A stretch of DNA of 64,000 nt, taken from a virus. Position numbers and translations under genes: made by a program. The notes beneath the pieces were generated by a model. The model did no database searches and had not been told where the DNA came from. It saw nothing but the letters and a program-made list of their open reading frames with translations. Shown here in pieces: positions 1-64,000 of this stretch. The stretch covers positions 1 to 64,000 of IMG/VR virus record IMGVR_UViG_3300030110_004304; one strand, 5' to 3'. Positions within the stretch are counted from its first letter, which is position 1, and the number at the start of each line of letters is the position of its first letter.

Positions 1-137
1 ATATTTCATAATAATAGGATTTACACGGGGACGACGTTGCCCACGCAGAATTTAGGAAGGGTCGATGATCTTGGTACTCTCAGCGTGTGTATTCTCTTTA
101 TAAAAAAAAGAGGGGGGTATATTTTTCTTATAAATAA
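1..137 (+). pseudogene. Partial, apparently frameshifted fibre-like C-terminal remnant
   Basis: A frame open from the window edge reads IYTGTTLPTQNLGRVDD, which resembles the short module often found near the C-termini of phage fibres (Y-x-G-T-x-x-P-x-x-x-L-G-x-x-x-D). The matching continuation is in another frame: from base 87 one reads VYSLYKKKRGVYFSYK and then a stop at 135-137, as in the usual '(n)Y-x-L-Y-K-K' ending of that module. A one-base gain or two-base loss around bases 70-87 would join the two halves. Homopolymers (eight A, then six G) follow directly. This could be a decayed gene end, an assembly error at the contig edge, or coincidence. The resemblance is by eye only. Confidence 0.3.
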
Positions 138-146
138 TAAAGGGGG

Positions 147-154
147 TATATTTG
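147..154 (+). promoter_or_regulatory. TATATTTG box (Bacteroidota -7-like)
   Basis: A perfect match to the Bacteroidota TAnnTTTG -7 element, 14 nt before the ATG at 169. The preceding GGGGGTATATTT is a near repeat of bases 112-123. No clear TTTG -33 box is present, so promoter function is inferred. Confidence 0.3.
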
Positions 155-168
155 TAGAAAGCCATACT

Positions 169-339
169 ATGGAATTTATAGCACCTTTCTATTATCATAA
201 AATAAAAAAACAGATCGCAGTAGCTTTTCATGATGAAGAGAATGAAGAAGTAATAATTATTGCGTATGACACAGAAGGCACTCCTACAAATATAGAACAT
301 GTTATAATAGATAATGATTATATGGAGGAAACCTTATAG
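169..339 (+). CDS. Small hypothetical acidic protein (56 aa)
   Basis: A 56-residue frame ending in TAG. It is acidic toward the C-terminus and looks beta-rich (runs such as EEVIIIAYD and HVIIDND). I do not recognise the family. The frame is open further upstream, but that portion overlaps the fibre-like remnant and reads as non-protein. I therefore prefer the ATG at 169, which sits 14 nt after a TATATTTG box. No transmembrane segment or signal peptide is seen. It stands alone, followed by about 340 bases of non-coding DNA. Confidence 0.4.
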   Translation: MEFIAPFYYHKIKKQIAVAFHDEENEEVIIIAYDTEGTPTNIEHVIIDNDYMEETL

Positions 340-680
340 GTTTACTATATATAAGTTTTTCATGGCAAATTATCACTTAAGTTACTGACGCACAGGACAT
401 TAAACGAAATTAAGGTATCATAAACGGTTGAGCACTAGTATCATGTTTATGATAGTCCAGGGATTATGTTTAGTATGGTTACTAGTATCACAAACGTAAT
501 ACCTCATCCTCATATGGAATTTATTTAACATATGCAAGTATTACTTTATCTTTATATGTTAGTATCTAATTTGTATATTATTAGTATAAAATTTGTATAG
601 TATAATAGTTTTTTTAATATTTGTACTATAATAATTGTATATTTGCAATGTACTGGAATACAAAAAGAAGAAAAAGAAAG
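340..680. promoter_or_regulatory. Non-coding control region with inverted repeats upstream of the late gene block
   Basis: No convincing gene lies here. The first half has related short repeats built on TATCA. TATCATAAAC (416-425) is perfectly inverted at 445-454. TATCAT-GTTT-ATGATA (439-454) forms a 6-bp hairpin. ACTAGTATCA occurs twice (434-443 and 481-490). GGTAT (414-418) and ATACC (499-503) flank the array. The second half (about 540-645) is very AT-rich with TTTG at 570, 592, 620 and 642, and ends in a perfect TATATTTG box. This looks like an operator/promoter region for the rightward block. An origin role cannot be excluded. Confidence 0.5.
638..645 (+). promoter_or_regulatory. TATATTTG box upstream of the winged-helix gene
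   Basis: A perfect TAnnTTTG match 35 nt before the preferred ATG at 681. A TTTG at 620-623 lies only 14 nt upstream, shorter than the usual 19-21 nt spacing to a -33 box. If transcription starts a few bases downstream, an ATG at 648 would be almost leaderless, which supports the later start at 681. Confidence 0.4.
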
Positions 681-953
681 ATGATCACAGTTTATCTAGA
701 TACAAAGGAAAGCGTCCTCCTTAAGTCAAAGGACAAAACGTTTCACGTCTTATACTATATCTTGAATCAAACAGATATGGAGAGAAATACATGGTATGCA
801 GACAAAGAAAACAAAGAGAGAATTATGAATAAGCTAGGGATAGCACCTCCTACTTTAGCTAAGCACATTCAATCTCTAAAAGAAAGACGGTTAATATTGA
901 CAACCGAAACAAGAGGGAAGTATATGTTAAACATGAATATATTTAGCACATGA
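681..953 (+). CDS. Small winged-helix DNA-binding protein
   Basis: A 90-residue protein and the first gene of the rightward block. The segment around residues 45-85 (RIMNKLGIAPPTLAKHIQSL, then KERRLILTTETRGKYMLN) reads as a helix-turn-helix followed by a beta wing, like MarR/RepA-type winged helices. It may regulate the adjoining control region, by position only. I chose ATG 681 because it follows a purine-rich stretch and lies downstream of the TATATTTG box. An in-frame ATG at 648 would add 11 basic residues. The stop overlaps the next start (ATGA), implying translational coupling. Confidence 0.6.
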   Translation: MITVYLDTKESVLLKSKDKTFHVLYYILNQTDMERNTWYADKENKERIMNKLGIAPPTLAKHIQSLKERRLILTTETRGKYMLNMNIFST

Positions 954-1243
954 TAGAAATAATTTTAACGATATCATTATTTTGTGTAGGACTAAGGGCT
1001 ATAACAGATCCTGGAAAGGTTCTAGATTCTATAAGATATTATGTAAAAGAGAAATTACCCATATATATAGGAAAGCCAATATGCTTATGTGCTCCGTGCA
1101 TGTCGAGTGTTTGGGGGACAACAATATACTGGGTATTCTACGGAACGAGTTTACAAGATATTCCAGAATGGATATTAGTAACAATCGCAGCTTCATACGT
1201 AAATTGGTTTTTATGGGAGCTATTAATTAAAATAAGTAAATAA
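950..1243 (+). CDS. Small membrane protein with a CxCxxC cluster
   Basis: A 97-residue protein with hydrophobic segments at about residues 1-18 and 73-93. Between them is a Cys cluster (C45, C47, C50) in the context CLCAPCMSSVWG. Two membrane helices flanking a Cys-containing loop followed by S-x-W-G recall small phage membrane proteins of the DUF1360 kind, but I cannot confirm family membership. Its start overlaps the preceding stop (ATGA). Function is unknown. A holin role is possible but not supported beyond size and topology, and a better holin candidate lies at 14336-14851. Confidence 0.55.
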   Translation: MIEIILTISLFCVGLRAITDPGKVLDSIRYYVKEKLPIYIGKPICLCAPCMSSVWGTTIYWVFYGTSLQDIPEWILVTIAASYVNWFLWELLIKISK

Positions 1244-1258
1244 CAAAAAACAAGTAAA

Positions 1259-1483
1259 ATGGCAAAAGTTAAAGAAATGACAACGGCTACTGAGGTTAAA
1301 GAAAAGTCAGCAGATGCTCTTATGAAAGAGGCAGCTGAAAAGAGAGAAGCAATTAGAAAACAATGCGGAGAAGAAGTGAATGCTATTCTCGAAAAGTACG
1401 ATTGTGCTCTAACTGCTCAAATGCTCATCGGGGAGCGAGGAGCAATACCACAAGTGTTTATTATTGATGGAGGTAAACCATAG
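1259..1483 (+). CDS. Hypothetical protein, 74 aa
   Basis: A short protein with a charged helical N-terminal half (repeated Lys, Glu and Ala) and a conserved-looking C-terminal half (CGEEVNAILEKYDCALTAQM, followed by a short beta-like tail ending in GGKP). The A-rich leader ahead of the ATG, with no Shine-Dalgarno sequence, is typical of Bacteroidota. It ends in TAG and overlaps the next gene by 17 bases. I recall similar small proteins in Bacteroidota phages but can name no function. Confidence 0.55.
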   Translation: MAKVKEMTTATEVKEKSADALMKEAAEKREAIRKQCGEEVNAILEKYDCALTAQMLIGERGAIPQVFIIDGGKP

Positions 1484-1646
1484 TTATATAAGTATAGACT
1501 TCGCAGAACTAATGAAGAAGGAACTAGATGTTAGGGAGACATTTAGGGACTATCCACAAGAAGTAGAAGTGGAGTACGCAATACAAAGAAGTACTCCACT
1601 AATATTTAAATTAACTATTACTATAAAAGACAAAGATGGGAACTAA
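1467..1646 (+). CDS. Hypothetical protein, 59 aa
   Basis: A small protein, about 20% acidic, with a helical N-terminal half and a beta-like C-terminal half (TPLIFKLTITIKDKDGN). A TTG one codon upstream is an alternative start, but ATG 1467 is preferred. It overlaps the preceding gene by 17 bases and the following one by 11, so the three are probably translated together. No family is recognised. Confidence 0.45.
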   Translation: MEVNHSYISIDFAELMKKELDVRETFRDYPQEVEVEYAIQRSTPLIFKLTITIKDKDGN

Positions 1647-1995
1647 AGAAAAATTAACAGTAGCAAAAGAAATACTAGCTACTATATTTGTATCAGCTAC
1701 TGAAAGAGCTACGACATCTGGAATGAAATTTAAATATTCTAGCTATCCGGTAGACGTGGACGGCAAAAAGGGTTGGAAATTTGAAGTAATTGTGGCCCAA
1801 GCAGGATATCAACCGAGAACTGTACAAGAGTTCAGTTTTCAAAGACCAGAGAACATTGACGCCAAAAACATGGAGTATAATGTAATACTACATGTTCTTA
1901 CAGAAGTAACTCAAACTGCTCTTCTTAGCTGGTACCAACTAGGAATAATGTTAAATGTAGATGAGGAGCTTCGAACAGAAGCAAAGAACTTATGA
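1636..1995 (+). CDS. Hypothetical protein, 119 aa
   Basis: A soluble alpha/beta protein without membrane segments. Residues about 25-75 look like an antiparallel sheet (MKFKYSSYPV, KKGWKFEVIV, VQEFSFQRPE). The last 40 residues are helical (EYNVILHVLTEVTQTALLSW). It lies in the run of small genes before the terminase, with overlapping starts on both sides. No recognised family and no catalytic motif. A TATATTTG sequence at 1682-1689 lies inside the coding region, showing that this box also occurs by chance. Confidence 0.5.
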   Translation: MGTKEKLTVAKEILATIFVSATERATTSGMKFKYSSYPVDVDGKKGWKFEVIVAQAGYQPRTVQEFSFQRPENIDAKNMEYNVILHVLTEVTQTALLSWYQLGIMLNVDEELRTEAKNL

Positions 1996-2465
1996 TAAAA
2001 AAGATTATCACATTACCAACGAATGACAGCAAGATCTATAAGCAAATACTGGCCTTCTTAAACTTCATGTTAGAAATAACGCCACAAGAGAGAGAGGTAC
2101 TTTCCGAACTTATTAGATTGAACCACGAGTATGAGGCTTTGCCTGTAGAGAAGCGGGCAAAGTTCATACTATCTACTGACATGCGTAAAGAAACCAGGGA
2201 GCTACTGCAACTAGAAGAAAAACATTTTAACGGGGTAATCTCTAGGTTAAAAAAGAAAAAGTTTTTAGGAAAACCTATTTTAAATGAAAAAAATATAATA
2301 CATTCAGAGTTGTTGTTTAAACCAGATTCTGAAGGATTCAGAATAGAAATAACATTAAAAAATACTCCAAATGTGTCCTACCAAAAAAAGTCTGTTGAGC
2401 TTCCTCCAGAAGAAGAGCCCGAGCAAGTTGAAGTTACTATCGACTTACCTCAAAAAGAAGAATGA
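1992..2465 (+). CDS. Hypothetical protein with possible winged-helix core, 157 aa
   Basis: The N-terminal 60 residues are helical (LAFLNFMLEITPQEREVLSE, then EYEALPVEKRAKF). Residues about 60-110 (ETRELLQLEEKHFNGVISRL, then KKKKFLGKPI) read like a helix-turn-helix with a following wing. The tail after residue 130 is acidic, Pro/Glu-rich and probably disordered. Placement just ahead of the HU-like and terminase genes suggests a DNA-binding or packaging role, but this is inference. Starts and stops overlap by ATGA on both sides. Confidence 0.5.
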   Translation: MIKKIITLPTNDSKIYKQILAFLNFMLEITPQEREVLSELIRLNHEYEALPVEKRAKFILSTDMRKETRELLQLEEKHFNGVISRLKKKKFLGKPILNEKNIIHSELLFKPDSEGFRIEITLKNTPNVSYQKKSVELPPEEEPEQVEVTIDLPQKEE

Positions 2466-2719
2466 GCAAACAGAAAAAAATATTAAACGAAATAGCAAAA
2501 AAGAATAACATCCCTATTACAGTAGCTGAAGAAATTTATTATCTTTTTACTAGAATGATTGCGGATACAATAAGTGATAAGGATAAGAAAACAGATGGTT
2601 TGTTTGATGCAGAAAAATTTAAAACTATACACATAGGCAACTTTGGAAAGTTTAAACCGAATACTAGAAACATAAGACATGCTAACTATTGCATAACAAA
2701 AAAGAAAGATGAGAATTAA
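2462..2719 (+). CDS. HU/IHF-like DNA-binding protein
   Basis: An 85-residue protein with the layout of the HU/IHF family. Two N-terminal helices (ILNEIAKKNNIPITVAEEIY onwards) resemble HU's first helices, and a strand carries IHIGNFGKFKPN, matching the HU signature G-x-F-G-x-F. The usual DNA-binding arm and C-terminal helix are shortened to about 15 basic residues, so bending activity is uncertain. Crassvirales are known to encode IHF-like proteins. Its place immediately before the terminase genes suggests a role in packaging or late transcription (inference). Confidence 0.6.
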   Translation: MSKQKKILNEIAKKNNIPITVAEEIYYLFTRMIADTISDKDKKTDGLFDAEKFKTIHIGNFGKFKPNTRNIRHANYCITKKKDEN

Positions 2720-3230
2720 CTTTGAAAATAACTTTTGGGATGAATTTCCTGAACTTAAAATACCTAGTAAGTTTAATGAGTTATATTCTGCAGATACCTC
2801 AAAAGACAAAAAGAAAAGCTCACGGATCATGTGGGCTTTGCATTTACATAGCCATCCTGAATCTAAATTATACAACCTTCCAGAAAAAGAAGACGTCATA
2901 GCTAGAGACTTTATTAAAGAAAAAGATTTTAAATGGGAAACCTACTCAGAACATTTAGAGTTATATAAGAATGTAGTGTTGACACCTGCAGAACGAGCTC
3001 TACAGAATTGGGATGAGATAATGGCCCTAAGAGACAAAGGAGTGAAAGAATTTTATATTGAAGCTATTGAAGATAGAGATCCAGATATTATTTTAAAACT
3101 AGACAAAGCATTAGCACAAACACCAAAAATGTTCGACGATTTCAAAAGGATTAAACAATCTTATGAGGAAGAGAAGACTAGAAAGAAAGGAACCAGGATA
3201 CAATCGTTATCAGACTCAGATGAAATATGA
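2709..3230 (+). CDS. Candidate terminase small subunit
   Basis: A 173-residue, mostly helical, charged protein directly ahead of the large terminase, with an ATGA overlap. Its size, helical content (ERALQNWDEIMALRDKGVKE and onwards) and Lys/Arg/Asp-rich C-terminal tail fit a small terminase subunit. I see no diagnostic DNA-binding motif and the call rests on position. It may instead be a conserved crAss-like protein of unknown function. It overlaps the preceding gene by 11 bases. Confidence 0.4.
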   Translation: MRINFENNFWDEFPELKIPSKFNELYSADTSKDKKKSSRIMWALHLHSHPESKLYNLPEKEDVIARDFIKEKDFKWETYSEHLELYKNVVLTPAERALQNWDEIMALRDKGVKEFYIEAIEDRDPDIILKLDKALAQTPKMFDDFKRIKQSYEEEKTRKKGTRIQSLSDSDEI

Positions 3231-5398
3231 TTAGTAATGAAAACTATATACTGAAAGAAATACCCAACTACCATCCTGAACTGGAGTACTACGAGCGGAT
3301 AACATTCTGGCAAATTCAGAAAAGAAGATGTATTGAAGGATATTGGGTTGGTGGGAAATGGATGCCGGGGCCTCTATATTATTATGTAAATTTCCATAAG
3401 ATTTTATTTGAAGATGATTCGTCAGTTGCACAGGCTCTTGGGTTGCCTTGGCTTAGAGATATTGACTGGGAGCTGTTTCTTTGCTATGAAGAGTGCAGGG
3501 GATTTTCTGGATTTTCTGAAGATGAGTTGCATACTTGCGACAGAAGATATGGGCCCGAAAAAGAATTGTCTATTCAATTGGGCAGGATAACAAAAGAAGA
3601 AGCCGAATCTAAAAAATATATTCCCGCAAGAGATTACCTCAACAAGATACACGATAAAGCATTAGGAAAACCATTATATAAAAATAACTCTAAGCATTTT
3701 ATAAGTATACAATCTAGGGGTGGGGGTAAGTCTTATGCTTCTTCTGGCCTATCAAATCATAACTATCTTTTTGATGGGGCTACAGATTATGATAACTATC
3801 TTAAAAGAAAAAAGGCTAAAGAATATATAGCTTCTGATACTATTATCGGGGCCATCGATACTAAGTATACTGAACCATTAATTAAAAAATGTAAAGCAGC
3901 TTTTGAACATTACGCCGGATCATATAGGATTGGCGACGAGTTTTATCCATCCCCACTTATGGTAGGATATACTGGCTCACTAGCACCTAACAGAGAGTAC
4001 ACATCCAAAACCGGATCTTTATTACGACACAGAACTTTTAAAGATAATCCGCTAGCAGCAAATGGTACACGTCCCAACTTATGTATCCTGGATGAGATTG
4101 GGTTCATGAGTAATATAAAAGAAGCCTGGGGAGCAATTGAAGCAACACAAGCTTCTAAGCAGAAAAAGAATTTAGTTATATGGGCTTTAGGAACAGGGGG
4201 ACTTGTTTCAGGACAAGCAGCTCTATATGCAGAATCTATCTTCAGAAATCCTTCAGAATATAACTGCATTACCTTTAATGATGAGTACGAAAACAGAGGG
4301 ACGATAGGTTATTTTGTACCGTACTGGAAAACACTTAATGAATTTAAAAAGGGGCCTAACAAAGAGACAGATGAGGTTAAAGCACGGATGTATATAAAAT
4401 CTAGAAGAGATTCTGCTAAAAAAGCAAATGATCCTTCAGTATATCATACAGAAATAATAAATGGTCCTATTCTACCATCAGAAGCATTCTTAGTTGTAGA
4501 AGGAGCGTACTTTCCAACATTATTATTAAAAGAACAATTATCAGAATTAGAAGGAGGAAAATATAAAAAATATCAAGAAGGATCTTTTAAAGGTTCTTTA
4601 TTATATACTAAGGATGATACTATAGATTTTAACACAATACAAGGAGCTCAGCCAATAAAGAACTTCCCACTATCAAAAGGAGAAGATAAAAAAGGAGCTG
4701 TAGAACTTTGGGTTAAACCACAAAAAAATGATGAGGGAGTAATTCCTTACGGAACATACATAGGAGGAATGGATGTTGTAGATAAGGCAAGAAGTACCAC
4801 AGACTCACTACCTTCTATCCTTATAATGAATAGATATACACGACAGATAGTAGCAGAATACACAGGACGAACTGACGATCCTAACGAATTTTATGAAGTT
4901 TGTAGGAAATTATTACTGTATTATAATGCCACAGGCATGTACGAACAAAACCTTCCTGGCCTTTTTACGTACTTTGAAAAGAATAAATGCTTATATTTAC
5001 TGGCAGATACTCCCTATCAACTACGTAATTCTGATACTTATAGACAAGGGACTAATACTTCTAAAGGTATTAATGCTTCAGGGAAAGTAAATCAAACTGC
5101 AAGAGATTTTATTAAATCTTGGTTATTAGAGAAGGTATCAGAAAACTCAGAGAAGAGAGTGATAGAAACAATATACTCTCCAGCTTTGGTAAAAGAACTC
5201 ATCATGTGGAACCAATATGGTAACTTTGATAGAGTATCTTCTTTAGGAATGTTACTGTGGCATGACGCCACAACTAGAAGACAGACAGAAAAAAGAAGAG
5301 AAGAAACTAAAGGATTTTTAGACGATCCTTACTGGGATAAGATGGGAGTAAAGAAAAAGAAGCCTTTTTATAAGGGAACTTCAAGTTTTTATAATTAA
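3227..5398 (+). CDS. terL: Terminase large subunit (packaging ATPase/nuclease)
   Basis: The motor that cuts concatemeric DNA and pumps it through the portal. The ATPase domain has a Walker A-like loop at residues 163-169 (SRGGGKS) and a Walker B at about 285-290 (LCILDE, with D289 and catalytic E290). The C-terminal RNase H-like nuclease begins near residue 512 with an acidic metal ligand at D516 (GGMDVVDK) and further acidic residues downstream. At 723 residues it is longer than the common 450-600, as usual for crAss-like phages. The first 60 residues (WQIQKRRCIEGYW, MPGPLYYYVN) are also typical of that group. It begins in an ATGA overlap and is followed by the portal gene. Confidence 0.93.
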   Translation: MISNENYILKEIPNYHPELEYYERITFWQIQKRRCIEGYWVGGKWMPGPLYYYVNFHKILFEDDSSVAQALGLPWLRDIDWELFLCYEECRGFSGFSEDELHTCDRRYGPEKELSIQLGRITKEEAESKKYIPARDYLNKIHDKALGKPLYKNNSKHFISIQSRGGGKSYASSGLSNHNYLFDGATDYDNYLKRKKAKEYIASDTIIGAIDTKYTEPLIKKCKAAFEHYAGSYRIGDEFYPSPLMVGYTGSLAPNREYTSKTGSLLRHRTFKDNPLAANGTRPNLCILDEIGFMSNIKEAWGAIEATQASKQKKNLVIWALGTGGLVSGQAALYAESIFRNPSEYNCITFNDEYENRGTIGYFVPYWKTLNEFKKGPNKETDEVKARMYIKSRRDSAKKANDPSVYHTEIINGPILPSEAFLVVEGAYFPTLLLKEQLSELEGGKYKKYQEGSFKGSLLYTKDDTIDFNTIQGAQPIKNFPLSKGEDKKGAVELWVKPQKNDEGVIPYGTYIGGMDVVDKARSTTDSLPSILIMNRYTRQIVAEYTGRTDDPNEFYEVCRKLLLYYNATGMYEQNLPGLFTYFEKNKCLYLLADTPYQLRNSDTYRQGTNTSKGINASGKVNQTARDFIKSWLLEKVSENSEKRVIETIYSPALVKELIMWNQYGNFDRVSSLGMLLWHDATTRRQTEKRREETKGFLDDPYWDKMGVKKKKPFYKGTSSFYN

Positions 5399-5403
5399 AT
5401 TTG
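5396..5403 (+). promoter_or_regulatory. TAAATTTG box before the portal gene
   Basis: A TAnnTTTG match overlapping the last bases of the terminase gene, 20 nt before the portal ATG. No clear -33 TTTG. It may give the portal gene its own start of transcription. Confidence 0.3.
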
Positions 5404-5423
5404 CATATTAACAAAAAAACATT

Positions 5424-7886
5424 ATGAGCCAAGATTCGCCAAAGATGCAACCATATATCAATTTTCCCAGACAGAAATTATCTGACAAAAAAAAGGACGA
5501 GAAGTGGTACAAGAAGAACGTAGAATTTGCTGCTAACATATTAGTTTCAGACTACAACTTAAGAGAAAACTTTGTAAACAAAAGAACAAATTATAATCTA
5601 AGATCAAACATAATAAACTCTAGAGACTTTGAAAAGTTTATTAATCCAGATGGTTTAGATTTAGAATCGCTTCCTGCAAGCTTCCAACACATTGGAATAG
5701 AAAATAGCAAAATAAATTTACTAGTAGGAGAATATTCAAAAAGAAGAAAAGAGTATAGAGCATATTTATCAGCCACAGACGAAGAAGGCATTACAAGAAA
5801 AGAAACAGAATTAAAAAGCCAACTAGATGCGGAGCTCATGGAAATCATCCAGACAACATCTATCTCAGAAGAAGAAGTACAAAAAAGATTACAAGAATTT
5901 GAGAAGTATCAAAAATATGACTATCAAGATATCGCTGAAATCACTGCTAACAAAATTCTCAAACGTGAGTACAAAGAGCAAGATTTGGGTTTCTTATTTA
6001 ATAGAACTTTTGAAGATTTATTGGTAGGAGGAGAACAAATTGTTTATTGCGGCGTACTTGGTGGCGAGCCCGTAATGCGAAGAGTGAATCCTATGAATCT
6101 ATATACTATGGGTGGAAACTCTATGTTTATAGAAGATTCTGACATTATAGTTGAATATGGTTATCAATCAGTTGGTCAAGTAATAGATGACTATTGGGAT
6201 GAGCTAAAAGAAAAAGACGTAGAGTTTTTAGAAACAGGAGCAAGTGATTCTAGTGAAACCAGTACTTTAGGATTAAATAGAGATATATCTGTTTTTGATT
6301 ACTATGGTGAAGAACAGGCCTTATCTATTTTTAAACCTAATGAAATGGGATTAAGAACTTTTGCAGGAGCTTTCGATACTTATGGAAATGTAAGAGTTCT
6401 TAAAGCTTCTTGGAGATCTAGAAGAAAGATAGGAAAAAGAAAATACTACGATGAAGATGGTGAAGTGCAGTATGATTTTGTAGCAGAAGATTATGAAATA
6501 AAAAAAGATTTAGGAGAAGAAGTAAAATGGATGTGGGTTAATGAGTGGTTACAAGCAACTCAGATTGCAGATGATATTTTTGTATCAATGGGACCAGTTC
6601 CTTTTGCATCTAAATCTATGGTGAATCGTTCTAAAGGAACGCCTCCTTACATAGGATCAGTAAACAGCACTAATGATTATAGAGTTCAATCTCTTACTGA
6701 TATCATAAAGCCTTTAGCTTATTCATATGATATTGCTTATTATAAAAGAGAATTAGAAATTGCAACTTATAAAGGAAACTTTGCTGCAATTAATGCGTCT
6801 ATGATACCTTCAGGATGGGAACCTAAAGAATGGATTAAATATGCTACAGTAAATAAAATAGCTTGGTTAGATCCTACATCTGAAATCCTTAAAGGACCGT
6901 CTCAAGGAAAATCTGCAGGAGCATTTAATACATTAACTGCTACCAGTGTCCCAGTGGGAGATCCTTCAACTATTCAACTATATACTAATTTATTATTAGA
7001 AATTGAAGCTACTCTAGGAAAACTAGCAGGAGTTACAGGAGCAAGAGAAGGACAAATACAAAACCGTGAAGCTGTAGGAAATGTTAATAGAGAAGTTACT
7101 CAGACATCTCATATTACTGAAAAATGGTTTACTATAGATGCTAACTTCCGTAAGAGAGCAATGACTAAATTCTTAGAGTGTTGTAAGTTTGCTTATAAAA
7201 AGAATCCTAAAAAGGGTCAGTTCTTATTGGATGACATGGGACAAGTAATGGTCCAGAACTTTAATGAGTTTTGTTTATCTGATTATGATATACATATTTC
7301 TAACTCTACTGCTGATACTGAATTATTCAACGAACTGAAAGCATTATCGCAAGCGGCTATCCAAAATGGTCAAGCTACTATTTCAGATTTAGTTGCTATA
7401 TCACAATCAGAATCTGTCCAGGAGATATCCAGAAAACTACAAGATTCTGCTGAAAAGATTAAAGAGCAACAACAAGAGATGCAAGAGAAACAATTGCAAC
7501 AACAGCAGCAAGCTGCTCAAATGGCTCAACAAACTGCTCAAGCTCAAATGGAACATGAAGCTATGGAAGCTGAAAAAGATCGACAAGTAAAGTATGCAGA
7601 CATACAAGCTAAGTTGGATATTGCAAATATGAAAGAGATAGCTTCGGATGTTCGAGATAGTAGAAAAGATAATAGAGATAGAGATAGTGACAATAATGGT
7701 ATTGATGATGTATTAGATCTTAGAAGAACTGATGTAGATGAAAACTTTAAAAATGATACAATTAGTATTAGAGAAGGAGAACTGCAAGAAAAGATAAGAA
7801 AGAATAAAGCAGATGAAGCTATTAAAAGAGCTTCTTTAGGATTAAAAAAACAAGAAGAGAAGCAAAAAAAGAAAAGTGAAAAATAA
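5424..7886 (+). CDS. Portal protein
   Basis: The dodecameric ring at the capsid vertex through which DNA enters and leaves. The call rests on position between terminase and scaffold/capsid, the 820-residue length, and the crAss-type sequence (for example TDIIKPLAYSYDIAYYKREL near 430 and LLLEIEATLGKLAGVTGARE near 525). Residues about 680-715 form a Gln-rich coiled coil (EQQQEMQEKQLQQQQQ). Residues 754-765 (DSDNNGIDDVLD) match an EF-hand/TSP3-like calcium loop with ligands at positions 1, 3, 5, 9 and 12. The last 50 residues are strongly basic. The C-terminal barrel/coiled coil may project into the head. Confidence 0.88.
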   Translation: MSQDSPKMQPYINFPRQKLSDKKKDEKWYKKNVEFAANILVSDYNLRENFVNKRTNYNLRSNIINSRDFEKFINPDGLDLESLPASFQHIGIENSKINLLVGEYSKRRKEYRAYLSATDEEGITRKETELKSQLDAELMEIIQTTSISEEEVQKRLQEFEKYQKYDYQDIAEITANKILKREYKEQDLGFLFNRTFEDLLVGGEQIVYCGVLGGEPVMRRVNPMNLYTMGGNSMFIEDSDIIVEYGYQSVGQVIDDYWDELKEKDVEFLETGASDSSETSTLGLNRDISVFDYYGEEQALSIFKPNEMGLRTFAGAFDTYGNVRVLKASWRSRRKIGKRKYYDEDGEVQYDFVAEDYEIKKDLGEEVKWMWVNEWLQATQIADDIFVSMGPVPFASKSMVNRSKGTPPYIGSVNSTNDYRVQSLTDIIKPLAYSYDIAYYKRELEIATYKGNFAAINASMIPSGWEPKEWIKYATVNKIAWLDPTSEILKGPSQGKSAGAFNTLTATSVPVGDPSTIQLYTNLLLEIEATLGKLAGVTGAREGQIQNREAVGNVNREVTQTSHITEKWFTIDANFRKRAMTKFLECCKFAYKKNPKKGQFLLDDMGQVMVQNFNEFCLSDYDIHISNSTADTELFNELKALSQAAIQNGQATISDLVAISQSESVQEISRKLQDSAEKIKEQQQEMQEKQLQQQQQAAQMAQQTAQAQMEHEAMEAEKDRQVKYADIQAKLDIANMKEIASDVRDSRKDNRDRDSDNNGIDDVLDLRRTDVDENFKNDTISIREGELQEKIRKNKADEAIKRASLGLKKQEEKQKKKSEK

Positions 7887-7981
7887 AATAAAGCTATAGT
7901 ATTATAGTATTTTTATAATAAAATATTGATTATAGTTTATAAAAAAAATTTTAATATTGTAAATAAATAAAGACAGCGAAT

Positions 7982-9181
7982 ATGAAAGATGGTAATGATG
8001 ACTTATTTGACGGGTTACAAATAATGTCCCCAAATGAATTAGAATCTTCGATGAAGGGAGAAACTGAAGATTCTACAGAAACTGGCGAAGGATTAACCGA
8101 TGAGCCAGAATTAACAGTAGCACCGGTAACGGCTACTACAGGAGATTTAGGAGATACTGAAGATGAACACAAGATAGTAGCTCCATCAGAGATTTCATCC
8201 AATACTGGAGAAGGAGTTTCTGACGAAAAGAAAGGAGCCTTTTATACGGCTGTGTTAAAGGAGATGATTGATGAAGGAATCATCGCAGCTCCTGAGACTG
8301 AAGAAGAACTAGAGGGTTCTTTGGAAAAAATGAAAGAATTGATGAAAGGCACATTGGAAAAATCATTTCAAGGAATGACGGACCAATGGAAAGGCGGATT
8401 CAGCGGAGCCAAAAAGAAATTTCTAGAAATAGAAGATTCTTTTTCAGATGCTGACCAAGCTATTCAAGCTGCTCAGAGATTAGAGTTCTTTGACAATATT
8501 ACAAATGAAGCTATTTCTGAAGACGAAAATCTTCAGAAAAACATTTATTATGAATATCTAAAATCTAAAAACTTCAGTGATACTGAAATTAGAGAACAGA
8601 TAGAAGATGCTTCTGCAATAGGTAAGTTAGAAGAAAAAGCTAAAAAAGCTGTTCCAATCTTAAAAAAAGAATCTCATCAATTTGTTGAGTCTGCTAAAGA
8701 AGCCAAAGCTCAACAAGAACAAGAGTGGGAAAGACAAAGAGAAGAGAGTTATAACAACCTAATGGGAGCTATCGATACTAAAGATAGTTTCATTGATGGC
8801 CTAAAATTAACAAAGGTCACAAGAGAAAAATTAAAAGCCAATATCACAAAACCTGTTTATACAGATGATAACGGCAGAGGATACACTAGCTTAATGTATA
8901 AACAAATGAGAAATCCTCATGAGTTTGAAATGTTAGTAAACTATTACGATCAATTAGGATTATTTGACCTAAATAAAAAAGGACAATTTACTCCTAATAT
9001 TAGTAAGTTTAAAAACATTGCTAAAACAAAAGCTGTATCAGAAATAGATAAAATTATTGCTTCTGAAAATGAAAGAGGTGTAGGTAGAAACAGTTCTATG
9101 GATACCACAGAAAGAAGCAAAAGTATACTTGACTTATTAGACAGAAGTCCACTAGGTCAAAAAAATAAAAGGAATAAGTAA
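7982..9181 (+). CDS. Probable head scaffolding protein
   Basis: A 399-residue protein between portal and major capsid genes, the usual scaffold position. The N-terminal 90 residues are very acidic and low in complexity (Glu, Thr, Ser, Gly). The middle (about 95-260) is helical/coiled coil, rich in Glu, Lys and Gln. The C-terminal 50 residues are basic. This acidic-helical-basic layout is common in scaffolds. No protease triad is evident. The 95-base gap upstream is about 85% A+T and holds only a one-mismatch TAnnTTTG box (TAATATTG, 7952-7959). Alternative: a head-internal protein. Confidence 0.6.
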   Translation: MKDGNDDLFDGLQIMSPNELESSMKGETEDSTETGEGLTDEPELTVAPVTATTGDLGDTEDEHKIVAPSEISSNTGEGVSDEKKGAFYTAVLKEMIDEGIIAAPETEEELEGSLEKMKELMKGTLEKSFQGMTDQWKGGFSGAKKKFLEIEDSFSDADQAIQAAQRLEFFDNITNEAISEDENLQKNIYYEYLKSKNFSDTEIREQIEDASAIGKLEEKAKKAVPILKKESHQFVESAKEAKAQQEQEWERQREESYNNLMGAIDTKDSFIDGLKLTKVTREKLKANITKPVYTDDNGRGYTSLMYKQMRNPHEFEMLVNYYDQLGLFDLNKKGQFTPNISKFKNIAKTKAVSEIDKIIASENERGVGRNSSMDTTERSKSILDLLDRSPLGQKNKRNK

Positions 9182-9214
9182 AACAAATCGTCTAACAAAT
9201 AAAACAAAAAACAA

Positions 9215-10705
9215 ATGGCACAATTACTTCCATTACAGAGATATGAAGCTGTTGATTATAACGGTCTAGTTACCGATAATCACTTTCATGCTTTGTACCA
9301 ACAAAAGCCTGAGTTAATTAGTTCTGTAATCAGAGAGATCTACAAAACTAATTTACAAGGTAAATTAAGAGAGTTCGTTAACAGGTTCCCAGTAAAAGAA
9401 GTGGAACAAGAGAACGGATTTTATAACTGGATGTTGCAAGGGCAACACGATAAAAATCTTCCTTTAGTAGATGCTGAGACTATCGCGGGTAACGCTATCT
9501 CTGCTAACATCGGAGCTAATGGAGAAAGATTTAATCTTATTTTCGGAGATTCTATTTTCGATGAAGGAGATGTTCTTAAAGGAGAAACTGATGAGTATCA
9601 CTTATTAGTAAAGAAGGTATCAGATGCTGGTTCTTTAACTAAGGTTGAAGTAGAACTAGTTGCTGACAATCCTACTAAATCTGTTCCACCAGAAGAATTA
9701 GCTGAAGGAACAAGATGGTCTAAATTTTATAGCCTATCACCTTCTACATTATCTTACCAAGGTTCTAGTCCTTATTTCACTTCTCCTTGGAGAATGGAAA
9801 ACAGACCTTCTACTCTTAGAATGGAGTACAAAGTTCCTGGTAACGTAATTAACAAAGGTAAGAACGAACCATTAGAGTTCGGATTCCAATACAAAGGACA
9901 ATCAGAGTCTATCTGGATTAACTATCAAGATATGGTTGCTCACCACCAATGTGAAGAGATGTTCTCAAGAATGTTGATGTATGGTAAGAAAAACTGGACT
10001 AATGATCACAAGTACTTAAACAAAGACGACAAAACTAAATACTCTATCGAATCGGGTGCTGGTTTCTTTGAGCAAGTTGCTCCGTCTAACGTACACTACT
10101 ACAACTCATATGACATTGATTGGCATTTAGAAATGCTTCTTGATATGGGAGTTGGTAAAATTGAAAGAGGTAGAAGAACTATCCACTTGTTAACAGGTGA
10201 GTTTGGTGCTATCGAAATCTCTAAACAAATTCAAGCTAAGACGTCTGCTCTAGTACAAATTGTTTCTGATAAATTTATTACTGGAAACTCTAAAGCAGGA
10301 AACATTGGTGGTAAGAATACTAAGTCTTCTATGGAGCCTCAGTACAATATCTACGAATGGTACAATGGAGTTGTTATCAAAGTTGAGATCCTTGATTTCT
10401 TCGATGATGATGTATACTTCCCAAAAGTACATCCTGATGGAAAAGGTATCGTTGAATCTCACAGAATTTTAGCTCTTGACTACGGTGAAGAAGCAGGAAT
10501 CTACAGAGTTAAACCTAAAGGTGTTCCAGATTATAACTGGGCGTACATTCCAGGTATGAGAGATCCTTTCTCTCCTGCAGGAAAAGGTTCTCCGAAACTA
10601 GTAGCATCTCCTATTGATGGATATGAAGTTCATATGCAAAAATGGGGTGGCATGATGATTGAAGATCCTACAAAAGTTGTAGACTTAAGATTATCAGTAG
10701 ACTAA
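9215..10705 (+). CDS. Major capsid protein (HK97-fold expected)
   Basis: A 496-residue capsid subunit. The N-terminus (LLPLQRYEAVDYNGLVTDN) and the segments ENGFYNWMLQGQHDKNLPL, TSPWRMENRPSTLRMEYKVP and MQKWGGMMIEDPTKVVDLRL are characteristic of crAss-like capsid proteins. Known members adopt the HK97 fold. The codons are noticeably less extreme in AT content than in neighbouring genes, as expected for heavy expression. The leader is A-rich (AACAAATAAAACAAAAAACA) and lacks a Shine-Dalgarno sequence. A strong hairpin follows directly, so most transcripts may end after this gene. Confidence 0.93.
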   Translation: MAQLLPLQRYEAVDYNGLVTDNHFHALYQQKPELISSVIREIYKTNLQGKLREFVNRFPVKEVEQENGFYNWMLQGQHDKNLPLVDAETIAGNAISANIGANGERFNLIFGDSIFDEGDVLKGETDEYHLLVKKVSDAGSLTKVEVELVADNPTKSVPPEELAEGTRWSKFYSLSPSTLSYQGSSPYFTSPWRMENRPSTLRMEYKVPGNVINKGKNEPLEFGFQYKGQSESIWINYQDMVAHHQCEEMFSRMLMYGKKNWTNDHKYLNKDDKTKYSIESGAGFFEQVAPSNVHYYNSYDIDWHLEMLLDMGVGKIERGRRTIHLLTGEFGAIEISKQIQAKTSALVQIVSDKFITGNSKAGNIGGKNTKSSMEPQYNIYEWYNGVVIKVEILDFFDDDVYFPKVHPDGKGIVESHRILALDYGEEAGIYRVKPKGVPDYNWAYIPGMRDPFSPAGKGSPKLVASPIDGYEVHMQKWGGMMIEDPTKVVDLRLSVD

Positions 10706-10720
10706 TCATAAACTGTAAGA

Positions 10721-10745
10721 AGCCTCCCTCGGGAGAAGGGAGGCT
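10721..10745 (+). terminator. Hairpin terminator or attenuator after the capsid gene
   Basis: AGCCTCCCT (10721-10729) pairs perfectly with AGGGAGGCT (10737-10745) around a 7-base loop. No long T-run follows (AATTACTTAATT), so termination may be partial, letting downstream genes be read at lower level. It could also stabilise the 3' end of the capsid mRNA. Confidence 0.6.
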
Positions 10746-10770
10746 AATTACTTAATTAATAAATAAAAAA

Positions 10771-11715
10771 ATGGCAGCAACAAAAACAGCAAAAGCTGAA
10801 AAAGTATGGGGATCATACTTAAGAAATGAAATAGTAAGTGTAAAAGCAGTAGAATCATCTGGTAAATGGAGCACACTATTAGTAAAAGGACAGGACAAGA
10901 AAAAAGATCCTTTCTTATACAACAAAGTTAAAAGGAGTTACCAGGTTCCTCTTAACAACCAAAGAAGAGGTGGAGGAGTAAAAGTAATTTTAGACGACCA
11001 AGAGAGGCGTCATATTAAAAAGTATGCGAATAGTTTCCCAGAAGGAATGACGCAGAAAGAGTTCTTTGAAAAAGAATTAGGTACGGATTTAAATCCGAAC
11101 AAACCTGTAAATGAAGGAAACTTCTGGAGGGTTGATAGAAGAGGTAGAGTAACTATGACTAAAGAAGGATTAAGATTAGATCTTAGCCAACCAATAGACA
11201 TGTTAAAATATCTTATACTATTATCTAATAAGAAGCTAGTTTCTCCGTCTTATGATGAGAGATTACTAAAAGCTACTTATGAATTTATGATCGTTGATGA
11301 AGGCAAAGTAACTTCTAAGAAAGTTGAAGCAGCTGAAGTAAAAGCGAAAGCTTATACTAAATATGCTGAGATTACTTCTAACGAAAATAAGATGATAGGA
11401 TTCTTGAGATCTTTAGGAAGAACTATTCCTACTAAATATACTGCAGATTGGTTGAAGAGCGAAATTTTAGGAGTACTAGATGCTGATACATCTAAGTTCT
11501 TAGCTCTTGTAGAACATCCTCAATACGACAGTAGAATTTTTGTACAACGTGCAATTGACTGCGGAGGTATTAAGAAGATGAACAATCGCAGATACGTTTT
11601 AGATAACGGAATAGAATTAGGAGATTTAACAAGTACAATTGCGTACTTAGAAAATCCTGAAAACCAAGAAGTAAAAATGAGATTAACTACTCAAATTGAG
11701 TTAGCTAATAAATAA
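10771..11715 (+). CDS. Conserved head-associated protein, 314 aa
   Basis: A basic protein directly downstream of the capsid gene, a position held by a conserved virion protein in crAss-like genomes. The N-terminal 80 residues are Lys-rich and beta-like. The rest is helical, with motifs such as MLKYLILLSNKKLVSPSYDE and FVQRAIDCGGIKKMNNRRYV. No enzyme motif or membrane segment is seen. It follows the capsid hairpin and is followed after 9 nt by the connector-like gene. I infer a structural or DNA-contact role inside the head. The exact function is unknown. Confidence 0.55.
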   Translation: MAATKTAKAEKVWGSYLRNEIVSVKAVESSGKWSTLLVKGQDKKKDPFLYNKVKRSYQVPLNNQRRGGGVKVILDDQERRHIKKYANSFPEGMTQKEFFEKELGTDLNPNKPVNEGNFWRVDRRGRVTMTKEGLRLDLSQPIDMLKYLILLSNKKLVSPSYDERLLKATYEFMIVDEGKVTSKKVEAAEVKAKAYTKYAEITSNENKMIGFLRSLGRTIPTKYTADWLKSEILGVLDADTSKFLALVEHPQYDSRIFVQRAIDCGGIKKMNNRRYVLDNGIELGDLTSTIAYLENPENQEVKMRLTTQIELANK

Positions 11716-11724
11716 AAATAAAAG

Positions 11725-12483
11725 ATGACTGCAAACGAAATGGCCAATGAGCTAGAGTTAAGACTAGACCGAAGCGATAGTTTCGGATCCCCTGGGTACG
11801 AGGACTTTGATTTAACCTCCGTACTTACAGAAGGACAATGGCTATATATAAAAAAGTTTGCAAGTGAACTTAACAACAGGAAAAACCAAGGGTTTGAAGA
11901 AACCGAAGTAAGAAACCAGGGCTTGTCTGCTTTAATAAAAGCAGGCTTAGCTCTTTCAGCTTCTGCAAGCCAAGTAGGAGTTTTAGATAACGGTGTATTC
12001 TATGATCTTCCAGACGACTTTATGTATACTATATATGAAGAAGCAACGATTAATAAAAATGATTGTACACAAGAAGATGAAGTTCCCATTAAAGCTTGGA
12101 TAGATGTAGTTTCTCACGATGAAATTTGGCAATACATATATAATAAGTATAAGAAACCTTATTATAAATCATATGGGTGGGCCAGAGTTTGGAGACTCGT
12201 TTATGAAAGAGAAGTTTCTGGAGTTGATCCAGCATTACCTGCTACACCAAAGAGACACCAGTTAGTAACTGATGGAACTTTTAATGTAACAGATTATAGA
12301 ATTAACTATTTAAAAAACCCACCACAAATTGTTGTGGATAGATCGGGCGGAGGTGCAGAAAAAAATTGTATCTTAGACGAATCTACTCATACAGTGATAG
12401 TAGACATAGCTAAAGACCTAATGCTACAAAGAGTAAGGGAACAAAAAATACAAAACATAGAGCCTGTAAAGGACCTAGAATAA
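11725..12483 (+). CDS. Connector/ring-like structural protein, 252 aa
   Basis: A long N-terminal helix region (ANELELRLDRSDSFG, GQWLYIKKFASELNNRKNQG) is followed by a strand with YDLPDDFMYTIYEEA. This recalls the 'LP-x-D-(F/Y)' segment of podovirus head-tail adaptors (T7 gp11, P22 gp4 type). The C-terminal half is beta-rich (GTFNVTDYRINYLKNPPQIV) and ends in a helix. A similar LPADLHRI segment occurs in the protein at 26414-27550. I infer a ring at the portal or a capsid-connector role. Placement two genes after the capsid gene fits. Confidence 0.5.
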   Translation: MTANEMANELELRLDRSDSFGSPGYEDFDLTSVLTEGQWLYIKKFASELNNRKNQGFEETEVRNQGLSALIKAGLALSASASQVGVLDNGVFYDLPDDFMYTIYEEATINKNDCTQEDEVPIKAWIDVVSHDEIWQYIYNKYKKPYYKSYGWARVWRLVYEREVSGVDPALPATPKRHQLVTDGTFNVTDYRINYLKNPPQIVVDRSGGGAEKNCILDESTHTVIVDIAKDLMLQRVREQKIQNIEPVKDLE

Positions 12484-12520
12484 TAACAAAAACCAAAATT
12501 AATAACTAAAAACAAAAACA

Positions 12521-13789
12521 ATGCAACTAAGAAAACAAGATAACGTTACTTACGTTTCAATCGCAGACACAACTGCAACAGTTCCTACATCGAGTGGAGG
12601 AAGAACAGATGCTCCTGTGTCGCCATTAACTTTAGCAGCCGGTGGTGCAGCTATGGTAGATGAAGGAAATATTGGTATCTCAACTTTAGCAGCTTATGCA
12701 GCTCTAACAGATGATACTAGATTAAGAATTTGTCAGAATATCGCTGGCGAATTAGTATTCACAGCAGCTTTTACTAAATCAGCTATTACTGGTGTTAGTG
12801 TAAGACAATACTCAGCAGCTACACAGCAAATTACTGCTATCGGATTTAACGGTACTGCAGGTGATTTACCAGCTATTGCTGATGAAAGATTTTACATTAA
12901 AGTTCGTAAGAATGATAATGATGCTGCAAACAGAAGTCAACCAACAAGTATTTTTTCAGGACCTGTTTTAACTGTAGCTGGTACTCAAGAAGAGTTAGCT
13001 GAGCTATTAGTTTCTAGCGGAGTTATGAATATGGCAGATGCGCCAGGTGCTGGTTACTTAAAAATGGAAATGTTAAACAGTGCTGCTACTGGTACTGGCT
13101 CTGCTTGGGGTTCATTAGGTAATGCTACTGGAGACGCTACTTTTAGTAAAGGAAGCAAAACTGTTTCTATGACTGATACTCAAGATTTAAATGTTGGTGA
13201 TTATGTACGTTTAGCAGATGTTGCTGCTACAGAAGCTACAACTAATGCTTGCTACAGAATCGCTGCTATTCCTAGTGGTACTACTATTACTCTTGGAACT
13301 AAATTTGCAGGAGCAAGTGCTACTATAAGTGAAGATGACTTATTCTCAGTTGCTGCAGCATCTTTAGGTGGTAACTACGGTATCAAAGTTACAGGAATTA
13401 TGAATGATTTCGATGTTAACGCATTTAGAAATTACTATTCTAACAGATTTACTTGTTCTTTCTCAGACGCTGCTACAGCAGTAAGTCACTTACAAGGGGC
13501 TAAAGAAGGATCAGGTGTATGGCAAGAAGTTGCTATGGATGAATACATGTCAATGGGTAACCAAGGTGAAAACCAAATGTTATCTGTACCACCAAAAATG
13601 AGAACTCAATCAGTTGTTGTTGATGGTCAGTACGATGCTGTATCTATAGCGGTTTCAGAAGATATTCACGGCTTAACAAGTGCTAACACTGAAGATGCAA
13701 GAATCCTTCTTTATGTTGAAGACGGAGGTGGATCTCCTACTGGTTTAGGAATCGCAACTGCATTAGGTGTAAATGGTGATTTAAGTTAA
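12521..13789 (+). CDS. Probable auxiliary capsid or head-decoration protein, 422 aa
   Basis: Rich in Ala, Thr, Gly and Ser, with an almost entirely beta-type pattern and no enzyme motif. Like the capsid gene it has relatively GC-richer codons and a long A-rich leader (37 bases of mainly A), suggesting high expression. In phicrAss001 an auxiliary capsid protein lies a few genes after the capsid gene, which fits this position. A central section (about residues 190-280: GSAWGSLGNATGDATFSKGS, then DTQDLNVGDYVRLAD) looks like a separate beta domain. Alternatives are a head fibre or tail-tube protein. A strong terminator follows. Confidence 0.55.
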   Translation: MQLRKQDNVTYVSIADTTATVPTSSGGRTDAPVSPLTLAAGGAAMVDEGNIGISTLAAYAALTDDTRLRICQNIAGELVFTAAFTKSAITGVSVRQYSAATQQITAIGFNGTAGDLPAIADERFYIKVRKNDNDAANRSQPTSIFSGPVLTVAGTQEELAELLVSSGVMNMADAPGAGYLKMEMLNSAATGTGSAWGSLGNATGDATFSKGSKTVSMTDTQDLNVGDYVRLADVAATEATTNACYRIAAIPSGTTITLGTKFAGASATISEDDLFSVAAASLGGNYGIKVTGIMNDFDVNAFRNYYSNRFTCSFSDAATAVSHLQGAKEGSGVWQEVAMDEYMSMGNQGENQMLSVPPKMRTQSVVVDGQYDAVSIAVSEDIHGLTSANTEDARILLYVEDGGGSPTGLGIATALGVNGDLS

Positions 13790-13815
13790 GAGTTTTCTCT
13801 CTCCCTATAACCTCA

Positions 13816-13865
13816 GTAGCCTGTTGCACTATTTGCTGTCACAAAGCAGCAGGCTACTTTTTTTT
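13816..13865 (+). terminator. Intrinsic terminator after the capsid accessory gene
   Basis: GTAGCCTGTTGC (13816-13827) pairs with GCAGCAGGCTAC (13846-13857), a 12-bp stem with one G-U pair and an 18-base loop, followed by eight T (13858-13865). It is the most canonical rho-independent terminator in the window and ends the head-gene unit. Confidence 0.85.
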
Positions 13866-13884
13866 AAAATAAAAACCTACTATA

Positions 13885-13897
13885 GCATCTTAGATGC
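13885..13897. promoter_or_regulatory. Palindrome GCATCT-T-AGATGC, possible operator
   Basis: A perfect 6-bp inverted repeat with a one-base centre, between the terminator and the next gene (ATG 13930). The following AT-rich stretch (ATATATTAATAATTTAC) could carry a promoter, but only an imperfect TAnnTTTG match is present. Operator or processing site is inference. Confidence 0.3.
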
Positions 13898-13929
13898 GAT
13901 TTATGAAAATATATTAATAATTTACAAAT

Positions 13930-14346
13930 ATGGCCCGTGGTATAATTCTAGTTCTCATTGAGACCATCTTAAGGTGGCTTATAAAGCCTATAGCAATTGT
14001 ATACACAGGAATAAAATTATTAGTAGTTTGTAAAAACAGAAAATTATTTATAAGAGTTTTCAATAGATATTTAGTCAGGATAGCCTTGGCCCAGGACCAA
14101 GCTGACAATACCATGGTACGGTTTTTATTTAATGATTTATTATTAAAGAAAAACATCGACAGTTATAAGTTCGGAAACATGGATGAGAAAATATCTTCAG
14201 TACTAGGAAAAAACGAAAGACGAAAATCTTTAAACGGATTAGGTCGTTTCGTAAACGGCGTACTACATTCAATAGAAGAAGACCATTCTCTAAAAGCCAT
14301 AGATGAATCTGTAACTGATCAGAATTTGCCAAGTTATGAAGATTGA
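13930..14346 (+). CDS. Membrane-anchored hypothetical protein upstream of the holin
   Basis: A 138-residue protein with a hydrophobic N-terminal third (IILVLIETILRWLIKPIAIV, then IKLLVV) and a basic, then acidic, soluble remainder. The middle (LAQDQADNTMVRFLFNDLLL) looks like a conserved motif of Bacteroidota phage proteins, but I cannot name the family. It overlaps the holin by 11 bases, so it could modulate holin timing or act in the envelope (inference). It is the first gene after a strong terminator and must therefore have its own promoter or depend on read-through. Confidence 0.5.
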   Translation: MARGIILVLIETILRWLIKPIAIVYTGIKLLVVCKNRKLFIRVFNRYLVRIALAQDQADNTMVRFLFNDLLLKKNIDSYKFGNMDEKISSVLGKNERRKSLNGLGRFVNGVLHSIEEDHSLKAIDESVTDQNLPSYED

Positions 14347-14851
14347 AGAATTAGGATATGACTCTTTAGACAGGCTTTCATCAAGCACCTTTCATCCAGA
14401 ATGTTACGGTTGCACAATAACCATAAGTATGATATTAGCTACGTTAGCAGGTTTTTTTGAAACCTATGTAGGAATAGAACCCGCTGTAGGAGCAGGTATA
14501 CTGTTACTATTTTGTATAGAAGTTATAACCGGGATAAAAGCATCCATAAAAGAGAATAAACCAGTAACCTCCAGAAGATTTTGGGGAGGATTTATTAAGC
14601 TAGGAATATATACAGTAATGATAGGAGCCTCTCATTTGCTAGCTAATGGGATTGAAATAAAAGATTTTATGGGAGTTTCCTTTAATATTTATGAATGGAT
14701 ACATTATTTCTTCTTAAACTTCACTATCTTGCAACTGTTTATTTCTAACATAGAAAACTTTAGAAGATTAGGATGGGGAGAATTTGTGCCAGTTATAAAT
14801 AAAATAGCTGAATTTCTAAAATTAGAAGATAAACCTAAAACTAAAAAGTAA
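14336..14851 (+). CDS. Holin (phage holin 4 / toxin-secretion holin family-like)
   Basis: A 171-residue inner-membrane protein expected to form the lesion that lets the endolysin reach peptidoglycan. Hydrophobic segments lie at about residues 27-45, 50-66, 84-103 and 122-140. The stretch CIEVITGIKASIKENKPVTS followed by RRFWGGFIKLG matches the D/E-x-x-T-G-x-x-(A/S)-x-K...S-x-(K/R) pattern between helices in the Phage_holin_4_1 family (PF05105). The N-terminus is soluble and contains Cys residues, the C-terminal tail is Lys-rich. It is unusual in lying about 7 kb upstream of the amidase, inside the surface-protein unit. Confidence 0.7.
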   Translation: MKIEELGYDSLDRLSSSTFHPECYGCTITISMILATLAGFFETYVGIEPAVGAGILLLFCIEVITGIKASIKENKPVTSRRFWGGFIKLGIYTVMIGASHLLANGIEIKDFMGVSFNIYEWIHYFFLNFTILQLFISNIENFRRLGWGEFVPVINKIAEFLKLEDKPKTKK

Positions 14852-15444
14852 TGGCACTATTACCTAAACTAACAGTAAAATTAGGAAACACTTGTGACTC
14901 CATACAAATTTGTGAGAAGACTGATATCTATACAGTAACAACTAACGAAGGAGGATGGGGAGCACCTAATATAGATACTACAGATGTAGTTGAGGCAGAC
15001 GTGTTTGCCTTTGATCATACAGAATCTACACTATTAGAAGCTTATCCTATAAAGGACGCAGCTACAGCTTTAGATTTATATCCCAGTGCTACACCTCAAC
15101 CTTTTATAGCTATTGATGGAGCAGCATGGGGACAATCAGATGGAGTTTATTTATTCTACTATGAAGTACTAGATAGTCTAGGTACTGTACACAAATCAGA
15201 AAGACTAGATGTTTTATTTTGCTGTAACTTACAAAATTGTCTTTGGGGCATTGTAACAAAGATGGTTGAAGAATGTGATAAAGTAAAATTAGCTAAGTAT
15301 AAAGAAGTTGTAGATCAAATAGAAGTTCTATTATATGGAGCCAGAGCAGCATTTGACTGCGGTGATTATGCAAAAGCAGAGACGCTATTAGCGAATGGAT
15401 TAAAATTATGTGAAAATTATTGTGACCCTAGTTGTGGTTGCTAA
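14851..15444 (+). CDS. Cys-rich two-domain structural protein, 197 aa
   Basis: The N-terminal 130 residues are beta-type (LPKLTVKLGNTCDSIQICEK, then DIYTVTTNEGGWG), like an Ig/C2-like fold. The C-terminal 65 residues are helical with six Cys (DCGDYAKAETLLANGLKLCE and a CDPSCGC end). The pattern resembles conserved proteins in fibre regions of Bacteroidota phages, where the helical part may pair with a partner such as the 89-residue protein at 16442-16711, which has a similar helical character. Start and holin stop share one base (TAATG). Function is unknown. A baseplate or fibre attachment role is inference. Confidence 0.5.
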   Translation: MALLPKLTVKLGNTCDSIQICEKTDIYTVTTNEGGWGAPNIDTTDVVEADVFAFDHTESTLLEAYPIKDAATALDLYPSATPQPFIAIDGAAWGQSDGVYLFYYEVLDSLGTVHKSERLDVLFCCNLQNCLWGIVTKMVEECDKVKLAKYKEVVDQIEVLLYGARAAFDCGDYAKAETLLANGLKLCENYCDPSCGC

Positions 15445-15459
15445 CTAAAAAAAAGAATT

Positions 15460-16431
15460 ATGGGATGTTCAGATTGTAACGATTGTCAAGGATTAGCAAA
15501 ATCATATCCTGCGGGACCACAAGGACCTCCAGGAGCCGATGGGGCACCGGGAGCACCAGGGGCACCAGGTACGCCGGGAGCAGACGGAGCTCCAGGAGCT
15601 GGGTACGATACTACATTTTGTGGGAGCGATCCAGGAGGCGAAGGATCAGGAATGGGATCAGGATTAAATAATTTCGGAATCTTAAGCAGTTATGATAGTA
15701 CTGTAGCAATAACAGGAAATTATGATTTATTTTTTAATTGTGAGTTATTGTTACTTGATACTCAAGCTTCAGGAGGAAATGCAGGAGAAGCTGGAATAGA
15801 GTTTTACAAAGACGATGGTACAGGACCTGTACCTATAGTAGGTTCTCTCAGAGAGTTTAAATATGATGATTGTTTTGCAGGAGATATTTGTACTTCTGAA
15901 ATACAATGGTCAGCTAACTTATTAGCTTGTACCGTAGAATTAAGCAAAGATGATGTTATAGGTGTAAGAGCTTGGGGAGTAAACGCTAATATTTTTAGAG
16001 GAACTGCTATGTATAAAATAAACTATACAGGTGGTGGTACTTTTAATATATTAAGTCCTAATAAAGATGGAAATTATGTTCCAGCACCAGGACCAAGTTG
16101 GGATGGCGGAAGCTTTACTAATGCTTCAGTACCGCCTCCAGCTAGAGTCACTACAGGAGACATTCAATTCTGGTTTGATAGAGTTACTTGTGCCTTGCCG
16201 ATGACTATAACATTATCACATGACGCAATAGCTTATCCTAATATTGTAGATGTTAATTTTGGAAATTCAGGAACAAACGTACTTGTAGCAGATTCAAACT
16301 GGTCTTTAGTAGCGGCTGATGGCCCTAGTGCACTACAAGTAGTTCAAGGACCAGAAACATTTGATTTTACAATAACTTATGAATCTTGTGGAACAACAAA
16401 GATTCAAACAGGACCTTTTGAAATAACTTAA
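15460..16431 (+). CDS. Collagen-like fibre or surface protein, 323 aa
   Basis: A short Cys-rich head (CSDCNDC) is followed at residues 19-48 by about ten Gly-x-y triplets (GPQGPPGADGAPGAPGAPG and onwards), a collagen-like trimerisation segment common in phage fibres. The remainder is beta-rich with several Cys. The collagen stretch is GC-rich against the AT-rich background because of its Gly/Pro/Ala codons. No bacterial signal peptide is present, so it is a virion and not a secreted protein. It sits in the fibre cluster and probably contributes to host contact. A head-fibre role is an alternative. Confidence 0.7.
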   Translation: MGCSDCNDCQGLAKSYPAGPQGPPGADGAPGAPGAPGTPGADGAPGAGYDTTFCGSDPGGEGSGMGSGLNNFGILSSYDSTVAITGNYDLFFNCELLLLDTQASGGNAGEAGIEFYKDDGTGPVPIVGSLREFKYDDCFAGDICTSEIQWSANLLACTVELSKDDVIGVRAWGVNANIFRGTAMYKINYTGGGTFNILSPNKDGNYVPAPGPSWDGGSFTNASVPPPARVTTGDIQFWFDRVTCALPMTITLSHDAIAYPNIVDVNFGNSGTNVLVADSNWSLVAADGPSALQVVQGPETFDFTITYESCGTTKIQTGPFEIT

Positions 16432-16441
16432 AAAGAATAAA

Positions 16442-16711
16442 ATGGCAACATATAGTGAAGAAGATTGTTATCTATTAAGAGTTTGGAACCTCAACTGTAA
16501 ATACAGTAAATTGGCGATGAAATTCTCCAATAATATGGTTCTAGGTGCTTACTGTGAAAAACAATTAGATCACTTGAAAACATTTAGAAGAGCTTTAAAA
16601 TTATTAGAAGCGTATGATACTCGAGATATCTCTGGCGATACCACAGATTATAATGTAATAACATACACAACTATACAACAAATATTAAATACATTAACAA
16701 AAAAATACTAA
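16442..16711 (+). CDS. Small helical protein in the fibre cluster, 89 aa
   Basis: All-helical in appearance (CYLLRVWNLNCKYSKLAMKF, LDHLKTFRRALKLLEAYDT) with three Cys. It ends in a short acidic/Thr segment and a final helix. It may be an adaptor linking a fibre to the virion, similar to the helical tail of the 197-residue protein upstream. That link is suggested by composition and placement only. An A-rich leader precedes the ATG and the next gene starts after one base. Confidence 0.45.
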   Translation: MATYSEEDCYLLRVWNLNCKYSKLAMKFSNNMVLGAYCEKQLDHLKTFRRALKLLEAYDTRDISGDTTDYNVITYTTIQQILNTLTKKY

Positions 16712-16712
16712 A

Positions 16713-18929
16713 ATGTCAGGACAGAACCCAACATATCCAAAAACTTTTATATACAAAAGAGACGCCGTGCAAGTAGCTACGGAGAGTTCGAGTAAAATAG
16801 AAATTTTTAAAGATTTACGAGACGGAAAACTTTATTACTTAGATAGAAATAGAGTCCCAGTAGAAATTAGCACAGGAGGAGGCTCGGGGCCAGGAACAAA
16901 TACTAATATATCTAATGCTAATCTAACATTTGATGCTATTTGGCAATCAGATTTAGCGGGATTTGCTTGGGGAATAGTAGACTCTTTAGCAGTGACTAAT
17001 CCTTTTGCAATACAAGACAATTTAGATATTTTAGCTGGTACTGGGTACTCAGCAATTTCAATTGGTAGAGGAGACGGTTCTTGGTGGGACATTCCAGTAG
17101 GACTAGGCCAATTATCTGATAGAGGAATGTATATAGGAGGTAATGGTGGTGATAATGCTTATGAGTTCGCTCAATTCGATACTGCAATAGGTATCGGAGC
17201 TCTTGCTTTCTCAGGATCTATTGATTACGTTGGAGTAGTAACTAGTGCTAGTATTGTAGTGCAAGGAGCAGGATTTGCAGATGGACCATATACTGATGTA
17301 CCTGCTGTAGGAGGCTCTGGCTTAGGATTAACTGTAGATTTTAATGTGTTAGGTGGAGTTGTTCAACCACCAGTAACTATTAATCAACCAGGTTCTGGGT
17401 ATATAAATGGAGAAAATGTAGACATTGCAGGAGGAACAATAGCAGCAATATTATCTATTACAGCAAGTGTTTCAGAAAATAATAAAGAAAACACGGCAGT
17501 AGGATACGAGTGTTTAGCGAATTTTGGTTCGTCTCTTGAAGTGGTTGACCAAGAAGGGCAGAATACAGCAGTAGGATTTAGAGCTCTAAGCAGCCTAACG
17601 GGAAGTGATGGTGTTTATTTAGGATCTTTTAATGTAGCTCTAGGTGGCAGAGCCGGAGAAGGCTTAACTACTGGAGATACAAATACTATTATAGGACACA
17701 ATGCGGCTTTTGATGCAACTAATGCTTGGGGTAACACATTAATAGGTTTCGAAGTAGCAGTCGGTAATATGACTACTGCACTAACTGATGGATATTGGAA
17801 TATAGCAATTGGATACGGAAGTGATATAGGAACCTCAACATTTGAAACCACACTTATCGGTAACAATTCTTTTGCAGCTCCATCAACAAGTTATGCTGGA
17901 CCAGGTTTGGCTGATCCTAACTATACAGTAGCAATTGGTGATGGTAATGAAATAAACCAGTCTACGGACCCAAGTATTGGAAGCCAAAATACAGGTGTAG
18001 TTTGTGTGGGTATAGGAAACAACTTTACACAAATAGATTGTGGTGGTTTAGTAGCAGTAGGTAGTTTTATGGATATTCAAGAAAACATACCAACAGGTAC
18101 TGATGAAATATATACTACTGCAGTAGGACATAGAGTAGGAATCGTAGGATTCTGGAATGATGCTTTTGGATATGATGTACAAATGGGTGTTGGTGGAACA
18201 GAAAGTGCTTATAGTGTAGCTATAGGTAGAGGAGCTGCTTCTTTTGGAAACAGCAACGTTGTTCTAGGACAGACATCCGGAATAGGTACTGTAGGCCTTC
18301 CTAGTAACGAATGTATAGCAATAGGAAGAAGTGTAGTCGTAGGAAATGGGTTAACAGGTGCTATAGGAATAGGTAACGGAGCTAATCCTATCTCAAACAG
18401 TATAGCTATTGGATTTGGTGGTATTCAAGACATGTTATTAGTAGGAAAAACAGCCGGAGTTAATATAAACTCTGTTATTGAATTAGCAGGAGATCTTATT
18501 ATACAAGGTGATGGTTTCGGAGCTAATACGGAAATTGCGTTTGATTTTGCAACTACTATTTTTAGTGGACAAACACAAATTCAAGCAGAAACAGGAGCAA
18601 CTTTCACAGCTGCTAGCCCAATCACTATAGACTTTACTGGCGGAGATGCTCAGGAATTTACAATAGATGGTGGAGGAGCTATAGATGCAAACGTAGGAGC
18701 AGCTAGTTCTTTCGATAACATAGTAACAGGAACTTATATTTTTAAAATAACACAAGGAGCTGTACCTAGCACTATTAATTGGGGTAACTTTAGCTGTAAT
18801 ATTAAATGGCCTAATTCTTATGGAGGAGCACCTACATTAAGTGTAGGGTCTGGTGATATAGACATAATTACTTTCTACTCTGACGATGCCGGAGATCTTT
18901 ATGGAACAATAGCAAATAAATTTGTATAA
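16713..18929 (+). CDS. Trimeric fibre/adhesin with YadA-head-like repeats, 738 aa
   Basis: Residues about 150-620 carry at least nine copies of the trimeric autotransporter head repeat (consensus [N/S]-x-A-[V/I]-G-x-x-A-x-x): TAIGIGALAFSG, NTAVGYECLANF, NTAVGFRALSSL, NIAIGYGSDIG, TVAIGDGNEI, SVAIGRGAASFG, CIAIGRSVVVG and others. In TAAs this forms a left-handed beta roll that binds host surfaces. The repeats are interrupted near residues 168-255 by a different module (SGYINGENVDIAGG). The last ~130 residues form a beta-rich tip (TFTAASPITIDFTGG) ending in FV. A host-binding fibre is the likely role. The gene lies directly before a lectin-like protein. Confidence 0.75.
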   Translation: MSGQNPTYPKTFIYKRDAVQVATESSSKIEIFKDLRDGKLYYLDRNRVPVEISTGGGSGPGTNTNISNANLTFDAIWQSDLAGFAWGIVDSLAVTNPFAIQDNLDILAGTGYSAISIGRGDGSWWDIPVGLGQLSDRGMYIGGNGGDNAYEFAQFDTAIGIGALAFSGSIDYVGVVTSASIVVQGAGFADGPYTDVPAVGGSGLGLTVDFNVLGGVVQPPVTINQPGSGYINGENVDIAGGTIAAILSITASVSENNKENTAVGYECLANFGSSLEVVDQEGQNTAVGFRALSSLTGSDGVYLGSFNVALGGRAGEGLTTGDTNTIIGHNAAFDATNAWGNTLIGFEVAVGNMTTALTDGYWNIAIGYGSDIGTSTFETTLIGNNSFAAPSTSYAGPGLADPNYTVAIGDGNEINQSTDPSIGSQNTGVVCVGIGNNFTQIDCGGLVAVGSFMDIQENIPTGTDEIYTTAVGHRVGIVGFWNDAFGYDVQMGVGGTESAYSVAIGRGAASFGNSNVVLGQTSGIGTVGLPSNECIAIGRSVVVGNGLTGAIGIGNGANPISNSIAIGFGGIQDMLLVGKTAGVNINSVIELAGDLIIQGDGFGANTEIAFDFATTIFSGQTQIQAETGATFTAASPITIDFTGGDAQEFTIDGGGAIDANVGAASSFDNIVTGTYIFKITQGAVPSTINWGNFSCNIKWPNSYGGAPTLSVGSGDIDIITFYSDDAGDLYGTIANKFV

Positions 18930-18944
18930 TAAAAAACTAAAAAA

Positions 18945-19748
18945 ATGACTATAGCATATCCAATAACCTTTAACCAGAATCCAGATTCTGAAAGCCCTTA
19001 TCCGCTTTCTGATTTGGTATCTGATTTTGATCCCAGTGCAGGCTGCTATAGTGATGCTGGCTTTACTTTATGTGAGGACGCAGATCCTTTACAAGAGTGG
19101 CACGAACAAAGTCTATCAAGTATTAAGGGAGATCAAACAGATGCATCTGCTCAACCAGTTTGGTACGAGTCTGATGTTGCAAGAAATAGTAAGCCTTATG
19201 TAGACTTTGATGGTTCAGATTGGGTAGAAATATTAGGAACTTTAAATTATAGAGACGATAATATGACTATATACCTTGTTATGGATCCTGATTGGGGTAG
19301 TATTGGTTCTTTTGATACTTTTATACAAAAAGGCACTGATTTCGACTGGGACGACGGTTGGGTAGGATATTTTTCAAGTGGTGGATCAGATATTAATTCT
19401 AATGTTAATACCTGGTCTGATAACGCTGTTACTAATGCTGATGCGGGAGGCCCGGCAGCTATAGCATTCGGAATTAGGTTTAAAACTGATGCAACAGTTT
19501 ATAGAAATGGAAACCAAGTAGATAGTAATCCAGAAGAAACTGATAGTAGTTTTGTTGATTTCCCTGGTACAGACGCTCCTCTTACAAAAGCTTTAATAGG
19601 AACTACTTATGACTCCGATCCTACAGATCCGTCTTCTTCATTTGGATATACTGGAAAAATATTTAGAATATTAATATATTCAGAATATCATGATACTACT
19701 ACTTTTGATCAAGTACTAACAGATTTACAAACAGAATATAATATTTAA
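18945..19748 (+). CDS. Concanavalin/LamG-like lectin-fold protein, 267 aa
   Basis: After a Cys-containing N-terminus (about 50 residues) the protein reads as a jelly-roll domain: SKPYVDFDGSDWVEILGTLN, NMTIYLVMDPDW, IAFGIRFKTDATVYRNGNQV, LTKALIGTTYDSDP, YTGKIFRILIYSE. This order (F-D-G-x-D, T-I-Y-L-V, then 'G-K-I-F-R-I-L-I-Y' near the end) is typical of LamG/concanavalin-like domains in phages and Bacteroidota. It probably binds a surface glycan. It follows the TAA-like fibre by 15 bases, so the two may form one receptor-binding apparatus. Confidence 0.65.
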   Translation: MTIAYPITFNQNPDSESPYPLSDLVSDFDPSAGCYSDAGFTLCEDADPLQEWHEQSLSSIKGDQTDASAQPVWYESDVARNSKPYVDFDGSDWVEILGTLNYRDDNMTIYLVMDPDWGSIGSFDTFIQKGTDFDWDDGWVGYFSSGGSDINSNVNTWSDNAVTNADAGGPAAIAFGIRFKTDATVYRNGNQVDSNPEETDSSFVDFPGTDAPLTKALIGTTYDSDPTDPSSSFGYTGKIFRILIYSEYHDTTTFDQVLTDLQTEYNI

Positions 19749-19749
19749 A

Positions 19750-20019
19750 ATGGCAGAATATAAACTCATAATGAAACCTACTTTAGCAGAAGTAACAGCT
19801 GTTGCTGATGCAATAACTGCTGAAATAAATAAAGAAAAGGTTGTTTATCAACGTAAGCCTTATTATAATGCTGTACAAAATTTATACGCTCTCAAAGTTA
19901 ATCCTCCGTATGCTGATGCAATAATAGCAGTAATCGGGCAAGACGACTATGATGGCTTACCTATGATTTCAAAATCTAACGAAGATTGGTTTCCTAAAAG
20001 AGAAAAAACTACTAAATAA
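19750..20019 (+). CDS. Small hypothetical protein in the fibre cluster, 89 aa
   Basis: A soluble, slightly basic alpha/beta protein (LAEVTAVADAITAEINKEKV, then YNAVQNLYALKV, ADAIIAVIGQDDY). The start follows the lectin-like gene after one base. Its small size and the location suggest a fibre chaperone or adaptor. No motif proves this and no family is recognised. Confidence 0.4.
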   Translation: MAEYKLIMKPTLAEVTAVADAITAEINKEKVVYQRKPYYNAVQNLYALKVNPPYADAIIAVIGQDDYDGLPMISKSNEDWFPKREKTTK

Positions 20020-20026
20020 ATAAAAA

Positions 20027-20839
20027 ATGAAAACATTAAGCAAAAAAGAAGAAAAACAGCTAAAAGGAAGTTTGGAAGAACTTAGAGAAGCTACTAAAGA
20101 AGCGAACCAATTGGCGGCTAGAGAATTTTTAAAGTCTATTAAAGAAAGCCCTAGTGCTCGTGTAAGAAAAGAAACAGATACTGTAAAACCTACTGTAGAT
20201 TTTAATCCAGACGAAAAGATTATCAAAAAACTAGAAGAAGAGCAGGACTTGGTTAAAAGGCTTTTCTCTAAAGAAAAACTAGAACCTTCAGAAAGCAGAG
20301 AATTACTTCGTGCTATTTCTAACCAAAGAGCTGGGAAAAAAAGACTAGAGGAACTTGGAGAAGTAGAATTTGTAGAAAAAGTAGGAAACTTTCTTAATGT
20401 GGCTGAAGGAAAAGTAGGAATAGTTGCTCCTTCAAAACTTACGGTACCAGAAAAAGATAGAGAGAAAAAAAGGAAAAATACTGGGAAGCATTTATTTTTA
20501 GAACCTATAAAAGGAGATCATGGTGATGATTTCTTGTTGCCTGAATTACCGATTAAAGAAGAACCAGCTTTAGAAGGACCGATTAAAGAAGAGCCTAAAG
20601 AGGAACACGAAGGAGAACACGAATTTGAAGAACCAATCTTTGAAGGACCAATTGATGGTAAGATTCCTGTAGTAGAAGAAAAAGAAAAAGAAGAAGAACC
20701 GGTAGCTGAAGCTCCTGCGGAAGAACCAATTCATGTTGATGAAGAGGGAGGTAAAAAAGAAAAACCTTCTGAGGGTCTTCCCGAAGATATTGAAGAGATT
20801 TCTTCCAAAAAACCAGGACCTGAACCAGGAGAAGAATAA
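20027..20839 (+). CDS. Charged, low-complexity Glu/Pro-rich protein, 270 aa
   Basis: The first 150 residues are helical and highly charged (KKEEKQLKGSLEELREATKE). From about residue 165 the protein is dominated by Glu and Pro with short imperfect repeats: PIKEEPALEG, PIKEEPKEE, EEPIFEGPIDG, EEPIHVDEE. Such tails are usually disordered. It might act as a flexible linker or chaperone in the fibre module, but no function can be assigned. The GAAGAA-rich DNA creates a long open shadow frame on the other strand, which I do not consider real. Confidence 0.45.
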   Translation: MKTLSKKEEKQLKGSLEELREATKEANQLAAREFLKSIKESPSARVRKETDTVKPTVDFNPDEKIIKKLEEEQDLVKRLFSKEKLEPSESRELLRAISNQRAGKKRLEELGEVEFVEKVGNFLNVAEGKVGIVAPSKLTVPEKDREKKRKNTGKHLFLEPIKGDHGDDFLLPELPIKEEPALEGPIKEEPKEEHEGEHEFEEPIFEGPIDGKIPVVEEKEKEEEPVAEAPAEEPIHVDEEGGKKEKPSEGLPEDIEEISSKKPGPEPGEE

Positions 20840-20865
20840 TAATATAACCAATTTAAAAAAACAAA

Positions 20866-22152
20866 ATGGCCGATTTTAATAAAAGTAAGAATAATTTCTT
20901 CGGAACTTATATAATAAACGACTCGAATAAAGCTACTATAAACTGTACCAGTATTATAGTGAGAGCCGATGCTACCTTTACTAGTTTAAAAGTAGCAGGA
21001 CAACAAGTAGATGTACGGGCAAGATACTTACAAGATAAAGGTGGAGCAATTCCCACAGGAACAGAGTTAGTCTGTAAAGATGGATATTTTTCAGAAATAA
21101 CTCTAGAAAAAGGAATAGTAGAGATAGTCTTAATGCAGAGAGATCCTAAGCCTATCGCAGTTCCTGAGTTACCCGATCCAAATGCAGGATTTAGAATAAC
21201 CTCATGTCCTGGAGTAGTTCCTGGTGGAGAATACACAGTATTGACTAGTGGATTCGCAGAAGAAGTAGGAATTACATTAGCAGCAGGAATGTCTTTAACT
21301 TTTAGTGGTGTAGAACCATTTCCTAATGGATGTTATTACGTTACTGAAACAGACTTAGGAGGAGAAGTTTTAGAAGTAGAAGGTGGAGAAGTTGCAGTAG
21401 TTGAAGACGGTCCGTGTTTAGATTGCGTAGAAAATTCTGACTCTTTTGTTCTATTCCCATGTGAAGGAGAAGAAGGAGAAATATTCTATGCAGATTCAGC
21501 AGTAGGTGTTGATTTAAATACTTACGTAGGAGCTTCTTTACGTATAGGGGAAACCTGTTATAGAGTAGAAAAATCTCTAGTAGGAGGACCTGCTTTAGAA
21601 GCACCGTTTGGGGATCCATGTGGATGTGGTGAAGAGCCACCAGCTCCGGAATGTCCAGGTGAATTAGATGAGTGTGAAAACTGTTCTTCAGATGAAGGAT
21701 ATTTACCACCAGATGAATGTGGAAATTGTCCAGGAGCTCCGGGATACCCATGTGAGCCAGGTGGAGAATTTACACTATTAATAGAAGGTGTAGAAGGTTC
21801 TCAAAACGGAAATCCTGATTTACCACCACCATTTGGTGCTGGACCAGAAGGATCAGAATGGGTTCTTATACAGGTATCAGAAGATGTACCAGGAGGACTA
21901 GCCTGGGATTTAGTATGTGGCCAACCAGAATTTGGTTTACCATTATCTGAACCAATTGGAGATACTCCATGGATGATTCACAACGAAGTCGGATCAGCTT
22001 ACTTACCTAAGTTCGCTTTTAATGGTATAGGAGATTTACAACCAGGTGCAGTATATCAAATAAGCATCACACAAAATAGGACTCTGAATCCCGCAGCTAT
22101 TGAAGGATTAGAAGGTCTAATAAGTTTTTACACACCAGAAGAACTAGCTTAA
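20866..22152 (+). CDS. Cys-rich beta protein of the surface module, 428 aa
   Basis: The N-terminal ~105 residues resemble a small beta domain (INCTSIIVRADATFTSLKVA). A middle part (about 110-250) contains two related units ending in G-C-Y-Y-V and E-T-C-Y-R-V, each followed by C-x-x-C or C-x-C. Then comes a Cys/Pro-rich linker (GCGEEPPAPECPGELDECEN and onwards, with at least eight Cys) and a C-terminal beta domain (EFTLLIEGVEGSQNG to the end). The Cys pattern suggests disulfides or metal-binding knuckles in an extracellular virion part. A UUCG hairpin follows, so it closes this transcription unit. Confidence 0.5.
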   Translation: MADFNKSKNNFFGTYIINDSNKATINCTSIIVRADATFTSLKVAGQQVDVRARYLQDKGGAIPTGTELVCKDGYFSEITLEKGIVEIVLMQRDPKPIAVPELPDPNAGFRITSCPGVVPGGEYTVLTSGFAEEVGITLAAGMSLTFSGVEPFPNGCYYVTETDLGGEVLEVEGGEVAVVEDGPCLDCVENSDSFVLFPCEGEEGEIFYADSAVGVDLNTYVGASLRIGETCYRVEKSLVGGPALEAPFGDPCGCGEEPPAPECPGELDECENCSSDEGYLPPDECGNCPGAPGYPCEPGGEFTLLIEGVEGSQNGNPDLPPPFGAGPEGSEWVLIQVSEDVPGGLAWDLVCGQPEFGLPLSEPIGDTPWMIHNEVGSAYLPKFAFNGIGDLQPGAVYQISITQNRTLNPAAIEGLEGLISFYTPEELA

Positions 22153-22158
22153 TCTATA

Positions 22159-22180
22159 AATCCCCACTTCGGTGGGGATT
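22159..22180 (+). terminator. UUCG hairpin terminator before the lysis cassette
   Basis: AATCCCCAC (22159-22167) and GTGGGGATT (22172-22180) form a perfect 9-bp stem closed by a C(UUCG)G tetraloop, among the most stable hairpins known. The downstream sequence is ATTCATTTAAC, with only short T runs, so termination may be partial. Confidence 0.7.
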
Positions 22181-22208
22181 ATTCATTTAACACTTTAAAA
22201 AACTTACA

Positions 22209-22829
22209 ATGGGGAAATATGTATGGTTATTAGATCCAGGACACGGTGGCAAGATTGATGGCGTTTACCAAACTTCTGGAAAAAGAAGTCCTATATGGCC
22301 CGATGGTACTCAGTACTTCGAAGGAGTAGGAAATAGAGAGATTGTACAAAAACTAATGGGCAAATGCACAGAAGCTAACATAGACTTTTTTGATGTTACA
22401 GAAGGGAGTAACTATGATATAAGTCTTGCAGAAAGAGTACAAAGAGCCAATAATTACGAAAGATCATTTGGAAGATGTATATACTTATCTATGCACTCTG
22501 ACGCATTTACTAAAGAAAGTGCTCACGGGTATAGTGTATATACTAGTGAGGGAGAAACTAGGAGCGATAAAATTGCTACCGTTTTCATAAATAATATGAA
22601 AAAAATGTTTTCTGACCACAGGTTAAGAAAAGATAGTAGAGACGGAGACGAAGACAAAGAAGCACAGTTTTATGTGCTCAGAAAAACTTCTTGTCCAGCT
22701 ATACTAATTGAAAACTTTTTCATGACTAATGAAAGAGAGTCTAAATTATTAATGGATGAAAAATTCCAAAATAAGATAGTAGATTGTCATTTTGAAAGCA
22801 TATTACGTATAGAAAAAAACGGTATATAA
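22209..22829 (+). CDS. N-acetylmuramoyl-L-alanine amidase (endolysin, Amidase_3 type)
   Basis: A zinc amidase cleaving the lactyl-amide bond of peptidoglycan at lysis. All expected residues are visible: H12 (LLDPGHGG), E44 (GNREIV), H96 (YLSMHSDAF) and the catalytic E168 (AILIENFF). At 206 residues it is a single-domain enzyme with no cell-wall-binding module, as usual for phages of Gram-negative hosts. It has no signal peptide, so release needs a holin. It starts the lysis cassette after a UUCG hairpin. Its stop shares one base with the next start. Confidence 0.9.
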   Translation: MGKYVWLLDPGHGGKIDGVYQTSGKRSPIWPDGTQYFEGVGNREIVQKLMGKCTEANIDFFDVTEGSNYDISLAERVQRANNYERSFGRCIYLSMHSDAFTKESAHGYSVYTSEGETRSDKIATVFINNMKKMFSDHRLRKDSRDGDEDKEAQFYVLRKTSCPAILIENFFMTNERESKLLMDEKFQNKIVDCHFESILRIEKNGI

Positions 22830-22981
22830 TGGAGAAACAAATAGAAGAATTAAAAAAACAACTGTCAGGAAACATGTTAAAAGATATGGAAATTAGAGAT
22901 AAAATTCATAAATTACAAATGAAAATCAAAGGCATAAAGCCAGAAGACTCTCATTTTGAATGTGTTGGCTGCGGATCATAA
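22829..22981 (+). CDS. Small coiled-coil protein with C-terminal CxxC
   Basis: A 50-residue protein starting on the last base of the amidase stop (TAATG). The first 35 residues form an amphipathic charged helix (EELKKQLSGNMLKDMEIRDK) and the end is FECVGCGS, a single C-x-x-C that could bind metal in an oligomer or be redox-active. Tight coupling to the amidase suggests a lysis-related or accessory role, but function is unknown. Confidence 0.5.
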   Translation: MEKQIEELKKQLSGNMLKDMEIRDKIHKLQMKIKGIKPEDSHFECVGCGS

Positions 22982-22992
22982 AGCCTAAAATC

Positions 22993-23193
22993 ATGAACAA
23001 CAAAACAAAAAACATTATTACAAATTTAATAGGATTAATCCTATTAGGTATTAACATTTATATGTATTATACCTCAGAAGAAAGTTTATCTAGTTTTATA
23101 TCTATTTTAGTTATAAGTCTAGCATTATTTTTATTTAAAGGAACAGAAACAAAACAATGGCTACAAAAAGCATTAGGAAAATTGTCGAAATAA
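22993..23193 (+). CDS. Small two-helix membrane protein, possible holin or antiholin
   Basis: A 66-residue protein with two hydrophobic helices (IITNLIGLILLGINIYMYY and FISILVISLALFLF) and a basic C-terminus. Size, topology and place between endolysin and spanin are typical of a class II holin or an antiholin. The larger holin-family protein at 14336-14851 is the stronger holin candidate by sequence. The ATG at 22993 is preferred over upstream near-starts because it follows the previous stop. It overlaps the spanin gene by 37 bases, an overlap style common in lysis cassettes. Confidence 0.55.
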   Translation: MNNKTKNIITNLIGLILLGINIYMYYTSEESLSSFISILVISLALFLFKGTETKQWLQKALGKLSK

Positions 23194-23603
23194 TTTTACT
23201 AGTATTAATAGTTTTTAGCTGCACACCTCAAAAAAGATTACATAGATTAATAAATAAACACCCGGGGTTAATGCAACTAGATACTATAGTAATAAGAGAT
23301 ACTATAGTAATAGAAGACTATACCCACGATACTACAACAATATTACAATTTCATGACAGCACTACAGTTGTTAATAATGAAAAAGTAATACTAAAATATT
23401 TTTATGACACACTTACCAGAGAAATACACCACGAATATACATGCCTCGGTGATACGATTATACAGGAGAAAATTGTTCCGTATGAGAAAATCGTTATCCA
23501 GGAGCTTACGTGGTGGCAGAAATACGGAAATATAATTATTACTATAACTATTATCTTATTACTGCTGACATTGTTTAAAAAGTTTTCCAAATTTTTTATA
23601 TAA
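23157..23603 (+). CDS. Probable unimolecular spanin (u-spanin)
   Basis: The N-terminus has a basic start, a hydrophobic core and a lipobox-like site ending in C22 (LIVFSC), typical of relaxed Bacteroidota lipoprotein signals. The C-terminus has a single transmembrane helix at about 124-142 (IIITITIILLLLTLF) followed by a short Lys-rich tail. An outer-membrane lipid anchor plus an inner-membrane helix on one polypeptide is the defining topology of u-spanins such as T1 gp11, which fuse the two membranes after the wall is degraded. The periplasmic part is beta-rich, with repeated DTIVI-type strands (IVIRDTIVIEDYTHDTT). The position after amidase and holin-like genes fits well. Confidence 0.72.
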   Translation: MATKSIRKIVEIILLVLIVFSCTPQKRLHRLINKHPGLMQLDTIVIRDTIVIEDYTHDTTTILQFHDSTTVVNNEKVILKYFYDTLTREIHHEYTCLGDTIIQEKIVPYEKIVIQELTWWQKYGNIIITITIILLLLTLFKKFSKFFI

Positions 23604-23604
23604 T

Positions 23605-24903
23605 ATGGGACGCAGAAAAAGTCAAAATAGTATTAGGGGTAGAGTCTTAAAACATGAAAAAAATATTAAACAATTTTTTCATAGTGGGATTACTTCACCT
23701 ATGCAAATAGCTAAAAAACTAAATGAGCTTGAGCTCTTACCAAACGTTACTTTAGAAGGAGCTAGGAAAGAAATATCTAAATTTTTAAGAAGAGAAAATC
23801 TACTTCCTGGAGTTGTTACTTCTACTGATAAAGTAAAGTGGGAAGAAGACTATGAAAATGGCGTAGCTTCTTTCGACTACTCAGGATTAAAAAAAATACA
23901 AACTCAAGAAGACTTAATTAGGTTTGCAAAAATAGATACTTCTAAATGGAAAGCGGTAAAACAAACTGCTAATAAGTGGGGAGAGAATTATCAAATTAAA
24001 GTAGTATTTGAAAGTGTAGATAAGCATGCTCAAGAAAAAGAACTTTACAATAGAGCTTTTGAAGCTCTAAAAGAACATCTAGCAGATAGAAAAATACTTA
24101 AGAAAAAGAATAAAAAGACCGTTACTAATATAGGAGTTATCCCATTAGCAGATTTTCATATAGGGGCCTACATTAGGAATCTTATTAGAACGCCTAATTA
24201 TGATTTAGATATATTAACTAATATGCTAGAAGAAGTAGCTATTACTATAAACGAATTAGAATATTCTGAAGTTCATATTATATTTTTAGGAGATATTATC
24301 GAATCTTTTACAGGAGTAAATCACCCTAACACTTGGAAAGAATTAATGCGGGGTGGTTACGGATCTAATATTGTAATCACTGCTTATGAAATATTAGAAA
24401 ACTTTCTCAATAAAATAGAAAATCTACATAGCCTTTATTTAGTTTCTGGAAATCACGATAGAGTTACTGCTAGCAACAAAGAAGATACAAAAGGAGAAGT
24501 TGTAGAGTTAATAAGTCATTTCTTAAAAAAACAATTATCAGTAAACGTTATATACCATCCGATTTTAATATCACAGATAATAGATAACATATGTTATATA
24601 TTTACACACGGACACCACAACTTTACTAAAAAATCATTAGAGCATATTATTTGGAAATATGGGAAACAAGGTTACTTTAATCTCGTATTACAAGGACATT
24701 GGCATACTAGAAGAAAAAAAGAACCAGTAGTCAATATGCAAACAATATATTCAGATTCGGGAGATTATAGAGGAATTACGTGCCCAAGTCTGTTTACAGG
24801 AAATTTTTACTCGGAAACATCAGGTTTTACCTCTACAGCTGGATTTTTAATAGTTCAGAACAAACATAATAAGCCTGCAATTTTCGATATACCATTAGAT
24901 TAA
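23605..24903 (+). CDS. Metallophosphoesterase (calcineurin-like) with N-terminal helical domain
   Basis: The full set of calcineurin-like motifs is present: D183 and H185 (ADFHIG), D230 (FLGDIIES), N283-H284-D285 (SGNHD), H335 and H337 (THGHH) and H365-x-H367 (QGHWH). A two-metal phosphodiesterase or phosphatase is expected. Residues about 15-70 (HSGITSPMQIAKKLNELELL onwards) look like a helix-turn-helix, which could bind DNA or the virion. Related proteins occur at this locus in other crAss-like genomes. The substrate is unknown: nucleic-acid ends or a cyclic nucleotide signal are possible. It starts one base after the spanin stop. Confidence 0.85.
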   Translation: MGRRKSQNSIRGRVLKHEKNIKQFFHSGITSPMQIAKKLNELELLPNVTLEGARKEISKFLRRENLLPGVVTSTDKVKWEEDYENGVASFDYSGLKKIQTQEDLIRFAKIDTSKWKAVKQTANKWGENYQIKVVFESVDKHAQEKELYNRAFEALKEHLADRKILKKKNKKTVTNIGVIPLADFHIGAYIRNLIRTPNYDLDILTNMLEEVAITINELEYSEVHIIFLGDIIESFTGVNHPNTWKELMRGGYGSNIVITAYEILENFLNKIENLHSLYLVSGNHDRVTASNKEDTKGEVVELISHFLKKQLSVNVIYHPILISQIIDNICYIFTHGHHNFTKKSLEHIIWKYGKQGYFNLVLQGHWHTRRKKEPVVNMQTIYSDSGDYRGITCPSLFTGNFYSETSGFTSTAGFLIVQNKHNKPAIFDIPLD

Positions 24904-24904
24904 T

Positions 24905-24912
24905 TATATTTG
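24905..24912 (+). promoter_or_regulatory. TATATTTG box before the tail-connector genes
   Basis: A perfect TAnnTTTG match four bases before the ATG at 24917. TTTTC at 24881-24885 gives a -33-like element at about 20 nt spacing. If active, the mRNA would be nearly leaderless, or the true start of transcription serves the downstream genes. Confidence 0.35.
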
Positions 24913-24916
24913 TAAT

Positions 24917-25627
24917 ATGCTGCCACTTATAGACTTACATAGCCAACTAGACGAAGCGTTAAACGTTAACTCAATAGATTCTGAATTTAGCGATCTTTTT
25001 TACACAGATCTTATAAACGAACAGAGAGCATTGTTTCTTCGTAACGAGTACAACAAATCTAGAACAATAGATCCAAATATCCAACAAGAGATACCTTGTT
25101 TAGAAATGGAACTTGTTGATCCTCAGACATGTTGTGACTTAGATATATCTTTAGATTGTAAAGTATTAAGAAGCAAAAAAACTATACCTAACACGGTAGA
25201 ATTATTTTTTAGAAAAGCCATTACAGCAATTGGCCCAGTAGATATTACCAAGAAGAGATATACTGTTATAGACTACAATAGAGTGCCATATGCAGGAAAT
25301 GGAAGAACAACTTCCAAAGCAGTATATGCTTTTCTATATGCTGATTACGTATATATAATTAGTAAAAACCCTACAATAAACTTAGTAGACAAAATAACTG
25401 TTAGAGGAGTTTTTGAAGATCCTAGTAAATTAGGAGAATTTGTAGATTGCTCAAACAAACCTTGTTGGAGCCCGTATGATATATATCCTCTTAATCAGTG
25501 GACATGGGCGTATATAAAACCACAAATACTCCAACAACTGATGCAAAAACAAGCTATACCGCAGGATAATGAAAATGATTCTAAAGATAATAAAACAGGG
25601 GGAATGACTAGTGGAGCAGCAAAGTAA
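24917..25627 (+). CDS. Crass-like tail connector/ring protein candidate, 236 aa
   Basis: Helical N-terminus (DLFYTDLINEQRALFLRNEY) followed by a mixed alpha/beta body with recognisable crAss-like stretches (RYTVIDYNRVPYAGNGRTTS, VYAFLYADYVYIISKN) and a C-terminal helix plus disordered acidic tail. Several Cys are present (CLEME, CCDLD). Together with the next genes it lies where crAss-like phages encode the ring proteins joining portal and muzzle, so I infer a ring or tail-tube role. No enzyme motif is seen. The last 17 bases overlap the next gene. Confidence 0.5.
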   Translation: MLPLIDLHSQLDEALNVNSIDSEFSDLFYTDLINEQRALFLRNEYNKSRTIDPNIQQEIPCLEMELVDPQTCCDLDISLDCKVLRSKKTIPNTVELFFRKAITAIGPVDITKKRYTVIDYNRVPYAGNGRTTSKAVYAFLYADYVYIISKNPTINLVDKITVRGVFEDPSKLGEFVDCSNKPCWSPYDIYPLNQWTWAYIKPQILQQLMQKQAIPQDNENDSKDNKTGGMTSGAAK

Positions 25628-26168
25628 TACATATTTAAAAAGAGGAAAAGGGAAGAGTAATGGTAATATTATTAAAAGACACTTTTTTAGCTACTATAAT
25701 AAGCATAGTAAACTTAAAAAAGTATCTAGAAAAGCATATGATAATTTTTTAAAAGAATTATTAGAAGCTTATAGTAATGCTATAGTAAAAGATAATATGA
25801 GTCTTAAAGTAGGCAGCTTAGGCTATATTAGAATAAAAGCTACTAAAGGTAAGTTTTTTAATAAAGAAGGAAAACTAGCAAAGTCATTAAAACCTAACTG
25901 GCCTGCAACCTTCGAATACTGGCATAAGAAGTGGCCAGACTTAACAAGAGACGAGATAGTAGCTCTAAAAGATAAAGGAATTAAAAAGAAAGTAGTTTAC
26001 TTTCAAAACGAACATACTAATAGAGAGTATTATGAACATTACTGGGATACTAGTACTACAATGGTTAAATTTCATAGGTTCTATGAATTTACACCATCGA
26101 GACAATACTCTAGATTAATAGCAAAAATTGTAAAAGACCCTAATAGAAAAACATATTATTATGGATGA
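25611..26168 (+). CDS. HU/IHF-like ring protein candidate, 185 aa (GTG start)
   Basis: Residues about 35-75 read as a helix (YDNFLKELLEAYSNAIV) then SLKVGSLGYIRIKATK, which resembles the helix-to-saddle strand of HU/IHF (G-x-x-G-x-(F/I)). IHF-like proteins are reported at this locus in crAss-like phages. The rest is basic and Trp/Tyr-rich (WPATFEYWHKKWPDLTRDEI). An in-frame TGA at 25605 leaves GTG 25611 as the only reasonable start, preceded by GGGGG at 25598-25602, one of few Shine-Dalgarno-like sites here. It probably forms part of the tail ring stack. Confidence 0.5.
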   Translation: MEQQSNTYLKRGKGKSNGNIIKRHFFSYYNKHSKLKKVSRKAYDNFLKELLEAYSNAIVKDNMSLKVGSLGYIRIKATKGKFFNKEGKLAKSLKPNWPATFEYWHKKWPDLTRDEIVALKDKGIKKKVVYFQNEHTNREYYEHYWDTSTTMVKFHRFYEFTPSRQYSRLIAKIVKDPNRKTYYYG

Positions 26169-26409
26169 ATTAATAGAAGAAACAGGAAGTGCAGGAGAAA
26201 CTACCTGGACTAAAGAAGTTAAGTTAGATGACGGAGGATATATCCGTACTAAAGTAGAAGAAGTTAGTAATGGCTTTCTAAAATGCGTAGACAAAAACAC
26301 GAAAGAAGGAGATAAGTGGACATTTGAAACTGTTAAATCTATACATTCTGATAATCCTCTAAAAGAAAAATCTTTAGTGGAGAAATTAGCAGAAGCCCTA
26401 AAAGAATAA
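26161..26409 (+). CDS. Small acidic protein between ring genes, 82 aa
   Basis: A soluble, acidic protein with a beta-type N-terminal two-thirds (TTWTKEVKLDDGGYIRTKVE, NGFLKCVDKNT) and a final helix (LVEKLAEALKE). It overlaps the previous gene by 8 bases (ATGGATGA). No family recognised. A structural or assembly-factor role in the tail is inferred from position alone. Confidence 0.45.
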   Translation: MDELIEETGSAGETTWTKEVKLDDGGYIRTKVEEVSNGFLKCVDKNTKEGDKWTFETVKSIHSDNPLKEKSLVEKLAEALKE

Positions 26410-26413
26410 AACA

Positions 26414-27550
26414 ATGCAATCAGGAAATACAGTATCTTATAAAAATGTAGTAGATAAAGTATTCAGAGATTTTGGATTCAATTATGATATAAATGATGAA
26501 GAAGTTTTAGAATGGCTAGCTGAATTTATGGCCCATACTATGGCTGGGGTAGTAATGGAAGCTAAAATCAACTACACAAATGTAGTAGATGGAAGAGCGG
26601 ATCTTCCTGCAGACTTACATAGAATAAAACAAGTAGCCCAACTATCCGGCGTTAGTAGCTTAGAAGAGGCAGAGTGTGGAAAAGGTACTATAATTCCTAT
26701 GAGGTGGTCTACAGATAACTTTCACAAAAGATATCATTTAGATAACAGAGACTACACTAGTGAGTCTTTAAATACTTATAATCTAGGACAAGGTTACATC
26801 TTCCCTTCTTTTGATTGTGGAATGCTAGCTATTTCATACGAAGCAATTCCGACAGATGATTGTGGATATCCTACAATACCAGCAGAACAACAATGGTTAG
26901 AAGCAGGTACGTGGTACATAGCTCATAAAATTGCTAGAAAACTTTGGATACGTAATGAGATTACTGCTGATAAATTCCAATTAATAGAAAGAGATAGAGA
27001 TTGGTACTTTACTCAAGCAGTAAACTTTGCTAGAATGACTAACGGAGTAGATGAGGCAGAATCTCTGAAAAATCAACAGGTAATTACTATTCCTAAGATT
27101 CAGGATCATGCATCATTCTTTGCTAATATGCAAATACCAGAACAGCGTAAATTTAGATTAAAAGCTAACGGTTCTATAGTAAACCAACCTAATGAAGTAG
27201 GTATACAAAGCAGCAGTAACTTAGCTTCTAACAATCCTAATGTTTTACCGGTATTAAGCCAATACGCCGTGTCAGCAATAGCAGCAACTACAGCTACTTT
27301 TAACAGTGAGCTCCAATCTTACGGATCAACTGCTATTTCTAATCATGGACATTGTTGGTCTACTACTTCTTTTCCAAGTATAGGAACTCCAGGAGTTATT
27401 GTAGATTCTAAAGGAACAGTTGCAGCCCCATTGGCGTATTCAACTAATGCTACCGGCCTAACACCTGCTACTACATATTACGTACGAGCTTTTGCAACTA
27501 CAGCAACAGGTACAGTATACAGTAATCAAATTACCTTTAATACTTTATAA
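26414..27550 (+). CDS. Head-tail adaptor/ring protein with C-terminal FN3-like domain
   Basis: The N-terminal 90 residues (YKNVVDKVFRDFGFNYDIND, ADLPADLHRIKQVAQLSG) resemble podovirus adaptor proteins of the P22 gp4/T7 gp11 kind, with a helix bundle followed by the 'LP-x-D' segment. The middle is beta plus helices (YIAHKIARKLWIRNEITADK). From about residue 277 to the end is a separate domain whose pattern (TFNSELQSYGSTAISNHGHC, then TTYYVRAFATTATGTVYSN) fits the FN3-like modules common in Bacteroidota surface proteins. So the ring carries an exposed accessory domain, perhaps for glycan contact. It directly precedes the muzzle gene. Confidence 0.6.
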   Translation: MQSGNTVSYKNVVDKVFRDFGFNYDINDEEVLEWLAEFMAHTMAGVVMEAKINYTNVVDGRADLPADLHRIKQVAQLSGVSSLEEAECGKGTIIPMRWSTDNFHKRYHLDNRDYTSESLNTYNLGQGYIFPSFDCGMLAISYEAIPTDDCGYPTIPAEQQWLEAGTWYIAHKIARKLWIRNEITADKFQLIERDRDWYFTQAVNFARMTNGVDEAESLKNQQVITIPKIQDHASFFANMQIPEQRKFRLKANGSIVNQPNEVGIQSSSNLASNNPNVLPVLSQYAVSAIAATTATFNSELQSYGSTAISNHGHCWSTTSFPSIGTPGVIVDSKGTVAAPLAYSTNATGLTPATTYYVRAFATTATGTVYSNQITFNTL

Positions 27551-27559
27551 CTATAGTAT

Positions 27560-30500
27560 ATGGCAATGAAAAAACATAATAACACTTATGGTAAAGGCCT
27601 AAATGTTGATACCGCTTTTGATAGCATGCCTGCCAATATGTATATCGATGCTATGGATGTTAGAATAACAACTGCAGACGGAGAAAGCACAGGGGCTATA
27701 ACTAATCTTCAAGGTAACGAAGAAGCTTTTAAAATAAACCAAGCCGGTGCAACAGGATTAAAAGAAATAATAGGAGTAGGATTTATTAGAAATATTATAA
27801 TTCTTTTCTGTGCAGATGATACTGGGACTAATGGTTGGATGTATTATGTAACTTATGACGAACAAACTAGAAAAATAACTAGTGGAGCTCAGGCTCCTCT
27901 TTTGTATGATGGTGATGGAAACCCTAACTTATTAGGTTTCAGCAAAGACTGGCCAATAGAAGCCCAAGGAAGATATGAATCTGATTGCGTACAAAGAATA
28001 TATTGGACAGATTATAACAACTCACTAAGAAGTTTATTAATTGAAGATTTTACAAGTATTCCAGCTGGAGGATTATCATTAGACATTAGTGTAATTGATA
28101 TATTTCCTGAAGTAACATACACACAGCCAATATTAACTAATGTTGCTTTTGGGGGAACACTTCTTGCAGGAGAGTACCAATTTGCATATAGACTAATTAC
28201 AGAAGACGGTAAACAAACTTTAATATCTCCTCCTGGAAACCTAATACATCTAACAAGCGACTCAGAAGCTACTAGTACTAGTAGACGATATATGGGAGAT
28301 CCCAAAGGTACTAATACTAATAAAAGTTTAGAAATTACAATAGACACAAGTGATTATGTAAATAAATTTGAAAGAATAGAATTAATATCAGTATTCTTTG
28401 AAGAATATGGGGGCACTCCTTTAGTACAATCTGTCGAAACTCAAGGAATAGGAGTATTAACTGAAATAAATTTTATTTATACAGGCCAAGAAAACACAAT
28501 AGTAGATTTACCTTTAGCAGAGTTTGCTATTAAAGTATATCCTTTTAGCACCTGCAAAACAATGGTCCCTAAAGATAACTCTTTAGTTGTTGCTAATATA
28601 AAACAAACTAAGTTTGATATAAACGAATTATTAGAACCAGGAGAGACTTTAGATTTAATGACAAAAAGATATAATAGTAGTAGTGAGTTACCTTTTACAG
28701 ACGGACTAGTTAATCCGCTGGCACTTGTGCCAGGTACTCTTTACGAAGAAAAAGATGAAGTATTTAATCTTCCTTATAATCTAGATCAACATTGGGAAGG
28801 ACCTTGGCACGAAGAACAACAATTTAAATATCAAGCTGATGGTTCTACTATGGGGGGACAATCTTTAGACGATGGTGTGAATCCTTCTAATCTATCCTAT
28901 AAGTTTGCCCTAAGTCTTGATATAATAGATGACAGTAGTCAACCAGGTTTAGCAGAATTAACCAATACCTTTCCAAATGAGATTATTAATCTAAATGATG
29001 GTTATACGTACACTAATAAAAGTTTTCGCTCTAAAGCATCTCCCTACAAAAGTGGATTAACCAGAGGCTATAAAAGAGGAGAAGTTTATCGTTTTGGTGT
29101 AGTATTTTATAATAAAAAAGGAGAGTCTTCTTATGTAGAATATATTGGTGATATTAAGATGCCTGATATTTCAGAAGAAGCAGGCTATACAACAGTGACC
29201 GTTCCTGGTCCTGGAGCTAAAGACTTTTTTCCTATATCTTCAGCTGCATCTAGTGGTGCTACAGTTCCAAACGATTATACTTATGGTCATGATTTAGGAT
29301 TAAAAATAGATTTAGATTTTACATCTTGTCCTAGTATATTAGACAAAATAACTTCTTTCCAAATAGTAAGATGTAAAAGAACAGATGTTGATAAAAGAAG
29401 ACCCGCTTCTGGTATAATTAAATCATATCATTTTCCAGATATAGGTTCAAACCCACATTACGATCCTGATCCAGAAGATAGAGAAGGTTATGAATGGGAC
29501 AGTCCCGATGGAAATATTTTACATTTATATTGGACAAAACCCACTGGCTTTATGCCATCTGAGAGTGGAAAACCTTTTGCTGGTAGTTGGTATTCTTTTA
29601 ATAATAATTGGAACACATATCGAAGATTTTCAGCTGATGAAAACTATAGTCCAATATATGGAGATTTCTTAGCTTTCTACAGTCCTGAAGTATCTTATAA
29701 TTTTAACAGACAAAATCTTGAAGGAGCTGGAAAAGCACTTTTAATTACAGGTTCATATGCTGACTACGGCCTTATTTGGCAAGGTGCATCATCTACTACT
29801 AGATATTATACTAGTACTCTACATGATGAAATTTATGGAACTAATCAAAATAATCAAGAATTAGGATGTGACATATGGGAACAATATTTTAAAGTACGAA
29901 CAACTAATAGAATAGATAGAGAAACCGTAGCTGAACAACCAGATGGTACTCTAGATACTGTATATGATGGAGGAGCAGGTTATCCAATATCATATAGAGG
30001 AATAGAATATGTAAGACAATTTAACAATGCTGGCGTATTCACAGATTTTGAAAAGGCTCAAGAAGATGTTGAACGAGGAGATAGAATGAGTAAAATTATA
30101 AAAACGTATGGTCCTCTAGTTTCGAGCCCTCCTACTCCTACTTCTTTTTATATAAGACCTGTTTATGTTTTTGTAGGAAATGAAGGAGCTGTTGGAACAG
30201 ATGATCCTGATGATTGTCCTTGTGCAGTATCTCAACCAGGTCGTAGTCTTGGTGGTAATAATTGTGGATATGGAGGAATAGGAAGAGGATCAGTCTGCTT
30301 AACAGTGAATACTACTAATATATTTACCAATCCTTATACAAGTAATCCCGTTGTTGTTGGATCAACTGGAGTTGCTTTTCCTACAACTCCTACTAATGCT
30401 GTTGCTGGATCAGTAACCGATCCATGTTTTGGAGGTCCTAGCACATGGACAGGTAGTTTTGGTTATGTTTGGCCAGAGTTTCCTGATCAAAATTTTATCC

Positions 30501-32428
30501 CCAGTCCTTCAGGCAATGATTTTTTAAACAACATTATGAATACTCCAGTAGTAGACGTTATGTTGTTTAAGCAAGAAATTTACGGAGGATATACTAACTC
30601 TGCTTTACAGAATAATATATTTGTTCCCTGTTCGCCTGTAGTTACAACAGCACCTGTAATATCTAATTTAGAAGTTTACGGAGGAGATACTTTTATAGGA
30701 ATGTATAGTATGCAAACAAGAAGTATGATTCTAGATGAGTATCCTTTTCCTAATGGATTTACAGCAGGTAATGATGAGTATAGATATGAAGCCAATGGAG
30801 GTTGCACGGAAGCTATTCCAGTAGAAACCCAAGTAAATTTAGACTTAGCTATGGGAGGTACTTATAAAACTAATTCACAAGCTTATTGGGTCTATTCTGG
30901 AGTTGCAGAAATAGAAGGATTCCTTAGACAAGAAGTAGGTAATTTATCTGATTCAGGGGGTAGTGGTACTTGGGCTAAAGTAAACGATGCGTATAACAAT
31001 GCTTATAATCAAGTATACTCAGTAGAGCCTGCAGATAATACTTTAGGATTTTTCATCAAGCCTGGAAGTGCAACTGGTTGTGGAATAAATGATATTAGAG
31101 CATTCTTATCGGATGTTAAGATAAACGAAGAAGAAGTAGATTCTTGGTCTATATTTAGAGCCAATAATTATTATGATATAGAAGCTCAGTTTGGGCCCAT
31201 AAATAAAATAGAAAATTGGAGAGACGAAGTATTCTTTTTCCAAGATACTGGCGTAGGAAAGTATAGTATAAACCCAAGAGCAGTAACAACAACAGAAGAT
31301 GGTATACCTACGCAATTAGGTTCTGGACAAGGATTCCAACATCACCAATATCTAAGTACTGAAAACGGATCTATACATCAGTGGGCAGTAAAAGCTACAG
31401 ATACTGGAATATACTACTTCGATGCTATGAATAAAAAGATATTCAGAATAGGTGGCCAAGGAAACGAGCCTCTTTCAACTATGAAAGGTATGCACGGTTT
31501 CTTAGCTAATTTTAATGGAACAGTATTAAGAAGAAAAGAAACTGATCAAGCTATAAGTTTAGGAGGAGATAATCCAATACAGAATAGAGGCGTTGTATTT
31601 TCTAGAGACCAACAAAACGATGAAGTACTAATGACTTTCTTAGGAATGTATAAAGTAGTAGGATTAACTAATAACATTAACTATGAAGCAGGTACTATTG
31701 TACAAATAACTCCTGGTGGCGGAGGAACAATACAATATTGGATAGTGTATGAAAGCTACACAAGTGATCCCGCTGCTTCCTCTCCAGCACTACAAGCAGA
31801 ACTATCCACTAAAGCTAGTTGGGTAGATACAGATACTAGAGAAGGTAGGTTATTATATAGTATCTTACAAAAAGGAGATGGAGGAAAAAGTACTTTAGTA
31901 TTTGATGAGGTTGCCCAAGCATTCTCTTCATTCTATTCTTCTACTCCAGGACTTTATATAGAAAATAGCAATATTTTAATGAGTGCGAAAAAATCTAAAG
32001 AAGGAGATGAGTTTATAGCCTACACTCATAATAAAGGAAAGTACGGAGAGTTCTATGGAAGTATTGAAGAAAGTAGTATAAGCTTAGTTATAAATCCAGA
32101 TGCTGATATAAACAAAATACTTAGATTTATAGAATTTGGTTCTCAGGTAAAAGAAATAGGAGGAGACATAGATAGGAGTACTACTATCACTGCTTTTAGA
32201 GTAGAAAACGAGTACCAGGACACTACTAAAACTGCTTACAGCCCAAGTAATATAAAAAGAAGATTTGATAAATGGAGAGTTAAATTGCCTAGAGATCAGA
32301 AAAGTTCTTCAAAAAGAGGACGTTTAAGAAGTACTCATTTTGTTTTAACTTTGTATTTTAATAACTTAGATAACAAGGAGTTAGTACTTAATAGGATAAC
32401 TTCTCACTATGATGTACAGGTATACTAA
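27560..32428 (+). CDS. Tail muzzle / stabilisation protein, 1622 aa
   Basis: The N-terminus (NTYGKGLNVDTAFDSMPANM, YIDAMDVRITTADGESTGAI, NLQGNE) matches the pattern of podovirus tail stabilisation proteins (P22 gp10 type, 'GL-N-x-D...Y-x-D-A-x-x-x-R'). Crass-like muzzle proteins of 1000-1600 residues are known to cap the tail and gate the genome. The body is beta-rich and propeller-like. A Cys/Gly-rich insertion lies near 880-915 (DPDDCPCAVS, GGNNCGYGG). The end (NIKRRFDKWRVKLPRD, NRITSHYDVQVY) is conserved in character. It probably forms the distal tail. The gene ends seven bases before the first cargo gene. Confidence 0.72.
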   Translation: MAMKKHNNTYGKGLNVDTAFDSMPANMYIDAMDVRITTADGESTGAITNLQGNEEAFKINQAGATGLKEIIGVGFIRNIIILFCADDTGTNGWMYYVTYDEQTRKITSGAQAPLLYDGDGNPNLLGFSKDWPIEAQGRYESDCVQRIYWTDYNNSLRSLLIEDFTSIPAGGLSLDISVIDIFPEVTYTQPILTNVAFGGTLLAGEYQFAYRLITEDGKQTLISPPGNLIHLTSDSEATSTSRRYMGDPKGTNTNKSLEITIDTSDYVNKFERIELISVFFEEYGGTPLVQSVETQGIGVLTEINFIYTGQENTIVDLPLAEFAIKVYPFSTCKTMVPKDNSLVVANIKQTKFDINELLEPGETLDLMTKRYNSSSELPFTDGLVNPLALVPGTLYEEKDEVFNLPYNLDQHWEGPWHEEQQFKYQADGSTMGGQSLDDGVNPSNLSYKFALSLDIIDDSSQPGLAELTNTFPNEIINLNDGYTYTNKSFRSKASPYKSGLTRGYKRGEVYRFGVVFYNKKGESSYVEYIGDIKMPDISEEAGYTTVTVPGPGAKDFFPISSAASSGATVPNDYTYGHDLGLKIDLDFTSCPSILDKITSFQIVRCKRTDVDKRRPASGIIKSYHFPDIGSNPHYDPDPEDREGYEWDSPDGNILHLYWTKPTGFMPSESGKPFAGSWYSFNNNWNTYRRFSADENYSPIYGDFLAFYSPEVSYNFNRQNLEGAGKALLITGSYADYGLIWQGASSTTRYYTSTLHDEIYGTNQNNQELGCDIWEQYFKVRTTNRIDRETVAEQPDGTLDTVYDGGAGYPISYRGIEYVRQFNNAGVFTDFEKAQEDVERGDRMSKIIKTYGPLVSSPPTPTSFYIRPVYVFVGNEGAVGTDDPDDCPCAVSQPGRSLGGNNCGYGGIGRGSVCLTVNTTNIFTNPYTSNPVVVGSTGVAFPTTPTNAVAGSVTDPCFGGPSTWTGSFGYVWPEFPDQNFIPSPSGNDFLNNIMNTPVVDVMLFKQEIYGGYTNSALQNNIFVPCSPVVTTAPVISNLEVYGGDTFIGMYSMQTRSMILDEYPFPNGFTAGNDEYRYEANGGCTEAIPVETQVNLDLAMGGTYKTNSQAYWVYSGVAEIEGFLRQEVGNLSDSGGSGTWAKVNDAYNNAYNQVYSVEPADNTLGFFIKPGSATGCGINDIRAFLSDVKINEEEVDSWSIFRANNYYDIEAQFGPINKIENWRDEVFFFQDTGVGKYSINPRAVTTTEDGIPTQLGSGQGFQHHQYLSTENGSIHQWAVKATDTGIYYFDAMNKKIFRIGGQGNEPLSTMKGMHGFLANFNGTVLRRKETDQAISLGGDNPIQNRGVVFSRDQQNDEVLMTFLGMYKVVGLTNNINYEAGTIVQITPGGGGTIQYWIVYESYTSDPAASSPALQAELSTKASWVDTDTREGRLLYSILQKGDGGKSTLVFDEVAQAFSSFYSSTPGLYIENSNILMSAKKSKEGDEFIAYTHNKGKYGEFYGSIEESSISLVINPDADINKILRFIEFGSQVKEIGGDIDRSTTITAFRVENEYQDTTKTAYSPSNIKRRFDKWRVKLPRDQKSSSKRGRLRSTHFVLTLYFNNLDNKELVLNRITSHYDVQVY

Positions 32429-32434
32429 TTAAAA

Positions 32435-35400
32435 ATGGATAAGATAAGAAAATATAAACACGGCGGAGAGCCTCTTTCAAATACAAGGAGGATAGAACCT
32501 ACTGTGTCTTATTTGCACTATTTAAACAACCAGAATGAATTTGCATACGGAGGAGAAGTAAACCCGCCAGAAGGAGAAGATTTAGGAATGTCTAAAGAAG
32601 ATTTTATTAGAAGGGTTAAAACTGGAAAAAGTAGTATACCTACTCAAGCACTTCAGAATCAAGTAGACTTTTTAAATCACCCTTTCTATCAACAAAATGC
32701 TAGAAATGTATGGGGAGAAGATGCTAATCAAAATATAGCAAACCAAATTGATAGGATGAAGAGTGCTAAAGTAACACTAGAATCCAATTTAGGAAATGCT
32801 GCCGGAATGTTTCATCCACCTGGTATCATGAAGGGTAATGAGAGGGGTCATATAAAACTTTTAGAAAGCACTGATCCGTCTGAAAAACTTCATACTATGG
32901 AGCACGAACTAGGACATGCGTCTGATACAGGCAAAGCTTCTCATTGGTGGGATTATAATGACCCTGCTCGTACATATATAACAGATGACTTTGATAATGT
33001 AGTACAAAGGGGTGATGAAGATCCTTTAGCTAAAATGGAACCAGAATTTGGAAGTTATTATGATTTAACGCTAACTAATCCATACTATGACTCCCAAGAT
33101 CCAGATTATTTAAAAGTACCAACAGAATTTAGAACAAGATTAAACCATGTTAAAAAATTAATGGCTAATGATAATTTTAACTGGAACGAAAAATCTGCTG
33201 AAGAAATTGCTAATTACATGCAAGAAAAAAAATTAGATAATAATATAAGCGACGCAGCAAGAAGCGAGTTACAACAGTTTTCACAATACAATCGAGAAGA
33301 TGTAGATCAGTATCTGGACTATGGCGATGTTTACAGAGATTTTTTAAGTGAGGAAAATAGAAAAGGTAAAGAAGGAAAAGACTTTAGAAAACTTTGGAGA
33401 CAAGGTGTTAGAACACCAGAAGAATTTATAAATGCTCACCCGTGGTATAAAAAAATGTTTCACAAAGAAGAAATAGAACAAATACTAGAAGATAAAGATG
33501 GAGATGGTAAAGCTGATTTCGAAATTTTAGATGATTATAAAGGTAGGCAACAAAACAGAGCGTTTTTAGACAAGGTATTTAAAGAACTTGCTCAAGAAAA
33601 GAATATACCAGATAATAGTTACAGAGTAGCTAGAAACGGAGGAAAGCCTTATCCAGGACCTCCTTATTATCCTTATCACAGTGCAAATCTTAAAGTAGAT
33701 AAAAGCTACGATAAGAATCATGTACAACCTAGTGTATTTCCTAATGGTGGAGAACTAGTTACAATAGGAGATAAGACATATAATACGTCTAGTAAAGAAT
33801 ATAGAAAGTTAGTAGAATCTGGTAAAGTTAAACCGTACACTACAGATACTAAATCAGGAATAGGGGCATTTGATTATGGAAACCTTCCAGATTTTGAAGT
33901 AACAGCACCTACGCAAGAAGCTGTAGATATGGCTAAAAGTGCTTTTAATAGAAGTAAACAAGGGCAAGCTAAACAGCAAAACACACAAAATTTTCTAAAT
34001 AATAACAGATATCGTTATCCTGAAAGTGGTGCTACAAAAGGGATAGTAGAATCAATGGTAGAAGGAGTTATAGATAATCCTAATAACTTAAGTTATTATC
34101 CAGGTGCAGGAGAACTTTATGATGCAGCACATTTAGGATATAGTTTAAGACAAGGAAATTATGGAGACGCTGCTTTTGATGCAGCTGCATTTACAATTCC
34201 TTTTGTAGGAGGAGCCGCAATTAAAAAGTTTGTAAAGCCTTATTTAAAAAATGCATATAAATACAATCCTTTTGCAACAAATTTAGAATCAAAAATTGCT
34301 AAAGAAAATTTATTAGCTCGTCAAATATATGGAGATGAAGCATACGAAAACTTTTTAAAACATGGACCAGCAACTGAGTACGGTAAAAATGTACCTAGAC
34401 ATAAACAAATACATGATTGGCTAAATGCTGATGTAGAAGATGTTTCGATTATAAGCAAGGGGGGAAAGAATGAAGGTAAACTTACAGTCGCTTCTACTAT
34501 GACAGAAGATAGAAATTTTAAATATCCTTATTTTCAAAAAGGTAACTTATTCTTTGGTCCCAATGAAAGAGCATTATATAATGCTGATATGGGTAAAGGT
34601 AGAGTAATAATTCCTAAAGATGTCAATGCTAAAAGTTTTTATCCAGCAGGTGAAACAAGTTTTATCAGAAATGTTGATACTGCTCCAGAATCTGCTGTTA
34701 AAAGGTATTCAGGAGAAAAACATATATTATCACCTTTTGACAAAAATGCTTTTAATCCTAAAGCTTTTGATGTTTACGAAGAAACTCCTCATTGGTTGAT
34801 GGGCAATAGAAAAATACAAAGACATGGTGGTCCTACAGATCCTGATAAAGAGTATTTAAAAAATTGGAATAAAGCCAGACTAAAAACAGGTAGATTTAAT
34901 GACCAACTAGGATCCGGAAGAATAGAAGGGCTTAATCAAAATATTGATGAGGTCGAAAGAGTTTCGAGAGCAGAGATGTCAAAATTAATAGGAGAAAATC
35001 CAAATAGTAGAGGAATGTATTATAGAGACCCTGAAAAAGGTATGCATACATACTTTTCGGAACCTACTTTTTTACAAGAACTTACTAATTATTTTGGAGG
35101 AATGCCCCAAACAAATCTTCACGAATTAACACATGCTATGACAAAAGCAAGTAGTCATATTCCTGGAGAAGAATCTACTGGCCAAATAAAAGCAATACAA
35201 AATATACCTTTAGGAACAGGAGAATACTATGGTTCAAAATATAGTAAGATGTCGCCGGAAGGTAAATATGACGTAGGGCCTTATGGATATGATGGAGATG
35301 CTGAAGAAATTTTAGCACAACTTATGGAATATCGTAAGAATTTTAATGTAGACCCTAATAGAATTTTTACTGAAGATGACATCGAAGAAGTGATGGAAAA

Positions 35401-36169
35401 TGTAAAAAAACAAGGAGCAAGAGGTTTATTCGGTTTAGAGGTATATAAGCCTAAAGAACTAATAAGATTAATGAATGAAGTTGCTATGGTAGACGATAAA
35501 AAATCAGATATCAATATGGCAAGAAACGGAGGTCCAACAGATCCTCCAAAAAAAGAATTAGAAATCCAACCAGCTGTTACTTCAACAACTTATGTAGATA
35601 AGCCAGTATTTGATAGAAATGCGTTTTCAGCAAAAATAGTTAAAGAGCTAGGAATAAAGCCGGACACTTCAAATGAAAAATACCACGAAACTGCAAAATC
35701 GTATGTAGAAAATGAAAAAGTAATAGATAGAGAACCAATAAGCGGCCTTAGAAGCTTGCTTCCTTATCCTTGTTATGACTATACATGTGTAGAGCTTCTT
35801 AAAGATGCAGATAAAGATATAGGAAGGAACTCTATACCGGGGAATATAAATAATAATAGGCAACTAAGAGAGTATTTATTAAACAACCCTAATTACACTA
35901 CAGTACATCGTGATAGTACAAAACCTGGTGATTTAATACAATATTATGATCCTGCTAGTAATAATTATCCTTATCATGCGGGTATAGTTGATACAGATTC
36001 TTCGTATATTAGCAGTGGTGGGGGCACGCCTTATTTTCCGATTGGTAATCCTGTAGAGGTTAAAGGGCTAAAAACTTATAATACTTTAGACGGAGATCAA
36101 CCAGGTACTGAGTGGTATGGTGAGTCAAAAGATCCTTATTATGCTTATAGATATATAGAACAAGATTAA
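32435..36169 (+). CDS. Modular cargo protein: two zincin-like sites, Ca-loop and NlpC/P60-like domain (1244 aa)
   Basis: Motifs in order: H157-E-L-G-H161 (EHELGHASD), a classic HExxH zinc site; D353-x-D-x-D-G (DKDGDGKADFE), a calcium-loop-like stretch; a second HExxH, H896-E-L-T-H900 (NLHELTHAMTK), with candidate third ligand in AEEILAQLMEY near 955; and a C-terminal cysteine-hydrolase-like domain with C1113/C1118 (CYDYTCVELL), PGDLIQYYD and H1181 (YHAGIV), as in NlpC/P60. Six short GG motifs (HGGEPL, YGGEV, NGGKPYPG, NGGELV, HGGPTDPD, NGGPTDPP) lie at apparent domain borders. I infer an ejected protein that digests peptidoglycan and/or processes virion proteins. Confidence 0.65.
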   Translation: MDKIRKYKHGGEPLSNTRRIEPTVSYLHYLNNQNEFAYGGEVNPPEGEDLGMSKEDFIRRVKTGKSSIPTQALQNQVDFLNHPFYQQNARNVWGEDANQNIANQIDRMKSAKVTLESNLGNAAGMFHPPGIMKGNERGHIKLLESTDPSEKLHTMEHELGHASDTGKASHWWDYNDPARTYITDDFDNVVQRGDEDPLAKMEPEFGSYYDLTLTNPYYDSQDPDYLKVPTEFRTRLNHVKKLMANDNFNWNEKSAEEIANYMQEKKLDNNISDAARSELQQFSQYNREDVDQYLDYGDVYRDFLSEENRKGKEGKDFRKLWRQGVRTPEEFINAHPWYKKMFHKEEIEQILEDKDGDGKADFEILDDYKGRQQNRAFLDKVFKELAQEKNIPDNSYRVARNGGKPYPGPPYYPYHSANLKVDKSYDKNHVQPSVFPNGGELVTIGDKTYNTSSKEYRKLVESGKVKPYTTDTKSGIGAFDYGNLPDFEVTAPTQEAVDMAKSAFNRSKQGQAKQQNTQNFLNNNRYRYPESGATKGIVESMVEGVIDNPNNLSYYPGAGELYDAAHLGYSLRQGNYGDAAFDAAAFTIPFVGGAAIKKFVKPYLKNAYKYNPFATNLESKIAKENLLARQIYGDEAYENFLKHGPATEYGKNVPRHKQIHDWLNADVEDVSIISKGGKNEGKLTVASTMTEDRNFKYPYFQKGNLFFGPNERALYNADMGKGRVIIPKDVNAKSFYPAGETSFIRNVDTAPESAVKRYSGEKHILSPFDKNAFNPKAFDVYEETPHWLMGNRKIQRHGGPTDPDKEYLKNWNKARLKTGRFNDQLGSGRIEGLNQNIDEVERVSRAEMSKLIGENPNSRGMYYRDPEKGMHTYFSEPTFLQELTNYFGGMPQTNLHELTHAMTKASSHIPGEESTGQIKAIQNIPLGTGEYYGSKYSKMSPEGKYDVGPYGYDGDAEEILAQLMEYRKNFNVDPNRIFTEDDIEEVMENVKKQGARGLFGLEVYKPKELIRLMNEVAMVDDKKSDINMARNGGPTDPPKKELEIQPAVTSTTYVDKPVFDRNAFSAKIVKELGIKPDTSNEKYHETAKSYVENEKVIDREPISGLRSLLPYPCYDYTCVELLKDADKDIGRNSIPGNINNNRQLREYLLNNPNYTTVHRDSTKPGDLIQYYDPASNNYPYHAGIVDTDSSYISSGGGTPYFPIGNPVEVKGLKTYNTLDGDQPGTEWYGESKDPYYAYRYIEQD

Positions 36170-36179
36170 AATTAATGTT

Positions 36180-39100
36180 ATGGCAAAAAGAAAGAAAATT
36201 ACTAAATATCCACACGGAGGACCACATAATCCACCAGCACTTTCTCAACAAGAGTTGGCTCAGGTAAACCAAGCATTAGCTGCAGGGAATACTGCGAATA
36301 TGAACCAATTAATGTCGCCAGGTTTTTTACAAGGAAGACATACTGATTTTAATAAAGACGAATTTAAAGGTAGCCCTTTCTATGGATTTCCAGAATTTTC
36401 AGGAAATGTTACAGCAACAGGAAATAAGACTGGATGGGGTTTTGATTCTACACCACATAATAATTTAACAACTGCTGATTTATATGACCAAAATTTTATA
36501 AGCAATATAAACAGTAGTCCTTTGTTTGGGGTAAAAAATTATAATGAATTAACAGATGAAAAGGGCCAAAAATTCTATGCACCTAACTGGCAATTTAAAG
36601 GAGCTCCTACTGCTCCCACATTATACGATTACCATACAGGAACAGGTAATCGAAACATGCCATACACAGGACCTCTAACAGCAAACCAATGGCAAAAAAA
36701 TCCAGGTAATCGAAACCCTAATAAAGCTCAAGCTTTAAAACCATTGAGTAATCGACAAAAAAATTTAGCGTACAAAAACCAATGGATGTATAATGATGCA
36801 GATGGTAATGTTGTAACTTATGGTGAACTTAAAGGAAAGGATAAAAGAAAGCCTCAAATTGCTCAAGAAGAGTATACTACTTATTTTAAAGGAGATAAAG
36901 AAATAAATGAAGGTCAGTATAATAGAGGACTAAGCTCTAATGAAAAAAAAACGAATCAATATAATACACAATTAACTGATTATAATGACGCACTGACACA
37001 ACTAAAAACAAGCATGTTTCCTACTACACCAGTTGATCCAATAAATACAAGTACTTTAGTACCAGTTACTAAAAGATACGGAGGGCGTAAAAAATATAAT
37101 AACGGAGGAGAACTTACAGAAGAAGAAAAGTGGAACGCTAAAAGAGAAGCTGAGTATAAAAAGAAGACTGCAGAGTTTGAAAAAAAGACTGCAGAGTTAG
37201 ATGCTAAATTTGAAGCTGATAAACTAGGAAATGCAGAATACAAAAAACAATTGGCTGCATTAGAAAAAGAAAAAACAAGAGTTCAGAAAGTAAGAGATAA
37301 TGTTCTAAAGACAGCAGAAGATTTGAATCAAAAGAAATTAAATTTATTTCCTAATACTGAAGATGTTTATAGTGATGAGCAGTACGCTTTAAATCCTAAT
37401 TTAGAAAACTACGAAGAACTGCAATGGTATCTTAATTCGTTGAATAGTGGTTATCCTATTGGAGACGACGGTGAGACAGACTTTGGTGCTCCCCTTAAAA
37501 CAAAACAAGAGCACCGAGAGGTAATGAAAAACATGCCTCAAGAGTTCAGAGATATTTTTCCAAGGCAAGGTAATTATGATTTATATATGGCTAATAAATT
37601 TAATCCAGACGGCACTTTAGATGAGGACAATTACACATACCACTCTGGCAGAGGCTTATATTGTACTCCAGGTTCTACAGATTGTTATAGAAGAGCCGGT
37701 GCTACAGACATGCCTATTGTGAGTGGAAATCAGGGTTTTGCTAAAAGATCTAAAGAAGGAAAAATTCCTTTTCAACTAATCTCTGATAGTGAAGCACAAC
37801 CAGGAGATATAGGATTAAAATATGGTTATGTTTCTAAAAATTATGCTAAACCAGAGCTAGGAAAAACTAATAGAGTCCATCATACTACAATTGCTAAAGA
37901 GCTTGGTGATGTTAATAGTAAAGGTGAGATTACTAATATGATAGCATACTCTCCTAATGATGGTGCCAGAGAGAGTTTTAGGCCAGTACCAGAATATGCT
38001 GATTCTCCGAAGAATGTGCCTGGAGAAGATAGTGATATTATGTTCTACAGATACGTAGGACAAACTCCCCAGATGCAAGCAAATATAGATAATCTTACAG
38101 CACAAGGTTATAATAAAGAAGCACAACAACAACTAGCTATGATGCCTACAATGGGACCAGCTTATGTAGGAGGAAATACTCCAGTACGTACTCCTCAAGC
38201 AATAAATCCTATTGAAGGAATGGATAAAAGACAAACAAGGCAGTATCTAAAAAATCCTATGGGACAATATAATTACGATCAGTACTTACAATTACAAAAC
38301 AACGATATGGTTACTAATAACAAATGGGGAGGAACAGTACCTCCTGCAGAATTTAAAAACGGTGGTAAAAAAGGCGGCGGAGATTGTGGATGTGGTAAAC
38401 CTAAACCAGGAACTAAACCTACAAAATCTTCTACTAGCTACCAAAGCTTTGCTAACGGGGGTCCTAAAGACCCTCCTACACAAGAGGAGTTTGATATGAT
38501 GGACCAAAAAAGTAAAGAAGCTCTTTCTAAGCAGTATCCAGGTATGTACAAAATAAATGCTGGCACACCTACACAAGAACAATTGAACCAATTTAGAGCT
38601 CAAAATATGATGCAAATGCAGCCTACAAATATGGAACTTCCTCTCCCTGCAGCAGAAAGCACTTATGTTAATACGCCTATGATAGGCAACTATGCTAAAG
38701 GAGGCTATATGGGAATAAACCCTGACCACAAAGGATATTGCACTCCTATGAGCAAGTCTACATGTACTCCACGTAGAAAAGCACTAGCTAGAAGATTAAA
38801 GCCAGGAGGAGATTTATACAGAGGAAAGAAAGAAAATGGTGGTTATAATTATGCTGACTCTGGTTTTAATAGTGGAATGCCTGCAGGAGTTACTCAAAGA
38901 AGTTATTTAGACTACATCAACGGAGGCCCTTTAATGGCTAATGGCACTGTGGTATATGATAACGGAGGAGGTATGGAACAGTATTCTAGCGTACCTGTAG
39001 ATAGTTTTGATACTGGCGGTAGTCACGAATCTAATCCTTTAGGAGGAATCCCACAAGGTCCTAATGCATTAGTAGAAGAAGGTGAGAAAAAAATAAAAAT

Positions 39101-42100
39101 CCCAGGAACTGAAGAGAGCTTTATAGTATCTCCTAAAATTATTTTAGATAAAGCCACAGCAGAAGAATTTGATTTACCTAAAAAATACATAGGTAAAGAT
39201 ATGGTTAAAATATTCGATAGTGTATTAAGAGTTAACTCTAGAAGAGAAGGTGATACTATAGAAGAGCATACTAAAGAATTAGAGATTATGCCATTTATAG
39301 AAGCCCATACATTATTAACTGAAAGAAAGAACGCTGAAGAAGAAGCGGCTAAACAAGCAGCATTTACTGAAGACATGGATAACATGATGACTGAGTATCC
39401 TGAGTACATGCAAGCTTTAATGAGTCAACAACAACCTCAACAACAAGGACCGTCTCCAGAAGAACAAGCTATGATGGAACAACAAATGATGGCTCAACAA
39501 CAAGGAATGCCTCAAGGTCCCCCTCAAGGTAGTATGCCTATGATGGCTAAAGGAGGAATGATTAGGCGTGCTGATGGTTCTTATAGTAGAAGAGGGCTGT
39601 GGGATAACATTAGAGCTAACAAAGGTTCTGGTAAAAAACCTACGAAAGAAATGCTTAAGCAAGAAAAAAAGATTAAAAGTATGCGTTCAGGAGGAAAGAT
39701 GTGTTATAATTATGGAGGAGTAGAAACCCCTGAAGCATACGGATACCATGACTTTGCTCAAGAAGGCTATTCATCTATGCCTGCAGGAGTCACAGATGCA
39801 AGCACTGCAACAAATACAAATAGTGGATCTGGGTGGGGAACTGCAGCAGCAAACGCAGCAGTGGCTATAGGACAAGGTGCGGCTACCAACGATGATTACC
39901 TTTCAAGCGAAGCGGCTATGAATCAAAGTGCTGATCAAATAATAAGTATGATTCCTGGATATGGAGCATTTCACGGATTAGCTTCGGGAGCTTCTGATAT
40001 GGCAAGAGAGCAATTAGGAGAAGAGCAGTATGATTCAGAAGGAAATCCAACTGGATATAAGAAATACGATAATCAAGCAGAAAAAGCAGGAGATGTTTGG
40101 CTAAAACCAGAACATGAATACCATACACAAAATATAGCTGCTATTAAAGAGGGTGAGTCTGGAGCATGGGGAAGATTAGCAATGGGATTAGTACCAGGAA
40201 TGAATCAAACATACACTATGTTAGCAGATGAAAATATAAAATCACAAGCAGCAACTAGAAATGGAGGTAACATACATGCTTATGGAGGCCAGGTAAAAGA
40301 TTATGACTTTGGTGCAGTAATGAGAGGCGTGGGCACAGGATTAGAAACTGCTGCTCCATTATTATCTAAAATACCAGTATATGGTACTCTAGTAGCTACT
40401 GCTGCAGGAGGACTTGGTGCAGGTCTAGGTAATGTAGGAACAGGAGCAGACTTTAAAGAAGTTGCTAGAGATGTTGCTTTCGGTGCCGGGAAAGGTGCTG
40501 CTTCAACTGTACCTGGTTTAGGTGCAGTAGTATCAGGAGCAGAATCAGTAGTAGATTCTAAGATAGAAGATGCTAGTGAGAAAAGAAGTAAGGAATTAAT
40601 TGAACAAGGTGGTGAAGCTGCTGAGAATGAATTAAAAAGACAAAAAACAGATGCCACAGTAAATAAAGTTATCGGACTAGCGGGAACAGCAACAAGCTTA
40701 GGAATGAATGCTGCAGACCAAGCTGCTGGTGAAGCTTCCGACGCATTTGGGGAAGCTGCTTTAGAAGGTACAGCAGACTTAGCAAGTTATGCTCCTGAAG
40801 GAACAACTACTGGAATGGTAGACGGAGCAATGGTATCTATGGCTCCCGGTACTATGGCTTATGGTGGATTTATGAATAGAAACTTCAGAAATGGAGGTAG
40901 ATACAGAACATTTGCTAATGGAGGTCCAGTAGATTCTTACGCAGATATTCCAGCAGAAGATTTAGAATACATCAAAAAAATCATAGCATATGAAAGAACT
41001 CATGGAGCAGAAGATGGTACTGGATTAACAGATGCTAAATGGAGTAAAAACAAAGTTGCTTCTATGGCAGGGGCTACTGATGATGAAAAAGCTGCTTTAT
41101 TTATTTATAATACATATGCTGCAGATAAATCAGGAATGCCTCTTGATTTAAGAATGAGAGCTGTAGATATGCATTTGAATAGTGAAGACCCTACAGGTTC
41201 TATGTTAGTTGCAGCAGGTCTTATTAGTCCTGCTGAAAAAGTAAAGTTACTTTATACAGCAGATAACAAGGGTAAGTTAAAGTACGATCCAGCTAAAGCA
41301 GAAGCTTTGTTAAAAGAATGGGAAAAAACAGATGAAGGTGTGAAAAAATTAGCTGCTCTTGACAAGGCTAAAAAAGATCCTAGATTTATAAAAGCTTTTG
41401 ATTCAGAAAGAATGAGGAGTTATAAAAATACAACTAATAAAGCTGGGGCATTTGATAACACTTGGCGTCCTAGAGTACACATTTTTGATGAAGGTTTTGA
41501 TTATGATGAGTATCAAAATATGCTAACGACTGTATCTGATTTTGATAAGAAAATTGCTGGTTTAGATAATACATCTGCTACTTATGAAGACGATTTAAAA
41601 ATTCTTCAAGAACAGAGAAACGATGCTGCGGAAGATATAAATCTTTTTGAGTATCAAGAAGATCCTAATGACCCAACAAAATTCACGTATACAGGTATTG
41701 GTCAAGAAGATGTGGATTACTTAGCAAGTGATGATGAAGGAGAAGAAGAAGATCCTCAAGATCCTTTTGAAAAAGCTGATCAAGATGATTATACAGCACC
41801 GGATGTTACAGATCTTAAGCCTAAGTTTAAGGACTTAGCAATTGGAGCTGCTCCTGCACTATTCGATATAGGAAGAGGTCTTCTTGAAAAAGATCAACCT
41901 TTAGAACTAAGTAGAATAAACGAAATTAGTAGTCCTCGTATTAATTTAGACGAAGCACAAAAAGCACAAGACAGAGCATTCGCTGCCCAACAAAGTGCTA
42001 TTAGAAACGCTGCTCCAGGAGGAGGAGCCTATCTAGCTAATCAACAAATGGCATATCAAAACTGGATGCAGAATGCTGCTCTACTAAGAGAAAGAGAAGA

Positions 42101-42380
42101 ACAGCTTAATGCACAGATTGCTGGCCAAGACTTAAGAACCAATGCAGGTATTCAAGCACAAAACATAAGATTAGATGCTAAAGAACAAGATTGGAGAGCT
42201 AAACAAAAAGCAGCTAAGATGGATCTAATAGGGTCAGGAATGGGATACTTAGGAGATATGGCTGCAGAAAATAGAAAGAATAAATTTATGGTTCAGCAAT
42301 ATTTCCCAGCAATAGCTCCAGTTATGTCCGACTATATGCAATGGCAAAAAGAAAAAGAAAAAAACGAAGAAACTGATTAA
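36180..42380 (+). CDS. Giant modular cargo protein with GG motifs, NlpC-like and muramidase-like domains (2066 aa)
   Basis: Begins with HGGPHNPP. Coiled coil at about 310-380. NlpC/P60-like site at 495-570: C495/C502 (YCTPGSTDCYRR), QPGDIGLKYG, H567-H568. A conserved module at 945-1010 (TGGSHESNPLGGIPQG, NALVEEGE) that I recall from other gut-phage cargo proteins. Gly/Ala hydrophobic stretches at about 1380-1460 may enter membranes. Residues about 1583-1700 (IIAYERTHGAEDG, PLDLRMRAVDMHLNSEDP) faintly resemble GH108 muramidases. The C-terminus is a Gln-rich coiled coil. At least fifteen GG motifs occur, several as [N/H]-G-G-P-x-[D/N]-P-P. Likely an ejection protein forming part of the DNA path. 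Confidence 0.6.
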   Translation: MAKRKKITKYPHGGPHNPPALSQQELAQVNQALAAGNTANMNQLMSPGFLQGRHTDFNKDEFKGSPFYGFPEFSGNVTATGNKTGWGFDSTPHNNLTTADLYDQNFISNINSSPLFGVKNYNELTDEKGQKFYAPNWQFKGAPTAPTLYDYHTGTGNRNMPYTGPLTANQWQKNPGNRNPNKAQALKPLSNRQKNLAYKNQWMYNDADGNVVTYGELKGKDKRKPQIAQEEYTTYFKGDKEINEGQYNRGLSSNEKKTNQYNTQLTDYNDALTQLKTSMFPTTPVDPINTSTLVPVTKRYGGRKKYNNGGELTEEEKWNAKREAEYKKKTAEFEKKTAELDAKFEADKLGNAEYKKQLAALEKEKTRVQKVRDNVLKTAEDLNQKKLNLFPNTEDVYSDEQYALNPNLENYEELQWYLNSLNSGYPIGDDGETDFGAPLKTKQEHREVMKNMPQEFRDIFPRQGNYDLYMANKFNPDGTLDEDNYTYHSGRGLYCTPGSTDCYRRAGATDMPIVSGNQGFAKRSKEGKIPFQLISDSEAQPGDIGLKYGYVSKNYAKPELGKTNRVHHTTIAKELGDVNSKGEITNMIAYSPNDGARESFRPVPEYADSPKNVPGEDSDIMFYRYVGQTPQMQANIDNLTAQGYNKEAQQQLAMMPTMGPAYVGGNTPVRTPQAINPIEGMDKRQTRQYLKNPMGQYNYDQYLQLQNNDMVTNNKWGGTVPPAEFKNGGKKGGGDCGCGKPKPGTKPTKSSTSYQSFANGGPKDPPTQEEFDMMDQKSKEALSKQYPGMYKINAGTPTQEQLNQFRAQNMMQMQPTNMELPLPAAESTYVNTPMIGNYAKGGYMGINPDHKGYCTPMSKSTCTPRRKALARRLKPGGDLYRGKKENGGYNYADSGFNSGMPAGVTQRSYLDYINGGPLMANGTVVYDNGGGMEQYSSVPVDSFDTGGSHESNPLGGIPQGPNALVEEGEKKIKIPGTEESFIVSPKIILDKATAEEFDLPKKYIGKDMVKIFDSVLRVNSRREGDTIEEHTKELEIMPFIEAHTLLTERKNAEEEAAKQAAFTEDMDNMMTEYPEYMQALMSQQQPQQQGPSPEEQAMMEQQMMAQQQGMPQGPPQGSMPMMAKGGMIRRADGSYSRRGLWDNIRANKGSGKKPTKEMLKQEKKIKSMRSGGKMCYNYGGVETPEAYGYHDFAQEGYSSMPAGVTDASTATNTNSGSGWGTAAANAAVAIGQGAATNDDYLSSEAAMNQSADQIISMIPGYGAFHGLASGASDMAREQLGEEQYDSEGNPTGYKKYDNQAEKAGDVWLKPEHEYHTQNIAAIKEGESGAWGRLAMGLVPGMNQTYTMLADENIKSQAATRNGGNIHAYGGQVKDYDFGAVMRGVGTGLETAAPLLSKIPVYGTLVATAAGGLGAGLGNVGTGADFKEVARDVAFGAGKGAASTVPGLGAVVSGAESVVDSKIEDASEKRSKELIEQGGEAAENELKRQKTDATVNKVIGLAGTATSLGMNAADQAAGEASDAFGEAALEGTADLASYAPEGTTTGMVDGAMVSMAPGTMAYGGFMNRNFRNGGRYRTFANGGPVDSYADIPAEDLEYIKKIIAYERTHGAEDGTGLTDAKWSKNKVASMAGATDDEKAALFIYNTYAADKSGMPLDLRMRAVDMHLNSEDPTGSMLVAAGLISPAEKVKLLYTADNKGKLKYDPAKAEALLKEWEKTDEGVKKLAALDKAKKDPRFIKAFDSERMRSYKNTTNKAGAFDNTWRPRVHIFDEGFDYDEYQNMLTTVSDFDKKIAGLDNTSATYEDDLKILQEQRNDAAEDINLFEYQEDPNDPTKFTYTGIGQEDVDYLASDDEGEEEDPQDPFEKADQDDYTAPDVTDLKPKFKDLAIGAAPALFDIGRGLLEKDQPLELSRINEISSPRINLDEAQKAQDRAFAAQQSAIRNAAPGGGAYLANQQMAYQNWMQNAALLREREEQLNAQIAGQDLRTNAGIQAQNIRLDAKEQDWRAKQKAAKMDLIGSGMGYLGDMAAENRKNKFMVQQYFPAIAPVMSDYMQWQKEKEKNEETD

Positions 42381-42390
42381 AAAATAAAAG

Positions 42391-45300
42391 ATGGCAAATC
42401 CATATTCAACTCCTTTAACAGCGAGATATAAGTATAAACCACTAGATGTCAGTGTGTTAGCACAACCACTTGCTCAACAACAGCAGCAATATGACTTAAC
42501 AGAACAAGCCGTAGATGCTGCTCAGTTTGAGTTAGCAGGCCTATCTCCAGATAGTGAAAGAGCTAAAGAAATAAAAGCAGTTTTAGGTGAGCAAGTAGGA
42601 GATATTTCTGAAGGACTGTTGTCCAAAAGAGATTATAGAACAGCTGCTAAAAATCTAAATAAACTAAATAAGTTTTATAATAGTAACGAAGAGATAAAAG
42701 CTATTAAAGGAAACTATAATGCTTGGCAAGACGCTATTAAAGAGCAGAAGAAAAGATTAGTTGGAAAAAATGCAGACTTAAGTCAAAAACAATATGAAGA
42801 GTGGTATCAAAAATCTATGATAGAGTTTCGTGACAAAGGAGGTACTGACTTCAGAGACGGAGATTATAACACCATAAATACAATGGGAAGAATGTCCGAC
42901 ATGGACAAAGAAATACAGGATTATGCATATAAATTAGCTAATGCTAGGCCGGATGAAAAGAGAACTATATTAGGAAAAATCCAAGATGTAGCAGGACATA
43001 GATTCAAAGATCAAGTAATAGATACAATAATTACTTATCAAAACAAGGATGACATTACTGCTGAGCTCTACAATCAATTATCTAGTTCAGATAGATTTAA
43101 AAGTTGGTTAGATGAGAAAGCAGAATATAACCATTTCTTCCAAAGTTATGGGAATCCAGAATATGCTGCTGACATGTATGGAAAATATCATGCACATTTA
43201 GATGAACAAGAAGAGAATATAATTAAATCGAAAGCAAAGAAAAAACAAAAAGAAGCAGCATTAGCAAATGTTGAAGAGCAAAGAAGAAGTTTAACAGAAG
43301 GTTATGCTAAAAGCAAAGGAGATTATATTAAAGGTTTGGTTAAAAAAGCCCACACACAAGATTACTTAATGGGAGTATCTTCTAGTATGGCTGATGTATT
43401 TAACTTTCAAGATATAGAATATGATCGTACTTTCGTAGATGATTTTGAAGCAAAAGAAAATTATAAAAGGGCAATGAAAGCTGCTGATGATGCTCAAAAT
43501 ATGTTTTTCTCAGTAAGTCCTGATACACACGTTGCTCCATTAGGACCAAATGGAGAAGTTTTAACAGGAAAAGAAGATCCTGGAGAGCTTATACAAAACT
43601 TAATTGGAACATCTTCTACTACAGGAATGAATTGGACTCCTGGTACTGGTACTGGTTTTAAAGGATTAGAAACTAATATATCAGGAACTCAAGTAGCTTT
43701 AAATAATTTACAATTAAAAATAAATCCTTTAAAGCGTCAAGCTAAAAGAGATCTTCAAGCTGCTAAAACAGAAGAAGAAAGACAAACTATAATTAATAAT
43801 TATAATAGAGATAATGCAGACTTATTCGATAAACAAAAAAGACTACAAAAAGCTTTATCAGAACAGAAAGCAGTATATACAAGAGAAACTGATAGAGTAA
43901 AAATTAATATAAAGAATAATTTAAATAGGTTAATAGCAGAAGGAAGAAAAAAAGGACAAGATGTTTCTTGGTATACTGAGCAATTAAATCTTATAGAAAA
44001 CAATATTTCAGATCCTTGGAATCTTTCTATTTCACAAAATAAAGGGAAAGTTAGTATATCTGGTTACTTAAAAGGGATGCAGGTAGATAGTAAATCTAAA
44101 TATGATAATAGTCCATTATTAGGTGATTTAAGTTTTGCACAGCCTGGTGTTCCCGGATATGATGTAATAAGATTAGATGGTATAACTAGTGCTTCTCAAG
44201 GTACTAATCTTTCAGGAGTTTTAAGCCCAGGAACTGTTGATGCAGGTGTTGCTGCGGGAGCCCTCTTATTAGATTATGCTACATCCGATTCAGGAGGAGA
44301 CATTATTCCTGTACAAAGGATGGCTGGAGAAGATGATAGAAAACAAATACAGAATATTAAAAATAATAACAAAGAAGCAATACTTGAATTTGATGTTTCC
44401 AGCTCTGACTTTGATCATGATTTTGCAGTACTTCCTTATAGCCAATCAGGTTTCGTACAACAAGCTCACGATAGAAAAAATTCTTGGATAAAAATGTTAG
44501 AAGAAGAAGGATATACAATTGTTCAAGGACCACGATCTAATAGTGATAAGCATGCTTATTTAGATGATATAGTAGTACACCATTTAAGAGCTGTTCCTAA
44601 TAGCCTAATAAAAAAGCAAAAAGAATATGTATCAAACCCAAATAAAAATCAAATGGCTATTCTACAAAAAGGGGTCAGTGAAGAATTATACAATCAACAA
44701 ATGAGTAGAAGTACTCAAGATCAAGGGATTATATTAAATGATGCATCTAATTCAGTATCAGGAGGAGTATTTAACCAATTAGTAGATTATCAACAACAAG
44801 ATACTAATAACGCTAATACTCATAGATTTTATATGAATGAAAATGGAAGTTATAGAATGGCTAGTGATGGAATGAATAATGAAGAACCTAATCTAAATTT
44901 ATACGAAGCTAGAGAAGTAGTAGGTACATCTACTGTAGACGGTAAACAAATCCCCCTAATTAGATATGCTTTAAAACAAGATTTAACAGAAGGCCAAATA
45001 ATAAATGAAATTTCTAGAAGTGGTAATGTAAAAGCACAGACAGGAGGAATGAGTGCTGATGAAAAAAGAGTGTGGAGTGCTACTAAAATGGGACTTTTAA
45101 CTGATGATTGGAGAAATGTGTTTAGTACTGATGTAGTAGTAGGAACTCTAGGAACTAGTTTCGCTCTAGGAGAAGCTGTTAAAAATACTAGAAAAACTTT
45201 TGAAAATATAGCAGAATATGGAGACGGAGCACAAACTGCTAACGCTTTAACACAATTAGCTCAAACAGAAATTTCTTTAGATGGTAAAATGCAAGATAGA

Positions 45301-45651
45301 CTTGCTTTAGACTATATAGATTTATTTCAAGGAACAACAAACGAAATAAGAAATCAAGGTACTCCTTTTGCATTCCCAGACGGTTCTTTAGGAAGATATG
45401 ATATTATTTATAGAAGCACAGGGGGAGGAGGAGTTACTCAAGAAATTACTTTAGTAGATGCTAAAAAATATCCTAATGAAACCGTAGGAAAAGAAATACT
45501 TACACAGAGTCTAAGTAACGTAATGAACTCTGATGTTCCTGCCTTTATGAGATCTTATGAATTACTGTATGGAATCAACACTAATCAAGCGTATATGAAT
45601 AATATACTAAATAGAGGACAGAATATTGATGTAGCTAGCGTAGGAAGATAG
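42391..45651 (+). CDS. Coiled-coil cargo protein, 1086 aa
   Basis: The N-terminus (PLDVSVLAQPLAQQQQQYDL, TEQAVDAAQFELAGLSPDSE) is typical of the helical cargo proteins in crAss-like virions. Residues about 1-520 are mostly alpha-helical with long Lys/Glu/Gln-rich coiled coils. The second half mixes beta stretches and helices, with no motif I recognise. It ends in TAG. The next gene is in the same frame, but a TAA nine codons later argues against read-through fusion. Role inferred: internal head protein released with the genome, perhaps packing the polymerase. Confidence 0.55.
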   Translation: MANPYSTPLTARYKYKPLDVSVLAQPLAQQQQQYDLTEQAVDAAQFELAGLSPDSERAKEIKAVLGEQVGDISEGLLSKRDYRTAAKNLNKLNKFYNSNEEIKAIKGNYNAWQDAIKEQKKRLVGKNADLSQKQYEEWYQKSMIEFRDKGGTDFRDGDYNTINTMGRMSDMDKEIQDYAYKLANARPDEKRTILGKIQDVAGHRFKDQVIDTIITYQNKDDITAELYNQLSSSDRFKSWLDEKAEYNHFFQSYGNPEYAADMYGKYHAHLDEQEENIIKSKAKKKQKEAALANVEEQRRSLTEGYAKSKGDYIKGLVKKAHTQDYLMGVSSSMADVFNFQDIEYDRTFVDDFEAKENYKRAMKAADDAQNMFFSVSPDTHVAPLGPNGEVLTGKEDPGELIQNLIGTSSTTGMNWTPGTGTGFKGLETNISGTQVALNNLQLKINPLKRQAKRDLQAAKTEEERQTIINNYNRDNADLFDKQKRLQKALSEQKAVYTRETDRVKINIKNNLNRLIAEGRKKGQDVSWYTEQLNLIENNISDPWNLSISQNKGKVSISGYLKGMQVDSKSKYDNSPLLGDLSFAQPGVPGYDVIRLDGITSASQGTNLSGVLSPGTVDAGVAAGALLLDYATSDSGGDIIPVQRMAGEDDRKQIQNIKNNNKEAILEFDVSSSDFDHDFAVLPYSQSGFVQQAHDRKNSWIKMLEEEGYTIVQGPRSNSDKHAYLDDIVVHHLRAVPNSLIKKQKEYVSNPNKNQMAILQKGVSEELYNQQMSRSTQDQGIILNDASNSVSGGVFNQLVDYQQQDTNNANTHRFYMNENGSYRMASDGMNNEEPNLNLYEAREVVGTSTVDGKQIPLIRYALKQDLTEGQIINEISRSGNVKAQTGGMSADEKRVWSATKMGLLTDDWRNVFSTDVVVGTLGTSFALGEAVKNTRKTFENIAEYGDGAQTANALTQLAQTEISLDGKMQDRLALDYIDLFQGTTNEIRNQGTPFAFPDGSLGRYDIIYRSTGGGGVTQEITLVDAKKYPNETVGKEILTQSLSNVMNSDVPAFMRSYELLYGINTNQAYMNNILNRGQNIDVASVGR

Positions 45652-45665
45652 TCAATAAATTTAAG

Positions 45666-45673
45666 TAAATTTG
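45666..45673 (+). promoter_or_regulatory. TAAATTTG box before the giant polymerase gene
   Basis: A TAnnTTTG match 14 nt upstream of the ATG at 45688, within one of the few gaps longer than 20 bases in the cargo block. No clear -33 box. It could provide separate expression of the polymerase. Confidence 0.3.
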
Positions 45674-45687
45674 GATAAACAATAAAT

Positions 45688-48600
45688 ATGTCGGAAGAAT
45701 TAGAAAATGAAATACCAGAAAACGACTTAGATGCAGTAAGTGGTTTACCAAAAGATTTTGTAGAGAGAAGCGTTATAGGAGGAAAAATGTCTCAGTATCT
45801 TACTCAAAGCGAGGCAGCTATGTCTGGACATATTCAAGGTAAACAAGGAGCTTCAGGATTTAAGGGAAATATGGGACCATTTGTAAATCAAGATTATGAT
45901 TTAAATGAGATGGTAGAAGGGGGAGAATATGAAGATGAAAAACGTTTTGATCCTTTAGGACATCTTGAAACTAAAAATAATCCATATGGTCTAGATGCTA
46001 ATATTCCGAACGGTGTAGACTTTTATGCAAAATTATCAGAGTTAAACCTAAAACAAGGAACCCTGGACTACGAAGATGAGTTAGAAGAAAATCAAGGATT
46101 CTTTGAGGAACTGACTAATACGGGAATAAAGTTTTGGGGTAAAGTCGCTAACTATACTGCATTAGGTATAGCAGGTTTTGTTTGGGGAGCAGGAAAAGCT
46201 ATCGTTAATTGGGATATCGATTCTCTTATGGACAACGAAGTTTTTAGAGGAATGGACGAAGTTGATGAATGGCTTAATAAAAGATTTGTCGTACATGGAG
46301 GAGCAGACTATAGATTAGCCCAGGAAAGAGGTGCGGGTATTGGAGAAAGGTTTTTATTAGATCCTACAAAAGTACTGGCAGATGATATATCAAACGCAGG
46401 ATCTTTCGTAGCGAGTGCTATCGTAACTGAAGTATTATTAGGAGCAGCTACTGTAGCTACTGTTGGTGGAGCTGGACCAGCTTTAGCTGCCAACACTGCT
46501 AGACTAGGAGTACAAGGAGCTAGACTATTTAGTACAGGTGTTAGAGTATTAAGAGGTATAGATAAAATGGCTGACATGGGGGCTGCTTTAAGAAACGCTA
46601 CACGGTTTAAAAATATGGCTGGTACTGGAAGAGCTATATTAACTGGAGCCGGTTTTGAGTCAGCTATGATAGGTAGAGAGACTAAAGATAGAGTTATAGA
46701 AAACCTAGCAGCTGATTATGAAGAATACTATGGAAGACCGCCTTCAGAAGCTACATTAGCAGAATATGAAGAACTTGGTAACAGTGCAATGCGTCAGGCT
46801 TATGCATTGAACCTACCACTAGTAGCAGGTAGTAATATGTTACAGTTCCCTAGACTATTTTTAAAAGGATATAGTGGAGGAAGAAAATTAGTAAACGGAC
46901 TTAGATTTAAAGGAGGAAAGTGGGCTGCTAAATATGATGAATTTAGTAAAATAAGAAAAGCAGGACTTTGGACAAGAAAAAGTTTAGGAAGAGGTGTTAC
47001 TGAAGCCTGGGAAGAATATGCTCAAGGAGCTATGGAAGAAGGACTAGTAGATTACTTTAGTGCTAACTATTCTGCAGACGCCGCAAAAAATGGTGTAGGT
47101 TGGTTAGATGCAATGTCTACAGCTGGTTCAAAATATTTAGGAACTACAGAAGGACAAGATAGTGCTACTATTGGATTTTTAATGGGTATGGTAGGAATGC
47201 CAATGCCTTTTAAAATGAATCAAAAAACAGGAAAAATAGAAAAAGGTTTTGGCTGGTTCGGGGGAGTTGCTGAAGAATTAAGTAATCAAAAGCGTAGAAT
47301 TAAATCTTTAAGAAATGCTGCAGACATGCTAAATCAAACAGATGCAGGACAAGCACTAGCAGCTAACTATCAGAACTTTATAAGAAACATGGCCATAGAG
47401 CAAGATAAAGATAATGCTCTAATGAATGAGGACCCTTTTAGTTTTAAAAACAGTGAGCACGATCAGCTTCATAGTTATGCTATGACTAGACATAACATGG
47501 GACTTTCTGATACTATGTGGCAAGAACTTGATGGATTAGAAAAAATGTCCACAGAAGATTTTAATAAGGCTTATCAATTAAAAGGAGTTGATGAGTGGAC
47601 CGATGCTACTAAAAAAGAAGTTCTAGATAAAACTAGAGCTAAACTAAAAAGAGTGGTAAAAGTAGCAGAAGATGTTGATACTCACTTTAATAACAAAGTA
47701 ATAAGCAATGTTCCTGTTGGTGAAGAGGCAAGTTATGCTGCAGTAAAAGAACAGCTAACATATTTAGCATCTACTATTGACAACGTTGATGCTAGAGAAA
47801 AAGAATTAGAGGATAAGATAAGCAACCTCACAGGGGGCAATGTAAACTCTAATAGCATAAAAGCAAGTAAAACAGTATCTGGAATAAATGAGAAAACAGG
47901 TCAAGCAGAGTTTGGAACATTAAGAGATCCTAAAGGTAGGTTTAAAAGCCAAGACGCCGCTTTCAAGAATCAGATGGAAGAATGGAAAGAAAATGATCCA
48001 GGAGGCTATGCTTTAAACAAAGACGAAGTAACGGATTTATATAACGACACTAAGAAACTAAGCAACAGAAGAAGAGAAGCTGGGGGGCTTTATGAGTTTC
48101 TATTTACTAAAGAAGGAAGTGAATCATTTAAAAAAGTACACGAAAAACTTCAAAAAGATTTTGCTAAAAAAGTAGCAGATGCTGTAAAAGAAAAAGTTAG
48201 AAATAAGGCCAAAGGAACAAAAAACCAAACGCAATCTAATAGAAATAAAAGAGACGCCGAGTCTACTAATACAGATGATATCTGGGGAGAAGAAGCAGAT
48301 CAGCAAGCAGCGGCGGCTAATGATAATGTAATTAGTAAGAAAAAAGGACCTTTAGCAGACTTAGCTAGTGACGAAGAAATGGAACCTGGTATTCCTCAAG
48401 AAGTAAAAGGAATTGATATATTAGAAGATATAGCAGAAAATAGATCTAATACATTCTTAAATAAAATACTAGATGAAGCAGAAAAACGAGGGTACAATAC
48501 ATCCGGTATAAACTCAATACAAGATATTCTGAACATAACAGCTTTCCAAGATCCTGAACTATTTGCTGAGCTACAAAGAATAGCTTTAGAAATGGCCCAA

Positions 48601-51600
48601 ACAGCTAGTAAGAATAGAACAAGCGAACGTGAGCAAGCTTCAAAAGCAGAGGCTAATAATATAATAGGTAAGGACCCAGAAGAAAACACAACAGTCCCTC
48701 CAGGTGATATTATAAAAGAACAAGAAGATGCTTCAACTGAAGATGAGTTTATACTAATGCTAGACCAAACAGGAGACATTTATACTAAAGGAGAAAATGT
48801 TACAGAAGAAAGTATTATTCTAATAACTCATGATAAATCTTTTGATGATGATGGAAATGTTATAACATACAAAGGAAGACCTCTCGAAAGCCGTAAGAAA
48901 GGCGATCAGCCTGAGTTACTTAATTCTCAATTAAATAATCCTAATTTCTTATCAGATTCTCAAATAGAAAAAGAAGGAGGATCTGTTGAGGTTACTATAG
49001 TATTATTAAATAACAATCATAATTCAAAACCAGGTAATCAAAATGGAGAAGGAGCTGCTTTCGGAATTTATTACGATGGTATATATTTAGGAATGTTACC
49101 GGAGTATCAAAAAGGAATGCCAGGACAGTTTTTAGAATTAAGGAAAAAGGCGTTTGAAGCAGGAGCAAACGGTAATACTATTACTCATTCTCTTATACAA
49201 AAAATAAACACTCGAGTTAATACTCAAAGAAACAATACTGGAAAGCCTGTTCGTAATAATCCTCTTAGTATTATAAAACAAGCAATAGCAGAAGGAGCTA
49301 GTTTTATAACTAAAAAAGGAGGAAAGATTCCTTTAAAGTTATGGTTAGTATCTAGTGTAAGAGATAAGCACGGTACTCCTGTATTAAAAACTAACGGTCT
49401 TAGTAAAACAGTAGTAGACAATATAGCAGGAGATGGAACCAAACTACAGGAAGGACATATTTATATGCTAGTACCTCATCCTAAAGGACTGTTTCCTGTA
49501 AGATTATTTTCTCAACCTTTTAGCAATGTTTCTGACAAAGCTAAATCAGATGTAAAAAATTTATTAGATACTTTACAAGAGCAATCTGGTAAAGATGAGG
49601 ATAAATATAAAGAAGCTAAGGAAAGGTTAGCAAACGTATTCCACAATGTAAACTTTGATTTTTACGATGGTAGGTATATAATAACTAGTGAAAATCCAGC
49701 TATAGTAGAAATGTGGGGAGGAAAGGTTTTACCACAGTCTGAAACATCTAACTCTGAATATATTGTAATGGCTATGGGGAACTTAGTTCCTAAAGTTGCT
49801 TTTAATAATATGAATAATAAGGGCACACAAGGTTATTATGTTAATAATGGGTTTATAACAACTGATGTATTTAGTGAGGATGGAAACTTCTTCCACTCTT
49901 CTGGATTTACATTAGATAGTTACTCGAGTCCTGAAAGTAAAACCGCTGCTAATAATATAAACGAACAAGAAGATACTAGTAAAGCAGATAGTCTTGAGAA
50001 TCAAACTACAAAAAATAAAGCAGTAAATGATTCTCCTGCTCCACTTACTACTGTTTTATCAGAGTTGCAAGTAGCTAGATGGGAAGCAGAGGGTGAGATA
50101 GGACCTAACACTTTACAAAAAGTTATTGATAAGTTTAATAATCAAGAAGAAGAATTAACTACTACTGAACAAGAAATAATAGATCAACATTATTCTAACA
50201 TAGCAAAAGAAGTAGCAGATGCTGCCGTAGAAGATGCAGCTCCTGAAGGTTGGAGATTGGTAGTTCCTGGAGAAGTCCTCCCTATGGGTAGTGAAGTTAG
50301 AATGGATGTAACAACTGGGCAACAGTTAGTTAAAATAGAAACTCCCTCACCAGAAAAGCCAATAGATACTGATGGAATAAGTGGTATACTACCAGGTTTA
50401 GATCCTGAAAACTCAGATGATAGTGACTTAAGAACTAGAATGACTGACAAGACAGATGGTACAACATTTAGTGAGTCAGAAGAAGTTCAATGGTTAGAAG
50501 ACAAATTAGGAAAAGAAGTAGTAGGTAAAACAAAGATGTTTAATTCTCTAGAAGATTTAAAAAGCTATTTACCTAAGCAAGTTTATCAGATGCTTCTTAA
50601 TGCTAGAAAAAACGGCAAGAATCTACACGGACTTTTCTCTAATGCTGCTTTATACCTAAACTCAAATGCTTTTGAAGGGACCGCATATCACGAAGCTTTC
50701 CATATAGTATTTCACCTAACTCTTTCTCCTAAGCAAAGAGCAGCTATCTTAAAAGAAGCTCGTACAAAATATAAATCAGAGCTAGCAGAGAATGCTTCCG
50801 AAATAGAAGTAGAAGAGTTACTGGCTGATAAATTTATGGAGTATGTTCAATCAGAAGAAGGTACTAGAAAAACATTATCAGGAAAGATAAAGAACTGGTT
50901 TAGAAGTACTTACAGAATGATTAAGACTTTCTTCAATGGTAATAATAACATATCTATAGATGAGGTTTTTGAAAATATTCAATTAGGAGTTTATAAAAAC
51001 AAGCCTAAGTTCCAAAGCACAAACTTAACAGAATTAACCAATCCTGTATTCCGTACCGCACTGCGAGAAGAGTCATACGAGAATGTTGCTGAAGAATCTC
51101 AAGCCCTAGAATATTTAAGAAGCAGATATTTTGGAATACTAGATGTACTTAGAAAACAAGATGCATTAAAAGATTTTAAAGATGCTACTGACTCTGAGTT
51201 AATTAATAAAGTAGGAGTTCAGTATATGGATGACCTAGTACTCACTCAGTTATTAGGAGACATTAACAACCTCAATGCTGCTTTAAATAAAAATCTTACT
51301 GAAAATAGAAGAATAAAAACTGAGAAAGTATTATCATTACTAAACAACTTAAAAAGAATTGTAACTAATAACAATGTTGGAATTAGTGCTGCGGAAGATG
51401 GGGGCATGTTTAAGCTTAAAATAGGATTCAACGAGAAGAAGCCTGATTTTATGAATAAGTTCCACAGGTTATTAAAAGGAGATGGATTAAATATTAAGAC
51501 CAAAAAAGCTACCGGTACTATAGAGACTTATGATACTGATCAGTTAACAAACGAAGCAGAAGAAAGCACTCAAGAAGAAAACTGGCAAAGAAGTAATATA

Positions 51601-54600
51601 GAGATTAATCCTAAAGATACTTTAAGTGATCAACTTAAAAGATTCTTTAATTCTGTTCCTAAATATACTAGAACTAAACAAGGATATGTTCCTGCCACAA
51701 ATGCTTTTGGAGTTCCATTAAGAGAAAGCTCTGCTAGAATCTTTTCTTATTTGGGAGAAAAAATAACTAACTCTACAGAAGGAGTAGACCAAATGATGGA
51801 GAAATTAAATTCTCTAAAAAATGATAAGCCTTTTGTAAAGCATATTATAGAAAAACTTTCAGACCCTGCAAATGAGTCTGTAAAATCTGATTTGTATGTT
51901 AACCTAGCATCAAAACAATTTATAAAGTTCTTATCAGTATTAGAATCTAATGATGAATATAGAGTATTCTTCTCTAATAGAAAGAGTGCTGAGAATCTGA
52001 TAACAGAAGAATTAGTTGCTAACTTCTTAAATGAGAGAAATAAATTATTTACAAAACAACCAGGAGGAGGTAGAAACTTTGAGAATATTGATATAGCAGA
52101 AGCTAGAAAATTTAAAGAATTAATTGGAAAGACTATAAAGTATTTACAAAGCGTTAAGCCTAGTAATGAGTCAGAAAAGTTAAACGACAAATTTTTTAAT
52201 GGATTCGCTAAAGCATTATCGGGAACAGGTGCTCAAAATAATTTAGGATTTAGTTTAACAGCAGATCAGATAAAGGATAATCTTTATAAAGAAATAGACG
52301 GAGCAAGTGCAGTAGGTGTATTAAGAAGTTTTGTTAATACTCTTGATAAATTAGCTACACAGTTAGAACAAGGTAAAAATCCTTTCTTATTTCTCAAAGC
52401 TACTGACCAAGTTGATAAGTCTAAAGTAGGTAGTAGAAATATTGTAGAAGAATTAGCTAAACACTACTCTAAAATATTCCAAGGAGAAGTACAGTCTGCT
52501 TTCAGAAATGTAGAAAATAAAACTGTTTATAATATTCAACTAGCTAACTTTTTAAGTCAGGCCATAAGTAAGTTTAAAAACAAAAAACAAAGACAAGACT
52601 TTTTAAGACTTATTGCTAACGATCCTTTATTAAGTAACTCTCCTTTCTTAAATGATTTAGCTCAAAATGAAAAACTACAAGAAGAGCTGGATGTTGTTTT
52701 ATTAGATGGTTTTAAAAGACAAGGTAAAAGCAGAGGAGTAAAGTATACAAAGCTTTCTAACTTAGAATTAGAAGCAACCTCAATGGGAGCATTCTTAAAC
52801 CAAAGTAAAAATTCTTCTTATGGTTACTATAGATTACCTATACCAGCAGATTCTCCTACTATACCATTTATAAAAATGGGAAAATATACTAACGAAGAGA
52901 TATTAGATAAACTAGTAGAAGTTGCAAGAGGAGAGTTTAATAGAACTAAGAGAGTAATGAATTTGCCTGAAAATGCAGAAATAAAAAAGATTAAAAATTT
53001 CTCTAAAAACTTTGGTAAGTTTAATCTTCTTCCTTTTTTAAATGGAAAAGTAAATTACTCAGAAAAATTTAATGAGAAGCAAGTAAGAAGCACTTTAGAA
53101 AAATGGTTAAATGATGAAACCTCCAAAGGATTTTTTGGTTCTCAGCTAGAGGCTTATACAGAAAAAGGTATTATCAAAAACATAGAAGGAAATAAAATAA
53201 CATTTGCAGAAAAAGTATTAGATAAAAGAATTAGGCAAGAAGGTAAAGGATTCTTTAAGAACTATTTATTTAATTCTTTATATGCTAATACTCAACTAAC
53301 TACTTTATTCTCAGGAGATCCTGCTTTTTATAGTGGTACCGTAGATTATCAGAAAAGAAATAAACAAATTCTAAGTCCTAAACTTTATTTAGATACTAGT
53401 AAAACAAGGCCTAATTATTATTTGTCAGTAATAGCTGATAATGAAAGACCTTCTGAACAAGAACTAGTAGATACTTTAACAGAATTGATAGAAAGTTCTG
53501 ATCTTCCAGCAGACAAACAAACAGAGTTAATTGCTACGTGGACTTCTGCTGAACACAACGAAACAGATGCTCAAACATATATCCATCCTAGAAGATATAA
53601 AGAAATCATGGAAGGATTAAATAGATGGAGTGATAAGCTCGAAGCAAGTTATCAAAGAGTGCTTCAAGGTAAAGAAACAATAGAAGATATTGCGGTTTTC
53701 CCTCCTATAAAACCATTCATGTATACACAAAACAGAATAAACGGTTTTGTAGTACCAGTACAAATAAAGAACTCAGAAATAATGTTAACTCCTTCTATGG
53801 CGTTAGCTAAAGAGGGTAAAGAATTAAAGTATCCTAAACTTGCTGAGGTTTATCAAGCAATGGAAAAAGAAAGAACTATGGAAGACGGTACCGTTTACCA
53901 AATAGATTCTATTGCATTTGAGTCCGCTGTTAAGGTAGGTGGGGATGCCATAGCCCCTACTATGGAAGATATAGATGGAGCTAGAGTACTTACTTTAAAG
54001 AACTCTGATTTTGGACTACAACAAGAAACGCCTCCTCACTATCTAGATGACGTTACTAACTACGGTACTCAATTGAGGAACTTAATTTTAGCAGATATTA
54101 ATCTTGAAGGAGATTATGTTTTAGATGGTCAGAAATTAAAAGGAAAAGATATAGCTAGACTGTATCAAGAAACTATTGCAGAAGATCTAAAGGCATCCTT
54201 CGATAAGTACAAAAAACTATTTGAAACAAAAGATGGTAAAGTAAATTACGAAGCATTAATCGATACTCTTCAAAATGAGGTAGATAGGAGAGACTTAGGA
54301 GATAACGCAAGAGCAGCTATAGCAGCTATTAAAGTTAACCAAGGTATTAATAAAGGTGAAGTAAGACCTGCTCTCCCTTTCTATCATCCTGCCCATTCTA
54401 TAATGATACAGAATATCTTAAACGGCCTGTTTAAGAAAAATGTAACGAGACAAAAGGTAGAAGGGGGAGCACTTATTAACACCTCTTCTTACGGTGTTTC
54501 TGATACTTTAAAATGGCATAAGAATAAAAAAGGTGAGTTAGAGTTTCAAGTACTATTACCGTGGTGGTCTAAGAAATATTTCCCTAAAAATGAAAAAGGA

Positions 54601-57600
54601 GAAGTAGACATTACTAAGCTTCCAGACGAGCTTAAAGAATTAGTAGGATATCGTATTCCTACTGAGGATAAGTATTCTATGTTCAAAATGAAAGTAGTTG
54701 GATTCACTCCTGCTACTATGGGAGGTACTCTAATAATGCCAAGAGAGGTAACTACTATTGCAGGTCTGGATTTTGATATTGATAAAATTTATGTAATGAC
54801 TCCGGCTTTTAATGTAAGTAAAGACGGTAAGCTAAGTAAAGTAAAACCTTTAACTAATAATACTAGCCCGGAAGTAGCAGCTAGCAAAATCTTTAATGAT
54901 ATAGATACTCTAGAAAAATTTGTTAATGAGAACATAGATAAAGAATACGCTGATAACATAATGAATTTTAGAAGAGAGGCTAATGAAGCTGTTGTAGAAA
55001 ATAAGGAGCTAAAAAAAGAATTATTTGAAAGTGAAGAGCACAAAAACATTTATAATGAAATACAACTTATTAAGTTACAGATAAAAAATGCAAAAACTGA
55101 TGAAGAGACTAATGAAGAGATACCGTTTTTAGTTAGTAAAAAAGATAGTTTATATGAACAATTAAAAGACTCTTTTGCTCCTTATAATGCAGCAATAGAA
55201 GAAATTTATAACAATAAAACTACAATAAAAGATTATTTAGAAAAAGTAATAAGAGATGGAGATATTGATCTTACAAAATATAATGGTAAGAGAGAAAGAG
55301 ATAATCTTAAACTAGATATAGTAAGCAGTATCTTAGGGAATAAGCACACTGCGAAGAGTTTAGTTTCTCCAGGTAACTTTCAAAACTTATTAGATTTAGC
55401 AAATAAAATAAGATTATTACAAGCTGGTAAAGAAAAAGAAGCATTAAGTTTAAAAGGTAAAAAGCTAAAAGAAGCTGCTGATGCTTTAGACGATATTAAT
55501 ATGTTTAACATAGTATATCCTTCTACTCAACTAGAATTGTTTGAAAGAAATATGGCAGGTAAAGAATTAACAGGAATCTTTGCTAATCAAAATACTCACG
55601 CTGCTAAAGCTCAGTATACACAAATGGAATTGAAACTTCCTATACTAGTTGATGGACAAGAGTATATGTATTTAAATAAATCTATAATAGGAGATACTAG
55701 GATTTCTGAAAAACTAGCATCTTACTTAGCAGCTGTTGTGGATAATACAAAAGAACCGATGTCTGCTTTTATAAACTTAAATACTTTCACTGCAGATACT
55801 GTAGCATTATTAACAAGATTAGGTGTAGAAGAAGATACTGTGGCTTATTTAATGAATCAGCCAGTAATAAAAGAGCTCACTAAATTATGGTTCCAAGAAA
55901 AGGGGAATTTATCTGAAGAAAATGTATTTGGAGAAATCTTAGAATTATGGAAGGATAAAATGCTTAGTAAATCAGGAGCACTATCTTTAGAAGAAATAGA
56001 TAATCTATTTGAATCAGGAGGAGTGGAACTTAATAAAAATAAACTAAGAGATAACTTACTTCCTGGAAATCAAGGAACTGCCGAATTTTATAAACAACAG
56101 TATATAGCTTTATTAAGTTTTGAAAGCTTAAGTAAAACAGCTAAAGAACTTTCTGAGTCTATACAAGCTTCCAGAGTAGATACTAAAGGATTAGGAGCAA
56201 CAATGGCTGAAGGCTATGTGTTCTTAGATCAACAAAGAAGATTAATACAAAAAGAGGAGAACAACGAAAACTTAATTTTTGGTATAACAGAAACATTCAC
56301 TGGCTCCGAAGATCAAATTATGATGCCTGCTTTTAACGAAAACGGTATTATAAAACCATTATCTTTAATGGATACTTTATTTCCATACAACGGTAAACAA
56401 GGTACAGAAGGAGAGTTTCTTTATAATCTTTTAGGCTCAGTAAAAAATTGGTTTTCTAATCAAAAAGGAAAAACTTTAGGATTAACAGAAAGAGAAGTTA
56501 GGCTTATAGAGGCCCAATACATGGGATACATTTCTTCTAATTTTCCATTCTTTAGTCATACTGAGAATGAGCAAATAATAAAAGAAACTCCTAGAAAACT
56601 GATAGACTTTAAGCATAAAAATCCTAATTCTCAATTTGCTCCTTTATTAGATTCATTATATGTAAAAGCTCCTGATAAGCAATTTCCTTTAGAAAGAATA
56701 GAATATTATAAGTCAGGAAAAACTCCTATCCAATCAGAACAGATGATTAAGAGTTGGGAGATAATGATGACTCGAGGAACTAAAGAAGAACAGGACCTAG
56801 CTTTTGACTTAGTAAAATATGCATACCATTCTACCGGTTTCGAGTATACTCCTTATAGTTTTGTACAACAAATTCCAACTGCTTTCTGGACAGATGACTT
56901 TGGAAGAGATAGAGCAGACAGAGGATTAGTTGATGCAAAAGGTAGAACATATAATGAGTTTTTATCAGTAGCTGATGACTATATAAGAAACACTCCACTA
57001 TATATAAATCCACAAAGTATAACTGAAAAGTTTTCTGAAAAAGGAGGAGGACAAGTTGCTAATAACTTTATCCACCAATTTTTAAGAAACAACTTTGATA
57101 GGGATGGTTTTGTAAAAAGTGTTACAGCTAGATCTAGAGGTGCTGCATATATTAAAGGAAAAGGTAATAAGCCTGGATTTATTTCAATTACAGCAAGTAG
57201 ATTTAGTCCTTTTGCATCTTTTGGAGACGGTATGGTTACTTATGTAAAAAGATACAATAAGAATTTAAAGAAGAATGAGTTATTTAGATTCAGTCAAGTT
57301 ATAGAAGGAACTGCTATATATAATAAAGTAGAGCCTTTAGGAACTACCAATTTCTTAAAAGTATTTAATGCTAATGGAGCTATAGAGGGAGATTGGTTAG
57401 AAAGAACTAAGAAACCAAAAACAGGGAAAGTATTATATCCTGGCTTCGCTAGAGAAAAAGCTAGTTTTAAAGCTAACATAGGAACATTACAAGACCAGGT
57501 AGACAATACTACAACTGTTAAACCTTTAGTTAATCAACAGAATAAAGAAGACGTAAGTGGAGGAGCTCTACAGAAACTATCAGATAGAAATGATTTAAAT

Positions 57601-58320
57601 CAAGTATCTATGGAAGATAGAATTAATGACATGGCTGAAACTGCAGTACAACCAGTTACTAAAATTATATCTGGGGCACAAACTGGTGTAGATCAGATTG
57701 GTTTAGAAGTTGGAAAAGGGTTAGGAATGAGAACTGGTGGAACAGCTCCTATAGGGTTTCAAACTGAAAAAGGAAAAGATACATCCTTAGCAGAAAAATA
57801 TGGTATAAAAGAAATTACTGCGGAAGAACAGAATACGTACGCAAAAGGTAAAACTGATGCCTACACTGCTAGAACAGAGATGAATGCTTTAAATTCAGAT
57901 GGAACAGTTTATTTTGCTACCAATGCAGATAGTGCAGGAAAAATTGCTACAGAAAGATATGCTAAAAAACATAGTAAGCCTTTTATTCTAAATCCTACGG
58001 CGGAACAATTAAGAAAATTCTTAGCTGATAATAATATTAAAACTCTTAATGTTGCAGGTAATAGAGGTAGTAAACTTACTGCTCAGCAAAAAACAAATAT
58101 TAAGAATATTCTTACTACTGCATTAAAAGCTCCAACACAACCAGCTGCTGGGGGGTTAGCATCACTAGCTTCTGAATCAAAGGGAGAAATTACTCAGAAT
58201 GAGTTAGATAAGATAAATGAAAATATAAAGAAAGCAGGCTTTAAAGATACTTATAGTATGGAAAAATTTAAAAAGCTATCTTTACAAAACCAATTAAAAG
58301 TAAGAGAATGTTATGGCTAA
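45688..58320 (+). CDS. Giant virion RNA polymerase with zincin and C-terminal SLOG domain (4210 aa)
   Basis: The key motif is D3028-F-D-I-D3032 in TTIAGLDFDIDKIYVM, the metal-binding D-x-D-x-D of the crAss-like virion RNA polymerase (phi14:2 gp66 lineage, two-barrel polymerases), which transcribes early genes after injection. The N-terminus has hydrophobic Gly/Ala segments at about 144-172 and 237-277 (EVLLGAATVATVGGAGPALA) that could insert into membranes. A zinc-peptidase site lies at H1668-E-A-F-H1672 with candidate third ligand E1709/E1710 (EVEELLADKF). Residues about 3990-4155 form a SLOG/cpYpsA domain: KIISGAQTGVDQIGLEVGKG at 3992 and LNVAGNRGS near 4120. The end overlaps the next gene by 8 bases. 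Unusually long even for this family. Confidence 0.8.
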   Translation: MSEELENEIPENDLDAVSGLPKDFVERSVIGGKMSQYLTQSEAAMSGHIQGKQGASGFKGNMGPFVNQDYDLNEMVEGGEYEDEKRFDPLGHLETKNNPYGLDANIPNGVDFYAKLSELNLKQGTLDYEDELEENQGFFEELTNTGIKFWGKVANYTALGIAGFVWGAGKAIVNWDIDSLMDNEVFRGMDEVDEWLNKRFVVHGGADYRLAQERGAGIGERFLLDPTKVLADDISNAGSFVASAIVTEVLLGAATVATVGGAGPALAANTARLGVQGARLFSTGVRVLRGIDKMADMGAALRNATRFKNMAGTGRAILTGAGFESAMIGRETKDRVIENLAADYEEYYGRPPSEATLAEYEELGNSAMRQAYALNLPLVAGSNMLQFPRLFLKGYSGGRKLVNGLRFKGGKWAAKYDEFSKIRKAGLWTRKSLGRGVTEAWEEYAQGAMEEGLVDYFSANYSADAAKNGVGWLDAMSTAGSKYLGTTEGQDSATIGFLMGMVGMPMPFKMNQKTGKIEKGFGWFGGVAEELSNQKRRIKSLRNAADMLNQTDAGQALAANYQNFIRNMAIEQDKDNALMNEDPFSFKNSEHDQLHSYAMTRHNMGLSDTMWQELDGLEKMSTEDFNKAYQLKGVDEWTDATKKEVLDKTRAKLKRVVKVAEDVDTHFNNKVISNVPVGEEASYAAVKEQLTYLASTIDNVDAREKELEDKISNLTGGNVNSNSIKASKTVSGINEKTGQAEFGTLRDPKGRFKSQDAAFKNQMEEWKENDPGGYALNKDEVTDLYNDTKKLSNRRREAGGLYEFLFTKEGSESFKKVHEKLQKDFAKKVADAVKEKVRNKAKGTKNQTQSNRNKRDAESTNTDDIWGEEADQQAAAANDNVISKKKGPLADLASDEEMEPGIPQEVKGIDILEDIAENRSNTFLNKILDEAEKRGYNTSGINSIQDILNITAFQDPELFAELQRIALEMAQTASKNRTSEREQASKAEANNIIGKDPEENTTVPPGDIIKEQEDASTEDEFILMLDQTGDIYTKGENVTEESIILITHDKSFDDDGNVITYKGRPLESRKKGDQPELLNSQLNNPNFLSDSQIEKEGGSVEVTIVLLNNNHNSKPGNQNGEGAAFGIYYDGIYLGMLPEYQKGMPGQFLELRKKAFEAGANGNTITHSLIQKINTRVNTQRNNTGKPVRNNPLSIIKQAIAEGASFITKKGGKIPLKLWLVSSVRDKHGTPVLKTNGLSKTVVDNIAGDGTKLQEGHIYMLVPHPKGLFPVRLFSQPFSNVSDKAKSDVKNLLDTLQEQSGKDEDKYKEAKERLANVFHNVNFDFYDGRYIITSENPAIVEMWGGKVLPQSETSNSEYIVMAMGNLVPKVAFNNMNNKGTQGYYVNNGFITTDVFSEDGNFFHSSGFTLDSYSSPESKTAANNINEQEDTSKADSLENQTTKNKAVNDSPAPLTTVLSELQVARWEAEGEIGPNTLQKVIDKFNNQEEELTTTEQEIIDQHYSNIAKEVADAAVEDAAPEGWRLVVPGEVLPMGSEVRMDVTTGQQLVKIETPSPEKPIDTDGISGILPGLDPENSDDSDLRTRMTDKTDGTTFSESEEVQWLEDKLGKEVVGKTKMFNSLEDLKSYLPKQVYQMLLNARKNGKNLHGLFSNAALYLNSNAFEGTAYHEAFHIVFHLTLSPKQRAAILKEARTKYKSELAENASEIEVEELLADKFMEYVQSEEGTRKTLSGKIKNWFRSTYRMIKTFFNGNNNISIDEVFENIQLGVYKNKPKFQSTNLTELTNPVFRTALREESYENVAEESQALEYLRSRYFGILDVLRKQDALKDFKDATDSELINKVGVQYMDDLVLTQLLGDINNLNAALNKNLTENRRIKTEKVLSLLNNLKRIVTNNNVGISAAEDGGMFKLKIGFNEKKPDFMNKFHRLLKGDGLNIKTKKATGTIETYDTDQLTNEAEESTQEENWQRSNIEINPKDTLSDQLKRFFNSVPKYTRTKQGYVPATNAFGVPLRESSARIFSYLGEKITNSTEGVDQMMEKLNSLKNDKPFVKHIIEKLSDPANESVKSDLYVNLASKQFIKFLSVLESNDEYRVFFSNRKSAENLITEELVANFLNERNKLFTKQPGGGRNFENIDIAEARKFKELIGKTIKYLQSVKPSNESEKLNDKFFNGFAKALSGTGAQNNLGFSLTADQIKDNLYKEIDGASAVGVLRSFVNTLDKLATQLEQGKNPFLFLKATDQVDKSKVGSRNIVEELAKHYSKIFQGEVQSAFRNVENKTVYNIQLANFLSQAISKFKNKKQRQDFLRLIANDPLLSNSPFLNDLAQNEKLQEELDVVLLDGFKRQGKSRGVKYTKLSNLELEATSMGAFLNQSKNSSYGYYRLPIPADSPTIPFIKMGKYTNEEILDKLVEVARGEFNRTKRVMNLPENAEIKKIKNFSKNFGKFNLLPFLNGKVNYSEKFNEKQVRSTLEKWLNDETSKGFFGSQLEAYTEKGIIKNIEGNKITFAEKVLDKRIRQEGKGFFKNYLFNSLYANTQLTTLFSGDPAFYSGTVDYQKRNKQILSPKLYLDTSKTRPNYYLSVIADNERPSEQELVDTLTELIESSDLPADKQTELIATWTSAEHNETDAQTYIHPRRYKEIMEGLNRWSDKLEASYQRVLQGKETIEDIAVFPPIKPFMYTQNRINGFVVPVQIKNSEIMLTPSMALAKEGKELKYPKLAEVYQAMEKERTMEDGTVYQIDSIAFESAVKVGGDAIAPTMEDIDGARVLTLKNSDFGLQQETPPHYLDDVTNYGTQLRNLILADINLEGDYVLDGQKLKGKDIARLYQETIAEDLKASFDKYKKLFETKDGKVNYEALIDTLQNEVDRRDLGDNARAAIAAIKVNQGINKGEVRPALPFYHPAHSIMIQNILNGLFKKNVTRQKVEGGALINTSSYGVSDTLKWHKNKKGELEFQVLLPWWSKKYFPKNEKGEVDITKLPDELKELVGYRIPTEDKYSMFKMKVVGFTPATMGGTLIMPREVTTIAGLDFDIDKIYVMTPAFNVSKDGKLSKVKPLTNNTSPEVAASKIFNDIDTLEKFVNENIDKEYADNIMNFRREANEAVVENKELKKELFESEEHKNIYNEIQLIKLQIKNAKTDEETNEEIPFLVSKKDSLYEQLKDSFAPYNAAIEEIYNNKTTIKDYLEKVIRDGDIDLTKYNGKRERDNLKLDIVSSILGNKHTAKSLVSPGNFQNLLDLANKIRLLQAGKEKEALSLKGKKLKEAADALDDINMFNIVYPSTQLELFERNMAGKELTGIFANQNTHAAKAQYTQMELKLPILVDGQEYMYLNKSIIGDTRISEKLASYLAAVVDNTKEPMSAFINLNTFTADTVALLTRLGVEEDTVAYLMNQPVIKELTKLWFQEKGNLSEENVFGEILELWKDKMLSKSGALSLEEIDNLFESGGVELNKNKLRDNLLPGNQGTAEFYKQQYIALLSFESLSKTAKELSESIQASRVDTKGLGATMAEGYVFLDQQRRLIQKEENNENLIFGITETFTGSEDQIMMPAFNENGIIKPLSLMDTLFPYNGKQGTEGEFLYNLLGSVKNWFSNQKGKTLGLTEREVRLIEAQYMGYISSNFPFFSHTENEQIIKETPRKLIDFKHKNPNSQFAPLLDSLYVKAPDKQFPLERIEYYKSGKTPIQSEQMIKSWEIMMTRGTKEEQDLAFDLVKYAYHSTGFEYTPYSFVQQIPTAFWTDDFGRDRADRGLVDAKGRTYNEFLSVADDYIRNTPLYINPQSITEKFSEKGGGQVANNFIHQFLRNNFDRDGFVKSVTARSRGAAYIKGKGNKPGFISITASRFSPFASFGDGMVTYVKRYNKNLKKNELFRFSQVIEGTAIYNKVEPLGTTNFLKVFNANGAIEGDWLERTKKPKTGKVLYPGFAREKASFKANIGTLQDQVDNTTTVKPLVNQQNKEDVSGGALQKLSDRNDLNQVSMEDRINDMAETAVQPVTKIISGAQTGVDQIGLEVGKGLGMRTGGTAPIGFQTEKGKDTSLAEKYGIKEITAEEQNTYAKGKTDAYTARTEMNALNSDGTVYFATNADSAGKIATERYAKKHSKPFILNPTAEQLRKFLADNNIKTLNVAGNRGSKLTAQQKTNIKNILTTALKAPTQPAAGGLASLASESKGEITQNELDKINENIKKAGFKDTYSMEKFKKLSLQNQLKVRECYG

Positions 58321-61300
58321 AAGTTGCGTAAGTTTAAGTAGTCCAGAATTTAAGAATCTTCTAGAAGAAACTGGTAAAGATATGTTAGAGTTAGCCGCTG
58401 AAGTATCCAGATGGCAAGATGCTAACGGTGTAGAGAATTTTCCAAACCGTGCTCAATTAGAAGATTATTTTTACGAAGAACTTCCTAAAGACATTATTTC
58501 AAAATCTGTTTTGGAAAATATGGGATTTCCTACTGGATCAAGAACAAGCTTAGCTATAGCTTCCGCAAGAAAAGCTCAACAAGATGGTAAATTTAATAAT
58601 CTGGAAGAGGGTATAAATTGGGTTCAAGAAAATCTTGTAAAAACAAAGAAAGAAGATAATCTATATTACCAAAACAGAATAAACGCCAGAACCAGAGCAA
58701 AGAAAAAACTAATCAAGTTAGGAATAATAGATAGATATAATAATATTATAGAAGGACAGCTGGGGGAGTTTAGAAGAAAAGGAAGAGAATGGTCAAACTA
58801 CTATATACAAAAAGGAGTACTAAAACAAGGAGAACAGTTAATAGTAGATGAAAGAGGTAGTAAAGCTTTTTTCAATGAAGACTTTTTTAAGAGGGTAGAC
58901 CAAGCTAATTTTCAATTAGAAAAACAATCTGGATTAGCACCTAATGAAGACTTAAACTTAAAGTTAGAAGCTTGGGCAGAGAAACACGGCATAAGTATAG
59001 TGGCCATGGAAACTCTAAAGAAAAGGCTAGAAGGATCTGGAAGATATGTAGACGGAGCAATAGGTGTAGCAGATATTGCAAACCAACTAATAGGTATTGC
59101 ACAAAAACAAGCTGATATTACTACATTACCTGAAGAAGTAGCTCACTTCGCAATAGAGTTATTATTAGAAGATATCTCCGTTCAAAGAGCATTATTAGCA
59201 GTTACTGAAACGCAAACATATGCAGACGTAAAAGAACAGTATAAAGATATCTACACTACTGAAGAACAATTTAGAAAAGAGGCTTTAGGTAAAGTTTTAG
59301 CAGAAGAAATTATAAATAAGAATAAAGAGGACGTAAGTAATAAAGGAGTAAGAGGATATTTAAATGGAATAAAACAAAAGTTTAGTAGATGGATAAATAA
59401 AACATTTGGAAACCAGACTACTAGGGACGAGTTGAAAGAAATTTTAGCTCCAATTGCCTCAACGATTTTAAAAGGAGAGTATTTAGGAGATGTTAATTCT
59501 TTAGAAGGAGATCCTTTTTATTCTCTAGAAGAAGAAAGCGATAAAATTATAGACGTAGACTCTAAGGTAGAAGAGATAATGCAGAATGCAGAGTTTATAA
59601 AACCTTCTGATAGTGAAGGAAATATAGTAGACGCTTCTGAAGCTACTAATTATATTAATACTAGAACCGGAGAGGTCTATGAAAGAGTAACTAGTTATAT
59701 AAAAGGACCTGTTTCCGAAAGCTCTCTCTTAGATACTGCTAATTTATTAGGAAATAAGGCTGATGAATTTGTTAGAGATTTCTTTTCTGGAGCAATGAAG
59801 GACTTAAGTGAATATGATTTAGCACCAAATGTAGAATTGCAAAAATTCTTAGAATCTTTATCAATACTTAAAGCCCAGTTTACTGCTAATGGAGAAAAAG
59901 TAATAGCTAATGGTATTACTTTATATGACGAAAATCTAGGAATAGCAGGAACAGTTGATCTTTTAACATATGATAATAAAGGAAACTTTAGAATCTATGA
60001 TATGAAAACTATGAGGGGTAACCAACTAAAGACTACTTATAAAGGGGACCCTAGAAATGTAAAATATGATAGTACTCTATATGGTCAATCTAATAGAGAA
60101 TCTCATATGAGACAACTATCCTTATACAGAATCTTATTAAATAATACACACGGAGTAAAAGCAAAAGAATTAGGAGTAATTCCTATAGTCTTTCCTAAGT
60201 ATCAAGCAGGTACAACTTCTGTATCTTCTGTTAATATTCCAAGAAATGGAAATGTTGTTTCTATAATAGGACATAAAGCTCTAGATAAAGTTGAAGATGC
60301 TGAATTAGATTTAGAAGAAACTATAGAAGACTTTGATGCTGAATTTATAGAAAATCCTCTAGATATCAGTGAGAACGAAATGAAATTAAAGTTCTTAAAT
60401 GATGCTATAAGTAGTTTAAAAAGCAGAAGAAAAGCATTACAAACTAAAGGTAAAAAACAAAAATCTAAAGAATTAACTAAAGAAATATTTAAAATTGAAA
60501 AGAAAATAGCTTTAGGAGAATTAGATGCAGGGATACAAGGATTACTGTTGCTAGCAAAAAGTGAGACAGATAGTATTAGAGAAACTCTAAACGGGTATAG
60601 AAAACAGGGAGCATTTGCAGATACAAGTATTTTAAAAATGTCAAAAGACTTTTTAGATATGTATGACGGACTGTTTACTTCATTACTTGCAGAAATGAAT
60701 ATGTGGATTCCATCAACGGATACTATGGAATTACAGACAGAAGTAGAAGATTTCAGAGCTGATATACAAAAAATACGAGATATTAATTTAGGATTAATAA
60801 GAAGAAATGTTGTATCTAAATTAGATTCTGAAAATAGAAATGCTTTCGGAGAAGTAATAGATCCTACTTTTGATGCTAAAGATATTTACAGAGAAACAGA
60901 AGCAGATGCTTCTTGGTGGAGAGTCTTAACAGGAAGTTATTCTAATTCTAGTAGTAATATATTAAAGATTGCTATGAAAATGATTAAAAGAGGTATCAAT
61001 TCTGTTAAAAGATTTACAATAGAAACTGGTAGAGATTTAATTATTTTAAAAGATGAGTTTAATAAAGCAGGATTTAAACAAGAAGATCTTGTTGAAGTAA
61101 ATAATGAAGGTAAAAAAGGAGCTTTTATAGTTTCAGAATATAACAGACATAGGTTTCAAGAAGATTTAGATGCTGTTAGAGCAGAAGTAGCTAGTAAATT
61201 AGGATTTGAGTCTTTTGAAGAAATTATAGTAACATCTTTATCTAAGAAAGAAGCAGACTATTATACCAGGGCTATTAAAAATTTCTACACAGAGAATACT

Positions 61301-63472
61301 CAAAAAATAGGAGTAGAAGAAGAAACTGTGGGAGGACAAAAATTAATTATTCAGAAAATAGTACCAGCACAAAAATATTATAATAAGGAGTTTGCTAAAA
61401 ATATGGAAAACGAAGCGTTTGCCAATTACTATAATCTTTTATTAGAGACTAAAAAAGAAGCCTTAGCAAAATTACCTACTAATTATCAAAATGAAAATGC
61501 TATGTATTTGCTCCCCCAAATAAGAAGAACTTTCATGGAGAGGTTAGGTAATAAGAATCAAAGTTTCTTAAAAAATATGCTTCAAATTGGAGAAGATTCT
61601 TTTTTATTAGATGCTGATGATACTCAATTTGGAGATTTAAGTAATATAAAAGCTAAAACTGTTCCTATTTTCTTTAATAACAGGATGAGAACAGACTCAG
61701 ATATTTCTTACGATCTAGCAAATACTTATACTCACTATGCTGAAATGGCAGAAAACTTTAAGAGCATGAATAAGCTTGCTCCTGATTTAGAAAATATATT
61801 AACAACAGTAGGAGAAAGAACTTATATTAAAGGAAAGTTTAAAAAAGAAAAGAAAGAAGGTAAAGAGTCTAACGAATATAGAGCATTAGAAGGTATGTTA
61901 GATTTTTTAGTTTATGGTAAAGAAAGAGAAGTTAATGCTTCTGGAGTAATAGGAGACTCTTGGGTAGCTAAAAAATTAGGAGTAAATGGTAAAAGAGTAT
62001 CTTGGACTAAAGTTTCTCAAAAATTTGCAAGTTATATCAGAACAAATAACTTGGCATTTAACTTAGTAACCTCTACTGCAGGTTTAGTTAAAGGTAGTAT
62101 CGATTCTCATATAGAAGATATGGTGGGTATTTATACTACACCAGAAAGTAAACTTTGGGCCCGAGGAGAGCTCCTTAAAAACCTATCAGCAGTAATGGCT
62201 CAAATAGGTAATCCAAAACAAACTAATAAAATGCATCTTATTTTAGAGCAAAATGATATAGTAGATCTTGGAAGAAGCTTAAAAGATTCAGAAAAAAATA
62301 GAATAACTAGAAAAATAGTCAATAAAGATTTTTTCTTTACTAATTATATGATGGCTGATTATGTAATGAAAGGAAACATTACTCTAGCAGTATATGATAA
62401 CTATAGATTAGTAGGGGATAGATTTGTTACTAAACAACAATTTGTTAATACAAAAAGAGAAGAAAATTCAGAAATTGATAATAAAACAATAGATGCTGAA
62501 TGGAAAGAGCTTAGAAGTAAAAACTTATACTCAGCTTTTGAGATGGTAAATGATAAGCTTGTAATAAAAGAAGAATATAAAAATATTGTTACTGAAGATG
62601 TATTAGACATAGTTAAAAATAGAATAACTCAAATAGCTGCTCAAGTAGACGGAGTTATATCTCCAGAAGATAAAGGAGCATTAGCTAGAACTATATTAGG
62701 AGATTTTGTCTTAATGCATAGAGGATGGTTTTTATCTGGTATAGACAACAGGCTTAAAAAATCAGGAATGAATTATCAAACTGAAGAGCATGAAGTTGGT
62801 TATTATAGAGCATTTGGTAGTTTTATAAAGAAATTTTGGGCAGAAGAAGGACCAGGATTACAAGCAAGATTTGCTTCTTGGGATAAATTAAGTGCCGCAG
62901 AAAAAAGAGGTGTTAAGAAAACAGTATTAGATCTTGTTTATATGCAGGCTATAGCAATTATTGCAGCAATGATTGGAAAAGCAGCAGATGATGATCCAGA
63001 TGATTTTACATTAAACTTTGCTGCTTATCAAATGAACAGAATACTATTAGAACAAAAAGCTTTCATTACGCCTAAAGAACTAATAGAAATTATGGATGAG
63101 CCTGTAGTAGGAGCAAGAACAGTGAGAGAGTTAATGACTATTAGTGATGCCTTAAACTGGTCAGAAACTTACGAAAAAGGAATGTATAAAGGACAATCAC
63201 ATGCTTCAAGATGGTGGCAAAGAAGATTTCCTACTAGAAATTTATACGAATTACAATTCCCAAAACAGAAAAACAGATTCATAAAATCTATATTAGACTC
63301 ACCAACTTATAATTTTTATGCAAAAGATGATATGGATTTAGGAAGTTTCTTGGGAATAAGTGGCTTTTCTAATATCTTTGCAGATGAGAACGCCTCAGAC
63401 GGATCTCCTAATAGAAGTTATAGTGACTCAGAACTAGAGCTCTTATTAGATTTAAATAGTGAGGATGAATAA
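58313..63472 (+). CDS. Cargo protein with degenerate zincin and PD-(D/E)XK nuclease-like domain (1719 aa)
   Basis: N-terminus helical (CVSLSSPEFKNLLEETGKDM, 'FPNRAQLEDYF'). Residues 274-278 (EEVAH) plus the following basic helices (GYLNGIKQKFSRWINKTFGN) align in layout with the HEAFH domain of the 4210-residue protein, but the first His is missing, so it is probably inactive. A PD-(D/E)XK core follows: GTVDLL with D549, IYDMKTM with D563-x-K565, and MRQLSLYRILL with Q601, as in RecB/Cas4-type nucleases. The rest is helical, with a hydrophobic stretch near 1545 (AIAIIAAMIGKA). Such multi-domain partners of the polymerase are known in crAss-like phages. It ends the cargo block. Confidence 0.65.
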   Translation: MAKSCVSLSSPEFKNLLEETGKDMLELAAEVSRWQDANGVENFPNRAQLEDYFYEELPKDIISKSVLENMGFPTGSRTSLAIASARKAQQDGKFNNLEEGINWVQENLVKTKKEDNLYYQNRINARTRAKKKLIKLGIIDRYNNIIEGQLGEFRRKGREWSNYYIQKGVLKQGEQLIVDERGSKAFFNEDFFKRVDQANFQLEKQSGLAPNEDLNLKLEAWAEKHGISIVAMETLKKRLEGSGRYVDGAIGVADIANQLIGIAQKQADITTLPEEVAHFAIELLLEDISVQRALLAVTETQTYADVKEQYKDIYTTEEQFRKEALGKVLAEEIINKNKEDVSNKGVRGYLNGIKQKFSRWINKTFGNQTTRDELKEILAPIASTILKGEYLGDVNSLEGDPFYSLEEESDKIIDVDSKVEEIMQNAEFIKPSDSEGNIVDASEATNYINTRTGEVYERVTSYIKGPVSESSLLDTANLLGNKADEFVRDFFSGAMKDLSEYDLAPNVELQKFLESLSILKAQFTANGEKVIANGITLYDENLGIAGTVDLLTYDNKGNFRIYDMKTMRGNQLKTTYKGDPRNVKYDSTLYGQSNRESHMRQLSLYRILLNNTHGVKAKELGVIPIVFPKYQAGTTSVSSVNIPRNGNVVSIIGHKALDKVEDAELDLEETIEDFDAEFIENPLDISENEMKLKFLNDAISSLKSRRKALQTKGKKQKSKELTKEIFKIEKKIALGELDAGIQGLLLLAKSETDSIRETLNGYRKQGAFADTSILKMSKDFLDMYDGLFTSLLAEMNMWIPSTDTMELQTEVEDFRADIQKIRDINLGLIRRNVVSKLDSENRNAFGEVIDPTFDAKDIYRETEADASWWRVLTGSYSNSSSNILKIAMKMIKRGINSVKRFTIETGRDLIILKDEFNKAGFKQEDLVEVNNEGKKGAFIVSEYNRHRFQEDLDAVRAEVASKLGFESFEEIIVTSLSKKEADYYTRAIKNFYTENTQKIGVEEETVGGQKLIIQKIVPAQKYYNKEFAKNMENEAFANYYNLLLETKKEALAKLPTNYQNENAMYLLPQIRRTFMERLGNKNQSFLKNMLQIGEDSFLLDADDTQFGDLSNIKAKTVPIFFNNRMRTDSDISYDLANTYTHYAEMAENFKSMNKLAPDLENILTTVGERTYIKGKFKKEKKEGKESNEYRALEGMLDFLVYGKEREVNASGVIGDSWVAKKLGVNGKRVSWTKVSQKFASYIRTNNLAFNLVTSTAGLVKGSIDSHIEDMVGIYTTPESKLWARGELLKNLSAVMAQIGNPKQTNKMHLILEQNDIVDLGRSLKDSEKNRITRKIVNKDFFFTNYMMADYVMKGNITLAVYDNYRLVGDRFVTKQQFVNTKREENSEIDNKTIDAEWKELRSKNLYSAFEMVNDKLVIKEEYKNIVTEDVLDIVKNRITQIAAQVDGVISPEDKGALARTILGDFVLMHRGWFLSGIDNRLKKSGMNYQTEEHEVGYYRAFGSFIKKFWAEEGPGLQARFASWDKLSAAEKRGVKKTVLDLVYMQAIAIIAAMIGKAADDDPDDFTLNFAAYQMNRILLEQKAFITPKELIEIMDEPVVGARTVRELMTISDALNWSETYEKGMYKGQSHASRWWQRRFPTRNLYELQFPKQKNRFIKSILDSPTYNFYAKDDMDLGSFLGISGFSNIFADENASDGSPNRSYSDSELELLLDLNSEDE

Positions 63473-63498
63473 ACGACAAATTTTTTAAAGGCCAAGTA

Positions 63499-63876
63499 AT
63501 GAAAATAAATGAGAGCACTGAAGTTAAGTTAGATCTTAAAACAATAGCTACTGTGATAATAATAACTGCTTCTTTTGTAGGTATGTATTTTACTTTACAA
63601 GCAGATATCGAAGAAGCTAAAAAATTACCTCCTAATGAAATAAACAGAATAGAGTATGATTTAAATAAACAAGCACTACAAAAAGAAATCGATGATTTAT
63701 CCGATAGAGTTACTGATGCAGAAGATTTAGTAGAAACAATGTTTAGATTAGGATTAGAATTAGATAAAGAACTACATAAGATAGATGCTAGTTATGATAG
63801 TCACATGGATCAGAAAATAAAAGAAATAGAAAATCAAATCAAAAATAAGTCTAATAAAAAAAGAAAAAATAGATGA
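63499..63876 (+). CDS. Membrane-anchored coiled-coil protein, 125 aa
   Basis: One transmembrane helix at about residues 17-34 (VIIITASFVGMYFTL) then a long charged coiled coil (LQKEIDDLSDRVTDAEDLVE) and a Lys/Asn-rich tail. The topology resembles small phage inner-membrane or i-spanin-like proteins, but the lysis genes lie 40 kb away and a u-spanin is already present. An AAAGG sits 7-11 bases upstream of the ATG. It overlaps the next gene by ATGA. Function unknown. Confidence 0.55.
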   Translation: MKINESTEVKLDLKTIATVIIITASFVGMYFTLQADIEEAKKLPPNEINRIEYDLNKQALQKEIDDLSDRVTDAEDLVETMFRLGLELDKELHKIDASYDSHMDQKIKEIENQIKNKSNKKRKNR

Positions 63877-64000
63877 GAGATTATTTAAGATGGTTCTTTA
63901 CAGAACATATAAAAAATGGAAGAGGTAAGCTAAAGTTAGTAGCTACAATATATGGTGTGTTTCAAATAATATATGCTACTCCATTAATTCTCGAAGAATA
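63873..64000 (+). CDS. Start of a small membrane protein (cut by the window end)
   Basis: An open frame begins in an ATGA overlap and runs 42 codons to the edge: MRDYLRWFFTEHI, then a basic stretch and a hydrophobic segment (LVATIYGVFQIIYATPLIL). It looks like a membrane or envelope protein paired with its upstream neighbour. The rest lies outside the window, so no function can be proposed. Confidence 0.45.
   Translation, partial: MRDYLRWFFTEHIKNGRGKLKLVATIYGVFQIIYATPLILEE

Follow-up and report, generated by a model that had tools for sequence, protein, structure and literature searches.

A metallophosphoesterase gene next to the tail Ring 2 gene of a crAss-like phage, at a spot that holds other nuclease-type folds in related phages

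The DNA analyzed here (hereafter the window) is a 64 kb stretch out of a 91,345-base virus record, which may itself be a fragment. Pfam profiles recognized the crassvirus capsid, Ring 3/4, Ring 2, Ring 1, and muzzle proteins, identifying the source as a crAss-like phage. The gene under study encodes a metallophosphoesterase (MPP), originally predicted to lie between lysis and tail genes, and Pfam confirmed this setting, with an Amidase_3 endolysin on one side and a CrAss_Ring_2 protein on the other. The features considered are as follows.

9215 to 10705, + strand: Crassvirus major capsid protein, which identifies the phage (PF23898, E 2.2e-85)
11725 to 12483, + strand: tail Ring 3/4 protein, encoded upstream of the MPP (PF25710, E 2.4e-19)
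22209 to 22829, + strand: Amidase_3 endolysin (Pfam, E 4e-26)
23157 to 23603, + strand: spanin-like gene with a lipobox (Cys22) and a C-terminal hydrophobic stretch (sequence features)
23605 to 24903, + strand: MPP with an N-terminal helical module, 432 aa (open reading frame, profiles, alignment, AF2, structure search)
23605 to 23808, + strand: HTH-like N-terminal part of the MPP, residues 1-68 (AF2 helices and charge; weak Pfam matches in relatives)
23809 to 24024, + strand: middle beta-beta-alpha-beta-beta domain of the MPP, residues 69-140 (alignment of 33 N-termini, AF2)
24130 to 24900, + strand: catalytic domain of the MPP, residues 176-432 (alignment, AF2, structure search)
24917 to 25627, + strand: tail Ring 2 protein, the first gene 3' of the MPP (CrAss_Ring_2, PF25702, E 8.8e-29)
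26414 to 27550, + strand: tail Ring 1 protein (PF24228, E 2.1e-44)
27560 to 32428, + strand: muzzle protein, the anchor for the neighbor survey (PF25731, E 1.5e-148)

Upstream of the MPP, the endolysin gene is followed by a 77-aa open reading frame (ORF) and then by the gene for the 148-aa spanin-like protein, whose lipobox and C-terminal hydrophobic stretch form the pattern of what is presumably a unimolecular spanin; its best Pfam match (E 0.028) fell under the cut-off, and no PHROG matched at E 0.1. The MPP gene starts 1 base after the stop of the spanin-like gene, and Ring 2 starts 13 bases after the MPP ORF. Elsewhere in the window, a 4210-aa protein (45688-58320) carries a circularly permuted YpsA (SLOG family) domain at its C-terminal end (residues 3993-4132, E 5.1e-21).

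The MPP ORF is intact, with 432 aa and no internal stop, and was the single match to its family in the window's own virus record. A motif pattern drawn up from the alignment (DxHxG, GDxxE, GNHDR, H[GN][HD], HxH) was present in all 80 homologues (the best 80 of 150 relatives), and residues D183, H185, D230, N283, H284, H335, H365, and H367 were invariant in a 40-sequence alignment comprising the window protein and 39 proteins from the 92% non-redundant set of the 80 loci, with L008 left out. The complete calcineurin-like motif set originally reported was thus confirmed, and a chance motif was ruled out, as no other ORF among the 3062 ORFs of at least 50 aa in the 80 loci fitted the pattern. The Pfam families Metallophos (E 0.0057) and Metallophos_2 (E 0.002) matched the window MPP below their cut-offs. 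PHROG families bearing the annotations "exonuclease" (phrog_284; residues 39-431, E 2.2e-22, nearly full length at 25-394 of the 398 profile positions) and "DNA repair exonuclease" (phrog_704; E 5e-14) also matched. The gene is under purifying selection among relatives, with dN/dS of ~0.05-0.12 across five pairs drawn from L001, L003, L004, L005, and L009, the window excluded (0.013/0.25, 0.019/0.16, 0.022/0.29, 0.002/0.035, and 0.093/0.83). No transmembrane-type hydrophobic segment was found in the window MPP, the highest 19-residue mean being 1.37 and that of the first 40 residues at most 0.02.

The AF2 model of the protein (pLDDT 80.7) placed four N-terminal helices within residues 10-63 (10-16, 18-26, 32-41, and 50-63), followed by a beta-beta-alpha-beta-beta domain (76-137), a linker helix, and the MPP part (176-432). 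The N-terminal part is the most variable of the three when the 40-sequence alignment and the model are taken together, and its first 68 residues are basic (15 K/R vs 6 D/E). These predicted helices and this charge fit the helical, HTH-like N-terminus of the original prediction; HTH_7 and HTH_32 gave weak Pfam matches, each in 1 of 40 relatives, at E 0.0099 or worse. The alignment of 33 N-termini with the middle domain includes that of L100, in which the module is joined to another catalytic half.

Structural comparison (VIA-align 2) confirmed the MPP fold, with Z up to 15.9 over 234 residues. The matches were led by the DNA enzymes PolD DP1 (5ihe; Z 15.9, rmsd 4.0, 234 aligned, 13% identity) and SbcD (7dog; Z 15.6, rmsd 3.3, 192 aligned, 17% identity); MJ0936 (1s3l; Z 15.4, rmsd 2.5, 163 aligned) was tied with them, LpxH (5b49; Z 14.1, rmsd 3.2, 176 aligned) came close behind, and several viral structural matches carried the name DNA polymerase II small subunit. 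As these scores lie near each other, the fold fixes the superfamily rather than the substrate, and the protein does not resolve into a close relative of a housekeeping repair nuclease, the outcome that would have spoken against the original prediction. Sequence searches of the PDB reached E 0.11 and 0.076 at best. The structural search of the N-terminal half proposed earlier was run and named no fold: the best PDB match had Z 6.6, a level that possibly reflects just a common arrangement, the PDB matches barely probed residues 1-70, and the best BFVD match (E 6.2e-4, TM 0.28) was a phage protein named DNA polymerase II small subunit. With matches this weak, the middle domain could not be assigned to a known fold.

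Among known enzymes, SbcD/Mre11 and PolD DP1 share the catalytic fold of the protein (Z 15.9-14.7) at 12-17% identity, but the window MPP has no residues left for the SbcD capping domain, its last residue (432) aligning to SbcD 260 (7dog) or 274 (7yzp). The SbcC partner (PF13476) gave 0 matches in the possibly incomplete 91,345-base record, with 14 of 14 controls positive. A classical SbcD was accordingly rejected, the protein being without a cap and no SbcC having been found. In PolD DP1, an OB domain precedes the PDE domain; the window MPP aligns over residues 139-432 at most. Gp177 of Bacillus phage Troll (phrog_284/phrog_704 type) has the same motif set at ~21% identity but a different N-terminus, and its gene has recombinase and sigma-factor genes in its neighborhood. 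The MPPs of the flavobacterial phages phi46:1 (gp22), Harreka_1 (gp46), and Tenacibaculum JQ (ORF46) are 35-46% identical to the window MPP over the catalytic domain, whereas their N-termini match another family, phrog_22398; the JQ gene lies three genes after an amidase gene and is termed a putative auxiliary metabolic gene in the available text of its description (PMC11267871). In vitro, DNA is degraded by Gp48, an MPP of mycobacteriophage A10ZJ24, but not by its mutants, according to the accessible part of the report (PMC12287305); by that description Gp48 resembles the window MPP, but its gene is an early one. Weak matches to the N-terminal half of the L026 MPP were also seen in two genes annotated as DNA repair exonucleases: 5743-7101 of Tunturiibacter phage Tunturi_3 (L171; E 0.1), placed between endolysin and virion genes, and 5710-6921 of Leuconostoc phage phiMH1 (L170; E 0.004), separated by three genes from the terminase small subunit.

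The neighborhoods of MPP relatives were surveyed in 80 loci, the best 80 of 150 relatives, obtained in two scans of viral contigs with flanks of up to 8 kb. Within these 80, a crAss core structural gene was present in the flank of 54 loci; capsid, portal, or Ring 3/4 genes lay upstream of the MPP in 48 and downstream in 0, and Ring 2, Ring 1, or muzzle genes lay downstream in 7 and upstream in 0. Both sides were visible at once only in L036 and in the window itself, so that the order Ring 3/4, MPP, Ring 2 was mostly pieced together from one-sided views. The original prediction had regarded an enzyme of this kind as odd in a late structural block. Because the place recurs in crAss-like phages, including Cellulophaga phage phi14:2, whose metallophosphatase also lies 5' of Ring 2, the location among virion genes is a habit of the lineage, not an oddity, and the 54 loci with core genes rule out an isolated insertion.

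A spanin-like homologue immediately preceded the MPP in 8 of the same 80 loci (best 80 of 150), and five of these eight (L001-L004 and L009) had no crAss core gene in a flank of up to 8 kb, which suggests that the pair can move together. In L002, an endolysin-like gene comes before the pair and a ParB-like protein is encoded after it. For L016-L081, there is a one-base overlap between the MPP stop and the following gene on the same strand, seen in 52 of 84 loci. The gene 3' of the MPP in L026, the single one scanned, matched phrog_1084 (1.2e-22) and the tail-fibre assembly family phrog_3304 (1e-5).

The spot 5' of Ring 2 was then viewed from the tail side, in a survey that started from the muzzle N-terminus (best 80 of 275 relatives) and used a greedy ORF call. 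The slot gene was defined as the closest one 5' of Ring 2 that runs on the same strand and codes for 70 aa or more. A Ring 2 match was present in 65 of the 80 muzzle loci and a readable upstream gene in 52; the other 28 were unreadable, 15 for want of a Ring 2 match and 13 for want of a complete upstream gene. The 52 slot genes comprised 20 MPPs, which fall into four kinds by sequence, together with 8 DnaQ-like exonucleases and 24 lysis (cell-wall) enzymes, the lysis, L141, and DnaQ-like classes being named from a Pfam scan of one representative per sequence cluster, the L092 kind from a family HMM, and the catalytic halves of L100 and L101 from motifs read by eye. The window family filled the slot in 3 of 52 loci (L006, L090, and L094), and chimeras with the window-type N-terminal module on another MPP-like half in 2 (L100 and L101). 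The L092 kind accounted for 3 (L092, where it follows a homologue of the spanin-like gene, L158, and L089, the last a cut frame), and the L141 kind for 12, its representative matching Metallophos exactly at the cut-off (E 3.6e-4). The DnaQ-like genes (L102, L103, which is split, L104, L109, L120, L128, L155, and L156) are PolB-exonuclease-related, judging by the representative L156 (RNase_H_2, 2.7e-11; DNA_pol_B_exo2, 1.2e-7). In those eight loci, stand-alone DnaQ-like 3'-5' exonucleases are encoded among tail-ring genes.

Distance to Ring 2 separated these classes. The gap was 13 bases in the window family, 22 in the chimeras, 32 in the L092 kind (294 in the cut L089), and 12-24 in the DnaQ-like genes, as against 342-423 in the L141 kind and 36-369 in the lysis genes. 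Every one of the 15 slot genes that lie no more than 32 bases from Ring 2 was an MPP or DnaQ-like; this limit was set after the gaps were seen. The L141 kind therefore represents a looser neighborhood; its 12 members, like 23 of the 24 lysis genes, are over 150 bases away from Ring 2, so that a smaller gene may intervene. Two loci with a lysis gene in the slot (L133 and L161) also carried, farther upstream, an MPP of the L141 kind. In 22 of the 52 slot loci, the flank contained none of the three classes searched for. In the records of these 22, one had a PF00149 match and five had a PDDEXK_1 match (four over the cut-off); the 21 records with no PF00149 match include four of 84-92 kb. The enzyme thus seems dispensable in many relatives, with the proviso that PF00149 is a weak detector that could miss a divergent MPP, the window's own MPP reaching just E 2.5e-4.

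The N-terminal module of the chimeric L100 gene (1583-2896) matched that of the window family (hhalign probability 99.3, E 2.2e-20), whereas the catalytic halves were not detectably alike (hhalign probability 0.2), and the first motif of L100, read by eye, is CxH in place of DxH. A common HTH part in the MPP and the N-terminus of the L156 DnaQ-like protein was set aside, the match being too weak (hhalign probability 63.6; phmmer E 0.017 in a set of seven sequences). A tree of Ring 2 and muzzle proteins was built from 41 rows at 95% non-redundancy, drawn from the 52 loci, the window, three named phages, and L015, L084, and L085, which were added for their MPP. The window fell in a five-row clade (support 100/100) in which three rows carry its MPP family and two the L092 kind; within this clade, the MPP kind was exchanged once. 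L100 was placed among DnaQ-like rows (clade support 100/99), a second exchange. The nine slot labels needed 8 changes, the least possible, compared with a shuffled mean of 21.5, indicating that the classes mostly follow lineages and that exchanges are few. Several deep branches are long, and we therefore relied on shallow placements only.

Among named crAss-like phages, the annotated metallophosphatase of phi14:2 (g075), downstream of the lysis genes, is a shorter MPP (307 aa) of another kind than that of the window, alike in the catalytic part only (hhalign probability 89.8, E 1.8e-6, one pair). In FpV4, the gene 5' of Ring 2 (gp24) was rejected as an MPP, being instead PD-(D/E)XK-like at E 6.8e-4, below the curated cut-off. 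PF00149 matches were absent in crAss001, cr126_1, DAC15, and FpV4. The available part of a survey of crAss-like phages (PMC7886860) lists an "MPP metallophosphatase", a recurring MPP comparable to ours by name, with neither position nor subfamily, and describes a PDDEXK nuclease (PDDEXK_a) encoded, like the window MPP, among virion genes but of an unrelated fold. PDDEXK_1 matches in crAss001, cr126_1, DAC15, and phi14:2 all lay outside the interval between Ring 3/4 and Ring 2, leaving that published nuclease unconfirmed at this position, save weakly in FpV4.

Of the three functions offered in the original prediction, that of a nucleic-acid enzyme emerged as the best supported, given the PHROG exonuclease match, the other nuclease folds in the slot, and the published phage MPP nuclease, A10ZJ24 Gp48. 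The 28 non-lysis slot genes (of 52) are all phosphoesterases or nucleases by class evidence, and random accessory genes would not look like this. The folds of these genes have in common the cutting of phosphodiesters, mostly in nucleic acids. The slot classes, taken with the available accounts of Gp48 (PMC12287305) and of the crAss-like PDDEXK nuclease (PMC7886860), make a late DNA nuclease the best reading, toward which the lead of PolD DP1 and SbcD among the structural matches also counted. Counting against it were the nearly equal scores of MJ0936 and LpxH, the patchy occurrence of the enzyme, the small number of exchanges on the tree, the PDDEXK_1 matches lying away from the ring interval in four named phages, the absence of a detected SbcC, and the early action of Gp48 as described in the accessible text.

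We therefore consider it reasonably probable that the protein is a late-expressed DNA nuclease, steered by its N-terminal module and engaged in DNA clean-up; its nuclease chemistry, metal, DNA substrate, late timing, and precise step are what we infer. The MPP would be a two-metal nuclease of the phage SbcD/exonuclease-like MPP family, probably made from the lysis and tail gene run and not built into the virion. The HTH-like part and the beta-beta-alpha-beta-beta domain would probably bring it to DNA or to a DNA-bound partner. Its likely job would be to cut branched, unpackaged, or host DNA during head filling, before lysis; candidate late steps are the removal of branched or unpackaged DNA at packaging, the destruction of host DNA, and a lowering of lysate viscosity.

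Other readings were weighed against this one. The MPP might break down cyclic (oligo)nucleotide alarm signals as a phosphodiesterase, or counter host defence in some other way, and be encoded by an accessory gene in the late run; the calcineurin-like T5 A1 orthologues are predicted to act in this way in the accessible part of a jumbo-phage survey (PMC7824862). The structural tie with the MJ0936 phosphodiesterase (Z 15.4) and the patchy presence of the gene also suit this reading, but the late-gene location, the HTH-like module, and the DnaQ-like and PD-(D/E)XK-like proteins in the same slot argue against it. DnaQ-like and PD-(D/E)XK-like folds act mostly on DNA or RNA strands, and we regard a role in signal destruction as unlikely. 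A link to lysis, as a protein or envelope-lipid phosphatase aiding release, drew on the spanin-like gene that immediately precedes the MPP in 8 of 80 loci (best 80 of 150; five lacking a crAss core gene in the flank), the endolysin-like gene ahead of the pair in L002, and the LpxH fold match (Z 14.1). The window MPP nevertheless has no transmembrane-type hydrophobic segment, and DnaQ-like exonucleases fill the same spot in relatives, making such a role quite improbable in our view.

A virion component had also been proposed, and as such the MPP would be head or tail cargo that is injected. The MPP is encoded among ring and muzzle genes, and cargo proteins are stored in crassvirus virions according to the available part of a structural study (PMC10172136). 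The phi14:2 record, however, bears MS/MS notes on Ring 2, Ring 1, and muzzle but none on the MPP, IHF, or endolysin, and in the phi46:1 record many structural genes carry such notes while MPP gp22 does not; these are annotation notes only, and the proteins concerned are a different kind of MPP in phi14:2 and a distant homologue in phi46:1. Since the phi14:2 structural genes g084, g090, and g092 likewise lack a note, and since crAss001, whose virion was analyzed (PMC10172136, in the part available), has no PF00149 match, neither is a strict test. The missing notes thus speak weakly against a place in the virion, which we judge very unlikely.

Returning to the late nuclease, a broader proposal can be made only tentatively, and we hold it to be rather doubtful: the neck/tail-ring cluster of crAss-like phages may contain a nuclease post, filled by unrelated nucleases (several MPP kinds, DnaQ-like, and perhaps PD-(D/E)XK) and partly steered by a transferable HTH and beta-beta-alpha-beta-beta module, because head filling and tail-barrel joining would need a dedicated, so far undescribed DNA-trimming step. 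Taken singly, the gene codes for an ordinary phage MPP, and more can be learned from its surroundings than from the gene. In related members of an abundant phage order, one spot beside the tail-ring genes is occupied by nuclease-type folds that are unrelated to each other. This pattern makes the role of the enzyme testable in the cultured phages phi14:2 and FpV4, and it suggests what genes currently labeled hypothetical or auxiliary metabolic might do.
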